A stretch of 63,145 bases of DNA from a virus: IMG/VR virus record IMGVR_UViG_3300050821_013320, positions 1-63,145 of that record; one strand, 5' to 3'. Below the pieces are notes generated by a model. That model did no database searches. It saw only the letters and a program-made list of their open reading frames with translations, and was not told the origin of the DNA. A program made the translations under genes and the position numbers. This document shows, piece by piece, positions 1 through 63,145 of the stretch (its first letter is position 1; each line of letters begins with the position of its first letter).

Positions 1-303
1 CGCGGCGTCAAGATCAAACCGCCGATTGAAGTTCTGTTGCAGGCCCAGCAGAAAGTATCGGCTCTTGAAGAGGCCATCGGCAAGATTGAAGAACTCGAAG
101 ACGGCAATCCGATCAAGGAATACGGCTCCGCTCTCCTGCTTCCGCAATACCGGATGCAACTCGATCAGGAACGCGACTACCTATCCAGAATTCAGGCAGC
201 GCTGGAAGAGCCGGACGAAACACCGAACGAAGCCTCCACATCGCCCATGTCGAGCGGTACGGAATCCGGCGAAGGCACAGTACCCGATGAGGCCAAACCC
301 TAA
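1..303 (+). CDS. Hypothetical protein, 3' part of gene cut by window edge
   Basis: The reading frame is open from base 1 and stops at 301-303. It matches the C-terminal half of the 210-residue protein at 62479-63111 almost residue for residue (IEVLLQAQQKVS, then IKEYGSALLLPQYRMQLDQE). The fragment is helical and charged; no family is recognised. Its 3' end is a type-3-like repeat unit (about 247-299) that is translated as the tail and gives the stop. Most differences from the second copy are synonymous, so both sequences look selected as proteins. Confidence 0.8.
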   Translation, partial: RGVKIKPPIEVLLQAQQKVSALEEAIGKIEELEDGNPIKEYGSALLLPQYRMQLDQERDYLSRIQAALEEPDETPNEASTSPMSSGTESGEGTVPDEAKP

Positions 304-385
304 TCATCGTCCTAAGGCGTTTTGCCTTCTATTCCAGTACCTCCGATCCATTTCCACACCCTTATCCACTGTGGAAAATAGATCC
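304..385 (+). promoter_or_regulatory. Intergenic regulatory block with CCTAAG / AGTACC pair
   Basis: CCTAAG lies at 311-316 and AGTACC at 336-341, 25 bp apart. The same pair at the same spacing precedes the operons at 9564 and 11993 and recurs at 63119. TTATCC at about 362 could be a -10-like element. Inference: promoter or operator for the operon starting at 386. Confidence 0.5.
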
Positions 386-562
386 ATGGAACAGACCACA
401 ATTGACCAACTGGAAACAGCGCGGGAAATCGACGATCTCAATTTGACGGTCAAGAATCTGCGCTCGCAACTGGACTTTCAACACCAGCAGAATCGCATCC
501 TCCGCGTTCGCTGCAACCGGTATGAACGAATTCTCGGGATGGATGATGAGGTGGCCGCATGA
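386..562 (+). CDS. Small coiled-coil protein (58 aa)
   Basis: The ATG at 386 is chosen over the longer open frame because it follows the regulatory block and starts a clean heptad-rich helix (ETAREIDDLNLTVKNLRSQL). Heptad leucines and isoleucines run through the middle, followed by a basic stretch. No family is recognised. The stop overlaps the next start (ATGA at 559), so translation is probably coupled. Confidence 0.65.
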   Translation: MEQTTIDQLETAREIDDLNLTVKNLRSQLDFQHQQNRILRVRCNRYERILGMDDEVAA

Positions 563-1026
563 CCGCTGCAAAGCCGAACACAATTCTGAAGCCGGAGCCG
601 AACGTTCCCACGGAAATATCGCTGACGACCTCCAGCGGCGTCCAGGTCCACGGAGACTATGGCCCGCAAATGCTCTTTTCACTCACAGATCACCGCCGCC
701 TCTACGTCCCATTGGAAGTCGGCAGAGAAATCCAGTCCCTCTCCCTCGCACCCGGCCAATCCTTCCTGCTCACAAAGGCCACACGCAACGGCCAGCGCGG
801 TTACGACTGGAAAGTGGAGCGGAAGCCGGTAGAACCCACTCACAGCGCGCCAGCAGCGTCTAATCGCCCGCCAACGCAGTTAGAGCACGCGCTCAAGACC
901 GCGATTGCGGCGGCGAAGGAAGCGGAGCACTTTGGGAGTGTGATTGGGTACACGGTGCGTTTCTCCGAAGGCGATATTCGAGCGATGGCGATCACCTTGC
1001 TCATAGGGCATCAGAGGGCGGCGTGA
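559..1026 (+). CDS. Hypothetical protein (155 aa)
   Basis: The first 90 residues are beta-rich (EISLTTSSGVQVHG, then SFLLTKATRNGQRGYDW), followed by a Pro/Ala-rich linker and a C-terminal helical region of about 50 residues. A compact beta fold plus a flexible tail resembles phage single-strand-binding or recombination proteins in shape only. It is coupled by ATGA to the gene before and by GTGA to the gene after. Confidence 0.6.
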   Translation: MTAAKPNTILKPEPNVPTEISLTTSSGVQVHGDYGPQMLFSLTDHRRLYVPLEVGREIQSLSLAPGQSFLLTKATRNGQRGYDWKVERKPVEPTHSAPAASNRPPTQLEHALKTAIAAAKEAEHFGSVIGYTVRFSEGDIRAMAITLLIGHQRAA

Positions 1027-1196
1027 AAGTCAAAAGCGACTACGACCGCGCGACCGAGATCACGAAGGAAGCCGGACGAGATCCGAACAGCGAATCGGAT
1101 CGGTTCAAGTCCGTGCTGGAACACATTCTGCAATTCGACAAAACTGGCAAGCTGGTACGGCCATTGAGGAAAACCCCCGATGCAGATCAAAAGTGA
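1023..1196 (+). CDS. Small hypothetical protein (57 aa)
   Basis: A GTG start at 1023 overlaps the previous stop (GTGA). The product is charged and helical (VKVKSDYDRATEITKEAG at the N-terminus, with SVLEHILQFDKTGKL later). The 3' end overlaps the start of the next gene by 17 bases. The overlap chain on both sides supports it as a real member of the operon; function unknown. Confidence 0.5.
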   Translation: MKVKSDYDRATEITKEAGRDPNSESDRFKSVLEHILQFDKTGKLVRPLRKTPDADQK

Positions 1197-1953
1197 GGCG
1201 GTTGTAAATCGCATTATTGAAGCCTCGGAACTGGATCAGCGTCACTTGCTCCGGCCGCTTCTCCTATTCATGGGCTCTCAGTCGGAAGGCCGTATCCGTT
1301 CTCTGTGGAATCTGTTGACGACGATGATGGACATGCAAGTTCCGAGCGTCACGGAGGCTATCAAGATTGCGAGGACCGAGGATTATCGGCACATCTGCGG
1401 ATTGCACGCCAATCCGGTTAATTCGAACTTCTGTTCGATCATTTCCCGAGTGTCCGCCCGCAAGGACGTGGCCGCTAACGTTCCGGGATTGTGGGAGTAC
1501 GCGCGGCATCTGGGACACTCAAGCGGTGGCAATATCTATCTCCTGGAGCCGATAGAAACCTACGCGCTTCGCGTGCGATCAAGTCGTGACTGGCGACTGA
1601 TGCCCGGTCATCTGCGCCCGAAAAGGTACCGACGTGAAGAGTTCCCGGAATTGTATCCCTACATTTCTGGCAGTCCAACATCCGAGCACGATATGCTGAT
1701 GGCGGTCGATGCCATCGTCCCAAAGGGATTGCCGAACTCCGTGCGTTGCGATGTGTGCCAAGACATGATTGTGGCCGTTCTTTCCGGCGAGGTCACCGTT
1801 GAGAATCTGCGTGGCGACCTCAAAAAGTACATGGGCCAGTTTTGGAAGATGTTTCCCGACAAGTACGGCCACATCTCTCTTGATGCCGTTGTGCGCGGAA
1901 CGGACGATTTCAAACTGATTGACACAATCTCGAATAAGGGCAGGAGATTGTGA
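1180..1953 (+). CDS. Hypothetical protein (257 aa)
   Basis: The N-terminal half is helical. A central basic region (LRPKRYRREEFPELYPYI) leads into a C-terminal stretch containing VRCDVCQDMIVAVLSGEVT and a pattern of conserved-looking aromatic residues (FWKMFPDKYGHISLD). I have the impression of similar sequence in phage sigma-factor-like or replication-associated proteins, but no domain can be named safely. The stop overlaps the next GTG start (GTGA). Confidence 0.55.
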   Translation: MQIKSEAVVNRIIEASELDQRHLLRPLLLFMGSQSEGRIRSLWNLLTTMMDMQVPSVTEAIKIARTEDYRHICGLHANPVNSNFCSIISRVSARKDVAANVPGLWEYARHLGHSSGGNIYLLEPIETYALRVRSSRDWRLMPGHLRPKRYRREEFPELYPYISGSPTSEHDMLMAVDAIVPKGLPNSVRCDVCQDMIVAVLSGEVTVENLRGDLKKYMGQFWKMFPDKYGHISLDAVVRGTDDFKLIDTISNKGRRL

Positions 1954-2138
1954 TGTCCCATCACGCAAGTCCCGAACAATACGCGTTTCTGGATAAGTTG
2001 TTTCGCGAAGGAAAGAGCGTGCGCGAAGCGGCTAAGTTGGCTGGAGTCAACAAGAACACAGCACTCCGATTACGCAATGGCGGCATGGACGCGTACCGCA
2101 AGCAGGGCGCGATTTTCAAACAGAACAGGTGGAGATGA
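1950..2138 (+). CDS. Small helix-turn-helix protein (62 aa)
   Basis: GTG at 1950 or ATG at 1953 can start it. The core EGKSVREAAKLAGVNKNTAL is a typical helix-turn-helix of the resolvase or transposase-adaptor type, followed by a short basic tail. It is probably a DNA-binding regulator or accessory protein. The stop overlaps the next start (ATGA at 2135). Confidence 0.7.
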   Translation: MMSHHASPEQYAFLDKLFREGKSVREAAKLAGVNKNTALRLRNGGMDAYRKQGAIFKQNRWR

Positions 2139-2893
2139 TGGAGCCGTATGCGATCCAATCCGAATACGACCTTCTAGACGGTCGGGGAAGTTGTGGCGTG
2201 CGTGCGTGTCCGTATCCGGCTTTTGAAATTGTGGTCTGGGATCACTGGACCGGAAGTGTTGAAAAACGGTTCACTTGCCAACAGCATTTTTTGATCGGGC
2301 AATTCGCGATGTCCATGGAATACGAAGATGCCGATACGCTGCTGTGTATTCCTAAGCCTACAGGTGGTTCAACATCCCACACATCCGCCCAATGGGATCA
2401 CGCCAGGATCGTCTATCTCAGACGCCAGGGATTTTCCTACAAGGCTTCGACTGCTGTTATTGCAAATGAGGCCATCGATCAAGGCGCGAATACTCATTAC
2501 GCGGACGCGGTTTTCAACGTGTTCACCGAACTGCGCCGCAGTTTGATCTATTCAATGTGCGGAGAAAAGGTTATGGACAGCCTCACTAAACCGCGAAGTG
2601 AAAATGTCACCTGTCCGACGTGTAGGCGCATGGCAGCGGAAAAACTTGCCGCATTACCTCCGATTCCGGCAAAACAGCCAATTATTACTGCGCCGAAAGA
2701 AAAGCCAAAGAAACTGTCGTTTGAAGAACTGGTCGCAACGGAATCGATGTGGATGGATGATCAGGCGTTTTCTAATCGCCGGAACTGGGGTGAACGGAGC
2801 GGGCGCGTGTGGAGCGATCCCACAAAGGGCGTGCAACGTGAAAAGCGGTTGCGCGGAGAAGTGCGGGGCGGCGTCAATCGTAAGCGTGGATGA
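2135..2893 (+). CDS. Hypothetical protein with zinc-knuckle cysteines (252 aa)
   Basis: The ATG at 2135 overlaps the preceding stop. Cysteines near the N-terminus (GSCGVRACPYPAFE), FTCQQH, and a later CPTCRRM suggest one or two zinc sites. The C-terminal third is lysine/proline-rich, then basic (REKRLRGEVRGGVNRKRG), consistent with nucleic acid binding. It is the last gene of the first + operon; a repeat unit follows 12 bp after the stop. Confidence 0.55.
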   Translation: MMEPYAIQSEYDLLDGRGSCGVRACPYPAFEIVVWDHWTGSVEKRFTCQQHFLIGQFAMSMEYEDADTLLCIPKPTGGSTSHTSAQWDHARIVYLRRQGFSYKASTAVIANEAIDQGANTHYADAVFNVFTELRRSLIYSMCGEKVMDSLTKPRSENVTCPTCRRMAAEKLAALPPIPAKQPIITAPKEKPKKLSFEELVATESMWMDDQAFSNRRNWGERSGRVWSDPTKGVQREKRLRGEVRGGVNRKRG

Positions 2894-2905
2894 AAAACAA
2901 GACCC

Positions 2906-2965
2906 CTCCTGGTCGAAACGCTCAAGCCCTGACGCAAAGCCTCAATCCGACTGAGGCCAAACCAT
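2906..2965 (+). repeat. Repeat unit, L-R, A type (solo)
   Basis: It lies between convergent genes, just past the + operon and abutting the 3' end of the - strand gene at 2965. L carries one extra A (GTCGAAACG). It is the left boundary of the - strand block. Confidence 0.9.
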
Positions 2966-3546
2966 CATCTTCGCATCAAGTAGACTCCCAACATCAAAAG
3001 AGCAAGTCCCCCTCCCACTAACAACCAATCAGAAGAAGTGACTGCATCGAGAGTGCCGGAAGAAAAGGCTGTTCCGAAATCCGAAAACACGCTGGGGATA
3101 TCGAACGATGGCAAAGTCATGCTGTCGGAGCCGGTGGTGCTGGTGGGGATCGGAGTCGCGCCCGGCGATCCGGCAAGCGCATCGGAGAGCGGCGTATCGA
3201 CCGAGAGTCCGAGTGAAGACGCGATTGTGTTCGCGTAAGCTGTCGGGTTATTGGTTCCCTGCCCGGCCGGCGCGTACAGGTTCATCATCTGCTGAATCGT
3301 CAAGCCACGGTTCGCGTAGTTCTGGATTTGGTTGAGTAGGGCCTGGTAGCCCGCATCGTAGGACGGGAAGGACGCGAATCCTCCGCCGCCCGGCGTGGCT
3401 CCGGTTTGTCCGACGTAGATCAGGTTGCCGGGATTGTTATTGGTGTAGGCTAATGTCCCAGGATAGTAGCCTTCTACTTTTTGGATGGTTTGGGCGATCG
3501 TATCGGCGGCTGGGGATGAGGAGATTGCTCCCATGCCTACCATCAT
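2965..3546 (-). CDS. Tail-anchored lytic-type protein (193 aa)
   Basis: Residues 20-115 hold the pattern NNNPGNL, FPSYDAGYQALLNQI and a YAP segment seen in phage proteins with a transglycosylase-like or peptidoglycan-binding module. A flexible Thr/Ser/Pro linker follows, then one C-terminal membrane segment (LLVGGGLALLMLGVYL) ending MRR. Likely role (inference): virion-associated murein hydrolase held in a membrane. The start overlaps the upstream stop (ATGA). It shares its C-terminal architecture with the proteins at 19-26 kb. Confidence 0.65.
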   Translation of the reverse strand: MMVGMGAISSSPAADTIAQTIQKVEGYYPGTLAYTNNNPGNLIYVGQTGATPGGGGFASFPSYDAGYQALLNQIQNYANRGLTIQQMMNLYAPAGQGTNNPTAYANTIASSLGLSVDTPLSDALAGSPGATPIPTSTTGSDSMTLPSFDIPSVFSDFGTAFSSGTLDAVTSSDWLLVGGGLALLMLGVYLMRR

Positions 3547-3914
3547 GATTTGGCCTCATCGGACTTCCGTCTTCGCGCTTCCTCATAAGCGTTCGACCAG
3601 GAGCAGGTCTGGACCTTGAAGAGAAATTTTACAATCCACCTTTTGATCGTGTAGGAGATTGGATTGTTGGGATTGAAACCGGTCCAGATCAGCATCCCGG
3701 TGTCGATAACGTTCCGGAGACATTTTTTGCACATCCACTGATCCGGCGTGGCTTCAATGTCGGGGTAGGTTCGCCGGCCAAATTCAAAATCGATTTCGTC
3801 CGCAAGTTCGACGGTCAAACACCATTGGCATTTCCGCCATCCGGGAGAAAAAACCTCTCCTGGTCGAACGCTCCCAACCTCTGACGAAGCGCTCGATTGC
3901 GATGAGGCCGACAT
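3543..3914 (-). CDS. Cassette gene: zinc-binding hypothetical protein (123 aa)
   Basis: Both ends are translated repeat sequence: the N-terminus (SASSEVGSVRPGE) comes from the unit at 3857-3914 and the C-terminus (RRRKSDEAKS) from that at 3545-3603. The core has two CXXC-like pairs (CQWC and CKKC), suggesting a zinc ribbon. The stop overlaps the next start. No family is recognised. Confidence 0.6.
   Translation of the reverse strand: MSASSQSSASSEVGSVRPGEVFSPGWRKCQWCLTVELADEIDFEFGRRTYPDIEATPDQWMCKKCLRNVIDTGMLIWTGFNPNNPISYTIKRWIVKFLFKVQTCSWSNAYEEARRRKSDEAKS
3545..3914 (-). mobile_element. Repeat-bounded cassette 1
   Basis: R-L unit at 3545-3603 and L-R unit at 3857-3914, both A type, with R outermost. 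The cassette holds exactly one gene, 3543-3914. Confidence 0.75.
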
Positions 3915-3927
3915 AAAAGAAGTGACT

Positions 3928-4422
3928 TTAGACTACCGGAGCAGCCAGCAGATCCGCAACCTGCTTCCGTGCTTGATCTCTTTCCGAGACAACTCGTTTC
4001 AGAGTGTCCACCGGTTTCTCATCCGCTTCCGCAACGGTCGAGAGTTCTTCCAGTAGCGCGGCGCATAGGATCTGATTTTCTAGCAGTGCCGGCGAAACAT
4101 CACCCGGTTCCGAAACAACGGCTGGAGCAATGGGCGGCGGATCGAACTCCTGAGACATCACGATCGACAAATCGAACGGGCTTGAAACTCCACCGTTCAC
4201 CTGGTGACCTTCCTCATCCCATACGCTGGTGGTTTCGACGTTCTTTGCCGCGGCGTCCAGAATGTGACCGTCCCACTGCTTGCGCGTCCAGTGCGTTCCA
4301 CCAGTGACTCCATCGACCATGTGAAAGCCGGTGATTTCGGCAACACGTGAGTTTCTGGTCTGGTAGCGTCCGCGCGCCATTTCCGCTGGTTTGCCGTCTG
4401 AGTAGGTGAGTCCTAGAGCCAT
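3928..4422 (-). CDS. Hypothetical protein (164 aa)
   Basis: The frame is open to 4485, but ATG at 4422 (MALGLTYSDGK) is preferred because the 60 bases before it look regulatory. The N-terminal half is beta-rich with tryptophans; the C-terminal 50 residues form an acidic helix. No family is recognised. The alternative start at 4485 would begin inside the R end of a repeat unit. Confidence 0.5.
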   Translation of the reverse strand: MALGLTYSDGKPAEMARGRYQTRNSRVAEITGFHMVDGVTGGTHWTRKQWDGHILDAAAKNVETTSVWDEEGHQVNGGVSSPFDLSIVMSQEFDPPPIAPAVVSEPGDVSPALLENQILCAALLEELSTVAEADEKPVDTLKRVVSERDQARKQVADLLAAPVV

Positions 4423-4470
4423 GGAAGGAAGTCTATCATAGGATGGTTTTGGTTGGGAAGTACCAATTTC
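4423..4470 (-). promoter_or_regulatory. Possible promoter region with AGTACC motif
   Basis: AGTACC lies at 4459-4464 on the + strand, with TATGATAG between it and the ATG at 4422 when read on the - strand. The motif also occurs in the other non-coding leaders, so this may be a - strand start point. Confidence 0.35.
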
Positions 4471-5104
4471 ATGCTTTGGCCTCATGGTACTTGAGGCTTC
4501 GCTTGGGTTTTGGAGCGCTCAACCAGGAGTGGTTTTGGAGAGACTCGCGCAATCGTTCACGGGCTTTATCGGCCAACTGGGAAACCCGGCTTTCATGGAT
4601 TCCGAGACGGCGCCCAACTTGTTTCATGGGAATTTCTTCGAGGTAGTGGAGGCGGATCAGAAGCGCGGAGCGTTCGTTCAACTCCGAATCCCAACCGTCC
4701 GGCAGTTCCCGATTATCGACAAGATGATCTTCAATCGATTGCCGGTTATCGGACAGAGTGTCCTTGAAGTTGGTTCCCTGGACATCGATGCTGAAGTGGG
4801 CAGGGACGGTTTTTTTACGTCGATTAAAACCCGGTTTGCATGTCCGGAGATAATCTTTCATCGCGCCACGGACGCGCATTAGAGAAGCCTTGCCGAAGTG
4901 CCCATTTCGCGCCGGGTCCCAGTTAAACGTCGCCTCCCACAGAGCGAGACGCGCGACTTGTTCTAGATCCTTGAAGTGATCGTCCATTCCGATTGCGCTT
5001 GAGAGACGACGGGCTAGGCGCGAGTAGTAGGCACGCATCTCCTGTTCGACCATCGCGGCACGATCCATCCAACACAGTTTACAAGAACCGTGGTTCCGTC
5101 TCAT
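4469..5104 (-). CDS. Sigma-28-like RNA polymerase sigma factor (about 211 aa)
   Basis: Region 2 is visible as YYSRLARRLSSAIG through RVRGAMKDYLR, and region 4 as a helix-turn-helix (MKQVGRRLGIHESRVSQLAD) after ERSALLIRLHYLEEIP. This is the FliA/sigma-28 arrangement. The start is uncertain: ATG at 5104, 5068 or 5053 are all possible. The much longer open frame upstream is a shadow of the next two genes. The C-terminus (SLKYHEAKA) is translated repeat. It may direct host polymerase to the element's own promoters, such as the CCTAAG/AGTACC blocks (inference). Confidence 0.8.
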   Translation of the reverse strand: MRRNHGSCKLCWMDRAAMVEQEMRAYYSRLARRLSSAIGMDDHFKDLEQVARLALWEATFNWDPARNGHFGKASLMRVRGAMKDYLRTCKPGFNRRKKTVPAHFSIDVQGTNFKDTLSDNRQSIEDHLVDNRELPDGWDSELNERSALLIRLHYLEEIPMKQVGRRLGIHESRVSQLADKARERLRESLQNHSWLSAPKPKRSLKYHEAKA

Positions 5105-5279
5105 CCCACGAATATCGAGGTAGCCGTTTTCGGGGAAGTCTGGGATTTCTTCCGATACCCCAACGTTTGCGATACGCCCGGCTGATTTCGCGCTGTTTGC
5201 AGACTCGGCACGTTCCACAAAGGCACGTTGGTTTGCGTCCGCCTTTGTTCGAGTGGTTATTGTGGACGCCCTTCGGCAT
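5079..5279 (-). CDS. Zinc-ribbon protein (66 aa)
   Basis: The motif GRKPTCLCGTCRVCKQRE has four cysteines in the order C-x-C-x2-C-x2-C inside a basic protein. Similar short basic zinc proteins are common in phages and plasmids. It probably binds nucleic acid or polymerase. It overlaps the DUF3310-type gene upstream and the likely start region of the sigma factor downstream. Confidence 0.65.
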   Translation of the reverse strand: MPKGVHNNHSNKGGRKPTCLCGTCRVCKQREISRAYRKRWGIGRNPRLPRKRLPRYSWDETEPRFL

Positions 5280-5466
5280 TGGCGATTTTTCGCTCCAGAT
5301 ACCAGCGCGCTTTCTTCAAATCCTGAAGTTCGGAATCTCCCGGCTTGTTTCCGGCGCGCAGGAGATACTTGACGATGGTTCCGCTCAGGAAATCGAGTTT
5401 GAAATCTTCGATGATCCGCATGACGTAATCGCCGTGGTAGTGCTCGGGCTTGACTGGATCGCTCAT
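5257..5466 (-). CDS. DUF3310-type phage protein (69 aa)
   Basis: The motif order PEHYHGDY, SGTIVKYLLRAGNK and DLKKARWYLERKI matches the DUF3310 (SaV-like) family, a nucleotide-kinase-related domain frequent in phages. Length fits a single domain. It sits in a tight overlapping run with its neighbours. Confidence 0.8.
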   Translation of the reverse strand: MSDPVKPEHYHGDYVMRIIEDFKLDFLSGTIVKYLLRAGNKPGDSELQDLKKARWYLERKIANAEGRPQ

Positions 5467-5663
5467 TGGACAGTCGGATGTCGGCCCTGAACGAAGATTG
5501 GACTTGACGTGATTTGGAGTGCGACCTTGCCGCCTTCAATCTTTCGGAGTGTGACCGAAATCAACGGTTGTCCGTACTGAGACAGAACAATGTCGCGGGT
5601 CTCATCGAGTTCTAGCCACGTGAAGTGGTCGGGATTCGGAGGAGGGACGTGCGGAGCGGGCAT
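5463..5663 (-). CDS. Small hypothetical protein (66 aa)
   Basis: Starts MPAPHVPPPNPDHFTWLEL at 5663, where the previous gene's stop overlaps (TAATG). Compact alpha/beta composition with no recognised family. The longer open frame to 5834 is a shadow of the upstream gene. Confidence 0.55.
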   Translation of the reverse strand: MPAPHVPPPNPDHFTWLELDETRDIVLSQYGQPLISVTLRKIEGGKVALQITSSPIFVQGRHPTVQ

Positions 5664-5857
5664 TATTCGAGACCGGCCATCTTCCGAAGCTGCTGTAGTT
5701 CTTCGTCGGGAACAGCAACTGTTCGACCGGGATTCAGACCGGATCGCCGATGCCGTCTCGTCACCAATCGCGGACGTCGCCGTAACTGTTTCCACAATTT
5801 TCTGGAGACGATCAGAATCGCGGCTCCAATGCACATCCCCAAAACAAAGTGCTCCAC
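5663..5857 (-). CDS. Small membrane protein (64 aa)
   Basis: An N-terminal membrane segment (FVLGMCIGAAILIVSRKLW) is followed by a very basic stretch (QLRRRPRLVTRRHRRSG) and a short helix. Probably an inner-membrane protein with a cytoplasmic basic tail. Function unknown. Confidence 0.55.
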   Translation of the reverse strand: MEHFVLGMCIGAAILIVSRKLWKQLRRRPRLVTRRHRRSGLNPGRTVAVPDEELQQLRKMAGLE

Positions 5858-5860
5858 GGT

Positions 5861-6049
5861 CTAAACCCTCTCTTGGTCGAACGATCCAACCTTAGCGCGC
5901 AAGCCTCGATCCCGATGAGGCCAAAACATAAGCCTCCTAAACAGATACTCAGTCATCCACAACGCCGCAGCAAGCGCAACAATCGGAATACATAGCAGAG
6001 CAGTAACTACGCCGCAGAGATTTCTAAATGTTTCGACAAGTGACTTCAC
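5861..6049 (-). CDS. Small membrane protein with repeat-encoded tail (62 aa)
   Basis: One membrane segment (GVVTALLCIPIVALAAALW) occupies residues 13-32. The last third (MFWPHRDRG...GSFDQERV) is translated repeat unit 5870-5929, so the original gene probably ended earlier. ATGA overlap with the upstream gene. Confidence 0.5.
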   Translation of the reverse strand: MKSLVETFRNLCGVVTALLCIPIVALAAALWMTEYLFRRLMFWPHRDRGLRAKVGSFDQERV

Positions 6050-6585
6050 ACGACCAACCCGGAGCGCGATTTCTCGGCTTCAGCCAATATATGTTTGTGA
6101 ATGAAGATCTCCGATTCGAGTTCGGCGATCTGGACTTCGATAATCTGCTTTTCCGCCGTCTCCTGCAACTTGTGTGACTCGTTCCACAAGGAAACCGGAC
6201 CCGGCGTCACGTCCGCCGGCGAATGCGTGATGTAGCGCGACAAGTAGGTGACCAGGCGGCGCGTCATGTCCGAGTGTTTGATCAACGCCTTTAATTTCGC
6301 TTTCTGCATGTCCAGCTTGGCTTCAAGCAGCTTGATCTGGTTCTTTACCTGTTCTGGGTTTACGGGGATGAGTCGCTGGTTTTGGGAGGGGTTCATTTTG
6401 TTTTGGCCTCGTTCTACTTTTTCAGCTTGTTCGGATTGAAACTTCTCGACAGCGGCCATTTGTCCGGGTTGGAACATCCCACAGATACAGCGGCCTTGTT
6501 CTTCAACCAAGAAGTGTTCGTATTGCGAACAGTAGTTCACAAACCCCTCCTGGTCGAACGGAGCAGCATCCGCGCGAAGCCGCAA
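6046..6585 (-). CDS. Fusion of cassette-encoded protein with helical protein (179 aa)
   Basis: The first 63 residues come from the cassette at 6398-6605: a repeat-encoded head (ADAAPFDQEGF), a CICG pair, and a type-3 repeat tail (QSEQAEKVERGQNK). With no stop, the frame runs into MNPSQNQRLIPVNPEQ, which looks like the original start of a helical coiled-coil protein at 6394. The second part may also start on its own ATG at 6394. It is a direct example of a cassette making an in-frame fusion. Confidence 0.6.
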   Translation of the reverse strand: MRLRADAAPFDQEGFVNYCSQYEHFLVEEQGRCICGMFQPGQMAAVEKFQSEQAEKVERGQNKMNPSQNQRLIPVNPEQVKNQIKLLEAKLDMQKAKLKALIKHSDMTRRLVTYLSRYITHSPADVTPGPVSLWNESHKLQETAEKQIIEVQIAELESEIFIHKHILAEAEKSRSGLVV

Positions 6586-6605
6586 CTACGATGAGGCCAA
6601 AACAT
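6398..6605 (-). mobile_element. Repeat-bounded cassette 3
   Basis: R-L type-3 unit at 6398-6457 and L-R A-type unit at 6547-6605. Cargo is the short N-terminal part of the fusion gene 6046-6585. Confidence 0.75.
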
Positions 6606-7159
6606 CATCCCTGCTTCGACCTGATCATAATATCCATTGCAATCTGATGCAACGGGATGTTCTGCGCTGTTCCCAACTGCAACTCGGTTTCGAAGTGCTC
6701 GAACAGAAATTGCCGCAACTTCTGATCGCGTTTCTGAGCTTCAATGTGGGCTTGCCCGATATCGGCCATGGATAGCCGCGCCCGTTTGTCGTTCAATTCT
6801 TTGGCAAGGGCGAGCGCGAGTTCTTTGATCTCCTGCCGGAAGATGCGGATTGGGTCCGCGGCGAGAGATACGATCTGTGCGCGCGTCAGCTTGACCCGGC
6901 CGGTGAACACTGCACGCCAGTCGCGGCGGGGTACGGGTACGTCCGCCGATCCCTCTTCGGACCACTGACGGTAGAGCCCTTCGTAGGCTTCCATCTTGTC
7001 CGCAATCTCTCCCTTGGGAAGTCCCTCGATTGCCTGTGAGGCTTTGAAGTCTTCGTAGGCGTGATCGTGTTCAATAGAGCCCGGCGCATCGGGGAAGAGT
7101 TTTCCTGATGGGGTTCCGCCTAATTCTGGGGTGGTGATGGTGGAGAATTCTTCGTTCAT
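6605..7159 (-). CDS. Hypothetical helical protein (184 aa)
   Basis: Starts at ATG 7159 beside the R end of the next repeat. Mainly alpha-helical and charged, with a basic segment (WRAVFTGRVKLTRAQIVSLA) and a long C-terminal helix pair. No signal, membrane segment or known motif. It lies between cassettes 3 and 4 and could belong to the element's backbone. Confidence 0.55.
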   Translation of the reverse strand: MNEEFSTITTPELGGTPSGKLFPDAPGSIEHDHAYEDFKASQAIEGLPKGEIADKMEAYEGLYRQWSEEGSADVPVPRRDWRAVFTGRVKLTRAQIVSLAADPIRIFRQEIKELALALAKELNDKRARLSMADIGQAHIEAQKRDQKLRQFLFEHFETELQLGTAQNIPLHQIAMDIMIRSKQG

Positions 7160-7469
7160 ATTTTGGCCTCAATCGGAAGTGTGCTGCGCGTGAACAAGTG
7201 GACGTTCGACCAGGACGGGTTTTGGAATGCCGCAACGTTCCAAACCACCATCCGCTTCGAAAGCATTCCATTGTTCTTCTGTGGCTAAAGACAGTGATCC
7301 CGCCCATGTCATGAGAGCATCGACTATATCCACGCCGTAAACTGTAATTGGCCTAGGGATTTCACGAATATCTCCAGTCAAAATAAATTTCTTCAATTTC
7401 ACCAAAACTCCTCCTGGTCGAACGCTCCAAATTCCAATCGCAGCCTCAATCCGACTGAGGCCAAACCAT
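7158..7469 (-). mobile_element. Repeat-bounded cassette 4
   Basis: R-L unit at 7158-7216 and L-R unit at 7411-7469, both A type. Cargo is the single gene 7169-7405. Confidence 0.75.
7169..7405 (-). CDS. Cassette gene: small hypothetical protein (78 aa)
   Basis: The core (TGDIREIPRPITVYGVDIVDA) is alpha/beta. The C-terminus PKPVLVERPLVHAQHTSD is translated repeat. The start lies just inside the upstream L box, whose inward-facing AGGAG could serve as ribosome binding site. Confidence 0.5.
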   Translation of the reverse strand: MVKLKKFILTGDIREIPRPITVYGVDIVDALMTWAGSLSLATEEQWNAFEADGGLERCGIPKPVLVERPLVHAQHTSD

Positions 7470-7849
7470 CAAATGACTTTTTCTCCCCACCATCCCGCAC
7501 TAGTTTGATCCAGCATATTTCCTTCTTTGTCTCTTTGGACGTTAGCCCGGAAATGCAACTTCATCTTGTCCCCGGCTTGCAACGCCGATAGCATCCCTCC
7601 GCAAAACGGACATGCTCCCTTTGACCGCAACCGCTCCACTTCCCACACGTTCGTCTGGCAATTTCTACACCAGTAAATGTACGTCTCTCCGATCAGCGGC
7701 TGCCGGCCGACTAGCTTTGAATCCGTCTGGACCACAATCACGTTGCGCGTAACTGAGATCACCACTCCCTTGATGAATTTCACTCTGCCCATGATGTCTC
7801 GATGGGTTGCTTTTCCTGGTAAGTGGCGGGTGATCGAGGGGCCGCTCAT
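7469..7849 (-). CDS. Zinc-ribbon protein (126 aa)
   Basis: Residues 73-95 hold CRNC and CPFCGG, a four-cysteine zinc ribbon. The N-terminal half looks like a small beta-barrel (GRVKFIKGVVISVTRNVIVV). This may be an RNA- or DNA-binding protein. An internal ATG at the MGRVKF position could also be the start. Its end overlaps a repeat unit. Confidence 0.55.
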   Translation of the reverse strand: MSGPSITRHLPGKATHRDIMGRVKFIKGVVISVTRNVIVVQTDSKLVGRQPLIGETYIYWCRNCQTNVWEVERLRSKGACPFCGGMLSALQAGDKMKLHFRANVQRDKEGNMLDQTSAGWWGEKVI

Positions 7850-8250
7850 TATAGATTGGCCTCAGTCAACATTCGCGCTTTGTCACTGGTGTAGTGCGTT
7901 CGACCAGGAGATGGGTTGGAGCGTTCGCCGCCCAACACGGTTCTGGTATGGCGGTCGGAACCGACGATCACCCAGATCTGTTTTCGATGCTTGAGAATTT
8001 GGGAGGCGGAATAGTAATCCATCCCGAAACCCTCCGCGCGCAACACCCGTAGCACTTCTGTTTTAGAGGGATGCTCGCGGAGATTGCCGTCGTCCAGAAG
8101 CCGGAATTGCAGGAAGGATTGATCGTCGCCGGTTCCCCGTGCGAAACATGCGTGAAGGGTGTCGCGAAACAGAAACCGGACGCCGATCTTTTTGCCGTCT
8201 TGACGAACAAGGTTAACCTGTTCGTTCGGCCTCAGATCCCAATGCTTCAC
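7849..8250 (-). CDS. Hypothetical protein with repeat-encoded tail (133 aa)
   Basis: The N-terminal part is beta-rich (NLVRQDGKKIGVRFLFRDTL). The last 35 residues (SNPSPGRTHYTSDKARMLTEANL) read through a repeat unit. No family is recognised. Coupled to both neighbours by overlapping start and stop codons. Confidence 0.5.
   Translation of the reverse strand: MKHWDLRPNEQVNLVRQDGKKIGVRFLFRDTLHACFARGTGDDQSFLQFRLLDDGNLREHPSKTEVLRVLRAEGFGMDYYSASQILKHRKQIWVIVGSDRHTRTVLGGERSNPSPGRTHYTSDKARMLTEANL
7851..7910 (-). repeat. Repeat unit, R-L on + strand, A type (solo)
   Basis: Lies inside the 3' end of the gene at 7849-8250. No A-type partner is present at that gene's 5' end, so it appears as a single downstream unit. 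Confidence 0.85.
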
Positions 8251-8399
8251 TATTTCCGCGCCTCCAGAATCACTCGCCGGATCTCCGCTTTGTACTTTTC
8301 AATGTCCTCGGCGTCGATCCAGTCCGCTTTCCATCCGAGGGATTGTTTGAATCGGAGTACGGAGTTTTCGACGATGGTCTCCGGGTCTAGTTGGGGCAT
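8250..8399 (-). CDS. Small hypothetical protein (49 aa)
   Basis: ATG at 8399 overlaps the stop of the upstream cassette gene. Sequence begins MPQLDPETIVENSVLRFKQ and ends in a basic helix (EDIEKYKAEIRRVILEARK). Helical, soluble, no recognised family. Confidence 0.5.
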   Translation of the reverse strand: MPQLDPETIVENSVLRFKQSLGWKADWIDAEDIEKYKAEIRRVILEARK

Positions 8400-8647
8400 T
8401 ATGGTTTGGCCTCGTTCTGCTTTTGGGAGGCGTCGGGTTGAGACTTCTCGACAGCGCACGATTTATGCCACAGTATTTTTACTTGCTCATCTGTGATTTC
8501 GAAATGACGATTTACGAGAAACATGAAGATCGTAGAAGAGACGCTGCTAATGGTCAAGAGCCACAACCAAACAACTAGCAGTCTCACAACCCCCTCCTGG
8601 TCGAACGGAGCCGCGCCCGCGCGAAGACTCGATCCCGATGAGGCCAA
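8399..8647 (-). CDS. Cassette gene: small membrane protein (82 aa)
   Basis: The repeat-encoded head (MASSGSSLRAGAAPFDQEGV) is followed by a membrane segment (LLVVWLWLLTISSVSSTIFM), a short helix and a type-3 repeat tail (AVEKSQPDASQKQNEAKP). The original small membrane protein is therefore wrapped by repeat-derived peptides at both ends. Confidence 0.55.
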   Translation of the reverse strand: MASSGSSLRAGAAPFDQEGVVRLLVVWLWLLTISSVSSTIFMFLVNRHFEITDEQVKILWHKSCAVEKSQPDASQKQNEAKP

Positions 8648-8652
8648 AACAT
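8400..8652 (-). mobile_element. Repeat-bounded cassette 5
   Basis: R-L type-3 unit at 8400-8457 and L-R A-type unit at 8594-8652. Cargo is the membrane protein gene 8399-8647. Confidence 0.75.
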
Positions 8653-8659
8653 CATCGTT

Positions 8660-8917
8660 TTAGTTCTCTGGCTCATCGTCAAATTCTATTTCAGAATCTT
8701 CTGCAAGGATGGTTGTTACTTTCACTAGTTCATAAACGGTGTTTGGTTCCACTCCTTCGATGTCAGATCCTTCAAGGGCGACATACAGGCTGTTTCCTGA
8801 TTCGCCGGGGAAAATAATGCACTCGTCGCCTTTCGCAACGTCGTCGCCGAAGACTTCTTCTCCTACAGTTACTTCTACTGCTGAATGGTCGGGGTTGTAT
8901 CGGAGTTTTGCGGACAC
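8660..8917 (-). CDS. Small acidic hypothetical protein (85 aa)
   Basis: Beta-rich and acidic, ending DSEIEFDDEPEN. The pattern KGDECIIFPGES...LYVALEGSD suggests a small beta-barrel. No family is recognised. Its 5' end overlaps the 3' end of the membrane protein gene upstream by 43 bases. Confidence 0.55.
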   Translation of the reverse strand: MSAKLRYNPDHSAVEVTVGEEVFGDDVAKGDECIIFPGESGNSLYVALEGSDIEGVEPNTVYELVKVTTILAEDSEIEFDDEPEN

Positions 8918-9192
8918 GGGTTTTTTAGGTTTCCTTTTTTTGGCCTCAGTCGAATCGGGTTTTCACGTCGGATCGTGACCGTTCGACCAGGAGATGGTTT
9001 GGATAATTTATCGGCGGCTGCCTTGAGAATGAGGACCGCTCCGAGGATCAGGGCAGCTTCGAGGGTTGCGTTGAACGCCCGTTCGCGCCGATCAATCTCG
9101 CGCATCAGTTCGCAGTGTTCACGCCAACTGAGGAACATTTCTCGTGCGATGAACCCGAACAGGATTCCGCCGAAGAAATACACAACGATCAT
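8875..9192 (-). CDS. Membrane protein, cassette-associated (105 aa)
   Basis: The N-terminal membrane segment (VVYFFGGILFGFIAREMFLSW) is followed by a charged helix and a second weakly hydrophobic segment (ATLEAALILGAVLILKAAADK). The C-terminus (PSPGRTVTIRRENPIRLRPKK) is translated repeat unit 8935-8993. Function unknown. Confidence 0.5.
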   Translation of the reverse strand: MIVVYFFGGILFGFIAREMFLSWREHCELMREIDRRERAFNATLEAALILGAVLILKAAADKLSKPSPGRTVTIRRENPIRLRPKKGNLKNPCPQNSDTTPTIQQ

Positions 9193-9392
9193 GCGCCCGC
9201 CTCAATCAGCCGCTTCTCGCATTCCCAGTCTTCAATCCCCAACGTCACCAGCCACGCCGGAGCGAGGCCCGCCACAACATCGGAGCGATTCTGAATCTCG
9301 GCCTGTTCCCGCTGGCAACGCTCCAGCCCGTCTCCTGGTCGAACGGTAGAGCGTTCGCGCGAAAGACCGGAATCCGATGAGGCCGAAGACAT
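8935..9392 (-). mobile_element. Repeat-bounded cassette 6
   Basis: R-L unit at 8935-8993 and L-R unit at 9332-9392, both A type. It encloses two overlapping genes (8875-9192 and 9189-9404). Confidence 0.7.
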
Positions 9393-9404
9393 GGAAAGCA
9401 TCAT
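9189..9404 (-). CDS. Cassette gene: small hypothetical protein (up to 71 aa)
   Basis: Starts at 9404 or a few codons later. The head MSSASSDSGLSRERSTVRPG is repeat-encoded. The core is helical (ERCQREQAEIQNRSDVVAGL). First gene of the leftward operon, with the regulatory region 9405-9563 in front. Confidence 0.5.
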   Translation of the reverse strand: MMLSMSSASSDSGLSRERSTVRPGDGLERCQREQAEIQNRSDVVAGLAPAWLVTLGIEDWECEKRLIEAGA

Positions 9405-9563
9405 ATCTGTTCAATCCCTCTACGTCAATACAGTACCTCAATCTTGTGAGTACCAGACACCTTAGAATCGACCTAAGACGTTTTCGCTTCAAATCCAGTA
9501 CTTGCGATCCATTGGAACTGAAAAGCGAACGGGCGTAGACTTATCTCCGTGGAGGTTTTCACA
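9405..9563. promoter_or_regulatory. Divergent promoter region
   Basis: It separates the leftward block (2.9-9.4 kb) from the rightward operon (9.56-11.8 kb). It holds AGTACC at 9432 and 9449, with TCA and TGA arms making an inverted pair (GTACCTCA ... TGAGTAC), and a rightward CCTAAG (9472) / AGTACT (9497) pair spaced 25 bp, as at 311/336. A GGAGG lies at 9552 before the ATG at 9564. Confidence 0.5.
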
Positions 9564-9686
9564 ATGATTTTCGGTGTTGCAGTTCTGATCGCCGCCGTGG
9601 GTTATGCGTCCTACCAGGCGTGGAATTATTTTGCTCGTCTGGCAAGGGGCAGGGAGATGATGAAGAGATTGAGGGAGGCGCAGTGA
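9564..9686 (+). CDS. Tiny membrane protein (40 aa)
   Basis: Preceded by GTGGAGG as a strong ribosome binding site. Begins MIFGVAVLIAAVGYASYQAW, one membrane segment, then a basic tail (RLARGREMMKRLREAQ). Stop overlaps the next GTG start (GTGA). First gene of the rightward operon. Confidence 0.6.
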   Translation: MIFGVAVLIAAVGYASYQAWNYFARLARGREMMKRLREAQ

Positions 9687-10240
9687 TTCGCAATATTTTG
9701 GCCTCATTCGGCATGTGGCTTGCGCGTCGGTTCGGTCCCGTTCGACCAGGAGAGGTACCGAAGACAACCGATCAACCAGTAGAACTATCGAAGACGACCG
9801 AACCAAAGCAAGTTGTTTTACATCAGGTATTCTCACCGCCACCCTCTTGTGGAATTTCGGGCTGTCTGAGTCCCACTCATCAAGAAGAAAAACTAGAACT
9901 TCATCCTGACTCCGAAGGGAACATCACGCCGGAAGAAGGCGCTGCACTGTTTCGTCAGTTGGCCGCTTTGCGGTCGATGGGAGTCGTTGAAAAGGTCGCA
10001 TACGAGCAGGTTGTTAAAGCAGCGATCTTACACCCAGTTCATGTCCACGACTGGAAACGCCCTGAACTGAATTTGACCAACCGCGCATCGATTTCTTTTT
10101 CGATTCTCGGTCAACTGTGCGATTGCGGAGCCACACGAGTCTACGAAGGCCCTGCTTTCGGCTGGAAGGTGACAGAACCTCTCCTGGTCGGGCGCTCCGA
10201 ATCTAACGTTCCTCCCGATTCGACGGAGGCTAAATCATGA
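9683..10240 (+). CDS. Cassette gene: zinc-binding hypothetical protein (185 aa)
   Basis: GTG at 9683 is chosen because it overlaps the previous stop; the longer frame to 9620 is a shadow. The head (ILASFGMWLARR...VRPGEV) and tail (PLLVGRSESN...STEAKS) are both translated repeat. The core has SCGISGCLSP, a helical region, and a C-terminal LCDCGATRVYEG, suggesting zinc sites. No family is recognised. Confidence 0.6.
   Translation: MIRNILASFGMWLARRFGPVRPGEVPKTTDQPVELSKTTEPKQVVLHQVFSPPPSCGISGCLSPTHQEEKLELHPDSEGNITPEEGAALFRQLAALRSMGVVEKVAYEQVVKAAILHPVHVHDWKRPELNLTNRASISFSILGQLCDCGATRVYEGPAFGWKVTEPLLVGRSESNVPPDSTEAKS
9693..10238 (+). mobile_element. Repeat-bounded cassette 7
   Basis: R-L A-type unit at 9693-9752 and L-R G-type unit at 10181-10238. 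Cargo is the gene 9683-10240, both of whose termini are repeat-encoded. Confidence 0.8.
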
Positions 10241-10470
10241 CCTTCTCCCAACGCGCGCACACCATCCCCTCCCGCCGAGTAGTCCACGAGTTCTACCAGC
10301 GCGGAGCCCGCACGTGGTCCGATTCGATCCGTACCCATCGACCCTTCAACCTCGCCGCCCGCATCAGCGCAGTCTACGATTTGTTTTTGGGCCGAGTCTC
10401 TCCAAAACCCCTCCTGGTCGGGCGTTCGGAATTCGAACGAGCCGGTAATCGGACGGAGGCCAAACCATGA
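10237..10470 (+). CDS. Small basic protein with repeat-encoded tail (77 aa)
   Basis: ATG at 10237 lies at the R end of the upstream unit (GGAGG then ATG at about 8 bp spacing) and overlaps the previous stop. Core TIPSRRVVHEFYQRGARTW is basic. The tail PKPLLVGRSEFERAGNRTEAK is repeat unit 10412-10468. Confidence 0.55.
   Translation: MTFSQRAHTIPSRRVVHEFYQRGARTWSDSIRTHRPFNLAARISAVYDLFLGRVSPKPLLVGRSEFERAGNRTEAKP
10412..10468 (+). repeat. Repeat unit, L-R, G type (solo)
   Basis: Sits at the 3' end of the gene 10237-10470 and supplies GGAGG before the ATG of the next gene at 10467. No R-L partner lies between this and the previous unit. Confidence 0.9.
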
Positions 10471-10628
10471 ATGATTTTCTGCACTTATGCTCCAAAGACG
10501 TAATCTCCATTGGAAAAGAAACATCCTGGTGCGCACCAGCTCTTTTAGAATTCTGGGACGATCTCAAAAAGATCGGCGAAGAACGAATTCTTCGCGCCAC
10601 ATTCCGCGGACTGCGAGAAATGCGGTGA
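10467..10628 (+). CDS. Small hypothetical protein (53 aa)
   Basis: ATG at 10467 overlaps the previous stop and follows the R box. Helical sequence with two cysteines (HLCSKDVISIG, TSWCAPALLEF, WDDLKKIGEERI). Stop overlaps a GTG start (GTGA). Unknown function. Confidence 0.5.
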   Translation: MNDFLHLCSKDVISIGKETSWCAPALLEFWDDLKKIGEERILRATFRGLREMR

Positions 10629-10828
10629 AAGGCTCCATCTCCATCGGCTGCGACTCCTGTAGAGAGTTTCTGGGATTCGACGGGCAGCCGCAACCCATCG
10701 GATCGGTGAACGTGCGAAGTTTCCCGAGCATACCCGAAGCCGAAGCAGCCGCAATCGAAGCCGGTTGGAAAATTCAGGAAGATCCAGATTTTGATCCATA
10801 CGTGAAGTGTCCAAGGTGCCAGAAATGA
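10625..10828 (+). CDS. Zinc-ribbon protein (67 aa)
   Basis: GTG at 10625 chosen for the overlap. Two cysteine pairs, CDSC near the N-terminus and CPRC at the C-terminus, frame a short alpha/beta region, a classic small zinc ribbon. Stop overlaps the next ATG. Confidence 0.6.
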   Translation: MKGSISIGCDSCREFLGFDGQPQPIGSVNVRSFPSIPEAEAAAIEAGWKIQEDPDFDPYVKCPRCQK

Positions 10829-11049
10829 TCAACGTAAAAGTCTCCATCGAAGAAATCAACCCGTTCTGCTTCTTCGTCTCCGTGGTCGATGAGGACGGAA
10901 CATCCGGCAGCACCAGAATCACAGGTGACACGGCAGTCGCATTCGATGGAGCACGCCGCGAAGCCGTCCGAATGCTCGACAACATCCTCAAGGCGCATGA
11001 GCCGAATCCGACGCCCGGCCAAGTCGTCCGCGGAGGAAAACAGAAATGA
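10825..11049 (+). CDS. Small hypothetical protein (74 aa)
   Basis: Begins MINVKVSIEEINPFCFFVSV, beta-rich, then a helix (FDGARREAVRMLDNILKAHE) and a basic tail. The layout of strands then helix resembles small phage accessory proteins. Coupled by overlap to both neighbours. Confidence 0.55.
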   Translation: MINVKVSIEEINPFCFFVSVVDEDGTSGSTRITGDTAVAFDGARREAVRMLDNILKAHEPNPTPGQVVRGGKQK

Positions 11050-11258
11050 TTCGCAAAGGATCTCTCGTTAGCAGAGTTTCCCGGAGAGTTCACAAAACGT
11101 CGTCAATGGAACTCCAGCAGCTCCGTGTCGAGGTCAAAGAACTGCGTGCGCAGATCGATGCCCTGCGAGGCCAATTTGAAAGTCACACCCATCCGGTCTA
11201 CGAAAACAGCATGTTCGGCGGTGAATGCGTGACACTAGAAACTGGAGAACCGAAATGA
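11046..11258 (+). CDS. Small coiled-coil protein (70 aa)
   Basis: After a basic N-terminus, residues 21-46 form a heptad helix (MELQQLRVEVKELRAQIDAL), then a short histidine-containing tail. Likely an oligomerising helper. Overlaps neighbours on both sides. Confidence 0.5.
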   Translation: MIRKGSLVSRVSRRVHKTSSMELQQLRVEVKELRAQIDALRGQFESHTHPVYENSMFGGECVTLETGEPK

Positions 11259-11644
11259 TCCCCCGGCGCACTCCCCTCCGTCGTAGCTGGCTGAAGCGCA
11301 AGCCCCGCAAAGAAGTGATCCCCATCGAAGTTCTCCAGTACTGGGCATGGATCAGGAAGCAGCCGTGCGCGGTCTGTGGGACGCGAAGGTGGATTGAGGC
11401 TGCGCACGTCGGCATGCGAGGGCTTCGGCAGAAATCGGACCACTGGGAAGTAATTCCGTTGTGTTCTACCGGGCATCACCGGGAAGGGCCGGAGAGTCAC
11501 CACAAACTGCAAAAAATCTTTTGGGGATTCCACGGAATTGATCGGTATGCGGCCATTCGGAAGTACCAGGGCCGATATTTTAGCCTCATCGGGATTGAGG
11601 CTTCGCGCGCGCTCGGCTCCGTTCGACCAGGAGAGGCCGCGTGA
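11255..11644 (+). CDS. HNH-like / DUF968-type nuclease (129 aa)
   Basis: CAVCG, EAAHVGMRG, VIPLCSTGHH and a second ESHHK motif in order match the DUF968/RecA-dependent-nuclease type of HNH proteins. Basic N-terminus (RRTPLRRSWLKRKPRK). The C-terminus (SLIGIEASRALGSVRPGE) runs into the repeat at 11575. Possible role: recombination or DNA end processing (family inference). Confidence 0.7.
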   Translation: MIPRRTPLRRSWLKRKPRKEVIPIEVLQYWAWIRKQPCAVCGTRRWIEAAHVGMRGLRQKSDHWEVIPLCSTGHHREGPESHHKLQKIFWGFHGIDRYAAIRKYQGRYFSLIGIEASRALGSVRPGEAA

Positions 11645-11890
11645 AATCGGTCCTCATTTTGTTGAGCATTGTGGCATTTGTACTATCCCTGGTGGGCTTG
11701 AAAGAATCGGTATCGTGGACGGCAGTCGAAAGTGATCGACCTTTGCATTTTTCACTCGGTCTCATCTTTTTCTTGTTCGGCCTGTTGTTCTGGAAATTGG
11801 CAGATTTGGTTTGATTCTAGCCGCAAAACCGCTCTTGGTCGAACGCTCCGGCTCCGACGCGAAGCCACATTCCGACTGAGGCCAAAAACC
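11575..11890 (+). mobile_element. Repeat-bounded cassette 8
   Basis: R-L unit at 11575-11633 and L-R unit at 11832-11890, both A type. Cargo is the 57-residue membrane protein gene 11641-11814. Confidence 0.7.
11641..11814 (+). CDS. Cassette gene: two-helix membrane protein (57 aa)
   Basis: GTG at 11641 overlaps the previous stop and lies 8 bp after AGGAG of the L box. Two membrane segments (SVLILLSIVAFVLSLVGL and FSLGLIFFLFGLLFW) with a short polar loop. Holin-like in size and shape only. Confidence 0.5.
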   Translation: MKSVLILLSIVAFVLSLVGLKESVSWTAVESDRPLHFSLGLIFFLFGLLFWKLADLV

Positions 11891-11992
11891 ACAAAACCAA
11901 AAACCTCTTAGAACCCCTAAGGCCTTTCCCCCTCACAAAACAGTACCTACGGACTATTTGAGCAGCGGAGCTTTGCACGCATAATCGAAAGC
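11891..11992 (+). promoter_or_regulatory. Promoter-like block with CCTAAG / AGTACC pair
   Basis: CCTAAG at 11916 and AGTACC at 11942, 26 bp apart, as in the leaders at 311 and 9472. CATAAT at about 11980 could be a -10 element. Precedes the three-gene run 11993-12701. Confidence 0.5.
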
Positions 11993-12208
11993 ATGAGATA
12001 CGAAATCAGGCTGATCAAAAACGCAGAACTGACGTTGCTAGGAACTCTTCTCGGCGCAACGGATGACGCGGCGGAAGCGAAACAGATCGCCGATGACAAT
12101 TCCACTTTTCAATGGGGCTCTGCCATCGTTGACAGGCAAAACGAAACAGTCGATTGGGGCGGCGGAATCGAATCTTTGGACGGAATCGAAATCGAGGCAT
12201 CCCTGTGA
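11993..12208 (+). CDS. Small hypothetical protein (71 aa)
   Basis: Begins MRYEIRLIKNAELTLLGTLL, an alpha/beta fold with acidic C-terminus (WGGGIESLDGIEIEASL). No family is recognised. First gene after the promoter-like block; its stop overlaps the next GTG. Confidence 0.55.
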   Translation: MRYEIRLIKNAELTLLGTLLGATDDAAEAKQIADDNSTFQWGSAIVDRQNETVDWGGGIESLDGIEIEASL

Positions 12209-12558
12209 TCAAATACGCACTCTGCCTTCTCGCCGGCTCCCTCTTCTCCTGCGGCGCCGTGGTCCTCGCCGGTGGACGATCAGCAAACATGCTCATCCTG
12301 GGCGCTCTGCTCGCTCTGGCGTCCGTGGGAGCAGTGGTCTACCTCGCAGGCCTTCGCCGTGTCGCGCGATTTCTGAACGCGTTTATGGACGGAATAGAAG
12401 GCGTCCAGAAGCAGCCGCGCGTCGTCTCCGGCAAGGACGCGAACCCCTGGGGATACGTGAAACCGTCGGCCAAGAAGCGGGACCGGGATTTTGCGAATGA
12501 TCTGGAGTGGATGAAAGAAGAGATGGCAGAGACGAAGACAGCGGGGAGGGTGCAATGA
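12205..12558 (+). CDS. Membrane protein (117 aa)
   Basis: GTG at 12205 overlaps the previous stop. Two membrane segments (YALCLLAGSLFSCGAVVLAG and MLILGALLALASVGAVVYLA) are followed by a charged cytoplasmic tail of about 65 residues. Function unknown. Overlaps the next start by ATGA. Confidence 0.6.
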   Translation: MIKYALCLLAGSLFSCGAVVLAGGRSANMLILGALLALASVGAVVYLAGLRRVARFLNAFMDGIEGVQKQPRVVSGKDANPWGYVKPSAKKRDRDFANDLEWMKEEMAETKTAGRVQ

Positions 12559-12701
12559 AGAAGTACGCTGTTGGGTTATTACTGCTTGCGATTTTTCCCG
12601 TCGCCATCATCGCGTGGCTTGTAGGACTGTGGACCGCTCTGATCTGCGGAGCGTATTTACACGGCTACCGCATTGCGAACGATTGGGCGAACGACGAGTG
12701 A
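12555..12701 (+). CDS. Small membrane protein (48 aa)
   Basis: ATG at 12555 overlaps the stop before it. One long hydrophobic stretch (YAVGLLLLAIFPVAIIAWL then WTALICGAYLHGY) ends with an acidic tail. Last gene of the + operon before the terminator. Confidence 0.55.
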   Translation: MKKYAVGLLLLAIFPVAIIAWLVGLWTALICGAYLHGYRIANDWANDE

Positions 12702-12712
12702 TTCCAAAACCC

Positions 12713-12774
12713 CTCCTGGTCGGGCGCTCCAGTAACTGAAGCGCAAGACCAGGACTTGACGGAGGCCAAAACAT
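12713..12774 (+). repeat. Repeat unit, L-R, G type (solo)
   Basis: Follows the stop at 12701 and ends the rightward operon. The R box is not followed by a + gene here, so the unit marks a 3' end. Confidence 0.9.
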
Positions 12775-12817
12775 CGTCTACACTATCTCCGCTTAATCCT
12801 ATCCTCCGATATGACAA

Positions 12818-12851
12818 ACCCGCATCGAAACGATCCGGTGCGGGTATTTTT
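12818..12851 (+). terminator. Rho-independent terminator between convergent operons
   Basis: ACCCGCA at 12818-12824 pairs with TGCGGGT at 12839-12845, followed by ATTTTT. It stands between the rightward operon and the leftward lysozyme gene. Read on the other strand it has an A-rich rather than a T-rich run only on one side, so it mainly serves the + strand. Confidence 0.75.
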
Positions 12852-13461
12852 ACGCTCCGAAGTAGTCTGCCAACTCTTCCGCCGTTCCGTTGAACGTGTC
12901 CCGATCCACCTGCCCCACAATCCCCGGACACGATCCGATGCCGTGCTGCCAGATGCGATAGCCCTTCCACTGCGGAGGAATCAGCGGCGTCCTCGTGAAC
13001 CCCGTCAACCACAGATCGCAATTCAACAGCGAAAGATCCCAGCGCGTCGAATCGGTCGTCTGCAAAAACGCCGCTGAAGTGTAGAGCATCGGCCAGCGGC
13101 CGGTTTTCTCCTGAATCCGTTTCACGAACGCGGTCGCCTGGTCGACAGTCATCGTGTCGGCGTTGTTCCATTCCCAATCGAGGGCAAGGAGTTTTGCACC
13201 GTGAGCAGCTCCGATGAAGTAGTCTGCCTGTTGGATCGGGTCGTGACTTTGAACGCCGAAGCAGTACGCGCCCCAGAGTAGTTTTGCGTTCGTCGATTGA
13301 AACTGCCGGCTGAGATAGCGCGGGTCCATCGTCAGACCTTGAGAGGCTTTGTGGATCACTGCTTGAACGCCGGAGTTCGCAATTTCTCCGAAGTCATGGA
13401 CGGTGTTCCAGTGGGATAAATCGATAATTGAGTCGGTACCGGATATTGGTGGGTTTGGCAT
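12850..13461 (-). CDS. GH25 lysozyme, probable endolysin (203 aa)
   Basis: The N-terminal IIDLSHWNTV, a central LLALDWEWN and a C-terminal YRIWQHGIGSCPG are hallmarks of glycoside hydrolase family 25 muramidases, with the catalytic acidic residues in the DLS and DWEW strands. Length equals a lone catalytic domain; no signal peptide or cell-wall-binding repeat is seen. It would cut peptidoglycan for release. Transcribed toward the terminator. Confidence 0.88.
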   Translation of the reverse strand: MPNPPISGTDSIIDLSHWNTVHDFGEIANSGVQAVIHKASQGLTMDPRYLSRQFQSTNAKLLWGAYCFGVQSHDPIQQADYFIGAAHGAKLLALDWEWNNADTMTVDQATAFVKRIQEKTGRWPMLYTSAAFLQTTDSTRWDLSLLNCDLWLTGFTRTPLIPPQWKGYRIWQHGIGSCPGIVGQVDRDTFNGTAEELADYFGA

Positions 13462-13573
13462 GTGGGCTCATATTTTAGCCTCATCGTGGCTGAGTTTGCA
13501 AATCGCAGTTGGGATCGTTCGACCAGGAGCGGTACTTGACACAACCGACATCGACGGAGTATTGTCTTTGTGC

Positions 13574-13676
13574 TACAATTTCAGGGCCGGAAATAAGCTC
13601 CCCGGCTTGTCCGTTCGCTCGCGGGGCCGGTGCCCGAACACCGGCTCCAACCTTTTCGGGAAGGGGTTGCGTTGAC
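13574..13676 (+). ncRNA. Candidate structured leader RNA
   Basis: A TACAAT (-10-like) lies at 13574-13579. Three strong hairpins follow: GCCGG 13586-13590 with CCGGC 13602-13606; GGGGCCGGTG 13623-13632 with CACCGGCTCC 13639-13648; CAACCTTTT 13648-13656 with AAGGGGTTG 13661-13669. No protein frame fits. It ends about 30 bp before the initiator gene. It could be a regulatory leader, a copy-control RNA or a free small RNA; no known class is recognised. Confidence 0.5.
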
Positions 13677-13703
13677 ATTTAAATCCTCAACGGCGGTATC
13701 AGC

Positions 13704-14699
13704 GTGAAGCGCGAAGCCGTCCACCACTCCAAAATGAAGCGGCTCTGCCGCAAACTGAATTTAGAACTTTGGCAAGCAGTCGGACTGCTCGAATCGATCT
13801 GGCACGTGGCCGCGCGGCAGACTCCATGTGGCGACATCGGGAAGTTGTCGGACGAAGACATCGCCATCGCCATCGACTATCACGCAGACGAGCGAATCAT
13901 GATCGATGCCCTTGTCAATTCCGGCTGGATTGACCGCAACAAAGAACACCGTCTCGTGGTTCATGATTGGCCGGATCATGCCGAAGATGGAGTGCATATG
14001 AAAGTTGCCCGCGCGAGGCAATTTTTTATCCGTCAAGGACCCGGCGACGATGCAATTTTAGAGGCTCCAAAACTGTCGCGTTTTTTCGCCAGGGAACGGG
14101 AGCCTTTGAGGGAATTTTACGAGAATGTAAAGATTGGTAAAAAAACCTCCAAACGTGCGCACGGCGTGCGCACGGATCTTGAAACCGTGCGCACGGATCG
14201 CCAAACCGTGCGCACAAAAAGCCAATCCGTGGCGAAGACCCCGCCTAGACCCCGCCTAGACCCCGCCTTAACCCCGCCTCTAACACCGAACACTGCTGAC
14301 AGTTCGAAGTCTAGTTTTCAACCGGGAGTACCGTCGTCGTCATTTCGCGAGATTGGAATAGCGCTCGGTCTCGACGACGACGCGGCACGAAAACTGATTG
14401 CCAAAATCGCTCAGACGGACGAGACTGTCACGACGCGGGAAATCATCGAACTCGGTCGGATGAAGAAATCGCAAGTCCGGAACGGAGTCTCAAACTGGCC
14501 CGGCTTACTCCTCACTAGCATTCCGAAAATGGCAGCGGGCTCACCGTTGGAGCTCGTGAGAAAAAATCTCAACGGGCATTCAAAACACATCGCCGAGGAC
14601 GCAGCGCAGAGCCGCCGTCTCGCACAGAACACGCTTGACGATCCGACCGCCACAACCGAAGAAAGGAAAATCGCAAATGAACTCCTCCAACGAACCTAG
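13704..14699 (+). CDS. Replication initiator-like protein (331 aa)
   Basis: GTG start. The N-terminal 110 residues (HSKMKRLCRKLNLELWQAVG, CGDIGKLSDEDIA, HRLVVHDWPDHAED) have the winged-helix pattern found at the N-terminus of phage and plasmid replication proteins. A low-complexity linker (about residues 150-205), encoded by iteron-like repeats, joins a helical C-terminal domain (LGLDDDAARKLIAKIAQT). This is the arrangement of lambda O: initiator with its origin inside the gene. Likely binds the repeats and loads a host helicase (inference). Confidence 0.7.
   Translation: MKREAVHHSKMKRLCRKLNLELWQAVGLLESIWHVAARQTPCGDIGKLSDEDIAIAIDYHADERIMIDALVNSGWIDRNKEHRLVVHDWPDHAEDGVHMKVARARQFFIRQGPGDDAILEAPKLSRFFAREREPLREFYENVKIGKKTSKRAHGVRTDLETVRTDRQTVRTKSQSVAKTPPRPRLDPALTPPLTPNTADSSKSSFQPGVPSSSFREIGIALGLDDDAARKLIAKIAQTDETVTTREIIELGRMKKSQVRNGVSNWPGLLLTSIPKMAAGSPLELVRKNLNGHSKHIAEDAAQSRRLAQNTLDDPTATTEERKIANELLQRT
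14155..14281 (+). other. Candidate origin of replication inside the initiator gene
   Basis: Four copies of the palindrome GTGCGCAC start at 14155, 14166, 14187 and 14208, so spacings are 11, 21 and 21 bp, close to whole helical turns. They are followed from 14237 by three to four tandem copies of ACCCCGCCTA with an 11-bp period. An AT-rich stretch with AAAAAAA lies just upstream (14120-14150). Helically phased iterons in an initiator gene resemble lambda ori. Confidence 0.6.
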
Positions 14700-14865
14700 C
14701 CGGACGGAACGAGACTTGAAATTCCAGCGGACACAAGACCGACTCCGTAGTCTGCTTCGAATCCCAGAACGGGAGCCGGTGCCGATTTCGAAGCCCCTCA
14801 CCAAACTTTCGCAGGTGATTCGGGATTTGAAGGTCAAAATCCCTCCCGAAGGCCCAAATCGGTAA
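14677..14865 (+). CDS. Small basic hypothetical protein (62 aa)
   Basis: ATG at 14677 overlaps the end of the initiator gene by 23 bases. Polar, basic and helical (RTERDLKFQRTQDRLRSLLR), ending proline-rich. Position right after the initiator suggests a replication accessory protein such as a helicase loader partner, but nothing in the sequence proves this. Confidence 0.45.
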   Translation: MNSSNEPSRTERDLKFQRTQDRLRSLLRIPEREPVPISKPLTKLSQVIRDLKVKIPPEGPNR

Positions 14866-14900
14866 AAATTTCCATTTTATAAGTGGGCTTCATGGTTTAA

Positions 14901-14941
14901 ATACTCGTCCACGAGCCCATATCGTAATCGTGGACGAGTAT
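14901..14941. promoter_or_regulatory. 14-bp perfect inverted repeat, operator-like
   Basis: ATACTCGTCCACGA at 14901-14914 is the exact reverse complement of 14928-14941, with a 13-bp spacer. No T-run follows, so it is not a simple terminator. TTGACG at about 14949 and the ATG at 14962 follow. Likely a repressor or partition-type binding site in the leader of the next gene. Confidence 0.55.
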
Positions 14942-14961
14942 GATACACTTGACGGGTCAGT

Positions 14962-15303
14962 ATGGCTATTTCCAAAAAACGATCACGTACAGCGCGTCCT
15001 ACGCCAAAATGGAAATCAAAACGACGGCGATGTCTCTCGGACAATAAACTCTTTTATCCGAAACTCCAAAAACAACGGTTCTGTTCCGACGCCTGCCGAA
15101 AAGAATTTCATCGTTACGGAGAATCGTATGGGCCGATCAAGATGGGACTCGAAAGAGCGCTGGAAAAGAAATCCGCCGATCTCGAAAAACAACTAAAGCA
15201 AGATGTCCGTGCAATCAAAGATCAGATGTGTGTTCTTCGGGAACAGATAGAACTTATCCTGGTCGAACGGAACCGATCGGACGCGAAGCCCGAAGCCGGA
15301 TGA
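14962..15303 (+). CDS. Zinc-finger protein with repeat-encoded tail (113 aa)
   Basis: Basic N-terminus (KKRSRTARPTPKWKSKRRR), then RFCSDACRKEFHRYG, a short CxxxC finger that also occurs in phage DNA-binding proteins, then a coiled-coil helix (ERALEKKSADLEKQLKQDVR). The tail LILVERNRSDAKPEAG comes from the repeat unit 15255-15314. Confidence 0.6.
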   Translation: MAISKKRSRTARPTPKWKSKRRRCLSDNKLFYPKLQKQRFCSDACRKEFHRYGESYGPIKMGLERALEKKSADLEKQLKQDVRAIKDQMCVLREQIELILVERNRSDAKPEAG

Positions 15304-15312
15304 GGCCAAAAT

Positions 15313-15675
15313 ATGAAGTGCCACTTCTGTCTCAAGGAAGCAACCTCGCAATGCACCTTCAAAGTGCCGGACGCGCGAATCGTGTTTCCTTCCGAGATTG
15401 AAAAACTGGATTTGATTTTGGATACCGTGTCGCTGATCTACCGCCCGGTTAAAACAACGCCGCTGGTGAACGGACACGACTACACGACGTTGAAGTTTGC
15501 GGGCAAGAAGAGATCGACGATTGAGCGATTGGTAAACATCCGGCTGCCGTGTTTGCGGATGGAGATTCACGAGTGCGGATTGTGGACGTGTGACACGCAC
15601 ATCAGAGAGTTCGATGAAGGGTTGACGCAGTGTGCGGAGCATTGGCCGGTGGAACGGGTTTACGGAGTGGATTGA
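15313..15675 (+). CDS. Zinc-binding hypothetical protein (120 aa)
   Basis: Starts MKCHFCLKEATSQCTFKVPD at the R box of the previous unit. Further cysteines (LPCLRM, ECGLWTCDTH, QCAEH) suggest two zinc sites. No family is recognised. The following cassette starts 10 bp after its stop. Confidence 0.55.
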   Translation: MKCHFCLKEATSQCTFKVPDARIVFPSEIEKLDLILDTVSLIYRPVKTTPLVNGHDYTTLKFAGKKRSTIERLVNIRLPCLRMEIHECGLWTCDTHIREFDEGLTQCAEHWPVERVYGVD

Positions 15676-15684
15676 TCCGCTTTT

Positions 15685-16815
15685 TATTTTGGCCTCATCG
15701 GGCATGAAGATTCGACCGGGTTTCGGTGCGTTCGACCAAGAGAGGATTTTGAGAATGGGATTGACATCGATAGAGTGGACGGATCGGACGTGGAATCCAA
15801 CGCGCGGCTGTTCGAGAGTATCGGAAGGATGCCGGAACTGTTACGCGGAAAGAATCGCCGCGCGGTTCAGCGATGAAGATTTAGAAGATCCGATAAATTG
15901 CGATCCTCCGTTGTGTGAACTCGATCCTCCACTTTCAGACAAGAGGACGGGTGTATTTTACGGGTTCGCGATTCGCACACCATCAGGTCCGCGCTGGACC
16001 GGCAAAGTGGAATTGATCGAATCGAAGTTGAGCGAGCCATTGCACTGGAAGAAACCGCAACGCGTGTTTGTTAATTCGATGAGCGATCTGTTTCACGAAG
16101 CGTTGCCGGATGACGCGATAGACCGTGTGTTCGCGATCATGGCGCTGTGTCCGCACATCACGTTTCAGGTTTTGACGAAGAGGCCGGAACGGATGTTGAA
16201 GTGGTTTACACCTGATTGGGATGCGCCGCGTGAAACATGGGAACGGGTCCGAGTTAGAACGGCACTTGTAAAAACGAAGATGTCGGAGGAATGGGACTGG
16301 CCTCTTTCCAACGTATGGCTCGGAGTCTCCGTCGAAGATCAGGCAACCGCCGACGTTCGCATCCCGCTTCTGTTGCAGACACCCGCCGCGATCCGGTTCG
16401 TGAGTTATGAACCGGCGCTCGGGACGGTGGACTTCGCAGAGTTTTTCAAACGATCTCCGCGATGTCCAACGGAGGCGTGCATCGCTCTTGATGAATGTGC
16501 GTGTCTCACTCGAACAGGACTCGACTGGATTATTGCGGGCGGGGAATCAGGACCCGGCGCGCGGCCTCCGCATCTCGATTGGTTTAGACAAGTCCGTGAT
16601 CAATGTATCGCCGCCGATGTTGCGTTTTTCTTCAAGCAATGGGGTGAATATTTTCCACGACCCGGTGAAGCATGGATGGGCGATCTTCATATGGAACGCA
16701 TCGGGAAGAAAAAAGCTGGCGCTCTTCTTGACGGTCGCGAGTGGAAACAATTCCCTCTCTTGGTCGAACACACCACCAGCCGCGCGAAGACTCAATCCCG
16801 ATGAGGCCAAATCAT
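15685..16815 (+). mobile_element. Repeat-bounded cassette 9
   Basis: R-L unit at 15685-15742 (L box has CCAAGAG) and L-R unit at 16757-16815, both A type. Cargo is the Gp37/Gp68-type gene. Confidence 0.75.
15755..16804 (+). CDS. Gp37/Gp68 (DUF5131) family protein (349 aa)
   Basis: ATG at 15755 follows AGAGAGG of the L box. Motifs TSIEWTDRTWNPTRGC, EGCRNCYAE, VFVNSMSDLFHE, FQVLTKRPERM, NVWLGVSVEDQ and WIIAGGESGPGARP are the signature order of phage Gp37/Gp68 proteins. The three N-terminal cysteines recall radical-SAM proteins; the reaction is not established. The tail FPLLVEHTTSRAKTQSR is repeat-encoded. Confidence 0.88.
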   Translation: MGLTSIEWTDRTWNPTRGCSRVSEGCRNCYAERIAARFSDEDLEDPINCDPPLCELDPPLSDKRTGVFYGFAIRTPSGPRWTGKVELIESKLSEPLHWKKPQRVFVNSMSDLFHEALPDDAIDRVFAIMALCPHITFQVLTKRPERMLKWFTPDWDAPRETWERVRVRTALVKTKMSEEWDWPLSNVWLGVSVEDQATADVRIPLLLQTPAAIRFVSYEPALGTVDFAEFFKRSPRCPTEACIALDECACLTRTGLDWIIAGGESGPGARPPHLDWFRQVRDQCIAADVAFFFKQWGEYFPRPGEAWMGDLHMERIGKKKAGALLDGREWKQFPLLVEHTTSRAKTQSR

Positions 16816-18407
16816 CAATTCGCTCTTCCTGCTTCCGCTCCGGCATCGTCATAGGAAAGAAACTCCGCTAGAAATTTAGCATAAGCCGGTTGATCCGATT
16901 GTGCCCGCATCCAGATCGGCGGATAATTTCTAATCATCTTATCAAGTAAGATCGATCCATCCGGTTGTTTCCCGAGATGCGTTTTGATTTCATTGTATCG
17001 CACGCGTCCGTCCGTAGTCTCCTGCGATCCTCCGCGCCGTTCCGTTAAAATCTGGAGGGCGAGAGTGAAACCGTTGTACTCCGGCGACAACAGATGGGCG
17101 AGAAACAGCGGTTCGAATTCCTGCAAAAACTTCAGCGTCCGCGCTTCCGGTGAATTGGGATCGGGTTGAGGCGGCGCTTGAGGTTGTGTCATGACGGCAG
17201 GCGGCTGCGCTTGCATCATCGGATTCGGCATCACCTGTGGAGCAGGCGCCTGGTTGCCACGGAAGATCGGCGCAACCATTTGCGCGAGTGCCGTGATTGC
17301 AGTATTGATCAGAGGCATGTTCTGGACAATCAACTTCATCAGATCTTCCTTCGATTCTGCCGGCGCGCTGTCCCCTCCTCTTTTGTAGCCGAGAGCCTCA
17401 GCTTTGCGCGAGAAACTCTCAAGTTCTTCGTCGAACGTTTTGGCGTGTCCGTTCGTGGCTGGCGCAAGTTGGGCAGTTCGCATTGCCGCGATTTCTTGTT
17501 TTAGCTCAGTGTTTTGGTTGAGGACCATTTGCATCATCGCTTTGTTCGAGTCCTGAACGACGGAGAGAATCGTATTGAACATCGGCGTCGGATCGGGAGG
17601 CTTCGGGAGCAGGTTCATGATGTTGCTGAAGAGGGCCACGGGATCGGGAGCGTTCGAATTCTTCATGACCTCGCGCGTGACGTCACCCATCAGCTTGATA
17701 CCCTCGGCCGCGGCGTGCGTGACGGTATCGGTTGCGGCTGACGCTGAAGGTTTTGTTTCGCGGGCCTCTTTCGCTTCTTGCCGGGCCTCGCGCGCATCTT
17801 GTTTCGCATCCGTAATGAGTGTGCTCGCGAGATTCGTAAAACCGTCGACGACGGCAGCGACCGGCGATCCATTTTTTCCGGGTTCCATAAATAAGTCGTC
17901 CTCTCCCTGATTCTTTTCCGGCTCAATTCCGGCAACCGGCTCGCCGCGGCGAAACCGCCAATCTAAATAATCCTTGGCTCCGGTCTTCTCGACGCACAAC
18001 GTACGGTCGTCGATCTTCGGCGGGTAGCCTTCCCGATCCGTGAGCGTGAACCAGATATCGCAGATGCGCCCGCTGAGTCCGTCTTCTTCGACGATGATCT
18101 TGTAGGCTCCAGCTCCGTACTTGTGATAGAAGAACGTTTCGTATTCGTCGGACTTGAAAGTGAGCGGACCTTCCCAAACATCGATGGTCGTCGTCGTCTC
18201 GCCAATTTTACGCATGTCGATGGGCGGATCAAGCCGGTAAACCCGGCAGCGCATGATCGCCGCATTCTCCGCGGGCAGGGACTCGCAGTACTCAAAACCT
18301 AAAATCGCGTCTTGTGCGCGTTTTCCGTCCCGGAACGATGTTTTCGACGGAACGGGGAACGAACATTTCGACTTTAACTGGGGATGATCGAGGTACTGTT
18401 TGGCCAT
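16815..18407 (-). CDS. Large hypothetical protein with coiled coil (530 aa)
   Basis: Residues 1-170 are beta-rich with a fold not recognised. Residues 205-225 (KQDAREARQEAKEARETK) and the central part are helical; a Pro/Gln/Met-rich linker (about 400-440) precedes a helical C-terminal domain. No hallmark motif. The size and mixed architecture would suit a structural or scaffold-like protein. Divergent from the transglutaminase-like gene. Confidence 0.6.
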   Translation of the reverse strand: MAKQYLDHPQLKSKCSFPVPSKTSFRDGKRAQDAILGFEYCESLPAENAAIMRCRVYRLDPPIDMRKIGETTTTIDVWEGPLTFKSDEYETFFYHKYGAGAYKIIVEEDGLSGRICDIWFTLTDREGYPPKIDDRTLCVEKTGAKDYLDWRFRRGEPVAGIEPEKNQGEDDLFMEPGKNGSPVAAVVDGFTNLASTLITDAKQDAREARQEAKEARETKPSASAATDTVTHAAAEGIKLMGDVTREVMKNSNAPDPVALFSNIMNLLPKPPDPTPMFNTILSVVQDSNKAMMQMVLNQNTELKQEIAAMRTAQLAPATNGHAKTFDEELESFSRKAEALGYKRGGDSAPAESKEDLMKLIVQNMPLINTAITALAQMVAPIFRGNQAPAPQVMPNPMMQAQPPAVMTQPQAPPQPDPNSPEARTLKFLQEFEPLFLAHLLSPEYNGFTLALQILTERRGGSQETTDGRVRYNEIKTHLGKQPDGSILLDKMIRNYPPIWMRAQSDQPAYAKFLAEFLSYDDAGAEAGRAN

Positions 18408-18517
18408 CAGAGGCGGCTTCCAGAGGCCGGGCTATGTGTATTTATATATATAGTCGCGGTTGACACAGGATCAAATTCTATTGCAAGATGGTACCCAACT
18501 TCAAGTACCAGTACTAA
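18408..18517. promoter_or_regulatory. Divergent promoter region at start of the + module
   Basis: TTGACA at 18460 with TATTGC near 18478 (about 13 bp apart) gives a weak sigma-70-like promoter. GGTACC at 18490, AGTACC at 18504 and AGTACT at 18510 repeat the motif of the other leaders. A TTG in TTGACA could also be read as a start codon. Confidence 0.4.
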
Positions 18518-19218
18518 TGGAAACGGCGTACCATCCCGATTTCGGCGCGAAGGTGGCGTTCACTTTTGAACGTATGCCCGGCGATCCGGAGGCGCAAGTT
18601 CGTCAATCGATAGCCAAAGCAATCTGCCTGATTCGACAGGACGCACAGGGCGAAATGATCCGGTCGGACGCGGCGCGCGCGCTCGAATGCGGCGATGCAA
18701 TCCGCGGTACCTGGAACTTGGTCAAGCCGCACATCAAATTTAAACAGGACGCCGATATCGCGAAAGACCTGGAACTCGACGACGCGACCAAAAAAGAGTG
18801 GAACGTCGGGGACGACACGGTCGAGGTTTTCATCCGGCCGCGGGATCAGTCCTTATTGATCGCGCTTCGTGGGATGGGCGTTGAGGACTGTGACGGGTTC
18901 ACGATGTACGGGGCGTGCATTTTAACCGCATTGGGTATTCCGTGCGCATTGGTGACTGTTGCGGCGGATGGTTCGAGGCCGACGGAGTTTTCTCACGTCT
19001 ACGTTGTGGCGTATCCGAATGGGCCGGGAACCAAACCGCGAATTCCTTTGGATTTTTCACACGGATCTGAAATCGGCTGGGAATGTCCGCATCACCGAAT
19101 CCGCGAATGGCCGGTATGGGAAACAGGACTTGAAAAAGTCACCAATGTCGTTACTCCAGTTGTTGTAGCTGGGGCTCTTTATGGATTAGTGAGATGGTTC
19201 AATCGGAGGGCGGCTTGA
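18518..19218 (+). CDS. Transglutaminase-like protein with membrane anchor (233 aa)
   Basis: A cysteine, histidine and aspartate occur in the right order and context: VEDCDGFTMYGACILTALG, EFSHVYVVAY and IPLDFSHG, as in transglutaminase-like peptidases. A C-terminal segment (VVTPVVVAGALYGLVRWF) ends in RRAA. The fold is found in phage structural or protease proteins and in bacterial peptidases. The start may instead be TTG at 18460 (252 aa). It opens the presumed virion module. Confidence 0.65.
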
Positions 19219-19227
19219 CGACGATTT

Positions 19228-19927
19228 TGTTTTTGGCCTCATCGAAGATTCCAGTTCCCGCGTCCGCTATCCCGTTCGACCAGGAGAAAGTTTTCGTCTG
19301 TGATTCGGAGAATCCATGGGCTTAATCGGATTGGGCGATTCTCTCGTTGCGACGGCGCTTCCGGCCATGCCAGTGGATGTCACGACGGCGAACAACATCG
19401 TGAGCACGCAGCCATATTGGAATCTGATCATTCAAATCGCGCAGCAGCCAGCGAGCAACGCGAGTTCAGATAACACTGTGACAGCCGCGCAAATCGCAGC
19501 GGGGATACCGCAAGCGGCAGCGCAGTATAAATCGCTGAGCGGACCTCAACAACAGGCGTTGCTCGCTCCGTATTTGGCGCTATGGTCATTTCTTCCGACG
19601 TATCTCGCCAGTGCTCCAGTCGTTGACGCGTACAACAAACAGATGGGATCGTCCTACACTCCAGAGACCAATCCTTACGCGTTCATTTATTACACCGAGT
19701 ACGGGCAGGCGGCCCAATCCTTTCTGACGCAATTCTTTCAAGCTATCGGAGTGACGCCGCCAACGCTGAATAATTCCGGCACTGGATCTGGGAATGTTCC
19801 GCCGACGCTCATCTTTGGAATCGCGGCATTGGTCCTCTTGTGGCTGGTGATGAAATGAGAAAAAACCTCTCCTGGTCGGGCGCTCTTAAATTGATCGAAG
19901 CCGCGAAATCGACGGAGGCCAAAACAT
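19228..19927 (+). mobile_element. Repeat-bounded cassette 10
   Basis: R-L A-type unit at 19228-19286 and L-R G-type unit at 19869-19927. Cargo is the gene 19316-19858. Confidence 0.75.
19316..19858 (+). CDS. Cassette gene: tail-anchored protein (180 aa)
   Basis: Preceded by CGGAG before the ATG. Begins MGLIGLGDSLV. The Ala/Gln-rich middle (ITAAQIAAG-like, AQYKSLSGPQQQALLAPYLA) is helical, and the last 18 residues form a membrane segment (IFGIAALVLLWLVMK). One of the tail-anchored set in this module; likely in a viral or host membrane. Confidence 0.6.
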   Translation: MGLIGLGDSLVATALPAMPVDVTTANNIVSTQPYWNLIIQIAQQPASNASSDNTVTAAQIAAGIPQAAAQYKSLSGPQQQALLAPYLALWSFLPTYLASAPVVDAYNKQMGSSYTPETNPYAFIYYTEYGQAAQSFLTQFFQAIGVTPPTLNNSGTGSGNVPPTLIFGIAALVLLWLVMK

Positions 19928-20564
19928 GCCGATCCTAACCGTAGCGCCACACTACCCACCAGGCTACGGAGGCGATCCCTACACGCCGGACAACATTTCA
20001 GTGTTCTATGATTTGAACTGGCCGGATCACGCGGGAATTCTTTCGACGGGTTTGGGATTGAGCGGTCTGGGATGCGGATGTTCGGAATCGGATGAGGCCG
20101 GAACATGCTTGGACCCGGAACCCTGTACGAGTCCCGGATCGTCACCTTTGCCGCCGACTCCTCCACTGCCCACGCCGCCGACCGGGGGAATCACCGATTC
20201 TGCCGCTGCGTGCGGAGCCGGATGGAGCATCGTACTCAATTCAGCGGGGCAACCGATCTGCCAGCAGAACACTCCGTTGAATACGCCACTCACACCGTCA
20301 CAGGCCGGACTCACGCCCGCGCAACAGGCCGCGCTGATTGCACAGACCGGGAACGCCGCGGTTTCTCTGATCCGCACCGCGGCCGGCGGACCCTACACTG
20401 TGGCGGGAACAAATCTGGTTTACAATCCAGCGACCGGGCAACTCACGACTACTGGCGGCGCGAATGCAACCGCGCTGGCATCGTCAATTACGCCGTACAT
20501 TCCGATGATCGGACTAGCGCTTGCCGCACTGATTATCGTTCCAAAATTGCTAGGAGGCAAATAG
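19926..20564 (+). CDS. Tail-anchored protein (212 aa)
   Basis: ATG at 19926 follows the GGAGG of the R box. Cys-rich N-terminal part (GLGCGCSESDEAGTCLDP), Pro-rich linker, Ala/Thr-rich middle, and C-terminal membrane segment (MIGLALAALIIVPKLLGGK). Function unknown; same architecture as neighbours. Confidence 0.6.
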   Translation: MPILTVAPHYPPGYGGDPYTPDNISVFYDLNWPDHAGILSTGLGLSGLGCGCSESDEAGTCLDPEPCTSPGSSPLPPTPPLPTPPTGGITDSAAACGAGWSIVLNSAGQPICQQNTPLNTPLTPSQAGLTPAQQAALIAQTGNAAVSLIRTAAGGPYTVAGTNLVYNPATGQLTTTGGANATALASSITPYIPMIGLALAALIIVPKLLGGK

Positions 20565-20732
20565 ATGGCAGGTCCGAAATTCGGTTCTCCCGCGTGGCGC
20601 AAAAAGTACGCGAAGAAGTTGAACAAGAGAAAGGCGAACCGGAAGACGAAGAACCCGCGTCGGCGGCGCACAACGAATTCAAACGCGTCGATTCTCAAAA
20701 AGATCAAGGCACTCGCGAAAAAAATCAAGTAA
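20565..20732 (+). CDS. Very basic small protein (55 aa)
   Basis: AGGAGG lies 12 bp before the ATG. About 40 percent Lys/Arg (WRKKYAKKLNKRKANRKTK, NPRRRRTTN, ending KALAKKIK). Likely binds or condenses nucleic acid, like the basic minor proteins of some virus particles (inference). Stop overlaps the next ATG. Confidence 0.6.
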   Translation: MAGPKFGSPAWRKKYAKKLNKRKANRKTKNPRRRRTTNSNASILKKIKALAKKIK

Positions 20733-21553
20733 TGCTGCGCTACGGATACAGACCGCCTTCGCCGATGGTCCATTGGGGACTTTCAGGACTCGGTGATGCC
20801 ATGCAAACGGGTGAAACCGCTGCATCCATCGCGGCACAGGGGGTTGCGACCACCGCCACGATTTTGAGTAGCTTGTCGATTGCGTCGACGGTTGCAGCCG
20901 GTGGAGTCGCGGCGGAAGCCACGGTTCTCGGAATAAGTGCGGCGGTCGTGCCTGTGATCGGCGCGGCGATTGCGGGAATTGTGGCGGTCGGTATCGCAGT
21001 CGCGAATATGTTCAAGGGGTGCGGGCAAACCTGTATCGCGGCGACGAACATTGCGAACCAAGTAGGGGACGAACTCGCAAAAAATGTCGATCACTACACT
21101 TCCTCTCCGATTCGGTTCGCGTCGATGCAAGCCGCAGCCTTAAACGTATTCGACACGGCATGGGCAGCTCTGGTGCAGGCGTGTAACAATCCACAACTCC
21201 AAGCGGCAGGACAGCGCTGCATCACAGATCGACAGCGCGGCGCGTGCGTCTGGAAAGCATCACCTGGTGGATGGAATCCGGATGGAACTTACACGATGTG
21301 GGGACCGGCCGGCTCTGGCACATCGTGCTGGAATTGGTTCACGGGCATGAGAGATCCGATCGCGAATGATCCGTTTGTTCAGCCAGATCCGACTCCGGCG
21401 CCGGCGGGCGCGACCGGTTCGATAGTTCTTCCAGGTTCAACCGGTTCGACTCAGACCGATGGAGGTTTGGCGACAACTCTATCGACGATTCCAACTCCGC
21501 TGTTGATCGGTGGAGCAATTCTTCTGGCCTTGCTTGCGAGTGGGGAATTATGA
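20732..21553 (+). CDS. Membrane-rich structural-type protein (273 aa)
   Basis: ATG at 20732 overlaps the preceding stop; the longer open frame is a shadow. A long Ala/Val/Ile-rich region (about residues 30-95, ATVLGISAAVVPVIGAAIAG) forms two or three hydrophobic helices, followed by a Cys-containing domain (CGQTCIAATN, RCITDRQRGACVW, GTSCWNW) and a C-terminal membrane segment. Could be a membrane-penetration or minor virion protein. Confidence 0.55.
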   Translation: MLRYGYRPPSPMVHWGLSGLGDAMQTGETAASIAAQGVATTATILSSLSIASTVAAGGVAAEATVLGISAAVVPVIGAAIAGIVAVGIAVANMFKGCGQTCIAATNIANQVGDELAKNVDHYTSSPIRFASMQAAALNVFDTAWAALVQACNNPQLQAAGQRCITDRQRGACVWKASPGGWNPDGTYTMWGPAGSGTSCWNWFTGMRDPIANDPFVQPDPTPAPAGATGSIVLPGSTGSTQTDGGLATTLSTIPTPLLIGGAILLALLASGEL

Positions 21554-21903
21554 GCCAGACCAACGTGTTGGGCAGTCTCGCTATCGGTGTTGGACTTGGA
21601 ATTGCGACGATCTTCGTTGCTAACAAACTTCTTCCGAGTGGCGGATGGTGCCAACCTCAAACTGTGCCAGTTGCTCCGGGCTCAGTGCCGGTTGGTTTAA
21701 TGCCTCAGATCCCAAATGGCTATGTATTTTCGTCGTCAAATCCATTGTGTACGCAAACCGCAATGGGTTCGCCAGTGGCGCAATGGATTCCATGGATTGC
21801 CGCTCCGTTGATAGGATTTGCGGTCACTGGAAATATTTGGGGTTTGATCGGCGGCGGGCTAGTTGACGCTGGTGTAGCCGTAATGCTTTCGGGGCTGTCA
21901 TGA
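21550..21903 (+). CDS. Membrane protein (117 aa)
   Basis: Starts MSQTNVLGSLAIGVGLGIA with a membrane helix, a polar middle with two cysteines (GWCQPQ, NPLCTQT), then two more hydrophobic stretches (WIPWIAAPLIGFAVTG and IWGLIGGGLVDAGVAVML). Overlaps the previous stop. A partial R box (GAGGCCAAAACATG) follows it. Confidence 0.55.
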   Translation: MSQTNVLGSLAIGVGLGIATIFVANKLLPSGGWCQPQTVPVAPGSVPVGLMPQIPNGYVFSSSNPLCTQTAMGSPVAQWIPWIAAPLIGFAVTGNIWGLIGGGLVDAGVAVMLSGLS

Positions 21904-21916
21904 GAGAGGCCAAAAC

Positions 21917-22654
21917 ATGCTAATGCCCCGCGGCTTGGGCCTCACCTGTCCATCAGGACAGCAGCCAACCAACATGTACGACGGCTCCGTCTCCTGTTGC
22001 GGAGTTCCGGGAACACCGTGTTTGGCCGATCCCTGCTGCATTCTGAATAACCCCGGATTCATTGCGGAGCAAAATGCGCAAGTCGCACAGGATATAGCAA
22101 GCATCCCAGCATCTTCGTTTGAAGGACAGACCTTGCAAGCCCTGATGAGCGTGCCGACCAACATCGGTGAGGACGCCGTGAAATGCCAATCAAATCCGGG
22201 TCTGACGTTCGTTGATAACGCTGGCGTCACGATCACGTGTCCGTCTCCCTCTCATTCGGATCTGACTACGGGCGGGCAGCCGATGTCCACGTTCACGACC
22301 GGGCAACTCGCACAGATGTTGAATTCGCAATTTGGCGGGCAGGCACCGCAGACTGCGGGCGAGACTCCGTTTTTCTCTCCGAGCACGACTGTTCCGGCTG
22401 CCACGATCAAGGCGGTGGTTCCGAAAACCACGGTGGCCGGATCGGGAACGCAACCCGCGGGCGGCGGTTCACCAGCTCCCGATGGATCGACTAACACGGG
22501 CGGATCAACTTCATCGAGTTCGAGCAGCAGCGGAGTGGATCTCTCGTTCCTCACAAATTCTTCGTTGATCAATGGCGTGCCGAATTGGATGGTCGGATTT
22601 GGCGCATTGGCGGCTTTGATCGTTCTTCCGAGTTTGATGGGAGGCCGACGATGA
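21917..22654 (+). CDS. Tail-anchored protein (245 aa)
   Basis: ATG at 21917 sits in a lone R box. Cys pairs near the N-terminus (LTCPSGQQ, SCCGVPGTPCLADPCC), a central helical part (GQLAQMLNSQFGGQ), a Ser/Gly-rich linker, and a C-terminal membrane segment (FGALAALIVLPSLMGGRR). Same layout as other proteins here. Confidence 0.6.
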   Translation: MLMPRGLGLTCPSGQQPTNMYDGSVSCCGVPGTPCLADPCCILNNPGFIAEQNAQVAQDIASIPASSFEGQTLQALMSVPTNIGEDAVKCQSNPGLTFVDNAGVTITCPSPSHSDLTTGGQPMSTFTTGQLAQMLNSQFGGQAPQTAGETPFFSPSTTVPAATIKAVVPKTTVAGSGTQPAGGGSPAPDGSTNTGGSTSSSSSSSGVDLSFLTNSSLINGVPNWMVGFGALAALIVLPSLMGGRR

Positions 22655-22801
22655 TGCTTTGGCCTCATTCGATAGCGATGTCCCCGTCCGATATAACGTT
22701 CGACCAGGAGATGGTTTTGTCCTTCGAAGGTAGAAAAAACCTCTCCTGGTCGGGCGATCTCAATCTGATCGAAGCCGAGAAATCGACGGAGGCCAAATCA
22801 T
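22654..22801 (+). mobile_element. Compact repeat element E1 (inverted pair, empty)
   Basis: R-L A-type unit at 22654-22710 and L-R G-type unit at 22743-22801 flank a 32-bp linker (GGTTTTGTCCTTCG then GGTAGAAAAAAC). The whole element is an open frame from ATG 22654 to the TGA at 22801, overlapping the stop before and the start after. Confidence 0.85.
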
Positions 22802-23339
22802 GAGCATCCTCGGATTAGGAGACGGAGCCTTCGACTTCGGAAACAACGACTCCGGCGCCTTCGCCAACTTCGGACCCGTGATTCTGCACGACGGAACACA
22901 CATCATCGATCCCGCGGGAACCCCGGCAACGGCTTCGCAGTGCGCTCCCTATCAGTGCGGAGTGGATCGCAATAACGCAGCGGCAATCTTCTGGTGCGGA
23001 TATTGGGGACAAGAAGGATTCGGCGGCGCGCAGCCGTGCATGTCTTCGCAGTGCGCTCCGTATCGAACTCTGATTCCCGGATGCAACATCGTGCAGCCGA
23101 GTCCGCTCAGACCCGACGCGCCGGTTCCGGTTCCAACGTTTCCGCCTCCGGTTTTAACGCCGGCGAACATTGTGCAACCGCTGCCTGATATCACCCAGGC
23201 GAATCAACATGTGCCGATTGCGACGGACGGCGGATGCCTTTGCGTGATCAGTTCGTTGATCAACAAAAATCCCCTGGTCGCGGTTCTGGCGCTCGTGGGA
23301 GCAACGGCGCTTTTGAGCAGCAGAAAGGGGCGGCGATGA
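22800..23339 (+). CDS. Tail-anchored Cys-rich protein (179 aa)
   Basis: Follows GGAGG of E1. Cysteine motifs recur (SQCAPYQCGVD and SSQCAPYRTLIPGC), then a Pro-rich stretch and a C-terminal hydrophobic segment (LVAVLALVGATALLSSRKG). The repeated SQCAPY suggests an internal duplication. Function unknown. Confidence 0.6.
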   Translation: MSILGLGDGAFDFGNNDSGAFANFGPVILHDGTHIIDPAGTPATASQCAPYQCGVDRNNAAAIFWCGYWGQEGFGGAQPCMSSQCAPYRTLIPGCNIVQPSPLRPDAPVPVPTFPPPVLTPANIVQPLPDITQANQHVPIATDGGCLCVISSLINKNPLVAVLALVGATALLSSRKGRR

Positions 23340-23665
23340 AAGACATGACGCCTATTCTGTGGATTACCGGGATTGGAGTTCTGGCGTACTACGGCTATCA
23401 GCAGGGATGGTTCGGAAATCTGACGGTGAGCGTTCCGACCGCGATTCCTCCCGCGAGTCCGCCATCGATCCCAATTGCCAGCGGTGGGGGCGCGAACATC
23501 GTGCCCGTTGGCGTGTTGACGCCGATTGAGCCGACGCCTGTGATTCCCGCTCCGGTCGTTAATCCGGTTCCTCCGGTCGCAAGCGCAACTCCGATTTTCG
23601 GTGGCGGTGGAAATCCGGTCTTCGTTGGAGTATTGTCTACGGGCGGTTGCGTGGGGTGCATGTAA
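23336..23665 (+). CDS. Membrane-anchored protein, paralogue 1 (109 aa)
   Basis: An N-terminal membrane segment ends in the motif YYGYQQGWFGNL, followed by a Pro/Val-rich extended region and a terminal GGCVGCM. The gene after it carries the same motif, so the two are tandem paralogues. Overlaps the stop before it. Confidence 0.6.
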   Translation: MKDMTPILWITGIGVLAYYGYQQGWFGNLTVSVPTAIPPASPPSIPIASGGGANIVPVGVLTPIEPTPVIPAPVVNPVPPVASATPIFGGGGNPVFVGVLSTGGCVGCM

Positions 23666-24309
23666 TGGCAAAAGATTACAGCTCTTTGATCGTTCTCGCG
23701 GGTGTTGGCGCACTTGGTTACTACGGGTATCAGCAGGGTTGGTTTGCAAACCTGTTTCCCGCTGCCGCCGCGCCGGGTTCTTCCGCTCCTCCGGTTCCGC
23801 CGACATGCAACGCTCCAAGCGTTCTCACAAATGGCGTGTGTGTCACTCCGGCGATCACTTCGGGAACCAATCCGCCGTTGCAGCAGCAGTCCTCGCCGCC
23901 TCCCGCGCCTCCGGTAACCACTCCTCCGGCTCCGAGCACCAGCGGACTGACAACGCAGGGGTCGCTCGCAGCATTGGCATTGGCCGCGCAAGCCGCGAGC
24001 GAGGGATTGCCGAACGCTGGTACCGCAACCTTGAACGCCGATCAGTGGAATTATTACTACGGGCATGTTCCGTCGTTCGTTCCCTCAGTCAACGGGGCCG
24101 CGGTGAACACATCATCGCTGTTCGATTTGGATCATGTATTTTTCCCGAATGGCCGTCCCGCGAATAACGCGAGTTACACGCAATACACCGCAGGTCAATT
24201 TATCGCCGCGCTTCAGAATGCCGGAGCAAGTTGGCCGGGACTTCAAGGGATTTCTGGATTTGGAAACTACTACGGAATCCCGGCTGGTCTGATTCATGGA
24301 GGGTACTAA
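23665..24309 (+). CDS. Membrane-anchored protein, paralogue 2 (214 aa)
   Basis: An N-terminal segment (LIVLAGVGALGYYGYQQGWF) matches paralogue 1. It continues with a Pro-rich linker and a C-terminal domain of about 110 residues (TATLNADQWNYYYGHVPSF, GLQGISGFGNYYGIPAG) with many Tyr. The extra domain could be the functional head. Confidence 0.6.
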   Translation: MAKDYSSLIVLAGVGALGYYGYQQGWFANLFPAAAAPGSSAPPVPPTCNAPSVLTNGVCVTPAITSGTNPPLQQQSSPPPAPPVTTPPAPSTSGLTTQGSLAALALAAQAASEGLPNAGTATLNADQWNYYYGHVPSFVPSVNGAAVNTSSLFDLDHVFFPNGRPANNASYTQYTAGQFIAALQNAGASWPGLQGISGFGNYYGIPAGLIHGGY

Positions 24310-24458
24310 TTTGTTGGCCTCATCGCGATTTCGAGGTTCTCGCGCCCGCTCCAGCGTTCGACCAGGAGATGGTTTTGTCTTCGGGAGTAGAAAAAATCTC
24401 TCCTGGTCGGGCGCTCATAAATTCCACGAAGCCGGAAAACCGACGGAGGCCAAAACAT
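24310..24458 (+). mobile_element. Compact repeat element E2 (inverted pair, empty)
   Basis: R-L A-type unit at 24310-24368 and L-R G-type unit at 24400-24458, linker GGTTTTGTCTTCGGGAGTAG, clearly related to that of E1. Ends 1 bp before the next ATG. Confidence 0.85.
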
Positions 24459-24626
24459 ATGCGTGAAGGACTCGCGGGCTGCTACTCCTGGGAACCGACC
24501 TTTACCGCTCCTCCGAATTGCGGAGGAACAAGCGGAAGCGGCGGTCAATCTTCGTGTCCCGATGCAACGTGGTTCTGGGTTCTTGCAGCCGTTGCCGCTG
24601 GGTATTTGATTTTTAAGAAAAACTGA
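24459..24626 (+). CDS. Small tail-anchored protein (55 aa)
   Basis: ATG at 24459 follows the R box of E2. Short Cys-containing ectodomain (LAGCYSWEPTFTAPPNCGG, SSCPDATWFW) and membrane segment (VLAAVAAGYLIFKKN). Stop overlaps the next ATG. Confidence 0.55.
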   Translation: MREGLAGCYSWEPTFTAPPNCGGTSGSGGQSSCPDATWFWVLAAVAAGYLIFKKN

Positions 24627-25087
24627 TGCGATTAGGCACTCCATATTTGCGCGCCGACGAATGGGGCCATCCGATCATCGGATTGGGAGACGACGCCGGT
24701 TTCTCAGTCGATAGCGGAATCGGAATCAACACTTCCGGCGTAATAGTCAACACGCCGACGACCGCGCAAACGGATTATGCTCTGAACGCTCTTGCACAGC
24801 AGGCCTGTGGCGATCAGGGCGGAATCTGGAACCCTTCCAATAATTCGTGCGCCGGAGGAGGCGGGTCGTCGGATTGTCCGGCTGGCTATATTCTGAGTGG
24901 ATTTAGCTGCGTAAAGGCACCCGTTACGGGCAGCAGTGGAGCTGCTGCATCTGGGGTTACTGCGCCAATTTGCCCCTCGGGTCAAACATGTTCAATCATC
25001 CCCGGCATCCCGAACACCAGCATTTATGTCGCACTCGCGGCAGTTGCGGCTCTGTTCCTTTTCGCAATGGGAGGAGGACGCCGATGA
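24626..25087 (+). CDS. Tail-anchored protein (153 aa)
   Basis: Helical N-terminal part (QTDYALNALAQQACGDQGG), a Gly/Cys-rich middle (SSDCPAGYILSGFSCVKAP, CPSGQTCSII) and a C-terminal membrane segment (YVALAAVAALFLFAMGGGRR). Overlaps both neighbours. Confidence 0.6.
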   Translation: MRLGTPYLRADEWGHPIIGLGDDAGFSVDSGIGINTSGVIVNTPTTAQTDYALNALAQQACGDQGGIWNPSNNSCAGGGGSSDCPAGYILSGFSCVKAPVTGSSGAAASGVTAPICPSGQTCSIIPGIPNTSIYVALAAVAALFLFAMGGGRR

Positions 25088-25479
25088 ACGCCTACCAGGT
25101 CCTCCAGATTTCTGAAACAGCCTCGGCGGAAGTGATACGCGCGGCGTGGACGGCGCTCGTTCGCGAGTGTCACCCGGATGGCCCGAAACCCAACGTTCGC
25201 CGAACGCAACTGTTGAACGAAGCCTACGCCACGTTGAAAGATCCGGTGAAACGGAAGGCGCTCGATCAGCAATTGAAGGCGGCAAAAGTCTCGAAGCCCG
25301 TTCGCGAAAAGCGACACCCGGCGCAAGAAAGCGCGTATCCTGCCGCCTATCCAGATCCATATGCAGGGATTTCGCAAGAAGACATAGACCAAGCGGTGGA
25401 GCACATGACTTCGAAAATGGATCCGATCGCGAAACTCGCGGTGAAGTTCGTTTACGGAAAAGCACGGAGGCGCGCATGA
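25084..25479 (+). CDS. J-domain (DnaJ-like) protein (131 aa)
   Basis: Residues 1-65 are a J domain: NAYQVLQISETASAEVIRAA, the HPD tripeptide in RECHPDGPK, and QLLNEAYATLKDPVKRKALD. The remaining 65 residues are basic and helical. It should recruit host DnaK, perhaps for assembly of the surrounding virion proteins. Starts on ATGA with the previous stop. Confidence 0.85.
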   Translation: MNAYQVLQISETASAEVIRAAWTALVRECHPDGPKPNVRRTQLLNEAYATLKDPVKRKALDQQLKAAKVSKPVREKRHPAQESAYPAAYPDPYAGISQEDIDQAVEHMTSKMDPIAKLAVKFVYGKARRRA

Positions 25480-25769
25480 GTCTCGTGGGAGTGGGGATGT
25501 ATCCGACTGATCCGTGCTTCGATCCCAACCGAGCATCATGGTTGCCGTACTGGATCGACAACACGACCGAATCCGCGTGCTACTACGGAACGGATTCTCT
25601 ACTCGGTCAAATGGGAGGAGTTGTCGGCGGGGCGGCCGGAACGGTTGCGAGCGGGGCGGCTAGCGCGGTTGCATCCGGCGTTGCGACTGGCGTCAGTAAC
25701 ACTTCAGCCAGCGGCCTTTTGCTGGTCGCGGCGGTTGGCGTGGCGGCGCTGTTTTTATTGAAGCGATGA
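25476..25769 (+). CDS. Tail-anchored protein (97 aa)
   Basis: ATG at 25476 overlaps the J-protein stop; the longer open frame is a shadow. N-terminal YPTDPCFDPNRASWLPYWID, a Gly/Ala/Val-rich helix (VVGGAAGTVASGAASAVASG) and a C-terminal membrane segment ending FLLKR. Confidence 0.6.
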   Translation: MSLVGVGMYPTDPCFDPNRASWLPYWIDNTTESACYYGTDSLLGQMGGVVGGAAGTVASGAASAVASGVATGVSNTSASGLLLVAAVGVAALFLLKR

Positions 25770-25779
25770 GGAGCACTTT

Positions 25780-26247
25780 ATGAGCTTAATCGGTTTGCGA
25801 GATTTCGTCGGCGGGCAGTTCGCGGTACCGGAAAATCCCGTCATGCGCGGGCAGGGCGTCGGCAGCCTCCGGGATTTCGTCGGCGGTTCGTTTGTCGTTC
25901 CAGAAAATCCGGTAATGCGCGGCGTCGGAAACTTCGTCCCCTCCGGTCCAATGTGGCCGATTCCGGCGAACTCCGTCATTACGGCATGGAAAGGCGCGGG
26001 CATGGCGGGCCTCGGCTGTGGGAGTTCCAAATCCGATTGTGGATGTGGATGCGGCGGACATTCCTCCGGCATGGGAACGTTTGATCCGATTGGCGCGTTC
26101 ACGACAGCCATTGCGGATGCGGGAACGGCACTTTCAACGATGTCGCTTGCTCCAATCACGGGAACCGATTGGATGGTTTTGGGAGGTAGCGCGGCTGTGA
26201 TTTATCTTATTGCGGATTCTCTGAGTAAGGGAGGACGTCGGCGGTAG
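25780..26247 (+). CDS. Tail-anchored protein with duplicated DFVGG motif (155 aa)
   Basis: Two tandem copies of LRDFVGG(Q/S)F(A/V)VPENPVMRG occupy residues 4-45. A Cys/Gly-rich spacer (SSKSDCGCGCGGHSSG) and a hydrophobic C-terminus (WMVLGGSAAVIYLIADSLSK) follow. The same motif (MGDFVSGKFAVPQNPVLDG) appears in the basic protein at 30986, suggesting a shared docking sequence. Confidence 0.6.
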   Translation: MSLIGLRDFVGGQFAVPENPVMRGQGVGSLRDFVGGSFVVPENPVMRGVGNFVPSGPMWPIPANSVITAWKGAGMAGLGCGSSKSDCGCGCGGHSSGMGTFDPIGAFTTAIADAGTALSTMSLAPITGTDWMVLGGSAAVIYLIADSLSKGGRRR

Positions 26248-26263
26248 TTTTCAAGTTCTTTTT

Positions 26264-26412
26264 ATGTTGGCCTCAGTCTATTTTCGTTCTTCGCGTCGGT
26301 TCGATAGCGTTCGACCAGGAGTGGTGTTTTCTCATCTCAGTAAGAAAACTTTCCTCATGGTCGAACGCTCTCAATTCCGCGCGCAGCGAGGTGCCCGATG
26401 AGGCCAAAACAA
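26264..26412 (+). mobile_element. Compact repeat element E3 (inverted pair, empty)
   Basis: R-L unit at 26264-26321 and L-R unit at 26354-26412 (L box has a CTCATGG variant), both A type. The linker (GTAAGAAAACTTTC) is related to E1. An open frame runs ATG 26264 to TGA 26401, overlapping the next ATG at 26398. Confidence 0.8.
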
Positions 26413-27201
26413 AATCCCCGTTCTTTCGATCGCTGCGTCAAAGCCGTCTCCAAATCCGGTTCCGCAATTTCTCCCTACGCTGTCTGCAAAGCACAGGCAC
26501 AACGGAGAGGAACGAAAAACCCCGGACTCAACGCAATGCTGGCCGCGCTTCCCCATTCCACTCTTGGGAAGAAAGCCGGCGCTGCTCTCAAACGGTATTT
26601 CTCCGCAAAAAACCCGGCCGACAAATCCGAAGAAATGTACGAGATGTTCCACGGAATGCCGCCCGATGAAATCCTCACGATCGTCGAGCGCGTGCACGTT
26701 CACAAAAACCTGTGGACCGTGGGAACCCTCACGCAAATGGTGATTCAGACCTTCAACGGCAAGCAGTTCGACCTGGACGCTCCGGACCCGGACGAAGCGC
26801 GAGATACCGAAGTGGTATACGTCACGGCGAACGAGCCCTACACAGATAAAGACACCGGCAAAAAGATCGAAGGCGGAACGCAGATGTTCTTCCGCGGCGG
26901 CGATCAGGAGATTCCCGAATCGATCCTCAAAAGCCGGTGCGGATTCAACGACGACGATTTCAAGGAGCAGATGATTATCGGCTGGGTCGTCGACCTCACG
27001 TATCGAACAAAGAAGATTTTCGAAAAGAACGGAGAGGAGCTCGTCGACTTCGTTCACCCGCTCGGCAAAGAACACTCGCGCGGTGTGTTTCCGCTGCTGG
27101 TATACAAGCCACGGGATCCGAGCATGGCGTTGTTCGGCGGGCGTTACAAAGTACTGCCGGTGCGTGGAGATATTGGAGCGAGTCCGGGGATTGCGGGATG
27201 A
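26398..27201 (+). CDS. Hypothetical protein (267 aa)
   Basis: Starts on the ATG inside an R box (MRPKQNPRSFDRCVKAVSKS), the N-terminus being basic like a processed virion protein. Central part helical, C-terminal 150 residues alpha/beta (VVYVTANEPYTDKDTGKKIE, MIIGWVVDLTYRTKKIFEK). No recognised domain. It lies among structural genes. Stop overlaps the next start. Confidence 0.55.
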   Translation: MRPKQNPRSFDRCVKAVSKSGSAISPYAVCKAQAQRRGTKNPGLNAMLAALPHSTLGKKAGAALKRYFSAKNPADKSEEMYEMFHGMPPDEILTIVERVHVHKNLWTVGTLTQMVIQTFNGKQFDLDAPDPDEARDTEVVYVTANEPYTDKDTGKKIEGGTQMFFRGGDQEIPESILKSRCGFNDDDFKEQMIIGWVVDLTYRTKKIFEKNGEELVDFVHPLGKEHSRGVFPLLVYKPRDPSMALFGGRYKVLPVRGDIGASPGIAG

Positions 27202-27710
27202 ATAATAATTTGGCCTCATCGGACCTGTCGGCTTCGACCGCGCCTGAGAGCGTTCGACCAGGACAGGAACCTGTCATTAGCAGATGGATGGCGGAAGAGT
27301 ATCACATGCTTCCATCGGACGCGGTTGCGCTCCTAACGTTTAGCAGAAAAGACAACTCTCTTCTGGTGATGAACTGTTTTGAACGAACCGATGGAACATT
27401 TCGGCGGATTGATAACTTCGCCGCATGGGTACCATCCGAAGAGTTCTATTTAGCACGTAGAATACGGATTTCAGAGGAAGCAAAACCGCCGTATGAACAG
27501 GTGCTAGATGTGCTGGCCGGGCGGTTGCTGAGTGCGTTCTTAACCTATCGCTACGACGTCGATGTGAAACCGGAAGAGTTATATTCGTCAAACGACAAAG
27601 AGGCACTTCTACAACAGATCCGGTGGAATATCCGAAAGTTTGTTAAACCTCTCCTGGTCGGGCGCTCTCAACCTGACGGCTCTCCCAATTCGACGGAGGC
27701 CAAAACATGA
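27198..27710 (+). CDS. Cassette gene: hypothetical protein (170 aa)
   Basis: ATG at 27198 overlaps the previous stop. Head (NNNLASSDLSAST...SVRPGQE) and tail (PLLVGRSQPDGSPNSTEAKT) are repeat-encoded. The core of about 125 residues is alpha/beta (VALLTFSRKDNSLLVMNCFE) with a basic helix near the end. Function unknown. Confidence 0.6.
   Translation: MNNNLASSDLSASTAPESVRPGQEPVISRWMAEEYHMLPSDAVALLTFSRKDNSLLVMNCFERTDGTFRRIDNFAAWVPSEEFYLARRIRISEEAKPPYEQVLDVLAGRLLSAFLTYRYDVDVKPEELYSSNDKEALLQQIRWNIRKFVKPLLVGRSQPDGSPNSTEAKT
27206..27709 (+). mobile_element. Repeat-bounded cassette 11
   Basis: R-L A-type unit at 27206-27264 (CAGGACAGG variant) and L-R G-type unit at 27651-27709. Cargo is the gene 27198-27710. 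Confidence 0.8.
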
Positions 27711-27952
27711 ACGACTTGATGACATTTGCGAAAACAGTGCCGTACTTTCCACCGAACTCCTGTGCATGGGGACATGCCGCTCTTGGGTTTGGTGTGGGCT
27801 TTGTCGAACCGTGGGCGCAAGCGGTGGGGATTGCTCTGTTCGTCGCGTATGAAGCGATGCGCGATAAACCGATGAACGAGAAAATCGGCGCCGTTGCGGA
27901 GTTCACGACCGGGTTTTTAGTGCAGAAAGTCGCTTTCGGAGGGAAGCAGTAG
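27707..27952 (+). CDS. Small membrane protein (81 aa)
   Basis: ATG lies at the R end of cassette 11 after GGAGG. Hydrophobic middle (HAALGFGVGFVEPWAQAVGI, ALFVAYEAM) suggests one or two membrane helices with a soluble helix at the C-terminus. Function unknown. Confidence 0.5.
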   Translation: MNDLMTFAKTVPYFPPNSCAWGHAALGFGVGFVEPWAQAVGIALFVAYEAMRDKPMNEKIGAVAEFTTGFLVQKVAFGGKQ

Positions 27953-29085
27953 TGAATTTCATTTTCTTGAGCGTTCCGACATTCGAGCCGTGGGATTGGA
28001 CCAATCCCGATGTCAAAGGCATCGGCGGATCGGAGACCTCGCATATCGAAATGTCGAACCGGCTTTCGGATCGCGGACACTCGGTCTATTCGTACGGGCC
28101 GACGCCGTTCGAAGAACCGCGGCTGAATCCGCACGGGGTCACGTGGGAGCGCTGTGATCACGATTCGAACATCTGGCGGCGTCATGGTGTCTGGGTTGTC
28201 TATCGCGATCCGCAATCGATTGACGATATCGATCCCTCGAATCCTTCATGGCTGATCTGCCAGGATGTCGACTATCCGCAGTTGACGCAGGAGCGGGCCG
28301 CGAAGTTTACGCGCATCGTCGCGCTTTGCGAAACACACGGCCGGTATCTTCGCCAGAAGTACCCAACGGCGAACATTTGCGTTTCTTCGAACGGCATCAA
28401 GTCGGAATTGATCGCCGAGGCGCTGAAGAATCCGCCGGCGCGGAATTCCAAACGCCTGATGTACGCCTCAAGTCCCGACCGCGGCCTGCTGTACCTGTGC
28501 GAAATCTTCAAACGCGCGAAAGAACTGATGCCGGATCTCGAATTGCACGTGTACTACGGCTTCAACAACATCTCGAAGGTTGAAGAGTGCAATCCCGGAG
28601 TTAGAACTCGTACGAATGAAATCCGGCGCGCACTCGATCAGGAAGGTATCACCGACAACGGCCGCATGGGGCAGCCGGAGCTGATTCAGGAGTGGCTCAA
28701 GGCAGGTATCTGGTGTCACCCGTCAAGTTTCACGGAAACCTCCTGCATCACGTGCATGGACGCGCAAGCCCTCGGCGCCGTGCCGATCACAACCCCAGTG
28801 TGGGCAATCGCGGACAACGTAGAGCACGGCATCTTCATCGAAGGCGATCCCTACACCGATAACCTGACGCGTGCGCGATACACCCTGGAACTGATCCGGC
28901 TTGCACAAGATCTGGAACGTCAAGAAACAATCCGCGCCGAGATGATGCCCTACGCACAAGCGCGTTTCGGTTGGGAGAATTTCGTTGATCAGTGGGAAGT
29001 GTGGGCGCGCGAAGACTATTACCGCTCCTGGTCGGGCGCTCAAAATAACGCCGAAGTCGCGGCGCTCGTGGAGGCCAACGTATGA
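27952..29085 (+). CDS. Family 4-type glycosyltransferase (377 aa)
   Basis: GTG start at 27952. N-terminal NPDVKGIGGSETSHIEMSN is the donor-side glycine loop; SKRLMYASSPDRGLLYLCEI starts the second Rossmann domain; CHPSSFTETSCITCMDAQAL is the EX7E-like region. A GT-B retaining enzyme that moves a sugar from a nucleotide donor. Its last 17 residues (SWSGAQNNAEVAALVEANV) are encoded by a G-type repeat unit. Confidence 0.85.
   Translation: MNFIFLSVPTFEPWDWTNPDVKGIGGSETSHIEMSNRLSDRGHSVYSYGPTPFEEPRLNPHGVTWERCDHDSNIWRRHGVWVVYRDPQSIDDIDPSNPSWLICQDVDYPQLTQERAAKFTRIVALCETHGRYLRQKYPTANICVSSNGIKSELIAEALKNPPARNSKRLMYASSPDRGLLYLCEIFKRAKELMPDLELHVYYGFNNISKVEECNPGVRTRTNEIRRALDQEGITDNGRMGQPELIQEWLKAGIWCHPSSFTETSCITCMDAQALGAVPITTPVWAIADNVEHGIFIEGDPYTDNLTRARYTLELIRLAQDLERQETIRAEMMPYAQARFGWENFVDQWEVWAREDYYRSWSGAQNNAEVAALVEANV
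29035..29083 (+). repeat. Repeat unit, L-R, G type (solo, in coding sequence)
   Basis: Shorter than usual (about 49 bp; the R box reads GTGGAGGCCAACGTATG). It encodes the C-terminus of the glycosyltransferase and carries the ATG of the methyltransferase. Confidence 0.8.
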
Positions 29086-29633
29086 ACGACTCGATCAAAG
29101 ATCCACTCGTCTACGACGGGCAGTTTCCGTTTCAGGCGAAGTACGCCATCGGAAAAGCGCTCAACGTCGGCTGCAACACGGACGGCGCCGGAATCGGATT
29201 GCGCGGCGGAATCAATATCGATCTCTTCCGCCACGACGAACACACAGGGTTTAAAATCCCCTGCCACGCGCAAGCGGATGCGCGCCATCTTCCGTTTGGG
29301 CCGAACACTTTTGACTCCGTCGTGCTCGGAGAAATCCTCGAACACATGCAAACCAGCGATGCCGTGAGATCACTTCGGGAAGCAAAGACCGTGCTCCGGC
29401 CAGGCGGCGTCGTAGTCGCGACAATTCCCCATGACGACCGCGGCGGGCCTCCGGACGCCAAAGAATACTATCCGGGAATTGCGGCCTATCATTACCGCGA
29501 AATCACGCGTAGTGAGTTCTTCGAATGGGTTCGCGAAGCTGGCTACAAACTGCTGCTGTGGGCAAAGATCCAACACGTCTGGGGAAAGCAGGGAACTGGG
29601 ATTGTGGCTGTTGCAAAGGAAGCCGCATGTTGA
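29082..29633 (+). CDS. SAM-dependent methyltransferase (183 aa)
   Basis: IGKALNVGCNTDGAG is motif I of class I methyltransferases, DARHLPFGPNTFDSVVLGEI the motif II region, and LREAKTVLRPGGVVVATIP the post-II signature of the Methyltransf_11 family. Between two glycosyltransferases it may methylate a sugar or carrier lipid-linked glycan. Coupled by ATGA on both sides. Confidence 0.85.
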   Translation: MNDSIKDPLVYDGQFPFQAKYAIGKALNVGCNTDGAGIGLRGGINIDLFRHDEHTGFKIPCHAQADARHLPFGPNTFDSVVLGEILEHMQTSDAVRSLREAKTVLRPGGVVVATIPHDDRGGPPDAKEYYPGIAAYHYREITRSEFFEWVREAGYKLLLWAKIQHVWGKQGTGIVAVAKEAAC

Positions 29634-30325
29634 GCCGCGTTAAAACAATCGGAACCGTGGGCTACATGGGCGGAATCATGAGCCTCCCGGAGCCCTTCGT
29701 CTGGTCTCTGACGCAGATGATCCAGTTCAACCGCGAAGCGCTGTGCCAGGAGGACGAAAAGATCGACTACGTCCGCGCTCAAGTGAGTCTACATTCCGCC
29801 GCGCGCAACGAGCTGATGGGAAAGATGAAAGGCGAATGGCTTCTCCAACTCGATACGGACATGGTGTTCGATCCCGACTTCTGCGCGCGCCTCGTCACGA
29901 CGATGCAAAAGTACAACCTGGACATTCTGACGGGCCTGTACGTCTACAAAAACCATCCGCAGATTCCAACGGTCTACATGTTCAATGAGAAAAACGGCCG
30001 CCACGAACCGATCGGATCGTGGGACGAATCGATGGATGTTTTCGAAATCAGTTCCTCGGGAGGCGGTTGTCTTCTGATTCGCCGCTCGGTGTTCGAACGG
30101 ATCATCGCCGAAATCCAGCAGAATCCGTTTGAAATCATCCCGCCCTACGGCGAGGATCACAGCTTTTTTATGCGCGCCCGCAAATTGGGCATCAAGGCCC
30201 ATTGCGCCTGGAAGATTCAGGCCGCGCATCTCGGATATAAGCAGGTTGTCCATCTGCCCGATCCGGGTTTACCGTTCTTAAACCAGTACGCGGTGACCGG
30301 CTACGGCACCAGAAAAGGAGAATAA
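29627..30325 (+). CDS. GT-A type glycosyltransferase (232 aa)
   Basis: ATG at 29627 overlaps the methyltransferase stop. ARNELMGKMKGEWLLQLDTDM contains the DXD metal site (DTD), followed by SSSGGGCLLIRRSVFERI and YGEDHSFFMRARKLG. Probable metal-dependent glycosyltransferase, acting with the two genes before it to decorate a virion or cell-surface glycan. Confidence 0.8.
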   Translation: MLSRVKTIGTVGYMGGIMSLPEPFVWSLTQMIQFNREALCQEDEKIDYVRAQVSLHSAARNELMGKMKGEWLLQLDTDMVFDPDFCARLVTTMQKYNLDILTGLYVYKNHPQIPTVYMFNEKNGRHEPIGSWDESMDVFEISSSGGGCLLIRRSVFERIIAEIQQNPFEIIPPYGEDHSFFMRARKLGIKAHCAWKIQAAHLGYKQVVHLPDPGLPFLNQYAVTGYGTRKGE

Positions 30326-30327
30326 CC

Positions 30328-30681
30328 ATGGCAATGGTCGTTAACTATTTGAACGTGGGCGGGCCGGGAAATGTACCTCCAACCTTGGCTCAGGCCCTCA
30401 ACGTCAACACCGTGAACGTTTCCTTGAGCCCCGCGGCTTCAGGCGATAACTCACAGGTGATTACTCACAACTTCGGTTTACCCAATTCCGATATTTCGGC
30501 GGGTTGGCCGGAGACCGTCATCAACGGATTGGACACGCTGGCCACGCTTTCCCTGTGGTACATCTTGAGCCAAAATCCCAACTTCTCAATTGTTGCGAGA
30601 GGAGCAAACACGGCCGGCATCGATACTGCGAATGCACAGGTTCTGGTGTCGATTTCGAGACCGCATTCAATCGTCCGCTGA
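30328..30681 (+). CDS. Beta-rich hypothetical protein (117 aa)
   Basis: AAAAGGAG precedes the ATG. Sequence is beta-rich (VNTVNVSLSPAASGDNSQVI, ATLSLWYILSQNPNFSIVA) and of a size for a single small jelly-roll or capsid decoration protein. No homologue recognised. It begins the strongly expressed-looking set 30.3-39 kb with good ribosome binding sites. Confidence 0.55.
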   Translation: MAMVVNYLNVGGPGNVPPTLAQALNVNTVNVSLSPAASGDNSQVITHNFGLPNSDISAGWPETVINGLDTLATLSLWYILSQNPNFSIVARGANTAGIDTANAQVLVSISRPHSIVR

Positions 30682-30685
30682 TTTT

Positions 30686-30834
30686 ATGTTGGCCTCAGTC
30701 AAAACCGGTCTTCTTGCGGATTCTCTACCGTTCGACCAGGAGAAGTCCTTCGCCTTCGCGGGTAGAAAAAACTACTCCTGGTCGGGCGCTATCGATCCGC
30801 ACGAAGCCAGAAATGCGGAAGGAGGCTAAAACAT
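30686..30834 (+). mobile_element. Compact repeat element E4 (inverted pair, empty)
   Basis: R-L A-type unit at 30686-30742 and L-R G-type unit at 30775-30834; linker CTTCGCGGGTAGAAAAAACT. The same linker occurs in reverse in E6 at 49.9 kb. Confidence 0.85.
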
Positions 30835-30985
30835 GTTTATCAACCGAGTAACCAAAGTCGTTAATCCGCGGTTCGCACCCTCTCATCCGGGAGAAGTCCG
30901 ATCCGTGGCCAACAGGCGAAGCAATTCGTCGAACCCACCGCACATGCTGACGCTGGGTTTTATCAATCCCAAAGGAGAAGTCATA

Positions 30986-31561
30986 ATGGCAAGAACCAAA
31001 CGTCGTCGTGCCAGCAGACCGCGCCGCGCGTCGGCTGTCAATCGGCGTCGTAATCCGCATCGTCGTTCGTCTCACCGTCGCCGGAGCCACAATCCCGCCC
31101 ATCGCCGGGTCGTGGCCATTCATCATCGGCGGCGTCGGAGTCACAACCCCTCGATCATGGGACAGAAACCCATGAAACTGGTCGAGGATCTCGCAGCCGG
31201 AATTATCGGCTTGACCGCGAACAATGCGATCATGGCCGCGCTTCCGTCGTCATTGACCGGCAATACCGGGATGGCGATCGCCACCTCGGCCGCCGTCGCC
31301 ATCGGATCGGGATATCTCGCTTCGATGGTCAACAAGGAATTCGGCAAGTACGTCGGCTTCGGCGGACTGCTCGCAACGACTCAGCTCGCCATCAACGCGG
31401 CGTTCCCCAACGGGATCATGTCCGCGATTGGAATGGGCGACTTCGTCTCCGGCAAATTCGCCGTGCCTCAGAATCCGGTTCTCGACGGAAATCTGACGGT
31501 CGGCGGACCCACCGGCGGGGGAGTCATGACCTACGCGTACCCGGCCGCATACGCAGCTTGA
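30986..31561 (+). CDS. Arg-rich protein with hydrophobic domain (191 aa)
   Basis: AAAGGAG at 30971 sets the ATG at 30986; the frame is open back to 30833 in element E4. Residues 1-55 are extremely Arg/His-rich (RRRASRPRRASAVNRRRN, HRRSSHRRRSHNPAHRR) and should bind nucleic acid. The rest has several hydrophobic helices and the motif MGDFVSGKFAVPQNPVLDG. A genome-binding membrane protein of a virion is plausible. Confidence 0.65.
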   Translation: MARTKRRRASRPRRASAVNRRRNPHRRSSHRRRSHNPAHRRVVAIHHRRRRSHNPSIMGQKPMKLVEDLAAGIIGLTANNAIMAALPSSLTGNTGMAIATSAAVAIGSGYLASMVNKEFGKYVGFGGLLATTQLAINAAFPNGIMSAIGMGDFVSGKFAVPQNPVLDGNLTVGGPTGGGVMTYAYPAAYAA

Positions 31562-31641
31562 CCAACAGGCCCATTCTTTCGCAATACGTCGGGCTGACTC
31601 GGCGGCATGGCGCGGGAATGATTTGAAAAGGAGAAAATAAA

Positions 31642-32346
31642 TTGCCACTACCCGGCACCGCTCAAATGACCACTGCGGGCTACCCGCAGAATAACCAGAC
31701 CGCGGCTATGGTCGCAGCTCAGGCGGCGCAAAACGCCGTCGCCGCGATCACCGCGCAACAGCAGTTCATCATCAATTCGTTCCGCGGGCAGATTTACATC
31801 TCGAATCAGCTCGACGTCGAAGACACGCCGGTGTACGACACTGTAACGTACACCGCAGGTCAGACCGTGACGCTCACCAATGCGTCGTGGTTCACCAACG
31901 TCGAAGGCAATTCGGGAAAAACGTTTGCCCAAACCAACATGGACACCAACGGCCGTCTTGACGCGCCCGAGGCTTTCTCCGTGTTCGGAGTCCGCTTCAA
32001 CTGGTCGGAAGGTATTCTGCGCTCCGATCTGCAAACCTTGCTCGATTCGTGGGCGTTTGAATTCTGGCTGGGAAAGAAAAACTACCAGCGCGCCAATATC
32101 CGCCACTTCTCCTCGGGGATGGGGATTTCGGGCTACACCACCAAAACCGCGGAGTCGTTCTACACCAACGGCGTTCCCGGCCGTCAGTCGATGAACATGC
32201 TTTCGGTTAAACTGGTGATCGCGAACCAAATGTCGTTTGAGGCGTTTCTGTCCGGCAACAATTCCGGCCAGGTTCTATCATCTTCGGGTGCGGGGGCAAT
32301 CCTGTACGTGGAGTTGGTGGGACTGTACGCACGCGGCGTTCAGTAA
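31642..32346 (+). CDS. Candidate major virion protein (234 aa)
   Basis: A strong AAAAGGAG precedes a TTG start. A Gln/Ala-rich helix (MVAAQAAQNAVAAITAQQQF) is followed by a beta-rich body (DTVTYTAGQTVTLTNASWF, ESFYTNGVPGRQSMNMLSV). The order of helix then beta-body, the gene position and the good ribosome binding site fit a capsid or major surface protein. No homologue was recognised; this is inference. Confidence 0.45.
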   Translation: MPLPGTAQMTTAGYPQNNQTAAMVAAQAAQNAVAAITAQQQFIINSFRGQIYISNQLDVEDTPVYDTVTYTAGQTVTLTNASWFTNVEGNSGKTFAQTNMDTNGRLDAPEAFSVFGVRFNWSEGILRSDLQTLLDSWAFEFWLGKKNYQRANIRHFSSGMGISGYTTKTAESFYTNGVPGRQSMNMLSVKLVIANQMSFEAFLSGNNSGQVLSSSGAGAILYVELVGLYARGVQ

Positions 32347-32485
32347 TCGAAGGTGGGAGCGGTAGTTCTGGGAGGAACGTTCTCCACTTTTAGATTTCCT
32401 TTGTGATTCAGCCCACAGAGGGAGTGCGGGGGTCCGGGTTTGATTGCCCCTCCGACGGTTAGGCCTCGGACCACCGCAGCAACGT
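32347..32485 (+). promoter_or_regulatory. Intergenic region with hairpins
   Basis: Contains a near-palindrome GGAGGAACGTTCTCC and a hairpin GGTCCG ... CGGACC about 40 bp apart, without a T-run. It lies between two presumed structural genes and could be a terminator or processing site. No open frame is convincing here. Confidence 0.3.
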
Positions 32486-32627
32486 TATTTTGGCCTCATC
32501 GGGCGCTTGTCTATTACCGAATGTTGGAGCGTTCGACCAGGAGGAGTGTTTCATGAAAACCGAAGTCGCCGTGTCGAGAAATAAAACGTAGTTCGAAGCC
32601 GGGATGTAGAACGAGGCCAAAACAAAA
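32486..32627 (+). mobile_element. Repeat element, inverted pair, nearly empty
   Basis: R-L A-type unit at 32486-32543 and L-R type-3 unit at 32566-32627 (GTGTCGAGAAATAAAACG and GAACGAGGCC). Spacer of about 22 bp holds an ATG after GGAGGAG. Unlike E1-E6 its right half is type 3. Confidence 0.7.
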
Positions 32628-32637
32628 GGAATTTAAA

Positions 32638-33099
32638 ATGTCCAGCTATCCAATGAACCAATTCGCACCAGACTACTTCCAAGGTCTCGCCGTCGATCCG
32701 AACGCTTCCGCGGAACCGAAGCCCTACGACTACATTTACAATCCTCCGAACAACCAACTGACCGCGCTGCAATCGTTGAGCGGACAAACCGTTCCGATTC
32801 AGACGGACGCAGATTTCTACATGTTCGGCTGGTATATTTCGCTTTTCACGGGCGCGTTTCAGGTGCGCTTGACCGATGCGACGGGCTACCAGTTGCAGAG
32901 CGGCTTCATCAACTCCGGAGCGCTCTCGCAAGCCTCGAATGATCCGACGATTTTCTCTCCGTCGCATTTGTTTCCGGCTGGATCAAAGATCTTGATCGAC
33001 ATCACGGACCTGTCGAACGCCACGAATTCTCTGCAAATTGTGTTCAAGGGAATCAAGTTGTATAAGATTACGGGACGGGGGCCACTCAAGGCGCAATGA
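32638..33099 (+). CDS. Beta-rich candidate virion protein (153 aa)
   Basis: AAAGGAATTT precedes the ATG. Strand-rich throughout, ending SKILIDITDLSNATNSLQIV then FKGIKLYKI. The end motif (hydrophobic, then G-x-K-L-Y) also ends the proteins at 35941 and in 37257, so the three share a fold, possibly a jelly-roll. Confidence 0.55.
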   Translation: MSSYPMNQFAPDYFQGLAVDPNASAEPKPYDYIYNPPNNQLTALQSLSGQTVPIQTDADFYMFGWYISLFTGAFQVRLTDATGYQLQSGFINSGALSQASNDPTIFSPSHLFPAGSKILIDITDLSNATNSLQIVFKGIKLYKITGRGPLKAQ

Positions 33100-33500
33100 T
33101 GTTTTGGCCTCATCGTAGTTCGGTCTTCGCGCGGGCGCGGTCGCGTTCGACCAGGAGGGGTTTGTGAGTAGCCACACGCACACCTACGTCACACTGGAAA
33201 TCAGCGCCGTTGGATACGATGAGATAGCCCGTAAACTTCGCGCCGCCGACTACGGACATTGCTTCAATTCTGCGGGTGAAATCGACCTGACCGGGATTGC
33301 AGTGGTTCGCGCTCCAGATCGACCACGACGAATCGTGACTCCTGATGGAGAAGATAATATCTGGTGTCCGAATTGCGGTGGAACCCACTACGGATCACTC
33401 CATTGCCCCTACTCAGCAGAGCAGGGCGCGGCATTTAAAGCGGCCGCTGTCGAGAACTCTCAATCCGAACAAGCCGCAACTCCGAACGAGGCCAAAACAT
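33099..33500 (+). mobile_element. Repeat-bounded cassette 12
   Basis: R-L A-type unit at 33099-33157 and L-R type-3 unit at 33442-33500. Cargo is the gene 33164-33502. Confidence 0.8.
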
Positions 33501-33502
33501 GA
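33164..33502 (+). CDS. Cassette gene: zinc-binding hypothetical protein (112 aa)
   Basis: GTG start 6 bp after AGGAGGGG of the L box, the clearest case of the repeat acting as ribosome binding site. Beta-rich N-terminal part, then CPNCGGTHYGSLHCPYS, a zinc site. The tail AAVENSQSEQAATPNEAKT is a translated type-3 unit. Confidence 0.65.
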   Translation: MSSHTHTYVTLEISAVGYDEIARKLRAADYGHCFNSAGEIDLTGIAVVRAPDRPRRIVTPDGEDNIWCPNCGGTHYGSLHCPYSAEQGAAFKAAAVENSQSEQAATPNEAKT

Positions 33503-34002
33503 GCACACCCGCCTACCCAATCATCGACGGCTTCGTACTCAAAACGCTTTTACGCTGCAATCTCACCTTCGGAGCATTAGCAATCGAGCAGTACGAAGAT
33601 CTCCGTCGATCTCGCGCGCTTCGCTCCAAAGGCTGGTGCGTTCCGAACGATCCCAGTTCCCAATCGGTTCCCAAGTTCGACTCCTACGAATATCAGGTGT
33701 GGATGAAACCGGGCTCCGCAATCTGGGGCTACACATTCACCGGCGATTCAACGGCGGGCGGCAACGGCGGTATCGATTCCTTCCAAGTCCGTGAGACGTG
33801 CTCCGACGTTCCGCTGTTTTCTGAATCCGTTACAAAAAAACCGGAGTCTGCGAACTTCTGGGGCAAGACCTGGGCGCGCCAGCAGTACCTTTCAGAATTG
33901 CTGATTGTTCCGGCTCCGGGCCTGCTGCATGTTGAGATTGCGACTACTGCTCCCGTGAACAGAGCAATTCAGCTTATCCTGTGGGGAGGGGAGCCAGCCT
34001 AA
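33499..34002 (+). CDS. Beta-rich candidate virion protein (167 aa)
   Basis: ATG overlaps the previous stop. Sequence is beta-rich with aromatic residues (YQVWMKPGSAIWGYTFTGD, LLHVEIATTAPVNRAIQLIL) and ends LWGGEPA. Similar in length and style to the gene at 32638. Possibly a minor capsid or spike protein. Confidence 0.5.
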   Translation: MSTPAYPIIDGFVLKTLLRCNLTFGALAIEQYEDLRRSRALRSKGWCVPNDPSSQSVPKFDSYEYQVWMKPGSAIWGYTFTGDSTAGGNGGIDSFQVRETCSDVPLFSESVTKKPESANFWGKTWARQQYLSELLIVPAPGLLHVEIATTAPVNRAIQLILWGGEPA

Positions 34003-34004
34003 AT

Positions 34005-34277
34005 ATGCCTTTTTCTTTGGCCTCATCGAACACCGCAGTTCCCGCGCCCGATCCAGCGTTCGACCAGGAGTCGGTTTTGTCCTTGGCTCGTACATGGGGA
34101 CCGAGTCTTCGAATTCCGAAGGGGTTGTGTCTCCGAATGACAATACACCCAGCAACCCACTGGTCTCCAAAACGGTGTGAAATGGAATTATTTTCTCCCG
34201 ATAGCCCAGAAGAACTTCTCCTGGTCGGGCGCTCAAAAATCGAACAAGCCGGAAAGCCGACGGAGGCCAAAACATAA
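34005..34277 (+). CDS. Cassette gene: small hypothetical protein (90 aa)
   Basis: The head MPFSLASSNTAVPAPDPAFD and the tail ELLLVGRSKIEQAGKPTEAK are repeat-encoded. The unique core is about 45 residues (LARTWGPSLRIPKGLCLRMT) and may not be a functional protein. Stop is followed directly by the next ATG. Confidence 0.4.
   Translation: MPFSLASSNTAVPAPDPAFDQESVLSLARTWGPSLRIPKGLCLRMTIHPATHWSPKRCEMELFSPDSPEELLLVGRSKIEQAGKPTEAKT
34012..34275 (+). mobile_element. Repeat-bounded cassette 13
   Basis: R-L A-type unit at 34012-34070 and L-R G-type unit at 34218-34275. The first bases after L (GGTTTTGTCCTTGGC) resemble the linker of E1 and E2, so this looks like an E-type element carrying an insert. 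Confidence 0.75.
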
Positions 34278-35254
34278 TGCCCAGAGGCCTAGCAGACATC
34301 ACTCCCTTAAACGTACCCTCGGGAGCATTTGATCCCTATACTCCACAAGGCCAATCCGGCTGGATCATGGGAAACGACGGAAACTGGCACTGGTCCTCAG
34401 CCACAAACACGGCTCCGAACCTGAATTTTCCCGTCACGAAAGGGCCGGGAGTACCATCAAACGCCGGTTGGGTTACCGGGCCAACGACACAAGCTGGCTT
34501 CGGACCCGATCAAAACTGGTACTGGACCGGCCCTGGAACGCGTCCCACGGTGCTGCCAGGCGCTTTCATTCCACCCGGCACGATGCCTACGACACCTTTT
34601 CCGGCGACAGGAATGCCCCACAACTGGACGCCGCAGCCGATCCTGCCTGATTCGATGCTCCCGGCGCCGCTCGCGCGTTCAAACCCGCTTTTACAGCCAG
34701 CGCAATTCATTCCGAACCGCTACGACTTCGACATCTTCAAGCGCGCGAAAAAATGGGATTGGATTGCAAAACATGGCGGGTTGAAATCCTGTTGCCGCAT
34801 TCCGGAATTGGGCGCACCCCTCTACGACGATCCGCCGTGGGAAGTCATGCCGCCGAACGCGGTGCCGATCCCCGGCGAGATGGCGGGCCTATCGACCGCT
34901 ACAATCCCCTTCACGGGCGCAAACACGCTGATTCTCTCGATTCAGGTGCCTTCAGGGTATGACGGAGTCATTAATAAGTTCATCGCAGCTCTGACGGACG
35001 TTACGGGCCATGTGGATTTCTCTGGAGACGTCGTCTGGCGGCTGCAATACGGCGTCCGGTACGCGAAAACGCTCGGAAACGTGACAAACACGTACGGATC
35101 GTTCACGAACTCGCTGCTCGTTCCGGGTGTTTATTCGATCAAAGTTCTTTCCGGTCAGACAATTCAGGTTTTTGCCAGTATTCCGGCAATGTCGCCTATC
35201 GCAGGTGGTTCGGTAAGTGCTGGTGTCTTTGGATGGTTTTATCCGAGACGTTAG
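34277..35254 (+). CDS. Candidate spike or capsid protein (325 aa)
   Basis: The N-terminal 140 residues hold Trp/Gly/Pro-rich repeats (WIMGNDGNWHWSSATNTAP and WVTGPTTQAGFGPDQNWYWT). The C-terminal 170 residues are beta-rich (TLILSIQVPSGYDGVINKFI, VWRLQYGVRYAKTLG) and end FGWFYPRR, like a jelly-roll head. A stalk plus head would suit a receptor-binding protein (inference). Confidence 0.5.
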   Translation: MPRGLADITPLNVPSGAFDPYTPQGQSGWIMGNDGNWHWSSATNTAPNLNFPVTKGPGVPSNAGWVTGPTTQAGFGPDQNWYWTGPGTRPTVLPGAFIPPGTMPTTPFPATGMPHNWTPQPILPDSMLPAPLARSNPLLQPAQFIPNRYDFDIFKRAKKWDWIAKHGGLKSCCRIPELGAPLYDDPPWEVMPPNAVPIPGEMAGLSTATIPFTGANTLILSIQVPSGYDGVINKFIAALTDVTGHVDFSGDVVWRLQYGVRYAKTLGNVTNTYGSFTNSLLVPGVYSIKVLSGQTIQVFASIPAMSPIAGGSVSAGVFGWFYPRR

Positions 35255-35310
35255 ACGATGTTCGTTTGGTTCCATGTTCGTGCACTGGAACCCGGCAGGT
35301 AACCTCATAC

Positions 35311-35556
35311 ATGTCAATCAACGATGAAAACTGCTTCCGAAAAGAAGATCGCGATGAGTTGCTAAAGCAAGGCTGGCAATTGAGCGCGATCGTCAAGACG
35401 CTCGAAGAGATGAAAGGAACATTCAAGGAAAACGCGATTGACTGGGAGCAACGAATCCGCGCACTCGAAAACTTCAAGTGGATCGTTTGGGGTATGGGTT
35501 CGATTGGCGGGATTCTGGTAGGGTATATTTTACAGTTGATGATCGGCAGAAAATGA
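35311..35556 (+). CDS. Coiled-coil membrane protein, XhlA-like (81 aa)
   Basis: ATG at 35311 starts MSINDENCFRKEDRDELLKQ. A coiled coil (SAIVKTLEEMKGTFKENAI) leads to a C-terminal membrane segment (WIVWGMGSIGGILVGYILQL). The pattern fits small phage lysis-associated membrane proteins of the XhlA type. Overlaps the next start (ATGA). Confidence 0.55.
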   Translation: MSINDENCFRKEDRDELLKQGWQLSAIVKTLEEMKGTFKENAIDWEQRIRALENFKWIVWGMGSIGGILVGYILQLMIGRK

Positions 35557-35807
35557 CGGATGCGGTGGAAATTGCGCTGATCGGCGCCCTCGCCGGAGTC
35601 CCAACGATGGTGGGGGCAATCGCGGCGGCGTGGTTTTCCTACAAGGCATCCACACATTCTCGCGAAGCGATTAGCGTTGCGAAGGAGACGCAGCGCAACA
35701 CCAACGGCCTTAAGGATCAACTGGTAGCGCTGACGAAAAAGTCCTCTTATGCGGAGGGTAAACTGGCGGGCGAACAAAGTCACACGCCGGAGGATGTGGA
35801 AGAATGA
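35553..35807 (+). CDS. Holin-like membrane protein (84 aa)
   Basis: One N-terminal membrane segment (IALIGALAGVPTMVGAIAAAWF) and a polar helical tail. Between an XhlA-like gene and a lipoprotein-like gene, it could belong to a lysis set with the GH25 enzyme, though that gene lies far away. Confidence 0.5.
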   Translation: MTDAVEIALIGALAGVPTMVGAIAAAWFSYKASTHSREAISVAKETQRNTNGLKDQLVALTKKSSYAEGKLAGEQSHTPEDVEE

Positions 35808-35944
35808 AAAACCGAATATTGTTCGGCTGCCTCCTGTTGGCTCTAGCCTGGTGGGGACGTGATGGCGTGCGCAAGAAAGAGGCCGCTGTCGAGAAGTCTC
35901 AAGCCCATCAAGCCGAGATTTCGAATGAGGCCAACACAAAATGA
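35804..35944 (+). CDS. Small lipoprotein-like or membrane protein with type-3 tail (46 aa)
   Basis: MKNRILFGCLLLALAWW is a short hydrophobic N-terminus with a cysteine that could serve as a weak lipobox. The tail AAVEKSQAHQAEISNEANTK is the type-3 repeat. Stop overlaps the next ATG. A spanin-like role is possible but unproven. Confidence 0.4.
   Translation: MKNRILFGCLLLALAWWGRDGVRKKEAAVEKSQAHQAEISNEANTK
35881..35941 (+). repeat. Repeat unit, L-R, type 3 (solo)
   Basis: GGCCGCTGTCGAGAAGTCTC then GAATGAGGCC. Encodes the tail of the gene 35804-35944; the next gene starts at its end. Confidence 0.85.
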
Positions 35945-37107
35945 AAACCCAACCCTACGCGCCGCCTCCCGGTACCTACGATTTACCCTTCACATGGGCC
36001 TTTGACGCATCCGGTTTCGCAGACGGTTCAAACCCGACAAACTCCTCGATTTACCTGCAAGGCGGCTACGGAGATTTCAAACTTCGCCGCGTGGTGGGAT
36101 TGAACCGCATCCTCGCGGCAGACAAAACCGGCCAATTCCAGATTCAGCGCGCGTCCAAGGGATCTTACATCCAATCGGATCCGGTGATGGCTGAAAACTC
36201 TCCGGAGCTCGCGATCTCGCCCGAGGAGCCGTACATCGAAACCGGCAAGATCTGGTTTGATCTGTTCGGAATACTCAAACCGGCCGGGCAGCCGCTAACA
36301 GCGCAACTGGCATTCCAGGGAAGCCGGCGGATGAAGGGCAATCCCCCGCCTCGGCCGGACTATCCGAATCAGCCGAAGTCCTACACCTACATCGTTCCGG
36401 CGATCCTCACCCAAGTCGCCTCCGCGAATGCGCCCGTTATCACAAAAACGCTGATCACCGATTACGATTTTGAGTTGCACAACATCATCCTGTTGCAGAA
36501 AGCAAGCGGAGGCCCGGCCCTTCTGTTTAATGAAACCGGCAACGTCATGCAAATTACGTCGGTCGCCGGACATTCAGGAACGTTGACGATAGTTAATCCT
36601 CCCGCGAATCCAGGTCCAGGTGGACCTTTTCTCTCCAATCAGCCGTTCCTTTTTTCCGTCGTTGGATCAGTTGCCACGGTCACACCGGCAACGAACGCCG
36701 GCGGTTTCATTAGCACGGTCCTCGCCGATATAATCACTGCGTTCAACACGAACGTGACGATGTCGACGCTGGGATTTGCTTCGCCTTTGGGAACCGCGAC
36801 GTTACCCGATCCGCAATCAGTCTCCTGGGGCGCCGGCGGCGGTTTCATCGGAATCACTTCGCCGATTTGTTCCTTATTCGTGTACGATCAGAACAAATAC
36901 AAGACATCAAATCTTCCGATCCTCGACATCTTTTACAACGGAGGGTCAGGTAGTCCGTACCAGAATGGCGCGCTCGTTCCGCCGCTGTTCTATCCGCGAA
37001 ACACCATCTTGCAGATCGACTTCTACTCTCAAATCACGAATGCTTCACTGCTTCCGACGCAGGTAGTTGCCTATTTGGTCGGGAAGAAATTGTATCCATG
37101 TGGATGA
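35941..37107 (+). CDS. Candidate virion protein A (388 aa)
   Basis: N-terminal block (PPPGTYDLPFTWAFDASGFA, LRRVVGLNRILAADKTGQFQ, SKGSYIQSDPVMAENSPEL) is repeated almost unchanged in the second half of the next large gene. The C-terminus ends VAYLVGKKLYPCG. Beta-rich with no signal peptide. Likely structural, possibly a spike or capsid vertex protein. Confidence 0.55.
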   Translation: MKTQPYAPPPGTYDLPFTWAFDASGFADGSNPTNSSIYLQGGYGDFKLRRVVGLNRILAADKTGQFQIQRASKGSYIQSDPVMAENSPELAISPEEPYIETGKIWFDLFGILKPAGQPLTAQLAFQGSRRMKGNPPPRPDYPNQPKSYTYIVPAILTQVASANAPVITKTLITDYDFELHNIILLQKASGGPALLFNETGNVMQITSVAGHSGTLTIVNPPANPGPGGPFLSNQPFLFSVVGSVATVTPATNAGGFISTVLADIITAFNTNVTMSTLGFASPLGTATLPDPQSVSWGAGGGFIGITSPICSLFVYDQNKYKTSNLPILDIFYNGGSGSPYQNGALVPPLFYPRNTILQIDFYSQITNASLLPTQVVAYLVGKKLYPCG

Positions 37108-37257
37108 TGGTTTGGCCTCATCGTAGTCAAGTCTTCACGCGACTTCCCTACCGTTCGACCAGGAGAAAGTGTGCGTCTGCGAGTGTGGTAAAAAACCTCT
37201 CCTGGTCGGGCGCTCTCGATCTGATCGAAGATGGGAATCGGACGGAGGCCAAATAAT
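37107..37257 (+). mobile_element. Compact repeat element E5 (inverted pair, empty)
   Basis: R-L A-type unit at 37107-37165 and L-R G-type unit at 37199-37257. An open frame of about 50 codons runs through it, from the ATG overlapping the previous stop to TAA at 37254, directly followed by the TTG start of the next gene. Confidence 0.85.
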
Positions 37258-39107
37258 TGGCGGTTCCTGCGCTTTACAATTTTGGAACTTCACAATCGAT
37301 CACAGCCAATAACCAAGGCGCTGGAACTGGTGGACCCTATCTGTTCTGGGGTGATAACTTTGCGGGCTCTGTCCATGTACGAATCTATAAGGACAACGGA
37401 ACCGGCACCTATGTTCTGCTCCAAACCCTTACCTGTCCAGACGCGCCGAACGATTTTCTAATCAATCAACGCTGCTACGACCACGGTTCCGGTTTTTTGG
37501 TTCTCGGAGGGATCAATAAAGTCTACCTTTATAAAGTGGTTGCTGGTCTGTTTGTCCTTCAGGACACCTATAACCCGGTAGGCCCGTTGGCTTTAATACA
37601 AGGCACGGCAATCGCGATTTCGGGAACCAATGTAGTCCTTCTAGGACAACTGTTTTCCACGAATCATTTGATCTGCCGATATATGACGGTCAATACCGGG
37701 GCCTTCGTTTTTCAACAGGATTTCAACGATGCGGCGTTGGACAATCGTGGAAGCTACCTCAACGGGACGGCCTCGTTTTCAGGTACTCATTTTGTTCTCG
37801 GCAACAGCGTCACGCATGCGCTGAAATGTTTCGAGTTATCCGGAGGCTTGTTCACCTTAGTTCAGACGATCCCCAACGTGTTATTTGCGAATGTGTTAGA
37901 TCTCGGTTATTTGTTCATCGTGCCGAGTCCGATTGCGGCCATCGGATATACGACGATTTTCTCCTTTGCCGGAACATGGACACTGTTGCAATCGATCAAT
38001 TTGCCGGTGTTTCCAGGATCTTTGATCGGGTCCGCTCCCTATGCGTTCACTTCCCCCACGCTAGGCGCATCCGTGGTGCTTATTAGCGGCTTTTGGAATG
38101 GGGCTGGACAAGATTCTCCGGTTCAAGTGGCCTATCTGACCGGCGGCGCATGGGTGGTTTATCAAAACGCCAATCTCAGTCCGTTGATATCGGACAATGA
38201 AGGTGTATCGGGCTCGCAAAGTGCATTTTTTATGCTTGATGCGACCGATACCGTCATCAGTATTTTCAGTGCATCTCCCCCTCCACAGGTACTCGTGTAT
38301 TTGATCGGCAAAAAACTCTATCCGTGCGCCGACAGCGAGTCCCACCAATCGGAAAATCAGAGCACTTACAGATCTCCTCCTGGTACATTTGATCTGCCCT
38401 TCACGTGGGTTTTCGATGCGTCGATCTTCGCGAACGGATCCGCCCAGCCGAACTCCTCCGTTTATCTGCTCGGAGGGTACGGAGATTTTCTTTTACGCCG
38501 TGTCGTGGGGATGAATCGCATTCTTGCCGGCGACAAAACCGGCCAGTTTCAAATCCAGCGCGCGACGAAGGGCTCCTACATCCAATCCGATCCGGTGATG
38601 GGCGAGAATTCCCCGGAGCTGGCGATCGCGCCCGAAGAGTGGTACCCGGAAACCGGCAAAATCTGGTTTGACCTCTTCGGCATCAATCAGCCGACGCCCC
38701 TCGCGAGTTCTCAAATAGCGTTTCAAGGCGTCCGGCGCCAAAAAGGAACGCTCAATCGTCCGAAGGGATCGTTCAATCCTAAATCCTACACCTACCAGGT
38801 CGCCGCAACGATCGATGCGATCCCCGGATCTCCGATTGTTGCGCGGACGCTGATTCAGGATTACGATTTTGAGCTCCACCAGATCATGGTGATGGTGAAA
38901 GGGCCCTCGGGCTACGTCCCGGTCACGACGCCGGTTTGCACGATTTCTGTTTTCGATCAGAATAAGGTCTCGATTTCGAATAAGCCGGTCCTGGACATCT
39001 TTTACAACGGAGCTCCGGGGACGCCCTATCAGAATGGGGCGATCGTTCCGCCGTTGGTCTACAAAAAAGAGACCTTGCTCCAGATCAATTTCTACCGTCT
39101 GACCTAG
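37257..39107 (+). CDS. Candidate virion protein B, two-part fusion (616 aa)
   Basis: TTG start after E5. Residues 1-355 form a beta-propeller-like or WD-like series of repeated strands (FLVLGGINKVYLYKVVAGL, TAIAISGTNVVLLGQLFS) ending VLVYLIGKKLYPCA. Residues 365-616 are a close paralogue of protein A. The KLYPC end in the middle looks like the former end of a separate gene, so the ORF is a fusion of two. Confidence 0.6.
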   Translation: MAVPALYNFGTSQSITANNQGAGTGGPYLFWGDNFAGSVHVRIYKDNGTGTYVLLQTLTCPDAPNDFLINQRCYDHGSGFLVLGGINKVYLYKVVAGLFVLQDTYNPVGPLALIQGTAIAISGTNVVLLGQLFSTNHLICRYMTVNTGAFVFQQDFNDAALDNRGSYLNGTASFSGTHFVLGNSVTHALKCFELSGGLFTLVQTIPNVLFANVLDLGYLFIVPSPIAAIGYTTIFSFAGTWTLLQSINLPVFPGSLIGSAPYAFTSPTLGASVVLISGFWNGAGQDSPVQVAYLTGGAWVVYQNANLSPLISDNEGVSGSQSAFFMLDATDTVISIFSASPPPQVLVYLIGKKLYPCADSESHQSENQSTYRSPPGTFDLPFTWVFDASIFANGSAQPNSSVYLLGGYGDFLLRRVVGMNRILAGDKTGQFQIQRATKGSYIQSDPVMGENSPELAIAPEEWYPETGKIWFDLFGINQPTPLASSQIAFQGVRRQKGTLNRPKGSFNPKSYTYQVAATIDAIPGSPIVARTLIQDYDFELHQIMVMVKGPSGYVPVTTPVCTISVFDQNKVSISNKPVLDIFYNGAPGTPYQNGAIVPPLVYKKETLLQINFYRLT

Positions 39108-39117
39108 AAAGCACTTC

Positions 39118-39176
39118 TCCTGGTCGGGCGATGTCTGCTGATCGGAGCCGGGATGTTGACGGAGGCGAAACAAAAA
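39118..39176 (+). repeat. Repeat unit, L-R, G type (solo)
   Basis: Follows the stop of protein B by about 10 bp. The R box is altered (GGAGGCGAAACA). Sits 38 bp before the next start. Confidence 0.85.
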
Positions 39177-39213
39177 GGAAAGTTCGAGTCTCTAATACAG
39201 AAGGGATTTCCAA

Positions 39214-39435
39214 ATGCTCACAGGTCTAGTTGGCTTGCTCGTAACACTTCTGATCATCGGTTTGATCTTCGCAGTGGTCTGGTGGATTATCGGCTTGATT
39301 CCGTGGCCGGGTCCTCCGAGTCCGATTCGGGCGATTGTTCAGGTGATCGTGGCGGTTATTTTTCTGATTGTGCTGCTGTCGTATCTAGTGGGGTTTCTGC
39401 CGGCTCCTCAGCATGGTTCATTGTGGGGAAGGTGA
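39214..39435 (+). CDS. Membrane protein (73 aa)
   Basis: Two long membrane segments (VGLLVTLLIIGLIFAVVWWI and AIVQVIVAVIFLIVLLSYL) joined by a Pro-rich loop. Last gene of the long + module; convergent with the methyltransferase gene. Confidence 0.6.
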   Translation: MLTGLVGLLVTLLIIGLIFAVVWWIIGLIPWPGPPSPIRAIVQVIVAVIFLIVLLSYLVGFLPAPQHGSLWGR

Positions 39436-39445
39436 TGGTTTAGCC

Positions 39446-41002
39446 TCATTCGGCTGTGCGCTGCGCGTCCACTTCGGAGCGTTCGACCAGGAGACGGGCT
39501 TCAATCACCCGCCCAAGTAGAACCGTAAACGCGACCGCAGACTGAAGCGGTACCACTCCATTGCCCAAGGCCCGCAAGGCTCCGGTACGCTCTCTAACCA
39601 CCAGTGCGGCCATCCCATCAGCCACGTCTCGAAGATCGGATTCAGCTTCCGCTTGTGAGTAGGAAGGACGCAACCAGGGATACCGCACCAGCAGGTCTTT
39701 CCAGCCGGGGAAGCCGGGTCCTGGAGCGAAGATATCTGCCGAACCAAGTAGGATGTCTCGCTGTTGTTCGAATCGTGCGCTCGTGGCGCGTGCGGCGTGT
39801 TCCACATCCGGGTCTGACCCGTCAGCGAGTCCGATGCCCCATTCGGATGATTTCCACAACTCTCCCCGTCCTCCGCTCTCGGAGTCGCCCAGTTGTTCAC
39901 CTGTTTCGAGAACTCCCCGCCGCCCGATCCGCCCTGCTTCCCCGTTGAGTCCATGTTCTCTTGACCGTGTGGGGTGTTCCACATTTCCGCTTGGTTCGCA
40001 ATCTGGATTCCGTGATCCACCGTTCTGGGATCGTGCGATCGATCGGAGGCCATCGGGGTTCCCCACATCACCGCTTGATCTTCTATCCGGGCCTTCGCGT
40101 CTGTCCGCTCGTTCCCATTCCCGCCGTTGTTCGTCACTCGCGGGGTTCCCCATTGCGCCGCCTGTTCGTTCAGAGGCCGCGCATTCCCGTAGTCCGCTAT
40201 CGTCTCCCCTGACCTCGTATCCCGGCTCATCGGTGTTGCCCACAAAATCACTTGGCCGTCCAAATCCAGTCTGCCCGTATGCGTATGCGTACTCTTCGTG
40301 TTGGGTCCGCCTGTCGGAGTGTTGGGCGTTGACCACTGATCCACCGCATTCGCCAAATCGTGCGGCTTGTAATGGTGATCCGCCATCGTATTGCCACGCA
40401 TACCGCCCGAGTCGTGCGCCGTTCCGGTAGGCCAGAATGAACACTCGCTTCCGGCCGTGCGAGGCACCCACGTCGGACGCGCGCAAACAGAGCCATTCCG
40501 CATCGAACCCGAGCCGGGCCAGGTCTGAGAGTACGGTTCCGAATCCCCCAATAGCGTCTGTTGAGGATTCCTCCAGATCCCATCGGTCAAAATCGCTATC
40601 GGTTGCGAGGAGGAGGCCGGGGACGTTTTCAAGGAAGACGATTTCGAGCTGGTCGCCAAGTACTTCGATGACGCGCGCGATGTCCGGCCAGATCCAGCGT
40701 TCATCCTCTTTCCCTTTGCGCTTTCCGGCGACACTGAACGGTTGGCAAGGGAAGCCAGCAGAGAGGACCGAAATGATTCCACGCCATGGTCTGCCATCGA
40801 AGGTGACGACATCATCCCACCAAGCGAGTTGAGGGATCGATCCTTCGCGAATGCGTTGCGCAATGCGGCCGGCGACCGCAATTTCCCGTTCCACCACACA
40901 GACTGAGCGATAGCCGGGGATGGCGACTTCGAGTCCGAGTTCAAGTCCAAGCGCCCCTCCACAGATTCCAATTCCGTAGATGGGCTCGGAACGATCAGCC
41001 AC
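39446..41002 (-). CDS. DNA (cytosine-5) methyltransferase (518 aa)
   Basis: Motif order: IYGIGICGGALGLELGLEV (SAM binding), AGFPCQPFSVAGKRKGKEDE (PCQ nucleophile), IVFLENVPGLL (ENV), ASHGRKRVFILAYR (QxRxR-like), and a C-terminal ALGNGVVPLQSAVAF. The long region 210-410 is a low-complexity target-recognition stretch with repeats of G-N-P/S-x. It methylates cytosine in element DNA, likely against host restriction. The tail RLLVERSEVDAQRTAE is repeat-encoded. A second long frame overlaps it. Confidence 0.88.
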   Translation of the reverse strand: MADRSEPIYGIGICGGALGLELGLEVAIPGYRSVCVVEREIAVAGRIAQRIREGSIPQLAWWDDVVTFDGRPWRGIISVLSAGFPCQPFSVAGKRKGKEDERWIWPDIARVIEVLGDQLEIVFLENVPGLLLATDSDFDRWDLEESSTDAIGGFGTVLSDLARLGFDAEWLCLRASDVGASHGRKRVFILAYRNGARLGRYAWQYDGGSPLQAARFGECGGSVVNAQHSDRRTQHEEYAYAYGQTGFGRPSDFVGNTDEPGYEVRGDDSGLRECAASERTGGAMGNPASDEQRREWERADRREGPDRRSSGDVGNPDGLRSIARSQNGGSRNPDCEPSGNVEHPTRSREHGLNGEAGRIGRRGVLETGEQLGDSESGGRGELWKSSEWGIGLADGSDPDVEHAARATSARFEQQRDILLGSADIFAPGPGFPGWKDLLVRYPWLRPSYSQAEAESDLRDVADGMAALVVRERTGALRALGNGVVPLQSAVAFTVLLGRVIEARLLVERSEVDAQRTAE

Positions 41003-41046
41003 ACAAACCCCTCCTGGTCGGGCGCTCCAAAACCCGGCGAAGCCAC
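39505..41046 (-). CDS. Long overlapping frame within the methyltransferase gene (513 aa)
   Basis: Shifted frame, open for 1.5 kb, with repeated W-x-TP-x-A/M-x-D blocks (WATPMSRDTRSG, WGTPRVTNNGG, WGTPMASDRSHD, WATPRAEDGESC) and the end LNPIFETWLMGWPHWWLES. From memory, phage cytosine methyltransferase genes often carry a partner frame with the pattern W-P-T-P ... LNP-x-FVEWLMG, so both frames may be translated. Its head (MASPGFGAPDQEGFV) is repeat-encoded. Confidence 0.5.
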   Translation of the reverse strand: MASPGFGAPDQEGFVWLIVPSPSTELESVEGRLDLNSDSKSPSPAIAQSVWWNGKLRSPAALRNAFAKDRSLNSLGGMMSSPSMADHGVESFRSSLLASLANRSVSPESAKGKRMNAGSGRTSRASSKYLATSSKSSSLKTSPASSSQPIAILTDGIWRNPQQTLLGDSEPYSQTWPGSGSMRNGSVCARPTWVPRTAGSECSFWPTGTAHDSGGMRGNTMADHHYKPHDLANAVDQWSTPNTPTGGPNTKSTHTHTGRLDLDGQVILWATPMSRDTRSGETIADYGNARPLNEQAAQWGTPRVTNNGGNGNERTDAKARIEDQAVMWGTPMASDRSHDPRTVDHGIQIANQAEMWNTPHGQENMDSTGKQGGSGGGEFSKQVNNWATPRAEDGESCGNHPNGASDSLTGQTRMWNTPHAPRAHDSNNSETSYLVRQISSLQDPASPAGKTCWCGIPGCVLPTHKRKLNPIFETWLMGWPHWWLESVPEPCGPWAMEWYRFSLRSRLRFYLGG

Positions 41047-41068
41047 GCTGCTCTAGGAGGCCAAATCA

Positions 41069-42610
41069 TCATCGCCTCACAACATTTCGTTTCATACCTG
41101 AAACCACCTGATACCCATCAGATAGCTTATAAAAAAATCCCAGTGTTGTAAGCGCATCACATTCCCGGTAGACGCTCGGCTTGGCGACGGAGACACCCCG
41201 CTTCTGCAATTCGTTGAATGCCGCGTTGCCGGCAGTTGGGTTGTCGAAGAATCCTTCCGTGATCAGCCGGGCGATGTTTCCTCGCAGCGAATCCCCGTCT
41301 ACTTCAATGGTCCGTTTGGTGACTTCGAATTGGATTTCCGGCTCCGTGGCCATGATTTTCAAACACACTGGATCTTTGGTGATGCGGGCTTTGATTGCGG
41401 ACCACAGTTCTTCGGAGAGATGGCCGTTCGAACTCCTGATGGGTTGGCGCTCTTCACGGGTTGCCGGTTTTGCCGACTGCCCCTCCGTTCGCGCTAAGAA
41501 GAGTCGTTCGATTCGCGCTTCGAGTTCTTCGACCCGGCGTTGAGATTCAGCGTAGAGCGATTCCCAATCGACGTAGTTGCCTTCCTTATCCATCGGCATA
41601 TCGGACTCCTGTTCCTCGACTTCGAACGGCTGCAAAATCTCCGGCTCCGGTTCAGCTTTCTTCCGGTTCTTCGACTTCGGTTCTCCAATCGCGTTCAACC
41701 GTTCCTGAATCGCCTCCAGATCAATACTGGCAAGAACAACCTTGCGCGTCGTCTCATCCGGCGCCTTCGAGCTGTCGTAGGTCGAGATCCGGGGAAACTG
41801 CGTCAATTCGAGCAAGCCGATCTCCGGCGCCCACAGCCAGCCTTGCCCGGTATCGAGCGACGGAAGGGTTTTCACCACGTCGCCGCCCTGTGCGCGCGTG
41901 GCCCACTCTCCAATCCAATCCTCAACCGCAGCGACGTCGTGAGGCGCAATCATCCGCATTGCGATCAACGTAGCGGCCTGCGTCAGCGAATCTTTGTGCA
42001 ACTTACTTGGCCGCTGGGAGATAAGCGTGATTCGGAGGCCATTTCCGCGGCCGAGGCTCACCAAGTTGTTTCCGGCGTGCAGCATGCGCCCCGATTGCGG
42101 GCTGTAGACTTTGCCCTGGGGCATGAACAGGTGCGCTTCGTCGATGATCAGATTGAGAGGCCCAGTGTTGATTCGCAGCAACGTTTCCCCGAAGTCCGCC
42201 AAAAACGTCGTCCGCTCGGCAATTGTCATGTTGCGGGTGTTGATCACCGCTGACGTCTCGGTGGTTCCGATGATCTCCGCGATCGCGTGGCCTTGCGTGT
42301 GGCTCAAAGGTAGGTCGGAGTGCTTTCCGCCGAACACGTAGATTGGGAAGCCTGGTTTGCGGCCGGTGACATCGGATCGCAGTCCCCACCAGACGCCCGT
42401 GGGATCAAGAATGCAGACTCTCCGGCGCTGTTTGAGCAGCATTTCGGCGATTCCCTTGGCAGTGTAGGTTTTGCCGGAGCCGGTAATCCCCAGAATCGCA
42501 ATGTGCTGCTCCAGGACCTTCGCGGGGATCTGTTGCGATGAGGTTCTCCCAGTGGATAAGACGTTTAATAGCTCTTTGCCTTGCTTCTGGAGTTGTAGGA
42601 GGGGGTCCAC
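41069..42610 (-). CDS. HerA/FtsK-type ATPase (513 aa)
   Basis: Walker A is ILGITGSGKTYTAKGIAEML, Walker B LNLIIDEAHLFMP, and LITLISQRPSKLHKD the sensor region. This is the HerA/DUF87 hexameric DNA-pumping family. The C-terminal 170 residues add a Lys/Glu-rich linker, a coiled coil (DWESLYAESQRRVEELEARI) and a winged-helix-like end (NELQKRGVSVAKPSVYRECD). In an element without a recognisable terminase it is the best candidate packaging or transfer ATPase (inference). Confidence 0.82.
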   Translation of the reverse strand: MDPLLQLQKQGKELLNVLSTGRTSSQQIPAKVLEQHIAILGITGSGKTYTAKGIAEMLLKQRRRVCILDPTGVWWGLRSDVTGRKPGFPIYVFGGKHSDLPLSHTQGHAIAEIIGTTETSAVINTRNMTIAERTTFLADFGETLLRINTGPLNLIIDEAHLFMPQGKVYSPQSGRMLHAGNNLVSLGRGNGLRITLISQRPSKLHKDSLTQAATLIAMRMIAPHDVAAVEDWIGEWATRAQGGDVVKTLPSLDTGQGWLWAPEIGLLELTQFPRISTYDSSKAPDETTRKVVLASIDLEAIQERLNAIGEPKSKNRKKAEPEPEILQPFEVEEQESDMPMDKEGNYVDWESLYAESQRRVEELEARIERLFLARTEGQSAKPATREERQPIRSSNGHLSEELWSAIKARITKDPVCLKIMATEPEIQFEVTKRTIEVDGDSLRGNIARLITEGFFDNPTAGNAAFNELQKRGVSVAKPSVYRECDALTTLGFFYKLSDGYQVVSGMKRNVVRR

Positions 42611-42623
42611 GGCTTCCTGTTTT

Positions 42624-43382
42624 TGTTTTGGCCTCAGTCGGTTTGCGGCTTCGCGTTAATTAGAGAACGTTCGACCAGGAGCAGTTTTGGCACTTGGAGT
42701 CAGATTTCTTTCTTTCGCCAATCGTTCCAACGAGTCGATCTCCCGGCGGTACGAATCGTTTTCTTGTTCCGCAGTTTGGATCTTTGCTTCGTTCGCTTCT
42801 ATGTATTCGAGGAGGTCGCCGATCTCAGCGGAGATCTTCTCGTTTTTGATCAGGTACCAATCGTTTCGATCATTGCAAAAAGGACCAAAGACATCCTCAT
42901 CCGATACTCCCATCGCCGGTAGCTTTTGGCCGCGTTGTCCGGTTGGCATCATCATTGCGGCCAACTGTGAATCAACGAAGGCGATCAGCGAACGGCTCGG
43001 CCCATCGACCCATTTCGCTTCGGGAAAACATCGAAAGTACGCTTCGTCAATCCACTCCTCACCGATTTGCCGGCAGAATTGTACTCCGAATTTAAACGGA
43101 TGAGATCCTACCTTCGCAGGCCTCCCAAGTTTTGTCGAAAAGTCCAACCAGAGTTTTGCGAGTGCGGGATACGGTTCACCAGTGCATTCTGGAATTGTCA
43201 GCGGTCCCCTGAGCATGGCGAAGGCTCCGTTTGTGACAAGATGCTCCCCGTTAAGCACCGCCCATCGAAATCTCCCTGTCCCTCGGAGCATCGCCTCTAT
43301 GTGCTGCCAATTCACAAAAACCCCTCCTGGTCGAACGCTCAAAGGCCCCATCGCAGCCTCAACTACGATGAGGCCAAACCAT
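42624..43382 (-). mobile_element. Repeat-bounded cassette 15
   Basis: R-L unit at 42624-42681 and L-R unit at 43324-43382, both A type. Cargo is the gene 42656-43351. Confidence 0.8.
42656..43351 (-). CDS. Cassette gene: hypothetical protein (231 aa)
   Basis: Head MGPLSVRPGGVFVNWQHIEA and tail PSAKTAPGRTFSN include repeat-encoded residues. The middle (GTGRFRWAVLNGEHLVTNGA, PYPALAKLWLDFSTKLG) is alpha/beta; the C-terminal 55 residues are a coiled coil (EYIEANEAKIQTAEQENDSY). No family is recognised. Confidence 0.55.
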   Translation of the reverse strand: MGPLSVRPGGVFVNWQHIEAMLRGTGRFRWAVLNGEHLVTNGAFAMLRGPLTIPECTGEPYPALAKLWLDFSTKLGRPAKVGSHPFKFGVQFCRQIGEEWIDEAYFRCFPEAKWVDGPSRSLIAFVDSQLAAMMMPTGQRGQKLPAMGVSDEDVFGPFCNDRNDWYLIKNEKISAEIGDLLEYIEANEAKIQTAEQENDSYRREIDSLERLAKERNLTPSAKTAPGRTFSN

Positions 43383-43844
43383 CTACAACAAATTAATATC
43401 GCAGGTCACCAGCAGATACTTACCTGGAATCGGTGGACCCTGCAAATCAGCCGGATTGACGATTTCCGGTGGTTGAACCGTGTTTCCGGTCCCGATGGGA
43501 ACCCGCTGATAGCCGTACAACTGTGAGCGCTGATAACTCACTGCGTACGGATCCCACTGCCAATAATCGATCTCCTCGTCGAAGTCGACGTGCTTCTTGC
43601 CGTACACGCCCGGTCCACCTGGAGCAACCCAGTCGTACAGCTTATCGGCCAGCGCGGTCAGTTCATCTTGTGTGAGCGCCTTTCGGTTGGGGAAAAACGC
43701 CGCTGCCAATCCGTAGGAAAACGGCTGGAGTGCGGGTTTTCGTTTCGCGTAGTAGCGCTGGTTGAATCGCCACTGGTATCCGGTGCGTGGGCCTCCTCCT
43801 GGTATTGGTGGAGGAAGGGGGTTTGGTACGGTGATCAAAGACAT
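43383..43844 (-). CDS. Hypothetical protein (153 aa)
   Basis: Pro/Gly-rich N-terminus (PNPLPPPIPGGGPRTGYQW), then alpha-helical and aromatic-rich (FNQRYYAKRKPALQPFSYGL, VDFDEEIDYWQWDPYAVSYQ). No motif is recognised. It lies between cassettes 15 and 16, with a ribosome binding site AAAGGATTT before the ATG. Confidence 0.55.
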   Translation of the reverse strand: MSLITVPNPLPPPIPGGGPRTGYQWRFNQRYYAKRKPALQPFSYGLAAAFFPNRKALTQDELTALADKLYDWVAPGGPGVYGKKHVDFDEEIDYWQWDPYAVSYQRSQLYGYQRVPIGTGNTVQPPEIVNPADLQGPPIPGKYLLVTCDINLL

Positions 43845-43854
43845 AAAATCCTTT

Positions 43855-44157
43855 CTTTTTTGGCCTCAGTCGGCTTGAGTCGTTGCTTCTGGTCCGTCCG
43901 TTCGACCAGGAGGGGTTTTGGAGCGTGACTCCCTCATCTTTTTGAGGAGATCAGGGATTACTTCGGTTGCGATGAAAAGTTTCTCTTCTATCGACGCTCC
44001 GAACAATGCGCCGGTGATGGCAACATCTGCCAAGAGATCATCCTGTTGTGATTGGCTGAGTCTATGAAGCGGATTCTTTCGTAATTTCACAGTCCATCTC
44101 CTGGTCGAACGCTCCCGCCCTCAGTCGCAGGCGGCACGCCCGATGAGGCTAAATCAT
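43855..44157 (-). mobile_element. Repeat-bounded cassette 16
   Basis: R-L unit at 43855-43912 and L-R unit at 44098-44157, both A type. Cargo is the gene 43866-44090; the L-R unit also encodes the tail of the recombinase. Confidence 0.75.
43866..44090 (-). CDS. Cassette gene: small helical protein (74 aa)
   Basis: Begins MKLRKNPLHRLSQSQQDDLL; helical with a hydrophobic patch (LFGASIEEKLFIATEVIPDL). Ends with repeat-encoded PPGRTDGPEATTQAD. Overlaps the recombinase stop by ATGA-type contact. Possibly a small partner protein; function unknown. Confidence 0.5.
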   Translation of the reverse strand: MKLRKNPLHRLSQSQQDDLLADVAITGALFGASIEEKLFIATEVIPDLLKKMRESRSKTPPGRTDGPEATTQAD

Positions 44158-44755
44158 GAGCCAAAAGCCTTCGTATGACAAGCCCCACTCCAGAAACAGA
44201 CCGATACATTCTCACAGAAATCTCCTGGTGTGAAAGTCCTTCTCGGTGAAGCGCTAAAATCTGCTCTTCCTGAAACCGCGAACTCTTTCGCCGGCGCCCC
44301 AGTTGAACGCCTTTTGACTTCGCATTGGCAAGCCCGGCTTTGACCCGCTCCACAATCATCTCCCGCTCGAACTCCGCGAACGAGCCGACGATCTGAAAGA
44401 ACAATCGCCCCATGGCCGTCGTCGTGTCGATGTTCTGGGTTGCCGAAATAAAGTCGATTTTCAAAGCCTCGAACAACTGGAGGGATTCAATCAGCGTTTG
44501 CAGCGATCGCGCGAAGCGGTCGAACTTCCAGACCATCAGAACATCGAAGCGTTTTCGGCGCGCGTCGTTCATCAGGTTTTTGAACTGCTCTCCCTGCCCT
44601 GCCCGGCGCTTCGAAACCACTCCGGTTACTTGGTCGACGTACTCCCGGTATACGGTGAAGCCTCTTCGGTGGGCATCGCTGCGGAGTTCCATCAGTTGGG
44701 ATTCTGCGGATTGGTCTGATGTGGAGACGCGGGCGTAGATGGCGGCTGTTTTCAT
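44087..44755 (-). CDS. Serine recombinase, resolvase/invertase family (222 aa)
   Basis: The catalytic Ser lies in AAIYARVSTSDQSAESQ; LMVWKFDRFARSLQTLIESL and MGRLFFQIVGSFAEFEREMI are the conserved catalytic-domain motifs; ILALHREGLSHQEISVRMYR is the C-terminal helix-turn-helix. Length fits the small-resolvase class. The final 20 residues (SSGVPPATEGGSVRPGDGL) are repeat-encoded. It could resolve multimers, invert segments, or act on the repeats (inference). Confidence 0.9.
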   Translation of the reverse strand: MKTAAIYARVSTSDQSAESQLMELRSDAHRRGFTVYREYVDQVTGVVSKRRAGQGEQFKNLMNDARRKRFDVLMVWKFDRFARSLQTLIESLQLFEALKIDFISATQNIDTTTAMGRLFFQIVGSFAEFEREMIVERVKAGLANAKSKGVQLGRRRKSSRFQEEQILALHREGLSHQEISVRMYRSVSGVGLVIRRLLAHDLASSGVPPATEGGSVRPGDGL

Positions 44756-45177
44756 TTGGCCTCGCCCGGTTTTTCGGTTTGTTCGGGTTGAGACTTCTCG
44801 ACAGCGGCCGGTTTTCTGATGTCGGTCATGCTGCCATTGGGTTTTTCCCGAAGACAGTAGGTATTACCCTGAAACTCTTCAATCGCCCACTGTGCCGCGA
44901 GATTCAGTTCTTCGCGCGTTGGATCAAAACCGCCCCGCCCATGCGCCAAGATAAATGCATTGTGAATCCCCGCTGATAGGTGTCCGGCCAATTTCACAAG
45001 GTTCTGATGAGGCAATCCCTCACCTGGATGATTTTCCTCGATGTTCCGACGCGCGTCGTGCATGTGTGAACAAAAACGGCAGGAAAGATCGAAATGATGA
45101 GGTTCTCCGCAATACTCACATTTTCTAGTCGTCTCTCGTGGGCGGGGAAACGGCTTTGAAGGGAATCTCGGTATCAA
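44752..45177 (-). CDS. Cassette gene: zinc-binding protein (141 aa)
   Basis: TTG start overlapping the previous stop (TTGA). CEYCGEPHHFDLSCRFCSHM holds four cysteines and histidines of a zinc site. Helical middle (LVKLAGHLSAGIHNAFILAH), and type-3 tail AAVEKSQPEQTEKPGEAK. Function unknown. Confidence 0.55.
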   Translation of the reverse strand: MIPRFPSKPFPRPRETTRKCEYCGEPHHFDLSCRFCSHMHDARRNIEENHPGEGLPHQNLVKLAGHLSAGIHNAFILAHGRGGFDPTREELNLAAQWAIEEFQGNTYCLREKPNGSMTDIRKPAAVEKSQPEQTEKPGEAK

Positions 45178-45246
45178 GAAAGTCCATCTCCTGGTCGAAC
45201 GCTCTTGCCCTCAGTCGAAGCCTCAACCCGCGATGAGGCCAAAGTC
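44753..45246 (-). mobile_element. Repeat-bounded cassette 17
   Basis: R-L type-3 unit at 44753-44809 and L-R A-type unit at 45188-45246. Cargo is the gene 44752-45177. Confidence 0.75.
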
Positions 45247-45335
45247 GGATCATCTGCCTTCCATCGACGGAACTCTCTATTGGAAAGCGGGCGGATTCCG
45301 CGAAGTGCCCAGAGGAGGAAGCGGAGATATCTCAT
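45174..45335 (-). CDS. Small basic protein with repeat-encoded tail (53 aa)
   Basis: ATG at 45335 overlaps the stop of the upstream cassette gene. MRYLRFLLWALRGIRPLSNR is an amphipathic basic start; the last 25 residues (LASSRVEASTEGKSVRPGDG) are repeat. Unique part only about 28 residues, so function is doubtful, but start and stop overlaps on both sides support translation. Confidence 0.4.
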   Translation of the reverse strand: MRYLRFLLWALRGIRPLSNREFRRWKADDPTLASSRVEASTEGKSVRPGDGLS

Positions 45336-45700
45336 GTTTTGGCCTCGTTCTGAATCGCGGATTGTTCAGATTGAGACTTCTCGACAGCGTGTTCTGTCAG
45401 CCAATCGAGAACTTTTTGCGGATTCTTACCACGCTCCCAGATTTCATCACCACACGCGAATTGATCCAACGTTGTTTCGAACTTTGGACTGCCGGTCGTG
45501 TGGATCACCCTCTTGATGTTGGTCGGTTTCCCATACGCGAAAATATCGAAGGACATCGTTGAGAACTTCTCGCCCATCATGTGGAAGGTTTCGCGTTGGG
45601 TGAAAGTCACAAACCCCTCCTGGTCGAACGGAGGCGCGTGCGCGTGGGAACCAGATCCCGATGAGGCCAAACCATAAGATAGGAACCTACCAGAAAACAT
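45332..45700 (-). CDS. Cassette gene: hypothetical protein (122 aa)
   Basis: Head YGLASSGSGSHAHAPPFDQE and tail HAVEKSQSEQSAIQNEAKT are repeat-encoded. The core is alpha/beta (QRETFHMMGEKFSTMSFDIF, FETTLDQFACGDEIWERG). No family. First gene of the leftward run, with the promoter-like region 45676-45781 in front. Confidence 0.5.
   Translation of the reverse strand: MFSGRFLSYGLASSGSGSHAHAPPFDQEGFVTFTQRETFHMMGEKFSTMSFDIFAYGKPTNIKRVIHTTGSPKFETTLDQFACGDEIWERGKNPQKVLDWLTEHAVEKSQSEQSAIQNEAKT
45334..45675 (-). mobile_element. Repeat-bounded cassette 18
   Basis: R-L type-3 unit at 45334-45389 and L-R A-type unit at 45617-45675. Cargo is the gene 45332-45700. Confidence 0.75.
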
Positions 45701-45781
45701 CTGTATTGTAAAGGCCCAAAAGTACCATCTTAAGTACCATTGTTTCTAACGCCCAAACCCGCTAAGATGCAGGGAGGTTTT
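45676..45781. promoter_or_regulatory. Divergent promoter region with double AGTACC
   Basis: Direct repeats AAGTACCAT start at 45720 and 45732 (12-bp spacing). GGGAGG before the ATG at 45782 is the ribosome binding site. Same AGTACC word as the other leaders. Confidence 0.4.
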
Positions 45782-48310
45782 ATGAGCACCCCAGAAACGC
45801 GCTATAACGAGCCGGAGAGCGGGCCTATCCAAGATGTCCAGACGCCTCCCTCCGTCGCGTCCTACAAGCGGTTTCTTCGCAGCAAGGCCCCAATTGACCC
45901 GCCAACTGGCTTCAAAGTCTCTCCCAACGATCTCTCGCCGTTTCTGTTCGACTTCCAACGCGCAATTACGGCGTGGGATCTGGAACGAGGCCGCGCCGCC
46001 AACTGGCTGGATTGCGGCATGGGGAAAACCATTATCCAACTCGACTGGGCGCGCATGGTTTCGGTCCACACCAAAAAGCCGGTGATCATCGCCGCTCCGC
46101 TGGCCGTTTCTCAGCAGACGCAACGCGAGGGGGTCAAATTCAATATCCCCGTGACGATCTGTGCTCAACAGTCTGAAGTCGTGCCGGGCGTCAACATCAC
46201 GAACTACGAGAAACTCGATCGCTTCCCAGATCCCTCGCAGTTTGGTGGAATTGTGCTGGACGAATCGAGCATTCTTAAGGCCTTTGACGGCAAAACTCGC
46301 AAACGGCTCACGGAATATGCGCAGACGATTCCATTCCGTCTGGCTTGCACCGCAACCCCAGCCCCGAACGATTACATGGAACTGGGGAATCACGCCGAGT
46401 ATTTGGGTGTCATGAAGGCTGTCGAGATGCTGGCGACGTTCTTCGTCCATGATGGCGGCGACACATCGAAATGGCGTCTCAAAAAGCACGCGACGGAGGC
46501 ATTCTTCAAATTTCTGGCATCGTTCGCGGTCGCACTCCGCAAACCCTCCGATATCGGATTCCCCGATGGACCGTTCGTTCTGCCCAAACTGCGTATGCAC
46601 TCGGTCCAGATTGACGACGACACGATCCCTGAGGACTGCCTATTTCAGGTTGAGGCGAAAACCTTGGCCGAACGGCGGGACGCGCGAAAGCGAACGATCA
46701 ACCATCGCGTGGAGGCCGCCGCCGATCTTGCCAATAAAGACAGTGATCCGTGGATCCTTTGGTGCAACCTCAATTCAGAAAGTGAAGCGCTCGCGAAAGC
46801 CTGCCCCGATGCGGTTGAGGTTACGGGTTCGATGAAGGACACGGACAAAGAAGCCGGCATCCTCGGTTTCGTCGATGGAACGCATTTGGTGCTGGTTTCA
46901 AAACCAACCATCGCGGGCTATGGCATGAACCTCCAGCACTGCTCCAAGATGGCGTTTGTGGGACTGTCGGATTCGTTCGAGCAACTGTACCAGGCAATTC
47001 GGCGATGCTGGCGATTCGGTCAGAAGAAACCAGTCGATGTTTACGTCGTCACGTCGACCAGCGAAGGCGCCGTCGTGCGGAACATCGAACGGAAGGAACG
47101 GCAAGCTGCAGAAATGATGGATGGCATGGTCAGACACATGAAAAAAGAGATGCAGAAAAACCTGAAGGGTATGGACCGTGAACGGGACAGCTTCAAACCG
47201 AGAAACGAGTCCGCCGACCGCTGGGAGATGCGTTTAGGGGACTGCGTCGAGGAAATCCGTAAGGTGGAAACCGGATCGATCGACTTCACGATTTTTTCCC
47301 CTCCGTTTGCTTCTCTCTACACGTACTCGAATTCAGATCGGGATATGGGAAACGCGCGGAACATGGAAGAGTTCGCGAAGCACTTCGGTTTCTTGGTTCC
47401 CGAACTGTACCGCGTGACGAAACCGGGCCGGTTGCTTTCGTTCCATTGCATGAACCTGCCCACGTCGAAACAAAACGACGGCGTGATCGGAATTCGGGAC
47501 TTCCGCGGAGAACTCATCCGCATGTTTCTCGGCGATCACGCAGTATTGATGGATTCCCTTCGGGCTCTTCGCAATCGATCTTTCGAAGCCCATGTTAAGG
47601 GCGAGAAACGCCGCGAGGAAATGCTTAAACAGGCGATCGATGAAATCGAGTACGAGTTGCGCGAAAACCCCAGCAGTACAGGGTTCATTTTCCATTCAGA
47701 AGTCTGCATCTGGAAAGATCCCGTTACAGCGATGCAACGCACCAAGGCAATCGGTTTGTTGTACAAACAACTCCGAAAAGATTCGTGCATGTCGCGCCAG
47801 GGGATTCCCGACTATCTCGTGACGGTTCGCAAGCCGGGAGAGAATAAAGAGCGGGTCACTAAGGTAGCGCCGCCGGCAGGTGGAACGTTCAAACACGCGC
47901 GGAATGTCCCGGCGAATGAATTCCCGGTAGAACGCTGGCAGAATTACGCATCGCCGGTATGGATGGACATTCAGCCAAACGATACGCTCACAAAGGAATC
48001 CGCGCGCGCCGAAGATGACGAACGCCACATCTGCCCGCTGCAGCTCGAAGTGATTTCGCGTGCGATCGAGCTTTGGACCAATCCCGACGATCTCGTTTTG
48101 TCGCCATTCGCCGGTATCGGGAGCGAAGGCTACGTGTCATTGAAGGAAGGCCGGCGTTTCCTCGGTTTTGAATTGAAGGAATCCTACTGGCAACAGGCCG
48201 TCCAAAACCTCAGATCTGCGGAAAAGATCCAGCACGGTTTGTTCGCGTCCGAACCAGACCCTCTCCTGGTCGAACGATCAACTCTCGAAGCGCCGCCTCA
48301 ATCCGACTGA
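45782..48310 (+). CDS. SNF2-type helicase fused to DNA methyltransferase (842 aa)
   Basis: ATG at 45782 follows GGGAGG. N-terminal SF2 helicase: WLDCGMGKTIIQLDWARM (motif I), GGIVLDESSILK (II), LACTATPAPND (III), and C-terminal helicase motifs (PTIAGYGMNLQHCSKM, YQAIRRCWRFGQKKPVDVYV). From residue 480, a SAM methyltransferase with FTIFSPPFASLYTYSN (SPPF) and LVLSPFAGIGSEGYVSLKEG. Such fusions are known in phages and probably modify element DNA. The tail LLVERSTLEAPPQSD is repeat. Confidence 0.88.
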   Translation: MSTPETRYNEPESGPIQDVQTPPSVASYKRFLRSKAPIDPPTGFKVSPNDLSPFLFDFQRAITAWDLERGRAANWLDCGMGKTIIQLDWARMVSVHTKKPVIIAAPLAVSQQTQREGVKFNIPVTICAQQSEVVPGVNITNYEKLDRFPDPSQFGGIVLDESSILKAFDGKTRKRLTEYAQTIPFRLACTATPAPNDYMELGNHAEYLGVMKAVEMLATFFVHDGGDTSKWRLKKHATEAFFKFLASFAVALRKPSDIGFPDGPFVLPKLRMHSVQIDDDTIPEDCLFQVEAKTLAERRDARKRTINHRVEAAADLANKDSDPWILWCNLNSESEALAKACPDAVEVTGSMKDTDKEAGILGFVDGTHLVLVSKPTIAGYGMNLQHCSKMAFVGLSDSFEQLYQAIRRCWRFGQKKPVDVYVVTSTSEGAVVRNIERKERQAAEMMDGMVRHMKKEMQKNLKGMDRERDSFKPRNESADRWEMRLGDCVEEIRKVETGSIDFTIFSPPFASLYTYSNSDRDMGNARNMEEFAKHFGFLVPELYRVTKPGRLLSFHCMNLPTSKQNDGVIGIRDFRGELIRMFLGDHAVLMDSLRALRNRSFEAHVKGEKRREEMLKQAIDEIEYELRENPSSTGFIFHSEVCIWKDPVTAMQRTKAIGLLYKQLRKDSCMSRQGIPDYLVTVRKPGENKERVTKVAPPAGGTFKHARNVPANEFPVERWQNYASPVWMDIQPNDTLTKESARAEDDERHICPLQLEVISRAIELWTNPDDLVLSPFAGIGSEGYVSLKEGRRFLGFELKESYWQQAVQNLRSAEKIQHGLFASEPDPLLVERSTLEAPPQSD

Positions 48311-48321
48311 GGCCAAACCAT
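48263..48321 (+). repeat. Repeat unit, L-R, A type (solo)
   Basis: Encodes the C-terminus of the helicase-methyltransferase and its stop, and lies in the gap before the convergent gene at 48334. Confidence 0.9.
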
Positions 48322-48333
48322 CAAAAAGCATTT

Positions 48334-49893
48334 CTAACGGCTCGTAGCCTGTCCCCTCATCCCAGCCTGTCCCCTCATCCCACCAGAGGGAGTCAGCCCG
48401 AACACCTGAAGTTTAGAATCCTGCGTTGCAACAAACACCTTGCCATTCACCGGCAGAGGCGCGACGAACTTCGAGAGATTTCCCAGCGTTCCCCACATCG
48501 AACTATTCCCATATTCCGCGAGAGTGACCGGATTCAGCGCCCGCAAAGTCCCCTGCGCAACGGCGAGATGAGTGTTTCCCACGGACGTCACCACCCAGAG
48601 AATCCCCGTCGACGCCCCGTTTGCCGATCCTGAAAGCTGGGAGTTTGTGCCTCCGTATCCGTTCGCCAGCAGAGTCGGAGTCGTATTGAAAGAACCCCCA
48701 GAAAAAGCGAATGCGTAAAAAGATCCGTTCGTCACCGGAAGGAAAAGAGTTCCGTTCATGAACGCCATACCGTAGGAGCCCGAAGCATCGGACGGCGTCC
48801 CGCTCGAAAGCGTTTTGAACGTCTGAAGGGAACACCCACTTGATCCCTGCAAGTGGCCCATGCACGTCGTATCAAGCAGATATACGCTGTAATCCTTCCC
48901 CGCAACGACTGCTTTTGTTGTTCCCGGAATCAGAATGAGGCGGTTGCTCGCCATATCTGAATCCACCGCGTTAATCGAGACGTTGTTTGAAGGAGCGAAC
49001 CAATCGAGCATCACGAGCGAAGGCGACATCTTGATTGCGCTGTTGGTGAAATTGGTCACGCCGTCGTAATCCGTCCCGTTTCCCGTCGTGAAGTAGAGAT
49101 TCCCGCTTCCATCGACCGCCGCCGCCCCTCCCGCTCCCCACGGCGCCGCGCCCCATCCGTTCGGAGATCCGCACCAGATTGCCGTTTGTGCGAGTGTGGA
49201 CGTGCTGTATGCGATCATCCAGCCGTGGTAGGGTCTGGAGTCGTCCGGCGAACTGAATCCCACGTAAACGTTGCCGTTTGCCAGGGTGAGAGCCGTTCTG
49301 TTGAATTCCTGAAGCGGAAAGAAGAGAAGGTTTGGCCCGCTCGTTCTGTCCCCGCCTCCCGGATCGCCCGTTCCGACGACTTGTCCCGCAATCGTAGTGC
49401 TGAGGAGCGTTGCTCCGGTGGTGAGATCGAGTTGCCGGATGATCCAATTAGGAACGCCTCCGGAAACCGTATCGCAGACTACGTAGAGCTTCAAGTTCGC
49501 GACGTCTGCAACGGGAGTTGAGAGGCAGCCCATTGCTTGACCGTATAGAACCGGATCGGAATGCGGGTATCCAGTGAACGGGGTTGCAAAGGCAAGATTC
49601 GACCAGACAGCCGCAGAGCCGGGATTGTTCGCGTCGAAGGCATAGACGTTATTGTTCATCGTGTTGACGATCACTAGGTCATGCGCGACTCCGGATGTCG
49701 TGATGCCCTGAACGAAGATCGGCTGAGAGAACATATAACCGTCGACCGTGTAGGAGCCGAGCAGTTTGAAGTTGCCGCTGGTGACTGAGGTTGGGGTTAA
49801 TTGGGTTTCCGAGAGATTCGCGTTTGTGCGGTTCAGATCGAAGTTCGATGTGGGTAGCGAGATTGCAAAGAAGAGTGCGAGCAAGAGAAGCAT
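48334..49893 (-). CDS. Secreted PQQ/quinoprotein-like beta-propeller (519 aa)
   Basis: Signal peptide MLLLLALFFAISLPTS. Repeats of the type LVIVNTMNNNVYAFDANNPG, GNVYVGFSSPDDSRPYHGWM and KVFVATQDSKLQVFGL, about 40 residues apart, fit an eight-bladed propeller. No catalytic site seen; it may bind surfaces. The C-terminus has a duplicated RGQAGMRGQA encoded by an 18-bp tandem repeat at 48346-48381. Unusual as element cargo. Confidence 0.7.
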   Translation of the reverse strand: MLLLLALFFAISLPTSNFDLNRTNANLSETQLTPTSVTSGNFKLLGSYTVDGYMFSQPIFVQGITTSGVAHDLVIVNTMNNNVYAFDANNPGSAAVWSNLAFATPFTGYPHSDPVLYGQAMGCLSTPVADVANLKLYVVCDTVSGGVPNWIIRQLDLTTGATLLSTTIAGQVVGTGDPGGGDRTSGPNLLFFPLQEFNRTALTLANGNVYVGFSSPDDSRPYHGWMIAYSTSTLAQTAIWCGSPNGWGAAPWGAGGAAAVDGSGNLYFTTGNGTDYDGVTNFTNSAIKMSPSLVMLDWFAPSNNVSINAVDSDMASNRLILIPGTTKAVVAGKDYSVYLLDTTCMGHLQGSSGCSLQTFKTLSSGTPSDASGSYGMAFMNGTLFLPVTNGSFYAFAFSGGSFNTTPTLLANGYGGTNSQLSGSANGASTGILWVVTSVGNTHLAVAQGTLRALNPVTLAEYGNSSMWGTLGNLSKFVAPLPVNGKVFVATQDSKLQVFGLTPSGGMRGQAGMRGQATSR

Positions 49894-49897
49894 TCCA

Positions 49898-50049
49898 ATA
49901 TTTTAGCCTCCTTCGGCACTCCGGCTTCGTGGGGATCGATAGCGCCCGACCAGGAGAAAGGATTTCTACCCGCGAAGAACCATTCCGTCTCCTGGTCGAA
50001 CGATGGACCGGAGGCGCGAAGAAATCTAACCCCGATGAGGCTAAATTAT
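49898..50049 (-). mobile_element. Compact repeat element E6 (inverted pair, empty)
   Basis: R-L G-type unit at 49898-49956 and L-R A-type unit at 49989-50049. Read on the - strand its linker (TTCGCGGGTAGAAATC) matches E4, and the polarity (A upstream, G downstream) is the same as in the + strand copies. Confidence 0.85.
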
Positions 50050-52400
50050 TGTTGCAGCCAGCTCATCAGAAGCATTTGACTATTCGGGAACCCGACATTG
50101 CTCTGCTGTGAATTGACAAAGAAACCTATGTTCGTCGGCGTTCCAGTGAAGACCGTCGTGCTCTCCGTGAAATAAGTAAAGAAGCTCATACCGCAGTCGT
50201 TCGAAATTGAAAACGTCGCCGTTCCCGCAGCGAAGCCGATTTTGAGCGTCATCGGCTTGCCGTACCAGGTTGAGGGAGCTAAAACGTTCTCTTGAGCCCA
50301 AGCGCTAAACGAAGTCACGCTGTTTAAGTGGCCAACACCAAAACCCGCTACGCTCCCATCGACGAGAGGACCGAACACCACCAGGCGCGTCCCATCCGTG
50401 TAATAAAGGCCCATTTGCTGGAAGTTCGTCGTCATCGGAAACGTTTGAATGAAGGTGATAGTGATCGAAAAAGGAGAACTGGGGATCGTAATTTCACGCC
50501 CGTGAACTTCGGGATTTCCGGTGATGCCCGTCGGGGTAATGAGGTTGATGTAGCCGCCAACGTTGGTAACGGTCGCCGATACTTGATTTCTCCAGGAGAA
50601 CGTCGGCCCGGTGATCGCCGAATTAGTGACCGGAGGAGTCACAGAGCATGTGTCGGTCACAAATTTCCATCCAGCGTTATAGACGCCATGAAGACCAAAA
50701 GAATCCGTAACCTCGAAATATTCGTTCGATGCTGGCGTGGCAGGGACAGCGGACCAGGCCCCAGAACTGACAAGGTTTCCACTTGATGCCGCCGCAGTCG
50801 CGGCAAAAGGCATTACGCCGCCTGATCGCTGGGTGAAAATGTTGGCCGTGGCCGCATTGGTAGAAAACGCAATAGTGAAATCCACGAATAGAGCCGCGGT
50901 CAAGTCGATGTTGGCCGAAGCCGCCGTATTAGTGTCCACAAAGACCGAATCTGCCGTCGTGGTCAATGCTCCCAGATCCACAGCGAGAGGACCGTGGATT
51001 TCAAGATTTCCGGTTGCCCCGATTGTATGTGGGTAGCCGAGGACCGCCAGATTCCAATTATTGTTTGTGACCGCCGCAATCGTCGCCGTGCTCACAATCG
51101 ACACGAGAGTAACAACGGTTCCTGATCCGCAACCGCTCACTGTGCAGAGCTTGATTTTCAGCGTGATCGTGGGAGTCTGCGCGGTTTGTGTACTGTAGAC
51201 TCCGGCGCCATCGAATAAAAAAGGTTGGTTCAGGCTGTTGAGATATCCGGCACTGAGCGACAATTCCATCAACTGCTGATCCGAAGTCGTGTTGGTGTTG
51301 ACCGTCACCGGCGTTGTGCTGGTGACGGAGTTACCTGATCCACCGCCTCCACTCGGACACCCAACTGTTGTCGCTCCTAACTGCGCATCAGTACAGAGGT
51401 TATTGCCAACACCTGAAACCGTTCCAGAACTGAGAATTTTAGCGTCCGTTCCCTGGATCGCCTTAGCTCCAATACTGCTAGGGGTCACCCCACCGTCACT
51501 CGTGAGCACACCCGCGCCGGGGTCCGCCGATGGATATTTGAATTGATACGACGTCGGAATCGAAGTAGGCACATACTGAGAAAACGTGTTCGCCGGAAAA
51601 GATCCCGGTAGTGTCCCTTGCGTCAAATCAAGCGTACCAGCTACTCCACTGCCCGTTCCGCTGGTTAACGAGCCGGGACATCCCAGATTGTTAGAACCGT
51701 CGATCGTGCATCCAGACGCCAGCGGAATCGTCGATCCCTGCCCCTTTAAGATGGCATTCGACGTCTGGTTTGGTCCACTAGGGACCGCGGTAATCGTGCA
51801 ACCCGATCCCAGTGTGCAGGTAACGGTGTTGACCGTCATTGAGGGGTTGGCGAGTCCGGAGTTGGCAAGCGAAGAATCCGTGACATGGGTCAGATGCAAC
51901 ACCGTCGGATTGGGATACGTTCCGCCCAGATCGCCGCCCGCTGGTCCAGTTGGAGCGCCTCCCCCGCCGCCTCCCTTACTGATGACTGTCTGTGAGCCCT
52001 GAAGGACGCCGTATACCGTTCCCGCCCCCGTACCGGTGAACACGACCCGCAGCCATGGCGTTGCGACCGTCCCGTTTGTAAAGGTCGAAATCCCGGTTGT
52101 CGTCATCGGATTCGAACCGGTGGCGGTCGCTCCAGTGTAAGTTCCGAAACTGCCCGGCGTCGATGGTGTTGCGGCGAGCGCGCTCTGCAACGTGACGGTG
52201 AAAGAGCCAAATCCGGCGTTGTAGACCGTCATCGTCCATTTGTCGCAGCCGGTTTGCTGGTTTGCCAGGTTTGAGCTGGTGAGCTGCGCTGCGGTGAATG
52301 TAAAATTCAGCGTACACGGTGGAACGATTTTGGTTTGGGTGGTTTGAGCGAAGCCGATGGGAGCGAAGAGCAGAAGTAGCAGGTACTTTAGATTCTTCAT
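50046..52400 (-). CDS. Large secreted beta-rich protein (784 aa)
   Basis: Signal peptide MKNLKYLLLLLFAPIGFAQT. Residues 20-135 are nearly identical in layout to the protein at 52487. A Gly/Pro-rich stretch (GGGGGAPTGPAGGDLGGTYP) and a Ser/Thr-rich middle lead to beta-rich C-terminal domains (EITIPSSPFSITITFIQTFP). The middle (TNPTVLHLTHVTDSSLANSG-like) resembles phage tail-fibre shafts. Signal peptides are unusual for virion proteins. Confidence 0.65.
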   Translation of the reverse strand: MKNLKYLLLLLFAPIGFAQTTQTKIVPPCTLNFTFTAAQLTSSNLANQQTGCDKWTMTVYNAGFGSFTVTLQSALAATPSTPGSFGTYTGATATGSNPMTTTGISTFTNGTVATPWLRVVFTGTGAGTVYGVLQGSQTVISKGGGGGGAPTGPAGGDLGGTYPNPTVLHLTHVTDSSLANSGLANPSMTVNTVTCTLGSGCTITAVPSGPNQTSNAILKGQGSTIPLASGCTIDGSNNLGCPGSLTSGTGSGVAGTLDLTQGTLPGSFPANTFSQYVPTSIPTSYQFKYPSADPGAGVLTSDGGVTPSSIGAKAIQGTDAKILSSGTVSGVGNNLCTDAQLGATTVGCPSGGGGSGNSVTSTTPVTVNTNTTSDQQLMELSLSAGYLNSLNQPFLFDGAGVYSTQTAQTPTITLKIKLCTVSGCGSGTVVTLVSIVSTATIAAVTNNNWNLAVLGYPHTIGATGNLEIHGPLAVDLGALTTTADSVFVDTNTAASANIDLTAALFVDFTIAFSTNAATANIFTQRSGGVMPFAATAAASSGNLVSSGAWSAVPATPASNEYFEVTDSFGLHGVYNAGWKFVTDTCSVTPPVTNSAITGPTFSWRNQVSATVTNVGGYINLITPTGITGNPEVHGREITIPSSPFSITITFIQTFPMTTNFQQMGLYYTDGTRLVVFGPLVDGSVAGFGVGHLNSVTSFSAWAQENVLAPSTWYGKPMTLKIGFAAGTATFSISNDCGMSFFTYFTESTTVFTGTPTNIGFFVNSQQSNVGFPNSQMLLMSWLQQ

Positions 52401-52417
52401 GACGCAATATTATACGC

Positions 52418-52476
52418 TTTTTTTGGCCTCATTGGGCATGAGTTTTCAACAGGAATGGAGAGCGTTCGACCAGGAG
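52418..52476 (-). repeat. Repeat unit, R-L on + strand, A type (solo)
   Basis: Between the two secreted paralogues. The sequence after R (ATTGGGCATGAGTTT) is shared with the unit at 53475, so the unit was probably copied together with the paralogue. Confidence 0.85.
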
Positions 52477-52486
52477 GAGTTCTGTC

Positions 52487-53458
52487 TCAACTGCCGCGCA
52501 TTGTAATCTGAAGCGAAACGACACGCGGCGTGACTCCGGTAGATCCTCCGCTGTCGGCCTGTCGTTGTACCCAGATTTGGAGGAACGATCCGGCTACACA
52601 TCCTGTCGGCGTAAGATTGTTTGCCAAGAACGATTCATATTGAAATTGGTTTGGTGGAGTGCTTGAATCTATCGCTCCGACGACATAAGAAAACGTTCCT
52701 CCCCCTGAATTATTTACAGGCGCGCATCCTACTACAAAAGAAATCTGCCACGTCCCCAATGCTGGAGTCCCATCGTTTTGCCACAGAATCGCGATTACAT
52801 CGACGCTGTGAAGTCCAGCTCTCCAGATCGGTGTGGTTTGCGTCTGGACCATCACCGAATCGCCGGTTGAAGTCAGAGGAATCTGGCAGACGTTATAGGC
52901 AGTGCTGTTTGGTCCGGTTATCGTGGAGGCGATGCAGGATGCGGCATTGGAGGACCATGCGGCGAGTCCAACTGGTGATCCACCGCCCGCTTGTGACGCC
53001 ATTTGAAAATGTGCGATCGCTGTGTTTGATGCCGTCGTTCCGGTGACCGATTGCGAACCTTGGAGGACACCGTAGACTGAACCTGTGCCCGTGCCGGTGA
53101 ACACGACGCGCATCCAGGGAGTTGCGACCGTGCCGTTTGTGAACGTCGAAATCCCCGTCGTTGTCATGGGATTCGATCCGGCCGTGGTCGTGCCGTTGTA
53201 AGTGCCGAAACTGCCGGGTGTCGATGGGGTTGCCGCTAACGCACTTTGCAGGGTAACGCTGAAGGATCCGAAACCGGCATTGTAGACCGTCAAGGTCCAT
53301 TTGTCACAGCCGGTTTGCTGGTTTGGCAGGTTTGAACTAGTGAGGTGCGTTGCGTCAAAGGTGAAATTCAGGGTACAGGGCGGAGCGATTTTGGTTTGGG
53401 TTGTTTGAGCAAAGCAGGGAGCGACAAGTAGCAACAGCAGATATTTCAGATGCTTCAT
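52487..53458 (-). CDS. Secreted beta-rich paralogue (323 aa)
   Basis: Signal peptide MKHLKYLLLLLVAPCFAQT. Residues 18-140 parallel the larger paralogue (TPPSSFGTY-like, TTTGISTFTNGTVATPW, VYGVLQGSQ). The C-terminal half is different and beta-rich (GTWQISFVVGCAPVNNSGGG, LQIWVQRQADSGGSTG), so the N-terminal domain is a common attachment module with swapped ends. Confidence 0.65.
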   Translation of the reverse strand: MKHLKYLLLLLVAPCFAQTTQTKIAPPCTLNFTFDATHLTSSNLPNQQTGCDKWTLTVYNAGFGSFSVTLQSALAATPSTPGSFGTYNGTTTAGSNPMTTTGISTFTNGTVATPWMRVVFTGTGTGSVYGVLQGSQSVTGTTASNTAIAHFQMASQAGGGSPVGLAAWSSNAASCIASTITGPNSTAYNVCQIPLTSTGDSVMVQTQTTPIWRAGLHSVDVIAILWQNDGTPALGTWQISFVVGCAPVNNSGGGTFSYVVGAIDSSTPPNQFQYESFLANNLTPTGCVAGSFLQIWVQRQADSGGSTGVTPRVVSLQITMRGS

Positions 53459-53474
53459 GGCAGAGTATTATACG

Positions 53475-53532
53475 CTTTTTGGCCTCATTGGGCATGAGTT
53501 TGCAAGGCGAGTGTGAAGCGTTCTACCAGGAG
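53475..53532 (-). repeat. Repeat unit, R-L on + strand, A type (solo)
   Basis: Lies upstream of the gene 52487-53458, with L box altered to TTCTACCAGGAGG. Followed on the + strand by the tRNA-like region. Confidence 0.85.
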
Positions 53533-53654
53533 GGATTTTGCGATTTGTAATGGGCAGGTTCACCGCCTTAGACCGTTGTTGTCAACGTGACGATGGTTTG
53601 GCACTCTATTTCAAACCTACCCATGATAGGCTCGGGATTTCTCCCTGCTTACAC

Positions 53655-53725
53655 AGCCAAACTGGGATTCGAACCGACGACCTCCAGGTTATGAGCCTGA
53701 CGACCTACCGCTGGTCCATCCCGCT
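53655..53725 (-). tRNA. tRNA-Met-like gene (anticodon CAT)
   Basis: Read on the - strand: D stem GACC/GGTC perfect, anticodon stem TCAGG/CCTGG, loop CTCATAA with CAT, TTCGAAT T-loop. The acceptor stem has one mismatch plus wobbles and the T stem (GTCGG/CCCAG) has two mismatches, and CCA is not encoded. So it is a degenerate or specialised tRNA-Met, 71 bases long. The 270 bp around it hold no other gene. Confidence 0.7.
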
Positions 53726-53804
53726 AGAAGTTGAAGCGCCCGCCCGACCCTTTCCCCGGAACGGAACGAGCGCTGATTTCACAAGAAGATTTGATGTTAC
53801 TCCT

Positions 53805-54052
53805 ATGCGTTGGCCTCCGTCAATAGCGATCTTCGCATCGATTTCAGAGCGCCCGACCAGGAGAGGTTTTCGATCTTCACCGGAGTCTCTTGGGGGTTAA
53901 GGAGATCGGACAGATGAAAGATCCGACGTGCAAAGTACCCGTACTCCGGCGCGTTTGGGGGACAAGCCCGCGTCGGGAACCGATCCAAAACCTCTCCTGG
54001 TCGGGCGCTCCATCGTTCATCGAAGCCGCGACATCGACGGAGGCCAAAATAT
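53805..54052 (-). mobile_element. Repeat-bounded cassette 19 (both ends G type)
   Basis: R-L unit at 53805-53863 and L-R unit at 53994-54052. About 130 bp of insert lie between them. Two short open frames on the - strand (53803-53988 and 53877-54086) are possible; neither is convincing. The insert includes GATCCGACGTGCAAAGTACC near 53918. Confidence 0.65.
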
Positions 54053-54057
54053 CATCT

Positions 54058-54873
54058 TCACGGCCAACTGAGCGTCCCACTTCCACTCATAGAGAATCCA
54101 GAACAAGAATACGCTGCTGAATTGGCGGGAACCAAAACACCATTCAACATTGTAACCGGGTTCTGTGTCGCGTTGATCTGAATCGAGCACATCAGATTTT
54201 CATCCGGCAGTGTCGATGTTGGGATGGCAATCGAGTTGATCCCGATGTTGAAATACGCCGTGCCGTTTCCGCCGTTGAATAGATCCGCAGTGTAGGAGCC
54301 GGAATTCGCGCCGTAGGAATTGAAGCAGACCCACGTGATGCGGAGCGGGGTTTGAGCCACTTTCGACGCACGGCATGTCGCCTGCCCCACAGATGCGCTG
54401 AACCATGGGGTTGTGCCGGTGGAGGCGTTCACCTGAATTGCAACGGGATTTCCGGCTGTGGTCGGTACCGAGACGCCAGATAGCGAAGTGGCAGCGATAT
54501 TCGTGAGGCTGATCTGCTGCGCGCCGAGGGGTGCGTTTTGGGTGAGGATGATCGGGATGTTGGCGATCACTCCCGGCCCGAATGTCGTAGTCGTGCCGCC
54601 GATGGCGATGCAGATGAAGGTCGCCGGGTTGCAGGTGACTGTTTTTTGCGCCGCGGTCGATGCCGGACCCGCAACGACGTTTCCCAGCGTGAAACCCGCT
54701 GGCATGGAGAGAGACCAATTGAAACCGGCGATCGCCGGCGAAGACGTGTTGTTATTTGAGTAGACCACGCTCAGAACCAACTGGGAGCCGGGATAGGAGA
54801 AGGGTTCGGAGAGTGTGGGGGAAAGGGATTGTGCTGTACAGGAGAGTGTCAAAAAGAAGAAGAGTTTTTTCAT
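54058..54873 (-). CDS. Secreted cohesin-like beta protein (271 aa)
   Basis: Signal peptide MKKLFFFLTLSCTAQS. Residues 25-165 (PFSYPGSQLVLSVVYSNNNT, VIANIPIILTQNAPLGAQQI) have the strand order of cohesin or invasin-type Ig domains. The C-terminal half has CRASKVAQTPLRITWVCFNS with further cysteines. Possibly surface-binding. Confidence 0.6.
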   Translation of the reverse strand: MKKLFFFLTLSCTAQSLSPTLSEPFSYPGSQLVLSVVYSNNNTSSPAIAGFNWSLSMPAGFTLGNVVAGPASTAAQKTVTCNPATFICIAIGGTTTTFGPGVIANIPIILTQNAPLGAQQISLTNIAATSLSGVSVPTTAGNPVAIQVNASTGTTPWFSASVGQATCRASKVAQTPLRITWVCFNSYGANSGSYTADLFNGGNGTAYFNIGINSIAIPTSTLPDENLMCSIQINATQNPVTMLNGVLVPANSAAYSCSGFSMSGSGTLSWP

Positions 54874-55485
54874 GTTTTGGCCTCAGTCGGAACGTGGCTT
54901 CGCGTCGGAATCGGAGCGTTCGACCAGGAGGGGTTTGGGTTTACAATCGTGATCTCTTTTACCGACTAACAGCATTGCACCGATTTTGAATAGATCCGCC
55001 AAATCGTGATTACCGCTCTGCCGTCCACATCTTCGGCACGTCAGTTCGAAGGTCATGAACAATTCAACGCAACCGATCAGAGTGAGAAAGGAAACAAAGC
55101 CGATGATGTCATAGAACGTTGTCATTGGACCATCAGGTAGTAACCTTGCCCCTTCATAGGCGGTTTAAGTCCCATTTCGCGCCACCCGCGCTTCCATCCC
55201 GTTCCCCGAATCCGTTCCGAAAGCGGAGGATATCCCTCTTCGTTGAGTTCACCAAGTTGATGGCAGTCGATCATATCGCGGACAGTTTCATAGGGAATGT
55301 CATAACCCTGCGTTTCATTCGGAAGTATTTCGGGCCGGGGAATCAGACGCGCAGTATTGAATCCGACCAGGAGAATATATCCGTCACCGAGTTTGGTGCA
55401 AATCTCTCGGATGCTCACAAAAACCCCTCCTGGTCGAACGCTCAATCGGACCCGCGAAGCCGCGAGCCGGATGAGGCCAAAACAC
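54872..55485 (-). mobile_element. Repeat-bounded cassette 20
   Basis: R-L unit at 54872-54930 and L-R unit at 55427-55485, both A type. Cargo is two overlapping genes, 54883-55125 and 55122-55487. Confidence 0.75.
54883..55125 (-). CDS. Cassette gene: small membrane/zinc protein (80 aa)
   Basis: N-terminal membrane segment (DIIGFVSFLTLIGCVELFM), then CRRCGRQSG, a half zinc site, and the repeat tail KPLLVERSDSDAKPRSD. Overlaps the gene before it. Confidence 0.5.
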   Translation of the reverse strand: MTTFYDIIGFVSFLTLIGCVELFMTFELTCRRCGRQSGNHDLADLFKIGAMLLVGKRDHDCKPKPLLVERSDSDAKPRSD

Positions 55486-55487
55486 AA
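55122..55487 (-). CDS. Cassette gene: hypothetical protein (121 aa)
   Basis: TTG start directly after the ancestral stop of the peptidase gene (TGATTG). Head CFGLIRLAASRVRLSVRPGG is repeat-encoded. Core alpha/beta (YILLVGFNTARLIPRPEILP, YDIPYETVRDMIDCHQLGEL). No family is recognised. Confidence 0.5.
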   Translation of the reverse strand: MCFGLIRLAASRVRLSVRPGGVFVSIREICTKLGDGYILLVGFNTARLIPRPEILPNETQGYDIPYETVRDMIDCHQLGELNEEGYPPLSERIRGTGWKRGWREMGLKPPMKGQGYYLMVQ

Positions 55488-55553
55488 TCAACCTGTGACT
55501 ATGGCCAAATCCGCTTCCAACTGCTTCATATTGAACTGCCCTGGAGATAATCC
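55488..55553 (-). pseudogene. 3' remnant of the IS-split peptidase gene
   Basis: Joining this piece to the codons at the other end of the IS restores the end of the peptidase: ...DWIEQNGLS then PGQFNMKQLEADLAIVTG and TGA at 55490-55488. The fit in frame across the insertion, after removing one copy of the target duplication, is exact. Confidence 0.85.
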
Positions 55554-55595
55554 CGTGATTATATACTTGACGTAATGGTCAAAGTAGTTTAACAT

Positions 55596-55736
55596 CTACT
55601 TAGTGGCCTTTTTTCTTACCTTTGAAGCATCGGCTTTAGCTACTTCAGCCTTCATGTGCGCGACGATCTTAGGATGGAATAAGTGCTTGATCGCTTCGTC
55701 GTTAGTCATCTCTTTCGGATGCTTTTTCTTAGGCAT
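55596..55736 (-). CDS. Small basic IS passenger protein (46 aa)
   Basis: Sequence MPKKKHPKEMTNDEAIKHLF then a Lys/Ala-rich end. Divergent from the transposase with 10 bp between starts. Small basic reading frames at this place may be regulators of the transposase; not proven. Confidence 0.5.
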   Translation of the reverse strand: MPKKKHPKEMTNDEAIKHLFHPKIVAHMKAEVAKADASKVRKKATK

Positions 55737-55746
55737 ATAGAACCCC

Positions 55747-56658
55747 GTGGAAACGAACCTGATCGCTCTCTTTGAACAGTTTGGCGCGGATGACTCGAAA
55801 TGCCGCAAGTACCTTGAGGCTCTCAAATGGCCAACTGGCGCGAAGTGCCCGCGTTGCACCGATAAGACCGAGGTCTACGCACTTGCGGAGCGCGACCAAT
55901 ACCATTGCATGGCCTGCCATTATCACTTTTCGGTAACTGCTGGCTCGATCTTTCACGACTCCCATCTTCCCCTGTGGAAGTGGTTCTTGGCAACTTACAT
56001 GATGGTTGAGTCGAAGAAAGGTATCTCGGCTAACCAAATGAAACGCACTTTGAGCATCAGCTATAAGACCGCATGGTATCTCTGCCATCGTATCCGCAAG
56101 GCCATGCTGGAAGTTAATCCGAAGCCTATCGGAGCGGATGGTATCGTCGAACTGGACGAAACCTACGTGGGCGGCAAGAAGCGTTATGTGGGCCGTGGAA
56201 GCCTCGAAGGTAAGACCATGGTGCTCGGGGCTGTCGAACGTGGCGGGGAGATCAGGCTTCGCGTGGATCGCCGCAAGAAGGCCAGTAAAGAGGCGCTCCA
56301 TGGCTTTGCGATAGAAACGCTCTCGCCTGATACCGCTCGCATCATGACGGACGAAGCCCCCGGATACGTAGGGATCGCGGACGAAGATACGACGCATGAA
56401 ACCGTTAACCACCGCGCCGAAGAATGGGTTCGTGGCGATGTTCACACGAACTCGGTCGAGGGCGTATGGAGCCTGTTCAAGCGGTCTATCGTTGGTTCGT
56501 ATCATCAAGTCAGCACCAAACATCTTGACTCGTACCTCGATGAGTTTGAGTGGCGCTTCAACCAACGCGACAATCCGTACCTGTTTCGCGATACGCTGGT
56601 GCGCCTGCTTAACTCGCCGAAGATGGAGTTTAAGGAACTCATCGAGAAATCGGCTTAA
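55747..56658 (+). CDS. IS1595-family (ISXO2-like) transposase (303 aa)
   Basis: GTG start. N-terminal zinc ribbon (CPRCTDK, HCMACHYHFS), then the DDE domain: VELDETYVGGKKRYVGR (first D), MTDEAPGYVGIADED (second D) and NSVEGVWSLFKRSIVGSYHQ (E). Full length for the family, with no internal stop, so likely active. Confidence 0.93.
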   Translation: METNLIALFEQFGADDSKCRKYLEALKWPTGAKCPRCTDKTEVYALAERDQYHCMACHYHFSVTAGSIFHDSHLPLWKWFLATYMMVESKKGISANQMKRTLSISYKTAWYLCHRIRKAMLEVNPKPIGADGIVELDETYVGGKKRYVGRGSLEGKTMVLGAVERGGEIRLRVDRRKKASKEALHGFAIETLSPDTARIMTDEAPGYVGIADEDTTHETVNHRAEEWVRGDVHTNSVEGVWSLFKRSIVGSYHQVSTKHLDSYLDEFEWRFNQRDNPYLFRDTLVRLLNSPKMEFKELIEKSA

Positions 56659-57034
56659 CACTTCCCCGCTTGATGCGAATGAACTTCAACACGGAGACAG
56701 TCAAGCCAATAGCGAACGTTACAAAAAAGAACACAGACAGTATCTCCGAAGCCATGCATTCAGTGGTTAGTCTGCTTAGCATGGCCTGTTGATCCTTTAA
56801 TCCCTCAAGCGGAATAATTGTGGCATGCAATGTAATCCACGAACCAAACGATATACCAAAAAACGCAAGACAGACTGCCGTGACCAAGTTCATCGCCGCA
56901 ATATTATCCACCTGATCTTCGTTTAACGTAAAGATCCTCATGGTAGCTGGCACCATTTCAAATGCGACCGAGGAGCCAGTCGGAACGATGATTGGATTTG
57001 TGTTTCCCTCAAGTCTTTCCATATCAGGCTCCAT
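56639..57034 (-). CDS. IS passenger: two-helix membrane protein (about 131 aa)
   Basis: Starts MEPDMERLEG (57034) or at 57022. Two membrane segments (MNLVTAVCLAFFGISFGSWI and ILSVFFFVTFAIGLTVSVL) separated by a soluble loop. Its 3' end overlaps the transposase gene on the other strand by 20 bases. Function unknown. Confidence 0.55.
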   Translation of the reverse strand: MEPDMERLEGNTNPIIVPTGSSVAFEMVPATMRIFTLNEDQVDNIAAMNLVTAVCLAFFGISFGSWITLHATIIPLEGLKDQQAMLSRLTTECMASEILSVFFFVTFAIGLTVSVLKFIRIKRGSVKPISR

Positions 57035-57290
57035 ACCCCAGCAGGTTGCCCAAGCCGAGCACAAATGCGTTGTACAGAACCGTGTTGCCGCAGTTTTGGC
57101 AACTCACGGCGATCATCGGAAGGAACGGTTCCGATCCTGAGCCATACAGTGGAGGTCCAATCGGAAGATGAACTGGACCTGGAGCGAGCATCCACCCTGT
57201 CGTCTGACGACAAATCGGGCAGGGAACCCCTAAGTTTTTCTCGCGTAATTTTTCTACAATTCTTGATTGCTGATCGGGGCTGAATTGCAT
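57024..57290 (-). CDS. IS passenger: zinc-ribbon protein (88 aa)
   Basis: CPICRQTTGW and SCQNCGNTVLYN form a four-cysteine zinc ribbon. The sequence ends in a hydrophobic stretch (LYNAFVLGLGNLLGYGA). First of the two passenger genes; lies just inside the right end of the IS. Confidence 0.6.
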   Translation of the reverse strand: MQFSPDQQSRIVEKLREKNLGVPCPICRQTTGWMLAPGPVHLPIGPPLYGSGSEPFLPMIAVSCQNCGNTVLYNAFVLGLGNLLGYGA

Positions 57291-57331
57291 GCCGCAAGAC
57301 TAACATATATTGCCTCAAGTAAACAATCACG

Positions 57332-58056
57332 GATAATCCGTTCTGTTCAATCCAATCGAGCGAAAGCACCGCGTAGAGCTCGTCACAGTAGTCTGAGAAA
57401 AAGTTGTGCGACATCTTCAACACCGAACCCCACGTGATGCACGTAAGCGATTCAGGCGACACCGCAACGACCGGAACGCAATGTCCACCCCAGCTCCCCG
57501 GTTGGCCATTCTGTGAAGCGGTTCCGCCATCGGGAACAGTCCATGAATCGAATCCCTGCACCGACGTCGGCAATTGAACGCCCATGTAGACGTTGCCGAA
57601 TAGCATGACGGCTTCGCGGACTTCCAAAGCGTTCTTGGGATTCACCGACACGTAGGCGAAGATCTTGTGCCCGCCGATTCCGGTTTGACGCCAGTAATTC
57701 AGCATGTCCAACAGCGTGGCGCCGTTGTCCGTGGCGTTCGTTTGCGGGTTCGATGCGTTGTCTGGAACGTAGCCGCCTACGGTTGGATCTTCATAGGCTT
57801 TGAGGATGTCTGCGGGCGCGGGGATGAATGGATTCCCGGCGTAGGTGGTCCACTGTTCGATACAGTGTCCTGCGGCCGCCGGCACGCAGTCGCCTATTGA
57901 ATCGTTGAAGTACATCGGCCAACGGTTTGCCGGATCGATTTTTGTGAGCCACGATACTTCGGGTGGAACCACGATTTGCCCGGTGCGGTAGCGGGACATT
58001 CGAAGAGTTCGGTGATCGAAACGGGGTACTGTTTTTCCTAGTTTATAAACTTCCAT
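57332..58056 (-). pseudogene. Papain-like cysteine peptidase-type gene, split by IS
   Basis: ATG at 58056 after the R box (GGAGGCTAAAAAC). N-terminal YFNDSIGDCVPAAAGHCIEQ places a cysteine as in C1-type or C39-like folds; GSWGGHCVPVVAVSPESLTC places the histidine; ITWGSVLKMSHNFFSDYCDE the Trp/Asn region. Typical length is about 245 residues. The IS cuts it 16 residues before its end, so the present frame runs into IS sequence. Known in phages and soil bacteria; substrate unknown. Confidence 0.75.
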
Positions 58057-58404
58057 GTTTTTAGCCTCCTTCGGCTGTGTGGCTTCGTGGAGAGTCGGAG
58101 CGCCCGACCAGGAGAGGTACTGCGGACTTCCGGCCACGATGCGGACGCTGATCCCACCAGTGATCCATCGTGTCCACGTACAGAGGTAGGCCGAGCACCA
58201 GATCTATTCGTCGAATGAGCGCGATCAGTCGCTCACGTTCCCTGATCAGGCGCGGTAGTTCGGCCAGTTGCGCATCTAATTGCCTGATCCGTTCCTCTTG
58301 CTCCTCACACGCGAGTTTTAGAAGTTCGGTGGTAGAATCCGTGTCTCTTGGTCGAACGCTCTCGACCTCGCGCGAAGGACTCGACTCCGATGAGGCCAAC
58401 TTAT
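58055..58404 (-). mobile_element. Repeat-bounded cassette 21
   Basis: R-L G-type unit at 58055-58114 and L-R A-type unit at 58345-58404 (CTCTTGG). Cargo is the gene 58061-58420. Confidence 0.8.
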
Positions 58405-58420
58405 TATTTTCGTCGCTCAT
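58061..58420 (-). CDS. Cassette gene: coiled-coil protein (119 aa)
   Basis: ATG at 58420; head MSDENNKLASSESSPSREVE and tail VPLLVGRSDSPRSHTAEGG are largely repeat. Core: CEEQEERIRQLDAQLAELPR and RERERLIALIRRIDLVLGL, an antiparallel coiled coil. Overlaps the previous gene by 17 bases. Confidence 0.55.
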   Translation of the reverse strand: MSDENNKLASSESSPSREVESVRPRDTDSTTELLKLACEEQEERIRQLDAQLAELPRLIRERERLIALIRRIDLVLGLPLYVDTMDHWWDQRPHRGRKSAVPLLVGRSDSPRSHTAEGG

Positions 58421-58580
58421 TGAGTTTCCGTTCAACCTCTGCCATTTCCGCGTCATGCGCTTTTTGAGCGTCCGGGTGCGTCCATCCTTGTTCGCGGGTG
58501 AATCCGTGTCCTCTCATGGGGTGATTCAGCCACTCTGCTTCTGTGTGCCAGCGTTGGGAGATGCAGGCTGGGCAGTTCAT
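58404..58580 (-). CDS. Small zinc-knuckle protein (58 aa)
   Basis: Starts MNCPACISQRWHTEAEWLNH, at the R end of the next unit with the ATG overlapping the previous stop, and ends DAEMAEVERKLNERRK. CPAC plus two histidines may hold a zinc ion. Frame was found by reading the gap between two cassettes. Confidence 0.5.
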   Translation of the reverse strand: MNCPACISQRWHTEAEWLNHPMRGHGFTREQGWTHPDAQKAHDAEMAEVERKLNERRK

Positions 58581-58864
58581 GTTTTGGCCTCCGTCGAATT
58601 CTCGGATTCGTCGGACTGAGAGCGCCCGACCAGGAGGGAATCTGTCTCTACATAGATGGCCAATGCAGCGTTTTTATCGGCGATCACCGTGACCACTAAA
58701 TCGCGAAGGCCAAACAAATACAAACAACGCGTCCAGATCGGGAGGCGAGGCCGAAGGTCATGGCGATGGGACCCCGGCCATTCGATTTTGGCAGGAGACA
58801 GTCTCCCTCCTGGTCGAACGCTCTCAACCATCGGCGAAGTCGGGATGTTCGATGAGGCCGACAT
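58577..58864 (-). CDS. Cassette gene: hypothetical protein (95 aa)
   Basis: Head MSASSNIPTSPMVESVRPGG and tail SLLVGRSQSDESENSTEAKT are repeat-encoded. The unique core (RPRLPIWTRCLYLFGLRDLV, VTVIADKNAALAIYVE) is alpha/beta and about 45 residues long. Confidence 0.5.
   Translation of the reverse strand: MSASSNIPTSPMVESVRPGGRLSPAKIEWPGSHRHDLRPRLPIWTRCLYLFGLRDLVVTVIADKNAALAIYVETDSLLVGRSQSDESENSTEAKT
58579..58864 (-). mobile_element. Repeat-bounded cassette 22
   Basis: R-L G-type unit at 58579-58636 and L-R A-type unit at 58807-58864. Cargo is the gene 58577-58864. Confidence 0.8.
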
Positions 58865-58872
58865 AAAATGCT

Positions 58873-59400
58873 TTAGTGCTTGATGAGTCCCTTAGCCTTC
58901 ACCGCCGTCTGATCAAACTTATTTCGCAATGCTCCAAGAGCATGCCGATCCCCTGAAGACAACTTCACCCGCTCCCCTCCATGCTCTGAAACTAGCTTCT
59001 TTGCATGGGGCGTGTTGAACTGCGAGAGAAACAGGTTAACCGCCGATTCAATTGCTTTCACAATGGCTTCGACTTCCGGCCCAACCGTGGGACCAAGCGC
59101 CGGCGTTGCGACGGCCGCGAAATAGCCGATGATCTTTTCAGACTTTTGTGCTGTGGTATCGTTTGTCAGAAGTTCCGCCGATGATTTGGAGGCCGCTTCG
59201 CTCACCGATGCAGTGTAAGCCAGAATGATGTTGCCGATGCCGGGTTGGATCACGCCTCCGGCTTCCAAAATGGGGATGGCCACGGTTGCCGCTGTGCAGG
59301 CGTCGGAGATGAGCATGAGCGGAGCCGGTGCGGAGCATCCGGTGAAGAGAAGAGTGGTTAAGATTGTGAAGATCAGGGTTGATTGGTAGAGTGTTTTCAT
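58873..59400 (-). CDS. Lipoprotein (175 aa)
   Basis: Signal peptide with lipobox LLFTGCSAPAP. The mature part is helical (AATVAIPILEAGGVIQPGIG, AVATPALGPTVGPEVEAIVK). Membrane-anchored lipoprotein of unknown role; phage-encoded lipoproteins may act in superinfection exclusion, but no match is claimed. Confidence 0.65.
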   Translation of the reverse strand: MKTLYQSTLIFTILTTLLFTGCSAPAPLMLISDACTAATVAIPILEAGGVIQPGIGNIILAYTASVSEAASKSSAELLTNDTTAQKSEKIIGYFAAVATPALGPTVGPEVEAIVKAIESAVNLFLSQFNTPHAKKLVSEHGGERVKLSSGDRHALGALRNKFDQTAVKAKGLIKH

Positions 59401-59804
59401 TTTTTTGGCCTCAGTCCGGTTTTGTCTTTGCGTGTGGTTTTAGCCGTTCGACCAGGAGCGGTTTTGGATCGCTTGCTGAACGAGGCTTCAAGATCGGCTT
59501 GAGTGCGTTCGGCCAGCTTTATCGCGGGATCGAGATCGTTGTCGATGATCGACTGGAGGATTTCTAGGTCCTTCGAAGAATCGCAATACTTGAACGCTTC
59601 ATGTAGACCAGCAGTGATCACTCCCAGACGGACACCGGCGCGGTCCGCGTAGCGTTCGAGCGCCTTCTGTTCGTCCGTCAGTTTCGCGAGTCGTCGTCTC
59701 CGGTATCGCACTAATCCGTCTCCTGGTCGAACGCTCAACCGGACCCCGCGAAGCCGCAAGCCCGATGAGGCTAAAGTATCATTTCCCTCGTCTCTGCCGC
59801 ACAA
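59397..59804 (-). CDS. Cassette gene: helical protein (135 aa)
   Basis: Head TLASSGLRLRGVRLSVRPGD is repeat-encoded, tail KTAPGRTAKTTRKDKTGLRP likewise. Core is helical (KLTDEQKALERYADRAGVRL, KYCDSSKDLEILQSIIDND). Start may be downstream near 59718. Overlaps the lipoprotein start. Confidence 0.5.
   Translation of the reverse strand: MCGRDEGNDTLASSGLRLRGVRLSVRPGDGLVRYRRRRLAKLTDEQKALERYADRAGVRLGVITAGLHEAFKYCDSSKDLEILQSIIDNDLDPAIKLAERTQADLEASFSKRSKTAPGRTAKTTRKDKTGLRPKK
59399..59779 (-). mobile_element. Repeat-bounded cassette 23
   Basis: R-L unit at 59399-59458 and L-R unit at 59720-59779, both A type. Cargo is the gene 59397-59804. Confidence 0.75.
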
Positions 59805-60060
59805 CGATCTGCTTCCGTGCTTTAACTACAAGCGGGATCTCATGCTCTTTCAGAGTTTCATTCAATTGGAACGCCGCGCCTTCCGCCTGGACTTTGTTGA
59901 GTCCTACTTGAACTGATCCGATGGCGTTTGAGTCGGGATCGGAGCCCTCCACAATCAAGAGGATGTATTCCGCGTCGGCTGCGTCAACTTTCTGCCGGAC
60001 CACAATTCCGATGATCACCCCAAGCAGGCCGGCCGCGCAATGGATGAGCAGCCGTTTCAT
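59779..60060 (-). CDS. Small secreted or membrane protein (93 aa)
   Basis: N-terminal hydrophobic segment (LLIHCAAGLLGVIIGIVV) then alpha/beta (AEYILLIVEGSDPDSNAIGS) and a basic end (VVKARKQIVVRQRRGK). Overlaps the previous stop by ATGA. Confidence 0.55.
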   Translation of the reverse strand: MKRLLIHCAAGLLGVIIGIVVRQKVDAADAEYILLIVEGSDPDSNAIGSVQVGLNKVQAEGAAFQLNETLKEHEIPLVVKARKQIVVRQRRGK

Positions 60061-60335
60061 TTCCGTGCCGATTCCGCCCCGGCCGTCGAACCCGTCACAA
60101 TAGCAGAAATCTGATCAAACGGAGCCGAGCTGGGAGGCGGCAAATACCGGTAGAGAGTGGCTCCCATGGATTCCCAGAGCAGTTCCGCGGCTTCAGGCGG
60201 GTAGTACATGCCTTGTTTTCGGATCACCTGCAACGCTGCAACGGCAACGGTGAGATTCTGGTTTGATCCATCCGGTGGGGTTACCGGGATGAGTAGGGCT
60301 AAGACTTGGTCTGTGATGGATACGATATTTCTCAT
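60057..60335 (-). CDS. Hypothetical protein (92 aa)
   Basis: ATG at 60335 follows GGAGGCC of a G-type R box; the longer open frame upstream is a shadow. Helical (LALLIPVTPPDGSNQNLTVA, VAALQVIRKQGMYYPPEAAE). No recognised family. Confidence 0.5.
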   Translation of the reverse strand: MRNIVSITDQVLALLIPVTPPDGSNQNLTVAVAALQVIRKQGMYYPPEAAELLWESMGATLYRYLPPPSSAPFDQISAIVTGSTAGAESARK

Positions 60336-61004
60336 GTTTTGGCCTCCTTCGGCTGTGAGAGATTTCTGATCGAGATCGCCCGACCAGGAGGAATTATTTA
60401 TTTTTCTTCGTGTCGCGGAAACCGGGTTCATCCCATCGCTCGATGACGAAACCGACGTCCGGATCGGAACGCAATCGGACATACAGGAACGGATCGGGAT
60501 CGGTGTCAACTGCACCTATGTAGAACTGCGCATCGACTCCGCAACGATCAACTATTCGCTCGATCGTGATCATTACTGGCAATGGGATCGGATCGGTGTA
60601 TACGCCGTCGGACAATGCTCCATAGAGCGTAGGATGATTAACCGTGGTCAGTCTCACAATCGGATGTCGGGATTGATCGTCTGCGCGGAGAGGAAACCAT
60701 TTCCAATAGCCTTTCTTGGCATCCATATAGCGTTCCACCGCAGATCGGTCAATAGCCCCGATCATCAGTTCGTTGAGAATTCCGGCGAGAAGGGTATCTT
60801 TGGTGGCAGGCTTCAACCTCACGCCCACCTTCTCGGCGATTCTGATATATTCTTGTGTCGAATACTCGATGCCCGGTTCATCACCAATCGCAACCTTCGC
60901 AAATGGGTCCGTCTTTGTTCTTCGTAGAAGTGAAAACATAAACCTCTCCTGGTCGAACGTTCGAAACTACTATCGAAGCCTCAAACGCGATGAGGCCAAA
61001 ACAT
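60334..61004 (-). mobile_element. Repeat-bounded cassette 24
   Basis: R-L G-type unit at 60334-60390 and L-R A-type unit at 60946-61004. Cargo is the gene 60394-60939. Confidence 0.8.
60394..60939 (-). CDS. Cassette gene: hypothetical protein (181 aa)
   Basis: Starts MFSLLRRTKTDPFAKVAIGD, 8 bp inside the L box whose AGGAG-like GAGAGG precedes it. Helical N-terminal half, beta-rich C-terminal half (PVMITIERIVDRCGVDAQFY, FLYVRLRSDPDVGFVIERWD). Not altered by repeat peptides. No family is recognised. Confidence 0.55.
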   Translation of the reverse strand: MFSLLRRTKTDPFAKVAIGDEPGIEYSTQEYIRIAEKVGVRLKPATKDTLLAGILNELMIGAIDRSAVERYMDAKKGYWKWFPLRADDQSRHPIVRLTTVNHPTLYGALSDGVYTDPIPLPVMITIERIVDRCGVDAQFYIGAVDTDPDPFLYVRLRSDPDVGFVIERWDEPGFRDTKKNK

Positions 61005-62113
61005 CAAACCAGACTCCGTTCCGACCCATATAAATTCGGGTCATCTTCCGAACGCGAAATAAAGTATCTTCGAATGTCATCCCTCAACGCCGGCTTGTCT
61101 GGAGTCAACTGATAAATTCCCTGGTAATCCGGCCGCAGATCCGTCGTCGGCGCAAACTTGTTTCTCACCAAAATGTGATCCCGGCTCGAGTATGCCCGTT
61201 TCGTCTTCGATCCGTGGAAATGGTGGATTGCATGGCAGTCCACGTACCCGATATTCTTTTTTAGCTTCGCGGCGTTGTTCTGCCAGGCGACAATCGCTTT
61301 TCGGTAATCATCGGTGTAGCCGTCCACGTGCATATCGGGAGCGTCTTCACCGACGAGGCCGAACGTCATGAACCAGTCGCCGTGTCCAAGAATACACTTA
61401 TCGAGCAATCCGCCAACGGTATCGAAAGCGCTCCGTCTGAAAGCCCACATGCCACCAGTCGCTCCGACCCCACGCGGACCTCCAATTGCCCCGTAATAGT
61501 GATCGTCACCGACCGGCGTTCTCCATCCACCGTTTGAAAACCCGCTAGGTAGGCGATATCCGTTTTGAATATACGTGAACGCGAAGCCGGCGCTGTGCCG
61601 GAGAGGGAGGTGTCCGGTTCCATAGGTTTCTCCTGAGAGATCGGTGTAGGTGCTGAAGGGCTGCACGAAGTCGTAGTGCTGCAACTGGTGGATGGTTTCG
61701 AGCGCCCAGTCATGGCGCGTCAGATGAAAATCGGCATCCACGTAGGCGCCGTACTTCCAGTCTGCCGGAAATTGTTGGATCACTCGGTTGAGGATGTTTT
61801 CCTTGTGGAAGAGTTCGCAGGTGGTCCGCAGTTGGATGTTCGAAATGCCCGGTCGGGTGGGATTGATCCACGATTTCCCAAGATCTTCCGTAACTTCGAA
61901 CGGTCGCGCGCCGTAGGCCAGCTCCCCGACGTAGAGTTTCACGTTGGCCGATCCTGCTAGGTGCCGGATGCAGTCGTTTGCCAGCTCTCGGCGGGTTCTC
62001 CAGCGGAAGGGGTTTGAGTAGCAGACTGCTACGTGTAAGGTTTGGTCTTCGGACCACTCCTGGAAAGGCGAATGGACATCCGGGTGTTGAATGGCGTGGT
62101 TGACCGGGGGCAT
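61004..62113 (-). CDS. Glycosyltransferase-like protein (369 aa)
   Basis: GT-A features: ILNRVIQQFPADWKYGAYVDADFHLTR region with the DXD-like DAD, then ATGGMWAFRRSAFDTVGGLL and ILGHGDWFMTFGLVGEDAPD, as in galactosyltransferase-like C-terminal regions. About 370 residues, no membrane segment. Likely decorates a glycan together with the 27.9-30.3 kb set. Confidence 0.7.
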   Translation of the reverse strand: MPPVNHAIQHPDVHSPFQEWSEDQTLHVAVCYSNPFRWRTRRELANDCIRHLAGSANVKLYVGELAYGARPFEVTEDLGKSWINPTRPGISNIQLRTTCELFHKENILNRVIQQFPADWKYGAYVDADFHLTRHDWALETIHQLQHYDFVQPFSTYTDLSGETYGTGHLPLRHSAGFAFTYIQNGYRLPSGFSNGGWRTPVGDDHYYGAIGGPRGVGATGGMWAFRRSAFDTVGGLLDKCILGHGDWFMTFGLVGEDAPDMHVDGYTDDYRKAIVAWQNNAAKLKKNIGYVDCHAIHHFHGSKTKRAYSSRDHILVRNKFAPTTDLRPDYQGIYQLTPDKPALRDDIRRYFISRSEDDPNLYGSERSLV

Positions 62114-62115
62114 GA

Positions 62116-62433
62116 TTATGATTTGGCCTCATCGGGCCTGAGATCGCGCGTGTTGATTTTGTTCGTTCGACCAGGAGTAGTTTTGTCGATTCGTTCGAAG
62201 TACAATTTTAGACCGTCCTCCACAATTTCCCGCATCGTTCGAATCTCAGTCGCGGCCTGAATTTTCAACCGTTGGTGAAGTTCTGCGTCCATCTCGAATG
62301 TCGCTTTGATCGGTTCGCTCAATCGGTTTTCCTCAAGACCTTCTCCTGGTCGAACGCTCAAACCCTCGCGCGTCAGACCGAACCGCGTTGAGGCTAAATT
62401 ATTGTTGCGTAAAACTGTATTACTGTATACCAT
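62116..62433 (-). CDS. Cassette gene: ribbon-helix-helix DNA-binding protein (105 aa)
   Basis: ATG at 62433 (TTG at 62448 also possible). Core IKATFEMDAELHQRLKIQAA then TIREIVED-like helix has the strand-helix-helix pattern of CopG/Arc repressors. Head LASTRFGLTREGLSVRPGEG and tail LRPDEAKS are repeat-encoded. A candidate regulator of the element's promoters. Confidence 0.65.
   Translation of the reverse strand: MVYSNTVLRNNNLASTRFGLTREGLSVRPGEGLEENRLSEPIKATFEMDAELHQRLKIQAATEIRTMREIVEDGLKLYFERIDKTTPGRTNKINTRDLRPDEAKS
62119..62401 (-). mobile_element. Repeat-bounded cassette 25
   Basis: R-L unit at 62119-62178 and L-R unit at 62343-62401, both A type. Cargo is the ribbon-helix-helix gene. Confidence 0.8.
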
Positions 62434-62478
62434 GGACAACGTGAACAAGACAAGGTTTATTTTTCAAGGGAGAAGTTT

Positions 62479-63111
62479 ATGAGCCAACCCCTACCGGGCG
62501 GAATGTTTATCCAGGTTCCACCGCCGCATCGGAACTTCACTTTCATCGCGGAGCCGCATCAGTTGCGGGAACAGATTGAAAAAGCGGAACATCTCGCGGA
62601 CGCAATCTGGAGGGCGCTGCCGTGTTTTATCCCTGCGACCGCGATTGAACGGATGTCCATCGAATCCGTGGGCGACGTGCTAATGGGCGTTCGGGTGTCA
62701 CTCCGGAATTTCCTCTGCTGCGAGCTGGAACAGAAACTCGCGGACCAGTTGAAGAACCCGCTTCCGACCGAGGAACAGATGCGCGCCGAAATGGAAAAGG
62801 CGATGCGCGGTGTCAAGGTCAAACCGCCGATTGAAGTTCTCTTGCAGGCGCAACAAAAAGTCTCGGCGATTGAAGAGGCAATTCAAAAGATCGAGGAACT
62901 CGACGACGACAATCCCATCAAGGAATACGGCTCCGCGCTCCTGCTTCCGCAATACCGGATGCAACTCGACCAGGAACGCGACTACCTGTCCAGAATTCAG
63001 GCAGCGCTGGAAGAACCGGACGAAACACCGTCGAACGAAGCCAGCGAATCGCCCATGTCGAGCGGTACGGAATCCGGCGAAGGCACAGTACCCGATGAGG
63101 CCAAACCCTAA
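62479..63111 (+). CDS. Hypothetical protein, complete copy (210 aa)
   Basis: GGGAGAAG precedes the ATG. Helical, with a middle region (MSIESVGDVLMGVRVSLRNF, EQKLADQLKNPLPTEEQMRA) and a long C-terminal helix pair (QQKVSAIEEAIQKIEELDDD) shared with the partial gene at 1-303. The C-terminal Glu/Ser-rich end is a type-3-like repeat. Function unknown. Confidence 0.7.
   Translation: MSQPLPGGMFIQVPPPHRNFTFIAEPHQLREQIEKAEHLADAIWRALPCFIPATAIERMSIESVGDVLMGVRVSLRNFLCCELEQKLADQLKNPLPTEEQMRAEMEKAMRGVKVKPPIEVLLQAQQKVSAIEEAIQKIEELDDDNPIKEYGSALLLPQYRMQLDQERDYLSRIQAALEEPDETPSNEASESPMSSGTESGEGTVPDEAKP
63051..63110 (+). repeat. Repeat unit, L-R, type-3-like (solo)
   Basis: CATGTCGAGCGGTACGG as L and CCCGATGAGGCC as R. 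An identical copy lies at 243-302. Encodes the C-terminus of the 210-residue protein. Confidence 0.75.
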
Positions 63112-63145
63112 TCATCGTCCTAAGGCGTTTTGCCTTCTATTCCAG
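63112..63145 (+). promoter_or_regulatory. Start of leader block, cut by window edge
   Basis: Identical to 304-337: CCTAAG at 63119 and the beginning of the AGTACC word at the last base pair (CCAG). Supports joining of the window ends. Confidence 0.5.

Follow-up and report, generated by a model that had tools for sequence, protein, structure and literature searches.

Start-associated sequences (SAS and ESAS) of Cluster K mycobacteriophages are a phage-specific repeat with an AGGAG core lying just upstream of start codons (PMC3203893). The SAS is 13 bp long and occurs in 11 to 19 copies that are mostly in one orientation and tied to starts; its consensus is subcluster specific, about half of the copies have imperfect inverted repeats, it is nearly absent from the host genomes that were checked, and a role in translation has been suggested (PMC3203893). 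REPINs, or REP doublets, consist of two inverted short repeats per unit around a variable middle and are found in many extragenic copies. They fall into lineage-specific types, include both single and paired arms, and are associated with a RAYT (Y1) transposase (PMC3116915). The bacterial MITE-like repeats, among them Correia/NEMIS, ERIC, YPAL, and the Rickettsia palindromic elements, are inverted-repeat elements of 100 to 200 bp with stable RNA stem-loops; some are co-transcribed with their neighbors or have open reading frames (ORFs) fused to genes, and several have target duplications (PMC2229807, PMC2649163). Finally, Cluster O mycobacteriophages carry more than 30 symmetric copies of 17-bp dyad repeats across the genome, which flank gene gains and losses explained by recombination (PMC4351075).

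Here, we compare these systems with a repeat array in an uncultivated virus. The window that we analyzed is the whole IMG/VR virus record, 63,145 bases long. It contains about 75 copies of an arm of about 55 nt (HMM, E ≤ 0.1) with the layout TTTGGCCTC-N36-CGACCAGGAG, where TTTGGCCTC is the outer core and CGACCAGGAG is the inner core. Both cores are exact in 37 arms, whereas none were recovered in 100 dinucleotide shuffles, and arm alignments reveal a conserved center (GGCTTCG) between the two. We refer to arms in plus orientation as L and to arms in minus orientation as R; 62 of the 74 adjacent arm pairs in the window are L-R or R-L. The outer end lies between -12 and +20 nt from a called gene boundary in 56 of the 75 arms, compared with 4.6% of random oriented positions. 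Like MITEs, the elements have terminal inverted repeats, with NTTTGGCCTC at each outer end, and the scanned genomes contain 89 consecutive L-R pairs (loops of <60 nt in 20), which is the pair unit that defines REPINs. Three arm types are distinguished by the sequences ..CGTTCGACCAGGAG and GGCCTCA (type A), ..CGCCCGACCAGGAG and GGCCTCC (type B), and ..CTCGACAG and GGCCTCG (type C). A pattern scan with TCGACNAG misses type C arms because the pattern is wrong for that type.

The window encodes a HerA/FtsK-type ATPase (41069-42610) and several small membrane-like proteins, from which our guess is a tailless membrane-containing virus. The predicted structure of a conserved 234-amino-acid (aa) candidate capsid protein had a mean pLDDT of 30.8. 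This conserved protein led us to further related viruses, and no relative was found in a phage collection by DNA or by the same protein. Matches to the arms in a genome collection were lone and weak, and no bacterial genome in it had a real array. An Rfam search of the window returned tRNA only; a tRNA-Met (anticodon CAT; 53653-53726, minus strand) lies between L arms. At the contig ends, a 225-nt direct repeat (1-225 and 62806-63030, about 90% identical) sits inside two related genes (93% aa), representing either a gene duplicate or a diverged terminal repeat.

The architecture is illustrated by positions 33099 to 33502. A type A L arm on the 5' side (33103-33157, plus strand; outer TTTGGCCTC at 33103-33111, inner CGACCAGGAG at 33148-33157) starts 3 nt past the stop of the upstream gene (TGA, 33097-33099). 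Its inner end carries AGGAG at 33153-33157, which is followed after 6 nt by the GTG start of a bracketed accessory gene of 112 aa (33164-33502, plus strand). The C terminus of this gene is encoded by a type C R arm on the 3' side (33445-33498, minus strand; CTGTCGAGAACTC...CGAACGAGGCCAAAAC), where the frame ends as AVENSQSEQAATPNEAKT* and the TGA overlaps the next ATG. At the outer end of the same arm, GAGG (33488-33491) precedes by 7 nt the ATG of a conserved core gene (33499-34002, plus strand), which would take its Shine-Dalgarno (SD) sequence from the R arm and has orthologues in G001, G002, and G003 (71%). An earlier note on this DNA had described both signals, and both are present as described, except that the outward spacing at 33499 is 7 nt rather than 8. 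The two further inner-end examples that it named also hold. One is an L arm at 11579-11633 (plus strand) with AGGAG 7 nt before GTG 11641, the start of a 57-aa membrane-like ORF that runs to 11814; the other is an L arm at 15688-15742 (plus strand) with CAAGAGAGG before the ATG of a DUF5131 gene (15755-16804).

Read outward, the outer end follows the form GAGGCC-AAANC-ATG, with 7 nt between SD and start. When spacing was measured across arms, as the earlier note had proposed, an SD at proper distance was found for 45 of the 46 outward ATG starts located ≤8 nt from an outer end in G000, G001, and G002, with a mode of 7 nt. Both orientations are used. L arms adjoin the starts of minus-strand genes (e.g., 7159, 54873, and 59400), and R arms adjoin those of plus-strand genes (e.g., 22800 and 33499). 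For example, the L arm at 54876-54930 (plus strand) is positioned outward as GAGGCCAAAAC|ATG of the minus-strand gene 54058-54873. Read inward, the inner end takes the form AGGAG-(6-8 nt)-GTG/ATG; 33164 and a C5 cytosine methylase are examples. The arm on the 5' side of the methylase cassette (41011-41065, minus strand) has AGGAG 8 nt before a GTG, and the N terminus of the Pfam-recognized methylase begins at this codon. The cassette itself (39446-41002) has no homologue in the compared relatives and carries a B arm 5' and an A arm 3', so that its polarity is opposite to the usual one. Across the array, an ATG or GTG ORF of at least 60 aa begins 4 to 14 nt after the inner end in 13 of 68 arms (6.0 expected, P = 0.006), and several of these starts have the common sequence AGGAGGGG[TG]TT(TT)GTG. 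The case for use of the outer site is strong, and it is much better supported than the inner site because inner starts are found at a minority of arms. Both ends are thus plausible ribosome-binding sites by sequence, and we infer that they function as such in vivo. The claim that one unit can serve translation in either direction stands for arm orientation, while inner-end use is confined to that minority.

Translation frequently extends into the arms. The ending ...EAK[TSP]* is found in many bracketed genes, and unrelated proteins have common C-terminal tails (LLVGRS..TEAKT and AVEKSQSEQA..NEAKT) because their last ~17 to 20 codons lie in the 3' arm. Examples of tail-carrying genes are 9683-10240, 27288-27710, 33164-33502, and 45332-45610. 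The C terminus of a virus-encoded sigma-70-like factor (regions 2 and 4; 4469-5053) is likewise encoded by an arm. We considered whether the arm is a selected coding tag and rejected this, as tail frames had no consistent synonymous excess (0.18 observed versus 0.23 expected for the C tag, with mixed results for B arms).

Comparison of orthologous junctions revealed occupied and empty alleles. A short unit consists of L, loop, and R and spans about 140 nt. The one at 22658-22797 (plus strand; an A arm, a loop, and a B arm), which places GGAGGCCAAATC ahead of ATG 22800, is missing in G001, G002, and G005, where the flanking genes overlap (ATGA in G001 and G005) or abut (G002). In the empty alleles of this junction (22654|22800), the SD of the second gene lies within the last codons of the first gene. 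An inserted unit must therefore supply a replacement, and the occupied allele in the window has a new SD in the form GGAGGCCAAATC|ATGA. Although ATGA flanks the unit on both sides, the constraint on start and stop codons yields an identical pattern, so a clean target-site duplication is unreadable. At this junction and at 27201|27707, the window alone has arms, while at 23339|23336 a unit is present in G001 and G002 and absent from G000 and G005. At 19218|19926, the window has an L arm (19232-19286), a 180-aa ORF (19316-19858), and an R arm (19869-19923) on the plus strand, where G001, G002, and G005 have a bare short L-R unit. At slot 33099|33499, the L arm is common to G000, G001, and G003 with a different gene behind it in each, and the homologue of the 33164 gene sits after the 33499 orthologue in G001 and G002. 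An R arm at 29025-29079 (minus strand) overlaps the 3' end of a 377-aa gene (27952-29085) and places GGAGG before ATG 29082; at this site G006 also has the arm, and the gene end in G002, G003, and G005 is unrelated. Altogether, arm presence differs in 23 of 108 orthologous-junction comparisons, and the median difference in junction length is 4.5 nt without arms on either side versus >200 nt with arms. These presences and absences were seen among divergent relatives, with no precise excision among them. The middle of the arm at 43328 is most similar to that of the arm at the same site in a relative (score 0.92), and the middles at 54877 and 11836 are closest to each other within one genome (score 0.83), a mixed kinship that fits inheritance plus intragenomic spread.

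Genes located between arms tend to be accessory. In G000, 8 of 24 genes inside L..R are conserved compared with 38 of 45 outside (P = 3.4e-5), and genes inside are also less conserved in G001 (P = 0.004); the small ORFs in this comparison come from a home-made caller, which adds uncertainty. The contrast was not seen in G002, G010, and G011, genomes with fewer arms or with less complete arm detection.

The relatives also separate the repeat from its translation signals. In G010 and G011, where much of the core gene order is retained, the arms belong to a second family, TTTGGCGAC-N-GGTCGTTCCCC (L239-L244), with 33 and 20 exact copies, respectively. These arms match those of the window in their TTTGGC end and resemble them in their middle (GG[CT]TTC[GA]C[GT]TC), and their outer ends adjoin both starts and stops. 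However, an SD was absent at all 14 ATG starts located ≤8 nt from them, compared with its presence at 45 of 46 in the window's clade. Proximity to starts and stops is thus common to both families, whereas the SD is specific to the window's clade. G008 and G009 retain core gene order, and k-mer scans found no comparable repeat in them, though a strongly diverged family could escape such scans.

The search for movers gave one candidate. A serine recombinase (Resolvase, PF00239; 44087-44755, minus strand), whose start adjoins an arm (L_out 44755), has homologues in G001, G002, G008 to G011, and G013; all large relatives tested but G004 encode it, armed or not, and it is a candidate actor on the arms. 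A Y1/RAYT transposase (PF01797) is absent from G000, G001, G002, G010, and G011, and a host RAYT could still be involved. An intact IS1595-type (ISXO2-like) transposase at 55747-56658, on the strand opposite to its neighbors, occurs in the window only among the compared genomes, and nothing ties it to the arms.

The most likely reading in our view, at a probability of about 0.6, is a repeat that moves or recombines and whose ends are translation compatible in this clade. The arms are probably lineage-specific dispersed inverted repeats, REPIN- or MITE-like in architecture, that bracket accessory genes. Arms of ~55 nt, mostly in inverted pairs (L..R), would punctuate the conserved backbone of the virus group in this way, and the unit may have spread by transposition or recombination. 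When placed between overlapping genes (ATGA), a unit would leave the upstream stop intact, and the outer end of its R arm (GAGG/GGAGG-CCAAANC-ATG) would act as a new SD and start for the downstream gene. For a gene between arms, initiation may occur behind the inner AGGAG and termination within the R arm, at a TGA that overlaps the next ATG. Presumably this clade acquired the translation signals as a way of tolerating insertions. Because the boundary repeats of related viruses differ and have no SD, the ribosome site seems to be an adaptation of the repeat and not what the repeat exists for. On the other side stand the missing Y1 transposase, the unreadable target-site duplication, the missing contrast between inside and outside genes in G002, G010, and G011, the presence of the recombinase in G008 and G009, which have no detected arms, and the vertical conservation of some arms together with stronger SDs on those that face starts, which fits a maintained function.

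That fit raises the alternative that the arms are primarily a translation or mRNA element, like start-associated sequences, kept for initiation or for coupling of neighboring genes; in short units, a long hairpin could keep the downstream SD hidden until translation of a leader ORF passes through the hairpin. Within the window, B arms point toward starts (13:2) and A arms toward stops (25:12; P = 0.0006), and the stronger GGAGG, as opposed to GAGG, is more common on start-facing arms (13:2 versus 17:25, P = 0.0025). This enrichment is evidence of adaptation to translation, and the modal spacing of 7 nt also speaks for this alternative. Nearly all short units with a clear sense run from a 5' A arm to a 3' B arm, a polarity that places the G.U wobbles on the sense strand, and their predicted folding energies are about -42 to -78 kcal/mol (most -55 to -78). 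In 15 of 19 short units, a frame that opens with a start codon close to the L end runs through to the R end, with 29 open frames in sense versus 17 in antisense, but an antisense frame is open in 14 of the 19 as well. Covariation can give the hairpin no support, since its pairing cores are almost unchanged across units, and a simple single-arm RNA hairpin was rejected because RNAalifold on arm alignments was weak. The alternative also sits poorly with units that come and go at orthologous junctions, with the SD-free arm family of G010 and G011, and with core order that is kept in G008 and G009 without detectable arms. We regard it as unlikely. The suggestion in the earlier note of selection for translation, not just parasitism, therefore holds in part: the GGAGG bias and the unit's replacement of a lost SD favor it, while the same relatives and the predominance of A arms facing stops argue against translation as what maintains the repeats. 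In this clade the ends look able to act as portable ribosome-binding sites, judging from their sequence, and that ability is compatible with a mobile or selfish origin.

Somewhat less improbable, though still doubtful, is that the arms are recombination sites for cassette exchange, homologous or site specific and perhaps through the serine recombinase, with genes swapped at fixed slots. The differing contents behind one L arm at 33099|33499, the 33164 gene at a neighboring slot in relatives, and the near-universal recombinase all point in this direction, and lineage-specific arm sequences suggest a co-evolving recognizer. Yet the recombinase also occurs where arms were not detected, inverted pairs predict inversions whereas genes largely keep their order and strand, and no cleavage site or crossover was mapped. 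The least probable of the alternatives is that the arms are transcription signals, that is, promoters, terminators, or operator sites of a virus-encoded regulator. Two conserved cores around GGCTTCG would fit protein binding and the window encodes the sigma-like factor at 4469-5053, but both arm orientations lie inside co-directional gene runs, stops as well as starts are adjoined, and arm alignments contain no A+T-rich -10-like box.

A broader and tentative possibility, which we think rather unlikely, is that this virus group has its own cassette-exchange architecture in which gene slots are marked by recombining arms that are lineage specific and change fast, and in which the arm ends of one clade serve as universal translation adapters. 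If so, any gene swapped into a slot would be translated and its neighbors would stay coupled, through an SD and start outward, an SD inward, and a stop-start overlap. How phage genes can be swapped without breaking overlapping operons is an old question that becomes directly testable here, given a dispersed repeat that occupies most of the gene boundaries in a virus and has ends that resemble translation adapters. The natural comparison genomes, some with arms but no SD and others with no detectable arms, separate the biology of the repeat from the ribosome-binding site.

Set against the described systems, the array resembles the SAS in having an SD core immediately upstream of starts, but it differs in its about 75 arms of ~55 nt, their alternating orientation, SDs at both ends, and bracketed accessory genes; instead of a single orientation toward starts, it includes 25 A-type arms that face stops in the window. 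It resembles REPINs in its paired inverted arms with a variable middle, its mixture of single and paired arms, and its lineage-specific types, but no RAYT was found, genes lie inside many pairs, and the ends carry an SD and a start codon. We do not claim membership in either group, since one defining feature of each was tested and is lacking here. Inverted-repeat units with stable predicted stem-loops and reading frames that run into the arms recall the bacterial MITE-like repeats; those are chromosomal, however, whereas these arms belong to a virus, occupy most of its gene boundaries, have SD ends, and give no clean duplication. The Cluster O repeats resemble the arms in being dispersed over the genome and in flanking sites of gene gain or loss, but they are much shorter and are not closely linked to translation starts. 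Boundary-wide inverted viral arms with an SD at both ends that bracket accessory genes are a combination absent from the reports on all of these systems (PMC3203893, PMC3116915, PMC2229807, PMC2649163, PMC4351075).
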